A stretch of DNA of 32,479 nucleotides from Saccoglossus kowalevskii (taxonomy: Eukaryota; Hemichordata; Enteropneusta; Harrimaniidae): contig NW_003135133.1 of NCBI RefSeq assembly GCF_000003605.2, positions 1 to 32,479 on the forward strand, read 5' to 3'. This document shows, in pieces, positions 1-32,479 of this stretch. How positions within the stretch are numbered: the stretch's first letter is position 1; each line of letters opens with the position of its first letter. Under the pieces are notes generated by a model. It was not told where the DNA came from. It did no database searches and saw nothing but the letters and a program-made list of their open reading frames with translations. The position numbers were made by a program, and so were the translations under genes.

Positions 1-442
1 TACGAGACTAAATGACATCAAGATGGGACTGTATAATATAAATACGAGACTACATGACATAAAGATGGGACCGCATGATATAAATACGAGACTACATGAC
101 ATTAAAACGCGACTGTATAATATAAATACGTGACTACATGACATAAAGATGGGACTGCATAATATAAATACGAGACTACATGACCTAAAGATGGGACTGT
201 ATAACATAAATACGAGACTACATGACATAAAGATGGGACTGCATAACATAAATACGAGACTACATGACATCAAGATGGGACTGCATAACATAAATACGAG
301 ACTACATGAAATTAAGATGGGACTGCATAACATAAATATGAGACTACATGACATTAAGATGGGACTGCATAACATAAATACGAGACTACATGACATAGAG
401 ATGGGACTGCATAACATAAATACGTGACTACATGACATTAAG

Positions 443-484
443 ATGGGACTGCATAACATAAATACGAGACTACATGACATAAAG
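443..484 (+). repeat. Reference monomer (consensus 42-bp unit)
   Basis: This copy matches the majority base at every position and is used here for numbering (a of atggg = 1). Common variants relative to it are: position 2 t to g; 7 c to t; 8 t to c; 10 c to t (gcat to gtat); 15 c to t; 22 a to t; 25 a to t (cgagac to cgtgac) or a to g; and 36-42, where acataaag becomes acattaag, acatcaag, acatagag, acctaaag, acatgaag, acacaaag, acactaag or aaattaag. Read as codons the unit is MGLHNINTRLHDIK on the plus strand. On the minus strand two further frames are stop-free, one containing MSCSLVF and MLCSPIF, the other LCHVVSY and LCYAVPS. Confidence 0.95.
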
Positions 485-486
485 AT
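445..486 (+). repeat. Two 21-bp half-units inside the monomer
   Basis: Half A (445-465, starting gggactgcat) and half B (466-486, starting gagactacat) align without gaps at 16 of 21 positions. They differ at half-unit positions 2 (g/a), 7 (g/a), 11 (a/g), 19 (t/g) and 21 (c/t), so four of the five differences are transitions. The shared frame is G-R-GACT-R-CAT-R-ACATAAA-K-A-Y. The array therefore looks like an older 21-bp tandem repeat whose paired, diverged units were later amplified together. The alignment is seen directly; the history is inferred. Confidence 0.9.
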
Positions 487-1741
487 GGGACTGCATAACA
501 TAAATACGAGACTACATGACATTAAGATGGGACTGCATAACATAAATTCGAGACTACATGACATAAAGATGGGACTGTATAATATAAATACGAGACTACA
601 TGACATAAAGATGGGACTGCATAACATAAATACGAGACTACATGACATTAAGATGGGACTGCATAACATAAATACGAGACTACATGACATAAAGATGGGA
701 CTGCATAACATAAATACGAGACTACATGACATAAAGATGGGACTGCATAACATAAATACGAGATTACATGACATAAAGATGGGACTGCATCACATAAATA
801 CGAGACTACATGACATAAAGATGGGACTGCATAACATAAATACGAGACTACATGACATTAAGATGGGACTGCATAACATAAATACGAGACTACATGACAT
901 AAATATGGGATTGTATAATATAAATACGAGACTACATGACATAAAGATGGGACTGCATAACATAAATACGAGACTACGTGACATAAAGAGGGGACTGCAT
1001 AATATAAATACGAGACTACATGACATAAAGATGGGACTGTATAACATAAATACGAGACTACATGACATAAAGATGGGACTGCATAACATAAATACGAGAC
1101 TACATGACATAAAGATGGGACTGCATAACATAAATACGAGACTACATGACATAGAGATGGGACTGCATAACATAAATACGAGACTACATGACATTAAGAT
1201 GGGACTGCATAACATAAATACGAGACTACATGACATAAAGATGGGACTGCATAACATAAATACGAGACTAAATGACACTAAGATGGGACTGCATAACATA
1301 AATACGAGACTACATGACATTAAGATGGGACTGCATAACATAAATACGAGACTACATGACATAAAGATGGGACTGCATAACCTAAATACGAGACTACATG
1401 ACATTAAGATGGGACTGCATAACATAAATTCGAGACTACATGACATAAAGATGGGACTGTATAATATAAATACGAGACTACATGACATAAAGATGGGACT
1501 GCATAACATAAATATGAGACTACATGACATTAAGATGGGACTGTATAACATAAATACGTGACTACATGACATAAAGATGGGACTGTATAATATAAATACG
1601 AGACTACATGACATAAAGATGGGATTGCATAATATAAATACGAGACTACATGACATAAAGATGGGACTGCATAACATAAATACGAGACTACGTGACATAA
1701 AGATGGGACTGCATAACATAAATACGAGACTACATGACATG

Positions 1742-2133
1742 AAGATGGGACTGCATAACATAAATACGAGATTACATGACATAAATATGGGACTCCATCA
1801 CATAAATACGAGACTACATGACATAAAGATGGGACTCCTTAACATAAATACGAGACTACATGACATTAAGATTGGACTGCATAACATAAATACGAGACTA
1901 CATGACATAAAGATGGGACTGCATAACATAAATACGAGACTACATGACATTAAGATGGGACTGCATAACATAAATTCGAGACTAAATGACATAAAGTTGG
2001 GACTGTATAATATAAATACGAGACTACATGACATAAAGAAGGGACTGCATAACATAAATACGAGACTGCATGACATTAAGATGGGACTGCATAACATAAA
2101 TACGAGACTACATGACATAAAGATGGGACTGTA
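1742..2133 (+). repeat. Rare-variant block, copy 1 (copy 2 at 24843-25234)
   Basis: This run of about nine units carries variants seen almost nowhere else in the window: gactccatcac, gactccttaac, agattggact, aagttggga and aagaaggga, in that order. The same order recurs 23,101 bp downstream (550 units plus 1 bp), and I noticed no difference over about 390 bp. At the right end copy 1 has a 1-bp deletion (gtatatataa against gtataatata in copy 2). Shared order of rare variants indicates common descent. Confidence 0.9.
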
Positions 2134-2159
2134 TATATAAATACGAGACTACATGACAT

Positions 2160-3210
2160 AAAGAGGGGACTGTATAACATGAATACGAGACTACATGACA
2201 TCAAGATGGGACTGCATAACTTAAATACGAGACTGCATGACATTAAGATGGGACTGCATAACATAAATACGAGACTACATGACATAAAGAGGGGACTGCA
2301 TAATATAAATACGAGACTACATGACATAAAGAGGGGACTGCATAACATAAATACGAGACTACATGACATAAAGATGGGATTGTATAACATAAATACGGGA
2401 CTACATGACATAAAGATGGGACTGCATAACATAAATACGAGACTACATGACATAAAGATGGGACTGCATAACATAAATACGAGACTACATGACATTAAGA
2501 TGGGATTGCATAACATTAATACGAGACTACATGACACAAAGATGGGACTGCATAACATAAATACGAGACTAAATGACACTAAGATGGGACTGCATAACAT
2601 AAATACGAGACTACATGACATAAAGATGGGACTGTATAATATAAATACGAGACTACATGACATAAAGATGGGACTGCATAACATAAATACGAGACTACAT
2701 GACATTAAGATGGGACTGCATAACATAAATACGAGACTACATGACATTAAGATGGGACCGCATAATATAAATACGAGACTACATGACATAAAGATTGGAC
2801 TGTATAACATAAATACGAGACTACATGACCTAAAGATGGGACTGTATAACATAAATACGAGACTACATGACATAAAGATGGGACTGCATAACATAAATAC
2901 GAGACTACATGACATCAAGATGGGACTGCATAACATAAATACGAGACTACATGAAATTAAGATGGGACTGCATAACATAAATACGAGACTACATGACGTA
3001 AAGATGGGACTGCATAACATAAATACGAGACTACATGACATAGAGATGGGACTGCATAACATAAATACGAGACTACATGACATTAAGATGGGACTGCATA
3101 ACATAAATACGAGACTACATGACATAAAGATGGGACTGCATAACATAAATACGAGACTACATGACATCAAGATGGGACTGCATAATATAAATACGAGACT
3201 ACATGACATC
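2160..3210 (+). repeat. 25-unit block, copy 1 (related to 16155-17205)
   Basis: About 25 consecutive units follow the same variant order as the block 13,995 bp downstream: acatgaatac, acttaaatac, two agggg units, a cgggac unit, a unit with attgcataac followed by attaatac, then acacaaag, aatgacacta, gaccgcat, acctaaag, aaattaag and acatagag tails. Several single-base differences separate the copies (for example aagattgg near 2790). A shorter relative lies at 6860-7240. The proline-type units at 2756 and 3260 are 12 units apart. Confidence 0.85.
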
Positions 3211-3321
3211 AAGATGGGACTGTATAATATAAATACGAGACTACATGACATAAAGATGGGACCGCATAATATAAATACGAGACTACATGACATTAAAACG
3301 GGACTGTATAATATAAATACG

Positions 3322-3843
3322 TGACTACATGACATAAAGATGGGACTGCATAATATAAATACGAGACTACATGACCTAAAGATGGGACTGTATAACATAA
3401 ATACGAGACTACATGACATAAAGATGGGACTGCATAACATAAATACGAGACTACATGACATCAAGATGGGACTGCATAACATAAATACGAGACTACATGA
3501 AATTAAGATGGGACTGCATAACATAAATACGAGACTACATGACATGAAGATGGGACTGCATAACATAAATACGAGACTACATGACATAGAGATGGGACTG
3601 CATAACATAAATACGAGACTACATGACATAAAGATGGGACTGCATAACATAAATACGAGACTACATGACATAAAGAGGGGACTGCATAATATAAATACGA
3701 GACTACATGACATAAAGAGGGGACTGCATAACATAACATAAATACGAGACTACATGACATAAAGATGGGACTGTATAACATAAATACGAGACTACATGAC
3801 ATAAAGATGGGACTGCATAACATAAATACGAGACTACATGACA
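3322..3843 (+). repeat. Block with 5-bp insertion, copy 1 (copy 2 at 10213-10734)
   Basis: The unit order is acctaaag, gtat unit, acatcaag, aaattaag, acatgaag, acatagag, plain, then two agggg units, and it matches 10213-10734 at an offset of 6,891 bp. Both copies carry the same 5-bp duplication, gcataacataacat at 3726 and 10617, which looks like replication slippage on ataac. A third copy at 11160-11580 has the same unit order without the insertion. The insertion therefore arose once in one lineage and was then copied. Confidence 0.9.
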
Positions 3844-6181
3844 TAAAGATGGGACTGCATAACATAAATACGAGACTACATGACATTAAGATGGGACTGC
3901 ATAACATAAATACGAGACTACATGACATAAAGATGGGACTGTATAATATAAATACGAGACTACATGACATAAAGATGGGACTGCATAACATAAATACGAG
4001 ACTACATGACATTAAGATGGGACTGCATAACGTAAATACGAGACTACATGACATTAAGATGGGACCGCATAATATAAATACGAGACTACATGACATAAAG
4101 ATGGGACTGTATAACATAAATACGAGACTACATGACATAAAGATGGGACTGTATAACATAAATACGAGACTACATGACATAAAGATGGGACTGCATAACA
4201 TAAATACGAGACTACATGACATAAAGATGGGACTGCATAACATAAATACGAGACTACATGACATTAAGATGGGACTGCATAACATAAATACGAGACTACA
4301 TGACATTAAGATGGGACTGCATAACATAAATACGAGACTACATGACATTAAGAGGGGACTGCATAACATAAATACGAGACTACATGACATAAAGATGGGA
4401 CTGCATAACATAAATACGAGACTACATGACATAGAGATGGGACTGCATAACATAAATACGTGACTACATGACATTAAGATGGGACTGCATAACATAAATA
4501 CGAGACTACATGACATAAAGATGGGACTGCATAACATAAATACGAGACTACATGATATTAATATGGGACTGCATAACATAAATACGAGACTACATGACAT
4601 AAAGATGGGACTGCATAACATAAATACGAGACTACATGACATTAAGATGGGACTGCATAACATAAATTCGAGACTACATGACATAAAGATGGGACTGTAT
4701 AATATAAATACGAGACTACATGACATAAAGATGGGACTGCATAACATAAATACGAGACTACATGACATTAAGATGGGACTGCATAACATAAATACGTGAC
4801 TACATGACATAAAGATGGGACTGTATAATATAAATACGAGACTACATGACATAAAGATGGGATTGCATAATATAAATACGAGACTACATGACATAAAGAA
4901 GGGACTGCATAACATAAATACGAGACTACATGACATAAAGATGGGACTGCATAACATAAATACGAGACTACATGACAAAGATGGGACTGCATAACATAAA
5001 TACGAGATTACATGACATAAAGATGGGACTGCATCACATAAATACGAGACTACATGACATAAAGATGGGACTGCATAACATAAATACGAGACTACATGAC
5101 ATTAAGATGGGACTGCATAACATAAATACGAGACTACATGACATAAATATGGGATTGTATAATATAAATACGAGACTACATGACATAAAGATGGGACTGC
5201 ATAACATAAATACGAGACTACATGACATAAGAGGGGACTGCATAATATAAATACGAGACTACATGACATAAAGATGGGACTGTATAACATAAATACGAGA
5301 CTACATGACATAAAGATGGGACTGCATAACATAAATACGAGACTACATGACATAAAGATGGGACTGCATAACATAAATACGAGACTACATGACATAGAGA
5401 TGGGACTGCATAACATAAATACGAGACTACATGACATTAAGATGGGACTGCATAACATAAATACGAGGCTACATGACATAAAGCTGGGACTGCATAACAT
5501 AAATACGAGACTACATGACATTAAGATGGGACCGCATAATATAAATACGAGACTACATGACATAAAGATGGGACTGTATAACATAAATACGAGACTACAT
5601 GACCTAAAGATGGGACTGCATAACATAAATACGAGACTACATGACATAAAGAGGGGACTGCATAATATAAATACGAGACTACATGACATAAAGATGGGAC
5701 TGCATAACATAAATACGAGACTACATGACATAAAGATGGGACTGCATAACATAAATACGAGACTACATGACATAAAGATGGGACTGCATAACATAAATAC
5801 GAGACTACATGATATTAATATGGGACTGCATAACATAAATACGAGACTACATGACATAAAGATGGGACTGTATAACATAAATACGAGACTACAGGACATA
5901 GAGATGGGACTGCATAACATAAATACGACACTACATGACATTAAGATGGGACTGCATAACATAAATACGAGACTACATGACATAAAGATGGGACTGCATA
6001 ACATAAATACGAGACTACATGACATTAAGATGGGACTGCATAACATAAATTCGAGACTACATGACATAAAGATGGGACTGTATAATAATATAAATACGAG
6101 ACTACATGACATAAAGATGGGACTGCATAACATAAATACGAGACTACATGACATTAAGATGGGACTGCATAACATAAATAC
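3844..6181 (+). repeat. Mosaic block with four small indels
   Basis: No gene is seen. Units are standard with local indels: -2 near 4977 (acatgacaaagatg), -1 near 5229 (acataagagg) and +3 near 6087 (gtataataatataa). A proline-type unit lies at 4063 and another at 5530. The stretch 5811-5990 carries catgatattaatatg, caggacatagag and a cgacac unit, and returns at 24544-24720 at an offset of 18,733 bp. The cassette of aattcg, gtat, two plain units and a cgtgac unit occurs at about 4657 and 6037. Confidence 0.8.
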
Positions 6182-7250
6182 GTGACTACATGACATAAAG
6201 ATGGGACTGTATAATATAAATACGAGACTACATGACATAAAGATGGGATTGCATAATATAAATACGAGACTACATGACATAAAGATGGGACAGCATAATA
6301 TAAATACGAGACTACATGACATAAATATGGGACTGCATAACATAAATACGAGACTACATGACATTAAGATGGGACTGCATAACATAAATACGTGACTACA
6401 TGACATAAAGATGGGACTGTATAATATAAATACGAGACTACATGACATAAAGATGGGATTGCATAATTTAAATACGAGACTACATGACATAAAGATGGGA
6501 CTGCATAACATAAATACGAGACTACATGACATAAAGATGGGACTGCATGACATAAATACGAGATTACATGACATAAAGATGGGACTGCATAACATAAATA
6601 CGAGATTACATGACATAAAGATGGGACTGCATCACATAAATACGAGACTACATGACATAAAGATGGGACTGCATAACATAAATACGAGACTACATGACAT
6701 AAAGATGGGACTGCATAACATAAATACGAGACTACATGACATAAAGATGGGACTGCATAACATAAATACGAGACTACATGACATTAAGATGGGACTGCAT
6801 AACATAAATACGAGACTACATGACATAAAGAGGGGACTGCATAATATAAATACGAGACTACATGACATAACGATGGGACTGTATAACATGAATACGAGAC
6901 TACATGACATAAAGATGGGACTGCATAACTTAAATACGAGACTGCATGACATTAAGATGGGACTGCATAACATAAATACGAGACTACATGACATAAAGAG
7001 GGGACTGCATAATATAAATACGAGACTACATGACATAAAGAGGGGACTGCATAACATAAATACGAGACTACATGACATAAAGATGGGACTGTATAACATA
7101 AATGCGGGACTACATGACATAAAGATGGGACTGCATAACATAAATACGAGACTACATGACATAAAGATGGGACTGCATAACATAAATACGAGACTACATG
7201 ACATTAAGATGGGACCGCATAATATAAATACGAGACTACATGACATAAAG
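6182..7250 (+). repeat. Large duplicated segment A, left part (copy at 15552-16470)
   Basis: The unit order matches the stretch about 9.3 kb downstream, including a gacagcat unit near 6289, gcatgacata at 6544, acataacgatg at 6866, acttaaatac and the rare aatgcgggac at 7101. The offset steps from 9,370 (6201/15571) to 9,328 (6541/15869) to 9,286 (6871/16157 and 7101/16387), each step being exactly one 42-bp unit. The copies have therefore gained or lost whole units since duplication. From about 7250 the order departs. Confidence 0.85.
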
Positions 7251-8129
7251 ATGGGACTGTATAACATGAATACGTGACTACATGACATTAAAACGGGACT
7301 GTATAATATAAATACGTGACTACATGACATAAAGATGGGACTGCATAATATAAATAGGAGACTACATGACATAAAAATGGGACTGTATAATATAAATACG
7401 AGACTACATGACATAAAGATGGGACTGCATAACATAAATACGAGACTACATGACATAAAGATGGGACTGCATAACATAAATACGAGACTACATGACATTA
7501 AGATGGGACTGCATAACATAAATACGAGACTACATGACATTAAGATGGGACTGCATAACATAAATACGAGACTACATGACATTAAAAGGGGACTGCATAA
7601 CATAAATACGAGACTACATGACATAAAGATGGGACTGCATAACATAAATACGAGACTACATGACATAGAGATGGGACTGCATAACATAAATACTTGACTA
7701 CATGGCATTAAGATGGGACTGCATAACATAAATACGAGACTACATGACATAAAGATGGGACTGCATAACATAAATACGAGACTACATGACATTAAGATGG
7801 GACTGCATAACATAAATACGAGACTACATGACATAAAGATGGGACTGCATAACATAAATACGAGACTACATGACATTAAGATGGGACTGCATAACATAAA
7901 TACGAGACTACATGACATAAAGATGGGACTGTATAATATAAATACGAGACTACATGACATAAATATGGGACTGTATAACATAAATACGAGACTACATGAC
8001 ATAAAGATGGGACTGCATAACATAAATACGAGACTACATGACACAAAGATGGGACTGCATAACATAAATACGAGACTAAATGACACTAAGATGGGACTGC
8101 ATAACATAAATACGAGACTACATGACATA
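7251..8129 (+). repeat. Mosaic block, partly shared with 22.2-22.9 kb
   Basis: The block holds the alternating cgtgac and aaaacgggac units at 7271-7320. From about 7500 it matches 22.2 kb onward, including cttgactacatggcat (7693 and 22395, offset 14,702). The offset later becomes 14,744 at the shared deletion 8176/22920, again a change of exactly one unit. No gene is seen. Confidence 0.8.
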
Positions 8130-9050
8130 AAGATGGGACTGTATAATATAAATACGAGACTACATGACATAAAGATGGACTGCATAACATAAATACGAGA
8201 CTACATGACATTAAGATGGGACTGCATAACATAAATACGAGACTACATGACATTAAGATGGGACCGCATAATATAAATACGAGACTACATGACATAAAGA
8301 TGGGACTGTATAACATAAATACGAGACTACATGACCTAAAGATGGGACTGTATAACATAAATACGAAACTACATGACATAAAGATGGGACTGCATAACAT
8401 AAATACGAGACTACATGACATCAAGATGGGACTGCATAACATAAATACGAGACTACATGAAATTAAGATGGGATGCATAACATAAATACGAGACTACATG
8501 ACATTAAGATGGGACTGCATAACATAAATACGAGACTACATGACATAAAGATGGAACTGCATAACATAAATACGAGACTACATGACATCAAGATGGGACT
8601 GCATAATATAAATACGAGACTACATGACATCAAGATGGGACTGTATAATATAAATACGAGACTACATGACATAAAGATGGGACCGCATAATATAAATACG
8701 AGACTACATGACATTAAAACGGGACTGTATAATATAAATACGTGATTACATGACATAAAGATGGGACTGCATAATATAAATACGAGACTACATGACCTAA
8801 AGATGGGACTGTATAACATAAATACGAGACTACATGACATAAAGATGGGACTGCATAACATAAATACGAGACTACATGACATCAAGATGGGACTGCATAA
8901 CATAAATACGAGGCTACATGAAATTAAGATGGGACTGCATAACATAAATACGAGACTACATGACATGAAGATGGGACTGCATAACATAAATACGAGACTA
9001 CATGACATAGAGATGGGACTGCATAACATAAATACGAGACTACATGACAT
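8130..9050 (+). repeat. Large duplicated segment A, right part (copy at 17668-18588)
   Basis: Two single-base deletions, agatggactgc at 8176 and agatgggatgc at 8471, recur at 17714 and 18009 with the same 9,538-bp offset. Between them lie a proline-type unit, two gtat units and a cgaaac unit in both places. A third copy of the first deletion and its following units is at 22920-23270. The aaattaag tails at about 8456 and 8917 are 11 units apart less the deleted base. Confidence 0.9.
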
Positions 9051-10212
9051 TAAGATGGGACTGCATAACATAAATACGAGGCTACATGACATAAAGCTGG
9101 GACTGCATAACATAAATACGAGACTACATGACATTAAGATGGGACTGCATAACATAAATTCGAGACTACATGACATAAAGATGGGACTGTATAATATAAA
9201 TACGAGACTACATGACATAAAGATGGGACTGCATAACATAAATACGAGACTACATGACATTAAGATGGGACTGCATAACATAAATACGTGACTACATGAC
9301 ATAAAGATGGGACTGTATAATATAAATACGAGACTACATGACATAAAGATGGGATTGCATAATATAAATACGAGACTACATGACATAAAGATGGGACTGC
9401 ATAACATAAATACGAGACTACATGACATAAAGATGTGACTGCATAACATAAATACGAGACTACATGACATAAAGATGGGACTGCATAACATAAATACGAG
9501 ATTACATGACATAAAGATGGGACTGCATCACATAAATACGAGACTACATGACATAAAGATGGGACTGCATAACATAAATACGAGACTACATGACATTAAG
9601 ATGGGACTGCATAACATAAATACGAGACTACATGACATAAATATTGGACTGTATAATATAAATACGAGACTACATGACATAAAGATGGGACTGCATAACA
9701 TAAATGCGAGACTACATGACATTAAGATGGGACTGCATAACATAAATACGAGACTACATGACATAAATATGGGATTGTATAATATAAATACGAGACTACA
9801 TGACATAAAGATGGGACTGCATAACATAAATACGAGAATACATGACATAAAGATGGGACTGCATAACATAAATACGAGACTACATGACATAAAGATGGGA
9901 CTGCATAACATAAATACGAGATTACATGACATAGAGATGGGACTGCATAACATAAATACGAGACTACATGACATTAAGATGGGACTGCATAACATAAATA
10001 CGAGACTACATGACATAAAGATGGGACTGCATAACATAAATACGAGACTAAATGACACTAAGATGGGACTGCATAACATAAATACGAGACTACATGACAT
10101 AAAGATGGGACTGTATAATATAAATACGAGACTACATGACATAAAGATGGGACTGCATAACATAAATACGAGACTACATGACATTAAGATGGGACTGCAT
10201 AACATAAATACG
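9051..10212 (+). repeat. Mosaic block, constant phase
   Basis: No gene and no indel are seen. The cassette aattcg, gtat, plain, plain, cgtgac, gtat, attgcat runs from about 9147 to 9370 and is one of about nine copies in the window. It is followed by the agattac and gcatcacata units that often come after it. The stretch 9640-9800 holds two acataaatatt or acataaatatg units, three units apart. Confidence 0.8.
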
Positions 10213-10230
10213 AGACTACATGACATAAAG

Positions 10231-12083
10231 ATGGGACTGCATAATATAAATACGAGACTACATGACCTAAAGATGGGACTGTATAACATAAATACGAGAC
10301 TACATGACATAAAGATGGGACTGCATAACATAAATACGAGACTACATGACATCAAGATGGGACTGCATAACATAAATACGAGACTACATGAAATTAAGAT
10401 GGGACTGCATAACATAAATACGAGACTACATGACATGAAGATGGGACTGCATAACATAAATACGAGACTACATGACATAGAGATGGGACTGCATAACATA
10501 AATACGAGACTACATGACATAAAGATGGGACTGCATAACATAAATACGAGACTACATGACATAAAGAGGGGACTGCATAATATAAATACGAGACTACATG
10601 ACATAAAGAGGGGACTGCATAACATAACATAAATACGAGACTACATGACATAAAGATGGGACTGTATAACATAAATACGAGACTACATGACATAAAGATG
10701 GGACTGCATAACATAAATACGAGACTACATGACATAGAGATGGGACTGCATAACATAAATACGAGACTACATGACATTAAGATGGGACTGCATAACATAA
10801 ATACGAGACTACATGACATAAAGATGGGACTGTATAATATAAATACGAGACTACATGACATAAAGATGGGTTTGCATAATATAAATACGAGACTACATGA
10901 CATAAAGATGGGACTGCATAACATAAATACGAGACTACACGACATAAAGATGGGACTGTATAATATAAATACGAGACTACATGTCATAAAGATGGGATTG
11001 CATAATATAATACGAGACTACATGACATAAGGATGGGACTGCATAACATAAAATACGAGACTACATGACATAAAGATGGGACTGCATAATATAAGTACGA
11101 GACTACATGACATTAAAACGGGACTGTATAATATAAATACGTGACTACATGACATAAAGATGGGACTGCATAATATAAATACGAGACTACATGACCTAAA
11201 GATGGGACTGTATAACATAAATACGAGACTACATGACATAAAGATGGGACTGCATAACATAAATACGAGACTACATGACATCAAGATGGGACTGCATAAC
11301 ATAAATACGAGACTACATGAAATTAAGATGGGACTGCATAACATAAATACGAGACTACATGACATGAAGATGGGACTGCATAACATAAATACGAGACTAC
11401 ATGACATAGAGATGGGACTGCATAACATAAATACGAGACTACATGACATAAAGATGGGACTGCATAACATAAATACGAGACTACATGACATAAAGAGGGG
11501 ACTGCATAATATAAATACGAGACTACATGACATAAAGAGGGGACTGCATAACATAAATACGAGACTACATGACATAAAGATGGGACTGTATAACATAAAT
11601 ACGAGACTACATGACATAAAGATGGGACTGCATAACATAAATACGAGACTACATGACATAGAGATGGGACTGCATAACATAAATACGAGACTACATGACA
11701 TTAAGATGGGACTGCATAACATAAATACGAGACTACATGACATAAAGATGGGACTGTATAATATAAATACGAGACTACATGACATAAAGATGGGTTTGCA
11801 TAATATAAATACGAGACTACATGACATAAAGATGGGACTGCATAACATAAATACGAGACTACATGACATAAAGATGGGATTGCATAATATAAATAGGAGA
11901 CTACATGACATAAAGATGGGACTGCATAACATAAATACGAGACTACATGACATAAAGATGGGACTGCATAACATAAATACGAGACTACATGACATAAAGA
12001 TGGGACTGCATAACATAAATACGAGACTACATGACATAAAGATGGGACTGCATAACATAAATACGAGACTACATGACATAAAG
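10231..12083 (+). repeat. 22-unit HOR, two tandem copies
   Basis: The unit series starting acctaaag at 10231 starts again at 11160, a spacing of 929 bp: 22 units (924 bp) plus the 5-bp insertion present only in copy 1. The gggtttgcat marker follows at 10871 and 11795, exactly 924 bp apart. Small indels near 11009 (-1) and 11050 (+1) restore phase. The two copies differ by the insertion, these indels and some tail variants. Confidence 0.85.
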
Positions 12084-13080
12084 ATGGGACTGCATAACAT
12101 AAATACGAGACTACATGACATAAAGAGGGGACTGCATAATATAAATACGAGACTACATGACATAAAGAGGGGATTGCATAACATAAATACGAGACTACAT
12201 GACATAAAGATGGGACTGCATAACATAAATACGAGACTACATGACATAAAGAGGGGACTGCATAATATAAATACGAGACTACATGACATAAAGATGGGAC
12301 TGCATAACATAAATACGAGACTACATGACATAAAGATGGGACTGCATAACATAAATACGAGACTACATGACATAAAGATGGGACTGCATAACATAAATAC
12401 GAGACTACATGATATTAATATGGGACTGTATAATATAAATACGAGACTACATGTCATAAAGATGGGATTGCATAATATAAATACGAGACTACAGGACATA
12501 GAGATGGGATTGCATAATATAAATACGAGACTACATGACATAAAGATGGGATTGCATAACATAAATACGAGACTACATGACATAAAGATGGGACTGCATA
12601 ACATAAATACGAGACTACATGACATTAAGATGGGACTGAATAACATAAATACGAGATTACATGACATAAAGATGGGACTGCATAACATAAATACGAGCTA
12701 CATGACATAAAGATGGGATTGCATAATATAAATAGGAGACTACATGACATTAAGATGGGACTGCATAAACATAAATACGAGACTACATGACATAAAGATG
12801 GGACTGTATAATATAAATACGAGACTACATGACATAAAGATGGGTTTGCATAATATAAATACGAGACTACATGACATAAAGATGGGACTGCATAACATAA
12901 ATACGAGACTACATGACATAAAGATGGGATTGCATAATATAAATACGAGACTACATGACATAAAGATGGGACTGCATAACATAAATACGAGACTACATGA
13001 CATAAAGATGGGACTGCATAACATAAATACGGGACTACATGACATAAAGATGGGACTGCATAACATAAATACGAGACTAC
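12084..13080 (+). repeat. Link block with copy at 30.46 kb
   Basis: Units from about 12450 to 12745 run acatgtcata, attgcat, gactgaataac, agattac and aataggagac. The stretch from 30463 follows nearly the same order, though a caggacatagag unit (12493) is seen only here. The gactgaat markers at 12635 and 30648 are 18,013 bp apart (429 units less 5 bp). A 1-bp deletion near 12708 (tacgagctac) is followed 59 bp later by a compensating insertion (gcataaacat). The gggtttgcat marker at 12845 lies 25 units after that at 11795. No gene is seen. Confidence 0.8.
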
Positions 13081-14659
13081 ATGACATGAAGATGGGACTG
13101 CATAACATAAATACGAGACTACATGACATAGAGATGGGACTGCATAACATAAATACGAGACTACATGACATAAAGATGGGACTGCATAACATAAATACGA
13201 GACTACATGACATCAAGATGGGACTGCATAATATAAATACGAGACTACATGACATAAAGAGGGGACTGCATAACATAAATACGAGACTACATGACATAAA
13301 GATGGGACTGTATAACATAAATACGAGACTACATGACATAAAGATGGGACTGCATAACATAAATACGAGACTACATGACATAGAGATGGGACTGCATAAC
13401 ATAAATACGAGACTACATGACATAAAGAGGGGACTGCATAATATAAATACGAGACTACATGACATAAAGAGGGGACTGCATAACATAAATACGAGACTAC
13501 ATGACATAAAGATGGGACTGTATAACATAAATACGAGACTACATGACATAAAGATGGGACTGCATAACATAAATACGAGACTACATGACATAGAGATGGG
13601 ACTGCATAACATAAATACGAGACTACATGACATTAAGATGGGACTGCATAACATAAATACGAGACTACATGACATAAAGATGGGACTGTATAATATAAAT
13701 ACGAGACTACATGACATAAAGATGGGTTTGCATAATATAAATACGAGACTACATGACATAAAGATGGGACTGCATAACATAAATACGAGACTACATGACA
13801 TAAAGATGGGACTGCATAATATAAATACGAGACTACATGACATAAAGATGGGACTGCATAACATAAATACGAGACTACATGACATAAAGATGGGACTGCA
13901 TAACATAAATACGAGACTACATGACATCAAAGATGGGACTGCATAACATAAATACGAGACTACATGACATTAAGATGGGACTGCATAACATAAATACGAG
14001 ACTACATGACATGAAGATGGGACTGCATAACATAAATACGAGACTACATGACATAGAGATGGGACTGCATAACATAAATACGAGACTACATGACATAAAG
14101 ATGGGACTGCATAACATAAATACGAGACTACATGACATAAAGAGGGGACTGCATAATATAAATACGAGACTACATGACATAAAGAGGGGACTGCATAACA
14201 TAAATACGAGACTACATGACATAAAGATGGGACTGTATAACATAAATACGAGACTACATGACATAAAGATGGGACTGCATAACATAAATACGAGACTACA
14301 TGACATAGAGATGGGACTGCATAACATAAATACGAGACTACATGACATTAAGATGGGACTGCATAACATAAATACGAGACTACATGACATAAAGATGGGA
14401 CTGTATAATATAAATACGAGACTACATGACATAAAGATGGGTTTGCATAATATAAATACGAGACTACATGACATAAAGATGGGACTGCATAACATAAATA
14501 CGAGACTACATGACATAAAGATGGGACTGTATAATATAAATACGAGACTACATGTCATAAAGATGGGATTGCATAATATAAATACGAGACTACATGACAT
14601 AAAGATGGGATTGCATAATATAAATACGAGACTACATGACATAAAGATGGGATTGTATA
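13081..14659 (+). repeat. 22-unit HOR with an extra 5-unit duplication
   Basis: The series beginning acatgaag then acatagag at 13081 restarts at 14006, 22 units plus a 1-bp insertion (catcaaagatg near 13928). Within the first copy the five-unit series agggg, gtat, plain, acatagag appears twice, starting at 13261 and 13471, exactly 210 bp apart. The gggtttgcat markers are at 13727 and 14442. The local 5-unit duplication explains why the spacing of internal markers varies between 17 and 22 units. Confidence 0.8.
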
Positions 14660-15522
14660 ACATAAATACGAGGCTACATGACATAAAGATGGGATTGCAT
14701 AATATAAATAGGAGACTACATGACATAAAGATGGGACTGCATAACATAAATACGAGACTACATGACATAAAGATGGGACTGCATAACATAAATACGGGAC
14801 TACATGACATAAAGATGGGACTGCATAACATAAATACGAGACTACATGACATAAAGATGGGACTGCATAACATAAATACGAGACTACATGACATAAAGAT
14901 GGGACTGCATAACATAAATACGAGACTACATGACATAAAGAGGGGACTGCATAATATAAATACGAGACTACATGACATAAAGAGGGGACTGCATGACATA
15001 AATACGAGACTACATGACATAAAGATGGGACTGCATAACATAAATACGAGACTACATGACATAAAGAGGGGACTGCATAACATAAATACGGGACTGCATG
15101 ACATAAAGATGGGACTGCATAACATAAATACGAGACTACATGACATAAAGATGGGACTGCATAACATAAATACGAGACTACATGACATAAAGATGGGACT
15201 GCATAACATAAATACGAGACTACATGACATAAAGAGGGGACTGCATAATATAAATACGAGACTACATGACATAAAGAGGGGACTGCATAACATAAATACG
15301 AGACTACATGACATAAAGATGGGACTGTATAACATAAATACGAGACTACATGACATAAAGATGGGACTGCATAACATAAATACGAGACTACATGACATAG
15401 AGATGGGACTGCATAACATAAATACGAGACTACATGACATTAAGATGGGACTGCATAACATAAATACGAGACTACATGACATAAAGATGGGACTGTATAA
15501 TATAAATACGAGACTACATGAC
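14660..15522 (+). repeat. Block duplicated almost perfectly at 30908-31770
   Basis: About 20 units, marked by gaggctac, aataggagac, cgggac, agggg, gcatgacata and cgggactgcat, recur in the same order and phase at an offset of 16,248 bp. By eye I noticed one substitution in about 860 bp: tacgag near 14962 is tacaag near 31211, a CpG to CpA change. The phase difference between copies (-6) comes from indels elsewhere. Confidence 0.88.
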
Positions 15523-15551
15523 ATTAAGATGGGACTGCATAACATAAATAC

Positions 15552-17205
15552 GTGACTACATGACATAAAGATGGGACTGTATAATATAAATACGAGACTA
15601 CATGACATAAAGATGGGATTGCATAATATAAATACGAGACTACATGACATAAAGATGGGACAGCATAATATAAATACGAGACTACATGACATAAATATGG
15701 GACTGCATAACATAAATACGAGACTACATGACATTAAGATGGGACTGCATAACATAAATACGTGACTACATGACATAAAGATGGGACTGTATAATATAAA
15801 TACGAGACTACATGACATAAAGATGGGATTGCATAACATAAATACGAGACTACATGACATAAAGATGGGACTGCATGACATAAATACGAGATTACATGAC
15901 ATAAAGATGGGACTGCATAACATAAATACGAGATTACATGACATAAAGATGGGACTGCATCACATAAATACGAGACTACATGACATAAAGATGGGACTGC
16001 ATAACATAAATACGAGACTACATGACATAAAGATGGGACTGTATAATATAAATACGAGACTACATGACATTAAGATGGGACTGCATAACATAAATACGAG
16101 ACTACATGACATAAAGAGGGGACTGCATAATATAAATACGAGACTACATGACATAACGATGGGACTGTATAACATGAATACGAGACTACATGACATAAAG
16201 ATGGGACTGCATAACTTAAATACGAGACTGCATGACATTAAGATGGGACTGCATAACATAAATACGAGACTACATGACATAAAGAGGGGACTGCATAATA
16301 TAAATACGAGACTACATGACATAAAGAGGGGACTGCATAACATAAATACGAGACTACATGACATAAAGATGGGACTGTATAACATAAATGCGGGACTACA
16401 TGACATAAAGATGGGACTGCATAACATAAATACGAGACTACATGACATAAAGATGGGACTGTATAACATAAATACGAGACTACATGACATTAAGATGGGA
16501 TTGCATAACATTAATACGAGACTACATGACACAAAGATGGGACTGCATAACATAAATACGAGACTAAATGACACTAAGATGGGACTGCATAACATAAATA
16601 CGAGACTACATGACATAAAGATGGGAATGTATAATATAAATACGAGACTACATGACATAAAGATGGGACTGCATAACATAAATACGAGACTACATGACAT
16701 TAAGATGGGACTGCATAACATAAATACGAGACTACATGACATTAAGATGGGACCGCATAATATAAATACGAGACTACATGACATAAAGATGGGACTGTAT
16801 AACATAAATACGAGACTACATGATCTAAAGATGGGACTGTATAACATAAATACGAGACTACATGACATAAAGATGGGACTGCATAACATAAATACGAGAC
16901 TACATGACATCAAGATGGGACTGCATAACATAAATACGAGACTACATGAAATTAAGATGGGACTGCATAACATAAATACGAGACTACATGACATAAAGAT
17001 GGGACTGCATAACATAAATACGAGACTACATGACATAGAGATGGGACTGCATAACATAAATACGAGACTACATGACATTAAGATGGGACTGCATAACATA
17101 AATACGATACTACATGACATAAAGATGGGACTGCATAACATAAATACGAGACTACATGACATCAAGATGGGACTGCATAATATAAATACGAGACTACATG
17201 ACATT
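15552..17205 (+). repeat. Chimeric block: segment A copy joined to the 25-unit block
   Basis: Its left part (15552 to about 16470) matches 6182-7250. Its middle and right (16155-17205) match 2160-3210 at an offset of 13,995 bp, and the two matches overlap over about 300 bp. The rare pair of attgcataac with attaatac, then acacaaag and aatgacacta, sits at 2505 and 16500. The block therefore links the 2-kb and 7-kb regions as members of one larger family. Confidence 0.82.
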
Positions 17206-17670
17206 AAGATGGGACCGCATAATATAAATACGAGACTACATGACATAAAGATGGGACTGTATAACATAAATACGAGACTACATGACCTAAAGATGGGACT
17301 GTATAACATAAATACGAGACTACATGACATAAAGATGGGACTGCATAACATAAATACGAGACTACATGACATCAAGATGGGACTGCATAACATAAATACG
17401 AGACTACATGAAATTAAGATGGGACTGCATAACATAAATACGAGACTACATGACATAAAGATGGGACTGCATAACATAAATACGAGACTACATGACATAG
17501 AGATGGGACTGCATAACATAAATACGAGACTACATGACATTAAGATGGGACTGCATAACATAAATACGAGACTACATGACATAAAGATGGGACTGCATAA
17601 CATAAATACGAGACTACATGACATCAAGATGGGACTGCATAATATAAATACGAGACTACATGACATCAAG
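16747..17670 (+). repeat. 11-unit HOR, two tandem copies
   Basis: Each 462-bp copy begins with a proline-type unit (gaccgcat at 16751 and 17213), followed by tails acataaag, acctaaag or atctaaag, acataaag, acatcaag, aaattaag, plain and acatagag, then plain units ending in acatcaag. Spacing is exactly 11 units. One unit near 17107 reads cgatac instead of cgagac. A third, partial start at 17800 follows after the 1-bp deletion at 17714. Confidence 0.88.
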
Positions 17671-18588
17671 ATGGGACTGTATAATATAAATACGAGACTA
17701 CATGACATAAAGATGGACTGCATAACATAAATACGAGACTACATGACATTAAGATGGGACTGCATAACATAAATACGAGACTACATGACATTAAGATGGG
17801 ACCGCATAATATAAATACGAGACTACATGACATAAAGATGGGACTGTATAACATAAATACGAGACTACATGACATAAAGATGGGACTGTATAACATAAAT
17901 ACGAAACTACATGACATAAAGATGGGACTGCATAACATAAATACGAGACTACATGACATCAAGATGGGACTGCATAACATAAATACGAGACTACATGAAA
18001 TTAAGATGGGATGCATAACATAAATACGAGACTACATGACATTAAGATGGGACTGCATAACATAAATACGAGACTACATGACATAAAGATGGGACTGCAT
18101 AACATAAATACGAGACTACATGACATCAAGATGGGACTGCATAATATAAATACGAGACTACATGACATCAAGATGGGACTGTATAATATAAATACGAGAC
18201 TACATGACATAAAGATGGGACCGCATAATATAAATACGAGACTACATGACATTAAATCGGGACTGTATAATATAAATACGTGACTACATGACATAAAGAT
18301 GGGACTGCATAATATAAATACGAGACTACATGACCTAAATATGGGACTGTATAACATAAATACGAGACTACATGACATAAAGATGGGACTGCATAACATA
18401 AATACGAGACTACATGACATCAAGATGGGACTGCATAACATAAATACGAGACTACATGAAATTAAGATGGGACTGCATAACATAAATACGAGACTACATG
18501 ACATAAAGATGGGACTGCATAACATAAATACGAGACTACATGACATAGAGATGGGACTGCATAACATAAATACGAGACTACATGACAT
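17668..18588 (+). repeat. Large duplicated segment A, right-part copy
   Basis: This is the partner of 8130-9050 and shares both single-base deletions at 17714 and 18009. It differs from its partner at a few bases: attaaatcggg near 18251 where the partner has attaaaacggg, acctaaatatg near 18335 where the partner has acctaaagatg, and ggaactgc near 8563 only in the partner. After 18588 the two copies part. Confidence 0.88.
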
Positions 18589-20859
18589 AAAGATGGGACT
18601 GCATAACATAAATACGAGACTACATGACATTAAGATGGGACTGCATAACATAAATACGAGACTACATGACATAAAGATGGGACTGTATAATATAAATACG
18701 AGACTACATGACATAAAGATGGGACTGCATAACATAAATACGAGACTACATGACATTAAGATGGGACTGCATAACATAAATACGAGACTACATGACATTA
18801 AGATGGGACTGCATAACATAAATACGAGACTACATGACATAAAGATGGGACTGCATAACATAAATACGAGACTACATGACATAAAGATGGGACTGCATAA
18901 CATAAATACGAGACTACATGACATAAAGATGGGACTGCATAACATAAATACGAGACTACATGACATTAAGATGGGACTGCATAACATAAATACGAGACTA
19001 CATGACATAAAGATGGGACTGCATAACATAAATACGAGACTACATGACATTAAGATGGGACTGCATAACATAAATTCGAGACTACATGACATAAAGATGG
19101 GACTGTATAATATAAATACGAGACTACATGACATAAAGATGGGACTGCATAACATAAATACGAGACTACATGACATTAAGATGGGACTGCATAACATAAA
19201 TACGAGACTACATGAAATTAAGATGGGACTGCATAACATAAATACGAGACTACATGACATAAAGATGGGACTGCATAACATAAATACGAGACTACATGAC
19301 ATAGAGATGGGACTGCATAACATAAATACGTGACTACATGGCATTAAGATGGGACTGCATAACATAAATACGAGACTACATGACATAAAGATGGGACTGC
19401 ATAACATAAATACGAGACTACATGACATTAAGATGGGACTGCATAACATAAATACGAGACTACATGACATAAAGATGGGACTGCATAACATAAATACGAG
19501 ACTACATGACATTAAGATGGGACTGCATAACATAAATTCGAGACTACATGACATAAAGATGGGACTGTATAATATAAATACGAGACTACATGACATAAAG
19601 ATGGGACTGCATAACATAAATACGAGACTACATGACATTAAGATGGGACTGCATAACATAAATACGTGGCTACATGACATAAAGATGGGACTGTATAATA
19701 TAAATACGAGACTACATGACATAAAGATGGGATTGCATAATATAAATACGAGACTACATGACATAAAGATGGGACTGCATAACATAAATACGAGACTACA
19801 TGACATAAAGATGGGACTGCATAACATAAATACGAGACTACATGACATAAAGATGGGACTGCATAACATAAATACGAGATTACATGACATAAAGATGGGA
19901 CTGCATCACATAAATACGAGACTACATGACATAAAGATGGGACTGCATAACATAAATACGAGACTACATGACATTAAAACGGGACTGTATAATATAAATA
20001 CGTGACTACATGACATAAAGATGGGACTGCATAACATAAATACGAGACTACATGACATAAATATGGGATTGTATAATATAAATACGAGACTACATGACAT
20101 AAAGATGGGACTGCATAACATAAATACGAGACTACATGACATAAAGAGGGGACTGCATAATATAAATACGAGACTACATGACATAAAGATGGGACTGCAT
20201 AACATAAATACGAGACTACATGACATAAAGATGGGACTGCATAACATAAATACGAGACTACAAGACATAGAGACGGGGCTGCCTAACATAAATACGAGAC
20301 TACATGACATTAAGATGGGACTGCATAACATAAATACGAGACTACATGACATAAAGATGGGACTGCATAACATAAATACGAGACTAAATGACACTAAGAT
20401 CGGACTGCATAACATAAATACGAGACTACATGACATGAAGATGGGACTGTATAATATAAATACGAGACTACTTGACATAAAGATGGGACTGCATAACATA
20501 AATACGAGACTACATGACATTAAGATGGGACTGCATAACATAAATACGAGACTACATGACATAAAGATGGGACTGCATAACATAAATACGAGACTACATG
20601 ACACAAAGATGGGACTGCATAACATAAATACGAGACTACATGACACAAAGATGGGACTGCATAACATAAATACGAGACTAAATGACATAAGATGGGACTG
20701 CATAACATAAATACGAGACTACATGACATAAAGATGGGACTGTATAATATAAATACGAGACTACATGACATAAAGATGGGACTGCATAACATAAATACGA
20801 GACTACATGACATTAAGATGGGACTGCATAACATAAATACGAGACTACATGACATTAAG
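18589..20859 (+). repeat. Mosaic block, mostly plain units
   Basis: No gene is seen. Plain consensus-like units dominate from 18.6 to 19.1 kb. Aattcg units at about 19074 and 19537 are 11 units apart. The cassette at 19525-19750 carries cgtggc near 19668, where the usual cgtgac TGA reads TGG. The unit at 20263-20304 is unusually altered (acaagac, agacgggg, gcctaac). A 1-bp deletion lies near 20689 (acataagatg). Confidence 0.78.
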
Positions 20860-21784
20860 ATGGGACTGCATAATATAAATACGAGACTACATGACATAAA
20901 GATGGGACTGTATAACATAAATACGAGACTACATGACATAAAGATGGGGACTGTATAACATAAATACGAGACTACATGACATAAAGATGGGACTGCATAA
21001 CATAAATACGAGACTACATGACATCAAGATGGGACTGCATAACATAAATACGAGACTACATGAAATTAAGATGGGACTGCATAACATAAATACGAGACTA
21101 CATGACATAAAGATGGGACTGCATAACATAAATACGAGACTACATGACATAGAGATGGGACTGCATAACATAAATACGAGACTACATGACATTAAGATGG
21201 GACTGCATAACATAAATACGAGACTACATGACATAAAGATGGGACTGCATAACATAAATACGAGACTACATGACATCAAGATGGGACTGCATAATATAAA
21301 TACGAGACTACATGACATTAAGATGGGACCGCATAATATAAATACGAGACTACATGACTTAAAGATGGGACTGTATAACATAAATACGAGACTACATGAC
21401 CTAAAGATGGGACTGTATAACATAAATACGAGGCTACATGACATAAAGATGGGACTGCATAACATAAATACGAGACTACATGACATCAAGATGGGACTGC
21501 ATAACATAAATACGAGACTACATGAAATTAAGATGGGACTGCATAACATAAATACGAGACTACATGACATAAAGATGGGACTGCATAACATAAATACGAG
21601 ACTACATGACATAGAGATGGGACTGCATAACATAAATACGAGACTACATGACATTAAGATGGGACTGCATAACATAAATACGAGACTACATGACATAAAG
21701 ATGGGACTGCATAACATAAATACGAGACTACATGACATCAAGATGGGACTGCATAACATAAATTCGAGACTACATGACGTAAGG
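20860..21784 (+). repeat. 11-unit HOR, second tandem pair
   Basis: Copies run 20860-21322 (463 bp, with one inserted g near 20947) and 21323-21784 (462 bp). Both carry the order of the 16.75-17.67 kb pair: gtat units, acatcaag, aaattaag (21061 and 21523), plain, acatagag and acatcaag. Copy 1 lacks the proline-type change at its first unit (gactgcat rather than gaccgcat). The same HOR thus exists twice in the window, about 4 kb apart. Confidence 0.85.
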
Positions 21785-21930
21785 ATGGGACTGTATTATA
21801 TAAGTACAAGACTACTTGACATAAACATGGGACTGCATAACATAAATACAAGACTACATGACATTAAAATGGGACTGCATAACATAAATACTTGACTACA
21901 TGACATAAAGATGGGACTGTATAATATAAA
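21770..21930 (+). repeat. Diverged patch of about four units
   Basis: Substitutions are far denser here than in neighbouring units: acgtaaggatg, gtattatata, aagtacaag, ctacttgac, aaacatggg, aatacaag, attaaaatg, tacttgac and tactaaac. The 42-bp phase is kept throughout and both sides return at once to near-consensus units. It may be an older, poorly homogenised stretch. Confidence 0.8.
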
Positions 21931-24535
21931 TACTAAACTACATGACATAAAGATGGGATTGCATAATATAAATACGAGACTACATGACATTAAGATGGGA
22001 CTGCATAACATAAATACGAGACTACATGACATAAAGATGGGACTGCATAATATAAATACGAGACTACATGACATAAAGATGGGACTGTATAACATAAATA
22101 CGAGACTACATGACATAAAGATGGGACTGCATAACATAAATACGAGACTACATGACATAAAGATGGGACTGCATAACATAAATACGAGACTACATGACAT
22201 TAAGATGGGACTGCATAACATAAATACGAGACTACATGACATTAAGATGGGACTGCATAACATAAATACGAGACTACATGACATTAAAAGGGGACTGCAT
22301 AACATAAATACGAGACTACATGACATAAAGATGGGACTGCATAACATAAATACGAGACTACATGACATAGAGATGGGACTGCATAACATAAATACTTGAC
22401 TACATGGCATTAAGATGGGACTGCATAACATAAATACGAGACTACATGACATAAAGATGGGACTGCATAACATAAATACGAGACTACATGACATAAAGAT
22501 GGGACTGCATAACATAAATACGAGACTACATGACATTAAGATGGGACTGCATAACATAAATACGAGACTACATGACATAAAGATGGGACTGCATAACATA
22601 AATACGAGACTACATGACATTAAGATGGGACTGCATAACATAAATTCGAGACTACATGACATAAAGATGGGACTGTATAATATAAATACGAGACTACATG
22701 ACATAAATATGGGACTGTATAACATAAATACGAGACTACTTGACATAAAGATGGGACTGCATAACATAAATACGAGACTACATGACACAAAGATGGGACT
22801 GCATAACATAAATACGAGACTAAATGACACTAAGATGGGACTGCATAACATAAATACGAGACTACATGACATAAAGATGGGACTGTATAATATAAATACG
22901 AGACTACATGACATAAAGATGGACTGCATAACATAAATACGAGACTACATGACATTAAGATGGGACTGCATAACATAAATACGAGACTACATGACATTAA
23001 GATGGGACCGCATAATATAAATACGAGACTACATGACATAAAGATGGGACTGTATAACATAAATACGAGACTACATGACATAAAGATGGGACTGTATAAC
23101 ATAAATACGAAACTACATGACATAAAGATGGGACTGCATAACATAAATACGAGACTACATGACATCAGATGGGACTGCATACATAATACGAGACTACATG
23201 ACATCAAGATGGGACTGCATAACATAAATACGAGACTACATGAAATTAAGATGGGACTGCATAACATAAATACGAGACTACATGACATAAAGATGGGACT
23301 GTATAACATAAATACGAGACTACATGACATAAAGATGGGACTGCATAACATAAATACGAGACTACATGACATTAAGATGGGACTGCATAACATAAATACG
23401 AGACTACATGACATAAAGATGGGACTGCATAACATAAATACGAGACTACATGACATTAAGATGGGACTGCATAACATAAATTCGAGACTACATGACATAA
23501 AGATGGGACTGTATAACATAAATACGAGACTACATGACCTAAAGATGGGACTGTATAACATAAATACGAAACTACATGACATAAAGATGGGACTGCATAA
23601 CATAAATACGAGACTACATGACATCAAGATGGGACTGCATAACATAAATACGAGACTACATGACATTAAGATGGGACTGTATAATATAAATACGAGACTA
23701 CATGACATGAAGATGGGACTGCATAACATAAATACGAGACTACATGACATTAAGATGGGACTGCATAACATAAATACGAGACTACATGACATTAAGATGG
23801 GACTGCATAACATAAATACGAGACTACATGACATTAAGAGGGGACTGCATAACATAAATACGAGACTACATGACATAAAGATGGGACTGCATAACATAAA
23901 TACGAGACTACATGACATAAAGATGGGACTGCATAACATAAATACGTGACTACATGACATTAAGATGGGACTGCATAACATAAATACGAGACTACATGAC
24001 ATAAAGATGGGACTGCATAACATAAATACGAGACTACATGATATTAAGATGGGACTGCATAACATAAATACGAGACTACATGACATAAAGATGGGACTGC
24101 ATAACATAAATACGTGACTACATGACATTAAGATGGGACTGCATAACATAAATACGAGACTACATGACATAAAGATGGGACTGTATAACATAAATACGAG
24201 ACTACATGACATAAAGATGGGACTGCATAACATAAATACGAGACTACATGAAATTAAGATGGGACTGCATAACATAAATACGAGACTACATGACATAAAG
24301 ATGGGACTGTATAACATAAATACGAGACTACATGACATAGAGATGGGACTGCATAACATAAATACGAGATTACATGACATTAAGATGGGACTGCATAACA
24401 TAAATACGAGACTACATGACATAAAGATGGGACTGCATAACATAAATACGAGACTACATGACATTAAGATGGGACTGCATAACATAAATTCGAGACTACA
24501 TGACATAAAGATGGGACTGCATAACATAAATACGA
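21931..24535 (+). repeat. Mosaic block containing copies of 7.5-8.5 kb
   Basis: From about 22.2 to 23.3 kb the unit order follows 7.5-8.5 kb, including cttgactacatggcat and the agatggactgc deletion (22920). Three further single-base deletions fall within about 22 bp at 23165-23187 (acatcagatg, gcatacataatac), which the other two copies lack. Mixed plain, aaattaag and gtat units follow, with cgtgac units near 23945 and 24113. No gene is seen. Confidence 0.8.
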
Positions 24536-25517
24536 GACTACATGATATTAATATGGGACTACATAACATAAATACGAGACTACATGACATAAAGATGGGA
24601 CTGTATAACATAAATACGAGACTACAGGACATAGAGATGGGACTGCATAACATAATACGACACTACATGACATTAAGATGGGACTGCATAACATAAATAC
24701 GAGACTACATGACATAAAGATGGGACTGCATAACATAAATACGAGACTACATGACATAAAGATGGGACTGCATAACATAAATACGAGATTACATGACATA
24801 AAGATGGGACTGCATCACATAAATACGAGACTACATGACATAAAGATGGGACTGCATAACATAAATACGAGATTACATGACATAAATATGGGACTCCATC
24901 ACATAAATACGAGACTACATGACATAAAGATGGGACTCCTTAACATAAATACGAGACTACATGACATTAAGATTGGACTGCATAACATAAATACGAGACT
25001 ACATGACATAAAGATGGGACTGCATAACATAAATACGAGACTACATGACATTAAGATGGGACTGCATAACATAAATTCGAGACTAAATGACATAAAGTTG
25101 GGACTGTATAATATAAATACGAGACTACATGACATAAAGAAGGGACTGCATAACATAAATACGAGACTGCATGACATTAAGATGGGACTGCATAACATAA
25201 ATACGAGACTACATGACATAAAGATGGGACTGTATAATATAAATACGAGACTACATGACATAAAGAGGGGACTGCATAATATAAATACGAGACTACATGA
25301 CATAAAGATGGGACTGCATAACATAAATACGAGACTACATGACATTAAGATGGGACTGCATAACATAAATTCGAGACTACATGACATAAAGATGGGACTG
25401 TATAATATAAATACGAGACTACATGACATAAAGATGGGACTGCATAACATAAATACGAGACTACATGACATTAAGATGGGACTGCATAACATAAATACTT
25501 GACTACATGACATAAAG
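24536..25517 (+). repeat. Junction block: copies of 5.8 kb and 1.7 kb side by side
   Basis: The left part (24544-24720) matches 5811-5990, including caggacatagag and the cgacac unit, here with a 1-bp deletion near 24653. The middle (24843-25234) matches 1742-2133 with its rare variants. Material that lies 4 kb apart in the left of the window is thus adjacent here. The rest is ordinary units with a cttgac unit at 25499. Confidence 0.83.
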
Positions 25518-27618
25518 ATGGGACTGTATAATATAAATACGAGACTACATGACATAAAGATGGGATAGCATAATATAAATACGAGACTACATGACATTAA
25601 GATGGGACTGCATAACATAAATTTCGAGACTACATGACATAAAGATGGGACTGTATAATATAAATACGAGACTACATGACATAAAGATTCGACTGCATAA
25701 CATAAATACGAGACTACATGACATTAAGATGGGACTGCATAACATAAATACGTGACTACATGACATAAAGATGGGACTGTATAATATAAATACGAGACTA
25801 CATGACATAAAGATGGGATTGCATAATATAAATACGAGACTACATGACATAAAGATGGGACTGCATAACATAAATACGAGACTACATGACATAAAGATGG
25901 GACTGCATAACATAAATACGAGACTACATGACATAAAGATGGGACTGCATAACATTAATACGAGATTACATGACATAAAGATGGGACTGCATCACATAAA
26001 TACGAGACTACATGACATAAAGATGGGACTGCATAACATAAATACGAGACTACATGACATTAAGATGGGACTGCATAACATAAATACGAGACTACATGAC
26101 ATAAATATGGGATTGTATAATATAAATACGAGACTACATGACATAAAGATGGGACTGCATAACATAAATACGAGACTACATGACATAAAGATGGGACTGC
26201 ATAACATAAATACGAGACTACATGACATAAAGATGGGACTGCATAACATAAATACGAGACTACATGACATAGAGATGGGACTGCATAACATAAATACGAG
26301 ACTACATGACATTAAGATGGGACTGCATAACATAAATACGAGATTACATGACATAAAGATGGGACTGCATAACATAAATACGAGACTACATGACACTAAG
26401 ATGGGACTGCATAACATAAATACGAGACTACATGACATAAAGATGGGACTGTATAATATAAATACGAGACTACATGACATAAAGATGGGACTGCATAACA
26501 TAAATACGAGACTACATGACATTAAGATGGGACTGCATAACATAAATACGTGACTACATGACATAAAGATGGGACTGTATAATATAAATACGAGACTACA
26601 TGACATAAAGATGGGATTGCATAATATAAATACGAGACTACATGACATTAAGATGGGACTGCATAACATAAATTCGAGACTACATGACATAAAGATGGGA
26701 CTGTATAATATAAATACGAGACTACATGACATAAAGATTCGACTGCATAACATAAATACGAGACTACATGACATTAAGATGGGACTGCATAACATAAATA
26801 CGTGACTACATGACATAAAGATGGGACTGTATAATATAAATACGAGACTACATGACATAAAGATGGGATTGCATAATATAAATACGAGACTACATGACAT
26901 AAAGATGGGACTGCATAACATAAATACGAGACTACATGACATAAAGATGGGACTGCATAACATAAATACGAGACTACATGACATAAAGATGGGACTGCAT
27001 AACATTAATACGAGATTACATGACATAAAGATGGGACTGCATCACATAAATACGAGACTACATGACATAAAGATGGCACTGCATAACATAAATACGAGAC
27101 TACATGACATTAAGATGGGACTGCATAACATAAATACGAGACTACATGACATAAATATGGGATTGTATAATATAAATACGAGACTACATGACATAAAGAT
27201 GGGACTGCATAACATAAATACGAGACTACATGACATAAAGATGGGACTGCATAACATAAATACGAGACTACATGACATAAAGATGGGACTGCATAACATA
27301 AATACGAGACTACATGACATAGAGATCGGACTGCATAACATAAATACGAGACTACATGACATTAAGATGGGACTGCATAACATAAATACGAGACTACATG
27401 ACATAAAGATGGGACTGCATAACATAAATACGAGACTAAATGACACTAAGATGGGACTGCATAACATAAATACGAGACTACATGACATAAAGATGGGACT
27501 GTATAATATAAATACGAGACTACATGACATAAAGATGGGACTGCATAACATAAATACGAGACTACATGACATTAAGATGGGAATGCATAACATAAATACG
27601 AGACTACATGACATTAAG
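25518..27618 (+). repeat. 25-unit HOR, two tandem copies
   Basis: Copies run 25518-26568 (1,051 bp, one inserted t near 25622) and 26569-27618 (1,050 bp). Shared markers 1,050 bp apart are agattcgactg (25685 and 26735), attaatacgagattac (25954 and 27004), gcatcacata, acataaatatg and acatagag. I noticed roughly seven substitutions, among them ggcactgc near 27077, agatcgg near 27327 and acactaag tail differences, so the duplication is young relative to overall unit diversity. Confidence 0.88.
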
Positions 27619-28698
27619 ATGGGACCGCATAATATAAATACGAGACTACATGACATAAAGATGGGACTGTATAACATAAATACGTGACTACATGACATTA
27701 AAACGGGACTGTATAATATAAATACGTGACTACATGACATAAAGATGGGACTGCATAATATAAATACGAGACTACATGACATAAAGATGGGACTGTATAA
27801 CATAAATACGAGACTACATGACATAAAGATGGGACTGCATAACATAAATACGAGACTACATGACATAAAGATGGGACTGCATAACATAAATACGAGACTA
27901 CATGACATTAAGATGGGACTGCATAACATAAATACGAGACTACATGACATAAAGATGGGACTGCATAACATAAATACGAGACTACATGACATAGAGATGG
28001 GACTGCATAACATAAATACGTGACTACATGGCATTAAGATGGGACTGCATAACATAAATACGAGACTACATGACATAAAGATGGGACTGCATAACATAAA
28101 TACGAGACTACATGACATAGAGATGGGACTGCATAACATAAATACGAGACTACATGACATTAAGATGGGACTGCATAACATAAATACGAGACTACATGAC
28201 ATAAAGATGGGACTGCATAACATAAATACGAGACTAAATGACACTAAGATGGGACTGCATAACATAAATACGAGACTACATGACATAAAGATGGGACTGT
28301 ATAATATAAATACGAGACTACATGACATAAAGATGGGACTGCATAACATAAATACGAGACTACATGACATTAAGATGGGACTGCATAACATAAATACGAG
28401 ACTACATGACATTAAGATGGGACCGCATAATATAAATACGAGACTACATGACATAAAGATGGGACTGTATAACATGAATACGTGACTACATGACATTAAC
28501 ACGGGACTGTATAATATAAATACGTGACTACATGACATAAAGATGGGACTGCATAATATAAATACGAGATTACATGACATAAAGATGGGACTGTATAACA
28601 TAAATACGAGACTACATGACATAAAGATGGGACTGCATAACATAAATACGAGACTACATGACATAAAGATGGGACTGCATAACATAAATACGAGACTA
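27240..28698 (+). repeat. 19-unit HOR, two tandem copies
   Basis: Markers repeat at 798 bp (19 units): aatgacacta at 27437 and 28235, gaccgcat at 27623 and 28421, tacgtgac at 27681 and 28479, and the attaaaacggg or attaacacggg unit at 27701 and 28499. Acatagag tails at 27318 and 28116 agree. The left copy overlaps the end of the preceding 25-unit HOR, so the two HOR systems share units. Confidence 0.84.
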
Positions 28699-28794
28699 CA
28701 TGACATTAAGATGGGACTGCATAACATAAATACGAGACTACATGACATTAAAACGGGACTGTATAATATAAATACGTGACTACATGACATAAAG

Positions 28795-29130
28795 ATGGGA
28801 CTGCATAATATAAATACGAGACTACATGACCTAAAGATGGGACTGTATAACATAAATACGAGACTACATGACATAAAGATGGGACTGCATAACATAAATA
28901 CGAGACTACATGACATCAAGATGGGACTGCATAACATAAATACGAGACTACATGACATCAAGATGGGACTGCATAATATAAATACGAGACTACATGACAT
29001 CAAGATGGGACTGTATAATATAAATACGAGACTACATGACATAAAGATGGGACCGCATAATATAAATACGAGACTACATGACATTAAAACGGGACTGTAT
29101 AATATAAATACGTGACTACATGACATAAAG
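28795..29130 (+). repeat. 8-unit HOR copy next to its longer relative
   Basis: The series starting acctaaag at 28795 restarts at 29131 after 336 bp (8 units). The aaaacggg units that end each copy are at 28751 and 29087, also 336 bp apart. The first three units of the two series agree. The series then parts, the later one continuing with aaattaag and acatagag tails as at 149 and 3340. Confidence 0.78.
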
Positions 29131-30470
29131 ATGGGACTGCATAATATAAATACGAGACTACATGACCTAAAGATGGGACTGTATAACATAAATACGAGAC
29201 TACATGACATAAAGATGGGACTGCATAACATAAATACGAGACTACATGACATCAAGATGGGACTGCATAACATAAATACGAGACTACATGAAATTAAGAT
29301 GGGACTGCATAACATAAATACGAGACTACATGACATAAAGATGGGACTGCATAACATAAATACGAGACTACATGACATAGAGATGGGACTGCATAACATA
29401 AATACGAGACTACATGACATTAAGATGGGACTGCATAACATAAATACGAGACTACATGACATAAAGATGGGACTGCATAACATAAATACGAGACTACATG
29501 ACATTAAGATGGGACTGCATAACATAAATTCGAGACTACATGACATAAAGATGGGACTGTATTATATAAATACGAGACTACATGACATAAAGATGGGACT
29601 GCATAACATAAATACGAGACTACATGACATTAAGATGGGACTGCATAACATAAATACGTGACTACATGACATAAAGATGGGACTGTATAATATAAATACG
29701 AGACTACATGACATAAAGATGGGATTGCATAATATAAATACGAGACTACATGACATTAAGATGGGACTGCATAACATAAATTCGAGACTACATGACATAA
29801 AGATGGGACTGTATAATATAAATACGAGACTACATGACATAAAGATTCGACTGCATAACATAAATACGAGACTACATGACATTAAGATGGGACTGCATAA
29901 CATAAATACGTGACTACATGACATAAAGATGGGACTGTATAATATAAATACGAGACTACATGACATAAAGATGGGATTGCATAATATAAATACGAGACTA
30001 CATGACATAAAGATGGTACTGCATAACATAAATACGAGACTACATGACATAAAGATGGGACTGCATAACATAAATACGAGACTACATGACATAGAGATGG
30101 GACTGCATAACATAAATACGAGACTACATGACATTAAGATGGGACTGCATAACATAAATACGAGACTACATGACATAAAGATGGGACTGCATAACATAAA
30201 TACGAGACTAAAATGACACTAAGATGGGACTGCATAACATAAATACGAGACTACATGACATAAAGATGGGACTGTATAATATAAATACGAGACTACATGA
30301 CATAAAGATGGGACTGCATAACATAATACGAGACTACATGACATTAAGATGGGAATGCATAACATAAATACGAGACTACATGACATTAAGATGGGACCGC
30401 ATATATAAATACGAGACTACATGACATAAAGATGGGACTGTATAACATAAAATACGAGACTACATGTCAT
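29131..30470 (+). repeat. Block matching 26.46-26.89 kb, then an indel-rich run
   Basis: From about 29570 to 30000 the units repeat 26462-26892 at an offset of 3,108 bp (74 units), including agattcgactg and both cgtgac units. From 30212 to 30450 four single-base indels occur within 240 bp (actaaaatgac, acataatac, gcatatataa, acataaaatac); they sum to zero, so phase is restored. No gene is seen. Confidence 0.82.
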
Positions 30471-30689
30471 AAAGATGGGATTGCATAATATAAATACGAG
30501 ACTACATGACATAAAGATGGGATTGCATAATATAAATACGAGACTACATGACATAAAGATGGGATTGCATAACATAAATACGAGACTACATGACATAAAG
30601 ATGGGACTGCATAACATAAATACGAGACTACATGACATTAAGATGGGACTGAATAACATAAATACGAGATTACATGACATAAAGATGGG

Positions 30690-31109
30690 ACTGCATAACA
30701 TAAATACGAGGCTACATGACATAAAGATGGGATTGCATAATATAAATAGGAGACTACATGACATAAAGATGGGACTGCATAACATAAATACGAGACTACA
30801 TGACATAAAGATGGGACTGCATAACATAAATACGAGACTACATGACATAAAGATGGGACTGCATAACATAAATACGAGACTACATGACATAAAGATGGGA
30901 CTGCATAACATAAATACGAGGCTACATGACATAAAGATGGGATTGCATAATATAAATAGGAGACTACATGACATAAAGATGGGACTGCATAACATAAATA
31001 CGAGACTACATGACATAAAGATGGGACTGCATAACATAAATACGGGACTACATGACATAAAGATGGGACTGCATAACATAAATACGAGACTACATGACAT
31101 AAAGATGGG
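30690..31109 (+). repeat. 5-unit tandem duplication
   Basis: The series gaggctac, then attgcat with aataggagac, then plain units, occurs with gaggctac at 30709 and 30919 and aataggagac at 30747 and 30957, exactly 210 bp apart. The same five-unit length is duplicated at 13261/13471, but with different units. Confidence 0.82.
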
Positions 31110-32470
31110 ACTGCATAACATAAATACGAGACTACATGACATAAAGATGGGACTGCATAACATAAATACGAGACTACATGACATAAAGAGGGGACTGCAT
31201 AATATAAATACAAGACTACATGACATAAAGAGGGGACTGCATGACATAAATACGAGACTACATGACATAAAGATGGGACTGCATAACATAAATACGAGAC
31301 TACATGACATAAAGAGGGGACTGCATAACATAAATACGGGACTGCATGACATAAAGATGGGACTGCATAACATAAATACGAGACTACATGACATAAAGAT
31401 GGGACTGCATAACATAAATACGAGACTACATGACATAAAGATGGGACTGCATAACATAAATACGAGACTACATGACATAAAGAGGGGACTGCATAATATA
31501 AATACGAGACTACATGACATAAAGAGGGGACTGCATAACATAAATACGAGACTACATGACATAAAGATGGGACTGTATAACATAAATACGAGACTACATG
31601 ACATAAAGATGGGACTGCATAACATAAATACGAGACTACATGACATAGAGATGGGACTGCATAACATAAATACGAGACTACATGACATTAAGATGGGACT
31701 GCATAACATAAATACGAGACTACATGACATAAAGATGGGACTGTATAATATAAATACGAGACTACATGACATAAAGATGGGATTGCATAATATAAATACG
31801 AGACTACATGACATAAAGATGGGACTGCATAACATAAATACGAGACTACATGACATAAAGATGGGATTGCATAATATAAATAGGAGACTACATGACATAA
31901 AGATGGGACTGCATAACATAAATACGAGACTACATGACATAAAGATGGGACTGCATAACATAAATACGGGACTACATGACATAAAGATGGGACTGCATAA
32001 CATAAATACGAGACTACATGACATAAAGATGGGACTGCATAACATAAATACGAGACTACATGACATAAAGATGGGACTGCATAACATAAATACGAGACTA
32101 CATGACATAAAGAGGGAACTGCATAATATAAATACGAGACTACATGACATAAAGATGGGACTGCATAACATAAATACGAGACTACATGACATAAAGATGG
32201 GACTGCATAACATAAATACGAGACTACATGGCATAAAGAGGGGACTGCATAATATAAATACGAGACTACATGACATAAAGATGGGACTGCATAACATAAA
32301 TACGAGACTACATGACATAAAGATGGGACTGCATAACATAAATACGAGACTACATGACATAAAGATGGGACTGCATAACATAAATACGAGACTACATGAT
32401 ATTAATATGGGACTGCATAACATAAATACGAGACTACATGACATAAAGATGGGACTGTATAACATAAATA
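30936..32470 (+). repeat. 22-unit HOR, one full and one partial copy
   Basis: Aataggagac at 30957 and 31881, and cgggac at 31043 and 31967, are 924 bp apart (22 units). The agggg unit at 31189 has a partner 924 bp on that reads agggaactgc. This is the same HOR length as at 10.2-12.1 and 13.1-14.6 kb. The first copy contains the near-perfect duplicate of 14660-15522. The second copy departs from the first after about 32150. Confidence 0.83.
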
Positions 32471-32479
32471 CGTGATGAA
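32471..32479 (+). other. Last nine bases depart from the monomer
   Basis: The window ends cgtgatgaa where the cgtgac-type unit would give cgtgactac. Either a 5-bp deletion (ctaca) is followed by an aaattaag-type tail, which also begins tgaa, or this is the start of sequence outside the array. The window stops too soon to decide. Confidence 0.5.

Follow-up and report, generated by a model that had tools for sequence, protein, structure and literature searches.

A 42-bp satellite array composed of two alternating, diverged 21-bp halves

Introduction

The growth of satellite DNA is, in the standard account, attributed to unequal exchange and conversion (PMC8122249). Of the systems described there, the closest in design to the locus considered here is primate alpha satellite SF1-2, in which two alternating units, up to ~30% apart, were amplified as a pair; other alpha satellite arrays stay monomeric (PMC8122249). 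The Responder satellite of Drosophila is also a dimer of two related monomers, which are 84% identical (PMC8122249). A basic unit of 21 bp is shared by mouse TRPC-21A (PMC8122249) and oyster CgiSat43 (PMC8268682), and in chicken similar unit-length classes with higher-order forms are represented by CNM (41 bp) and the W-chromosome satellite sate-21 (21 bp), whose unit is TTTTCnnnnnGAAAAnnnnnn (PMC9974502).

The array analysed here occupies a stretch of 32,479 nucleotides, the whole of which is referred to as the window. In common with alpha satellite SF1-2, it consists of an alternating diverged pair that has been amplified, and monomeric arrays are found elsewhere in the same genome. Alpha satellite is centromeric, its units are 171 bp long and one member of each pair carries a CENP-B box, whereas the array has 21-bp units and no CENP-B-box-like site; a scan of the window with the CENP-B-box motif, allowing up to 2 mismatches, gave no match, and the feature that marks alpha satellite and the CENP-B-box satellites was thus not found in the window. 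The Responder monomers are 120 bp long as against 21 bp here, and the likeness to Responder, as to TRPC-21A and CgiSat43, is drawn from their published descriptions. TRPC-21A is described as GC-richer than other mouse satellites, and the array in the window has a GC content of ~35%. The comparison with CNM concerns unit length and gives no evidence of kinship. By inspection, the TTTTC...GAAAA dyad reported for sate-21 (PMC9974502) is absent from the array consensus, which has neither of the two blocks. No previous description of the 42-bp/21-bp repeat was recognised in the literature searched, where only analogues were found; six words of 20-22 bases from the repeat had no match in the papers searched, and a degenerate piece of 25 bases gave 0 matches in IMG/VR.

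The array and its two halves

The window is the entire contig C2702 of a 572-Mb genome in 4,830 contigs, and it is filled by a head-to-tail tandem array of the kind that defines satellite DNA (773.1 copies over 32,472 bases; Table 1). Written in the rotation B+A, the most frequent monomer accounts for 205 of the 773, and the unit at 445-486 is the other rotation of the same monomer. Given this frequency and the copy number, the dimeric structure at 445-486 is typical of the whole array and not special to that position. Stop codons number between 280 and 1,172 per frame in all six frames, and on this content the array is non-coding satellite DNA. A search of the consensus for separated, exact inverted repeats (5-8 bp) found none. 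Assembly errors may be present inside a contig this repetitive.

Table 1. Coordinates of features in the window
Feature	Position	Strand	Remarks
773-monomer array of the 42-bp satellite, fills the contig	1..32472	+	TRF, 773.1 copies, 94% matches
Half A (T19 type), GGGACTGCATAACATAAATAC	445..465	+	
Half B (G19 type), GAGACTACATGACATAAAGAT	466..486	+	
20-monomer block	14670..15509	+	copied at 30918-31757 with 1 mismatch
Other copy of the 20-monomer block	30918..31757	+	copy of 14670-15509
Longest duplicated block, 27 monomers	25373..26507	+	copied at 26424-27557 with 7 mismatches
Hybrid B unit, A states at positions 2 and 7	15090..15110	+	one of two in the window
Hybrid B unit, second copy of the hybrid at 15090..15110	31338..31358	+	

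The earlier note had read the 42-bp monomer as a dimer of two diverged 21-bp halves that match at 16 of 21 positions without a gap and differ mostly by transitions, and this description was reproduced at 445-486. The five differences fall at unit positions 2 (G/A), 7 (G/A), 11 (A/G), 19 (T/G) and 21 (C/T), given as A/B, and comprise four transitions and one transversion. The count of transitions carries little weight by itself, because variants within the window divide into 581 transitions and 489 transversions by cell and into 30 and 47, respectively, by distinct variant. The resemblance extends over the whole window, where identity is 0.703 at lag 21 as against 0.177 at lag 20, 0.175 at lag 22 and 0.223 at lag 10, with 0.300 expected from base composition; the secondary peak at lag 21 for which the note had proposed to look is therefore present. 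The note had also held that chance identity at this level is unlikely, and that the absence of a lag-21 excess over shuffles of the same composition would tell against a dimer. Neither the mononucleotide shuffles (200,000) nor the dinucleotide shuffles (40,000) of the TRF consensus 42-mer ever gave 16 of 21, the maximum being 15 in each set, and the observed 32 of 42 was reached at the best circular lag (5 to 21) in 0 of 40,000. The outcome that the note had named as refuting was therefore not obtained. A still deeper layer inside the 21-mer is not significant: identity at lag 5 is 10 of 21, nominally reached by 2% of 20,000 shuffles, but 17% of shuffles do as well when the best of lags 2-10 is taken.

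Divided into 21-mers, the window yields 1,546 half-units, 773 of type A and 773 of type B, in perfect alternation, and a two-profile classifier found same-type neighbours in 0 of 1,540 adjacent pairs. The array is in this respect a dimeric satellite of two strictly alternating types, and the match of the halves, together with the 21-bp array consensuses described below, indicates that both types come from one shorter repeat. Among full-length units, the departure from the consensus of their own type is 0.65 of 21 bases for A (754 units) and 0.72 for B (764 units). Divergence is thus ~3% within a type as against 24% between types, which places the A/B split much further back than the present homogenisation. 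Exchange between the halves is nearly absent in the window, where at least two A states occur in only 2 of 773 B units, and none of the 773 A units has as many as two B states. Both hybrid B units belong to a duplicated block, one in each copy (Table 1).

Higher-order structure

Beyond the 21-bp repeat and the paired 42-bp unit, the earlier note had proposed a third layer of higher-order repeats (HORs). The first two layers stand, and the third does not as a regular period in the window, where monomer identity is flat at all lags tested (mean 0.942, standard deviation 0.002) and no multi-monomer block recurs at a fixed period. Instead, blocks of 9-27 monomers have been duplicated irregularly, as seen among the 30 best duplications listed. 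In a comparison that ignores inserted bases, block duplication scores reach 20; when the order of the monomers was permuted five times, the maxima were 4-7.

Dimeric arrays elsewhere in the genome

A pattern search for A-A junctions gave 12 matches, of which 4 derive from the two hybrid B units of the window, 5 lie in contig C3338 and one each lies in C4304, C1764 and C3059; B-B junctions were found nowhere in the genome at up to 3 mismatches. These four contigs were obtained from the junction search, and C1526 from a separate search. C1526 (49.8 kb) is satellite throughout, has no same-type neighbours among 2,373 pairs and carries a further layer of 84 bp (A-B1-A-B2), position 10 of its B units alternating between A and T in 793 of 973 steps, with 9 steps containing a gap or G set aside. 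In C3338, 29 of 1,332 pairs break the alternation, in four recurring junctions, three of which lie in a diverged stretch and may be misclassed units rather than slips. This diverged 21-mer stretch recurs, and two of its junctions occur 11 times each, which suggests repeated duplication of one block.

Slips of the 21-bp register are seen in two further arrays. In C3059, of which 20,000 of 20,403 bases were covered, they affect 16 of 153 adjacent pairs of the array at 2743-5968, fall into five junction clusters and form recurring 63-bp a-a-b trimers; in C1764 they affect 18 of 96 adjacent pairs, in four junction clusters, of an array at 20695-22885 that adjoins a run of N. As the commonest junction is present in 12 copies in each, these slips represent few events that were later amplified. 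The 3.2-kb array of C3059 has non-satellite DNA on both sides, with a frame matching the CARD domain (Pfam) at 8040-8423, ~2 kb downstream, and other tandem repeats with units of 37, 30 and 49 bp occur in a far part of C1764 (57683-60335).

Across all five arrays, T/G at position 19 is the sole difference that separates the unit types, and it was itself used to define them. The remaining differences between halves vary among arrays, position 7 being reversed in C3059.

Arrays with a 21-bp period

The dimer reading was also to be judged by a search of the genome for arrays of pure 21-bp period, and such an array was found at C316:12637-13270, along with short diverged clusters in C3528 and C4304. 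The search pattern consisted of two adjacent monomer-type 21-mers, and C316 was among the first 100 of 291 matches listed. The C316 array comprises 29 units, with neither 42-bp alternation nor a lag-2 peak; TRF reports a period of 21, 27.0 copies and 91% matches at 12635-13196. Its units are 0.912 identical at lag 1 and 0.865-0.887 identical at lags 2-8, and 2.75% of 2,000 order shuffles show an equal or larger excess of lag 1 over lag 2. T19 is present in 4 of the 29 units, and two B-like units stand at one edge.

C3528 contains three diverged clusters of 9, 19 and 14 units (TRF, 69-72% matches), in which position 19 is G in 38 of 42 units and T in 1. By 2,000 order shuffles each, alternation is borderline in the first (6.8%), undetected in the second (30%) and present in the third (0), which lies at 325209-325498 and has G19 in both of its types. 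Positions 11 and 21 are paired as A with T in 18 units, G with C in 10, A with C in 7 and G with T in 4, a pairing opposite to that of the window dimer. A 157-bp tandem repeat of 4.8 copies (323301-324038) is located between the diverged clusters. In C4304, a 646-kb scaffold, 3.6 near-identical copies (94%) and a decayed cluster ~1.2 kb away on the opposite strand make up two short clusters, at 338345-338513 and 339686-339850; a frame matching a methyltransferase domain (Pfam) lies ~6 kb from them. A short tract in C888 has mixed, partly alternating units.

The consensuses of C316, C3528 and C4304 match half A at 18, 19 and 20 of 21 positions and half B at 17, 18 and 17, respectively. Each of the three agrees with A at positions 2, 7 and 11 and with B at position 19, and at position 21 they read T, T and C in the same order. 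Window half B differs from them at 2, 7 and 11 and half A at 19, which is the pattern that would be expected of two lineages descending from one 21-mer. Taken together with the window, these arrays support the reading of the 42-bp monomer as a diverged 21-bp dimer.

The same assembly includes contig C4830, with one COX1 match containing 7 in-frame TGA codons, on the strand opposite to neighbouring frames that we take to be ND1-like and COX2-like. The ND1-like frame uses AGA but no AGG, and AAA stands at lysine sites that we presume to be conserved. Codon usage and COX1 point to an animal mitochondrion as the probable source of this contig, with a tentative leaning towards lophotrochozoans.

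Origin of the paired unit

The reading that we favour, and consider highly probable, is one of ordinary satellite evolution in an animal genome, in which a 21-bp repeat gave rise to two types, their alternating pair became the unit and longer blocks followed. A 21-bp tandem repeat (about GRGACTGCATAACATAAAGAY) would have split into two types through point mutation. Amplification would next have acted on the alternating A-B pair as its unit, and the spread of blocks of 42 bp and more would have produced the 32-kb array. With the halves at ~71-76% identity, exchange in the 21-bp register would become rare, and exchange in the 42-bp register would keep whole monomers ~94% alike. We infer both this order of events and unequal exchange or conversion as the mechanism. 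The step that invokes a homology threshold is conjectural, because the frequency of slips does not track the identity between halves: identity at a lag of one unit is 0.69 in C1526, which has no slips, and 0.73 and 0.67 in C3059 and C1764, which have them. A toy exchange model lent no support: at a threshold of 0.6, two of the eight runs gave a 2-unit period and the other six gave different ones, and in the printed runs at thresholds of 0.8 and 0.9 the arrays decayed to random identity.

Two alternatives accept the common descent of the halves and differ as to the order or number of events. The 21-bp arrays could be secondary, recombination between A and B having collapsed the dimer to a hybrid 21-mer that was then re-amplified. 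The 21-bp monomer consensus, GGGACTGCATAACATAAAGAT, is exactly A(1-18) joined to B(19-21) and could be produced by one such recombination; hybrid B units are present in the window, C316 has both T19 and B-like units at one edge, and the alternation of one of the three C3528 clusters (325209-325498) itself speaks against the order favoured above. Some 21-bp arrays may indeed be recombination products rather than survivors. However, C3528 is more diverged than the dimeric arrays (69-72% as against 94%) and yet nearly fixed for G19, and its positions 11 and 21 are paired in the opposite way, features that would favour, although not decisively, an independent and older state. On balance we regard a secondary origin as unlikely; were it correct, the halves would still be of common descent, but the 21-bp arrays seen today would not represent their ancestor. 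Somewhat more plausible, though still doubtful, is that 42-bp pairing arose more than once from a 21-bp pool, so that the dimers of different arrays would not form one lineage. This is consistent with position 19 alone separating the types in all five arrays, with the reversal at position 7 in C3059 and with the alternation of a C3528 cluster whose types both have G19. Parsimony over all 21 sites instead favours one dimer, at 12 steps, over an independent C3059 (13), an independent C1764 (14), both independent (15) or all five independent (23); once the class-defining position 19 is removed, one dimer requires 11 steps and these alternatives 11, 12, 12 and 18, such that an independent C3059 costs the same.

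The remaining alternatives dispense with descent from a 21-bp satellite unit. A length of 21 bp corresponds to about two turns of the DNA helix, and the halves might be alike because selection maintains one binding site or DNA shape at intervals of two turns; AA/TT power is high at 21 and 10.5 bp, harmonics that any 21-bp repeat would give. Identity is, however, distributed along the full length of the unit, and the tandem 21-mers found at other loci, which resemble both halves closely, make selection unnecessary, leaving this explanation very improbable. More improbable still is that the period, equivalent to 7 codons, is the relic of a coding repeat. Relatives such as C3059 contain long open frames (500 and 501 codons), but on both strands at once, as a stop-free 21-mer yields by itself, and the stop content of the window led us to reject a coding origin. 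Chance resemblance of the halves, finally, was rejected by the shuffles described above and retains a negligible probability.

Implications

The favoured reading of ordinary satellite evolution accords with the standard account. As in dimeric alpha satellite, the anatomy of the array fits a progression from a short repeat through variants and a paired unit to larger blocks, and the array is an ordinary yet well preserved case of satellite growth rather than a new kind of element. A more speculative extension, to which we assign a low probability, is that one genome has kept the successive stages, namely 21-bp units (C316), mixed units with 63-bp trimers (C3059 and C1764), 42-bp units (the window) and 84-bp units (C1526), and that the halves may differ in role, for example with one of them binding a chromatin protein. 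If true, half-specific roles would account for the absence of 21-bp slips from the two longest arrays in which the pairing is strict. For annotation, the 21-bp (7-codon) period is a source of long spurious open frames in relatives of the array. The presence of several stages of growth in one genome would make models of unequal exchange testable on arrays of differing divergence and size.
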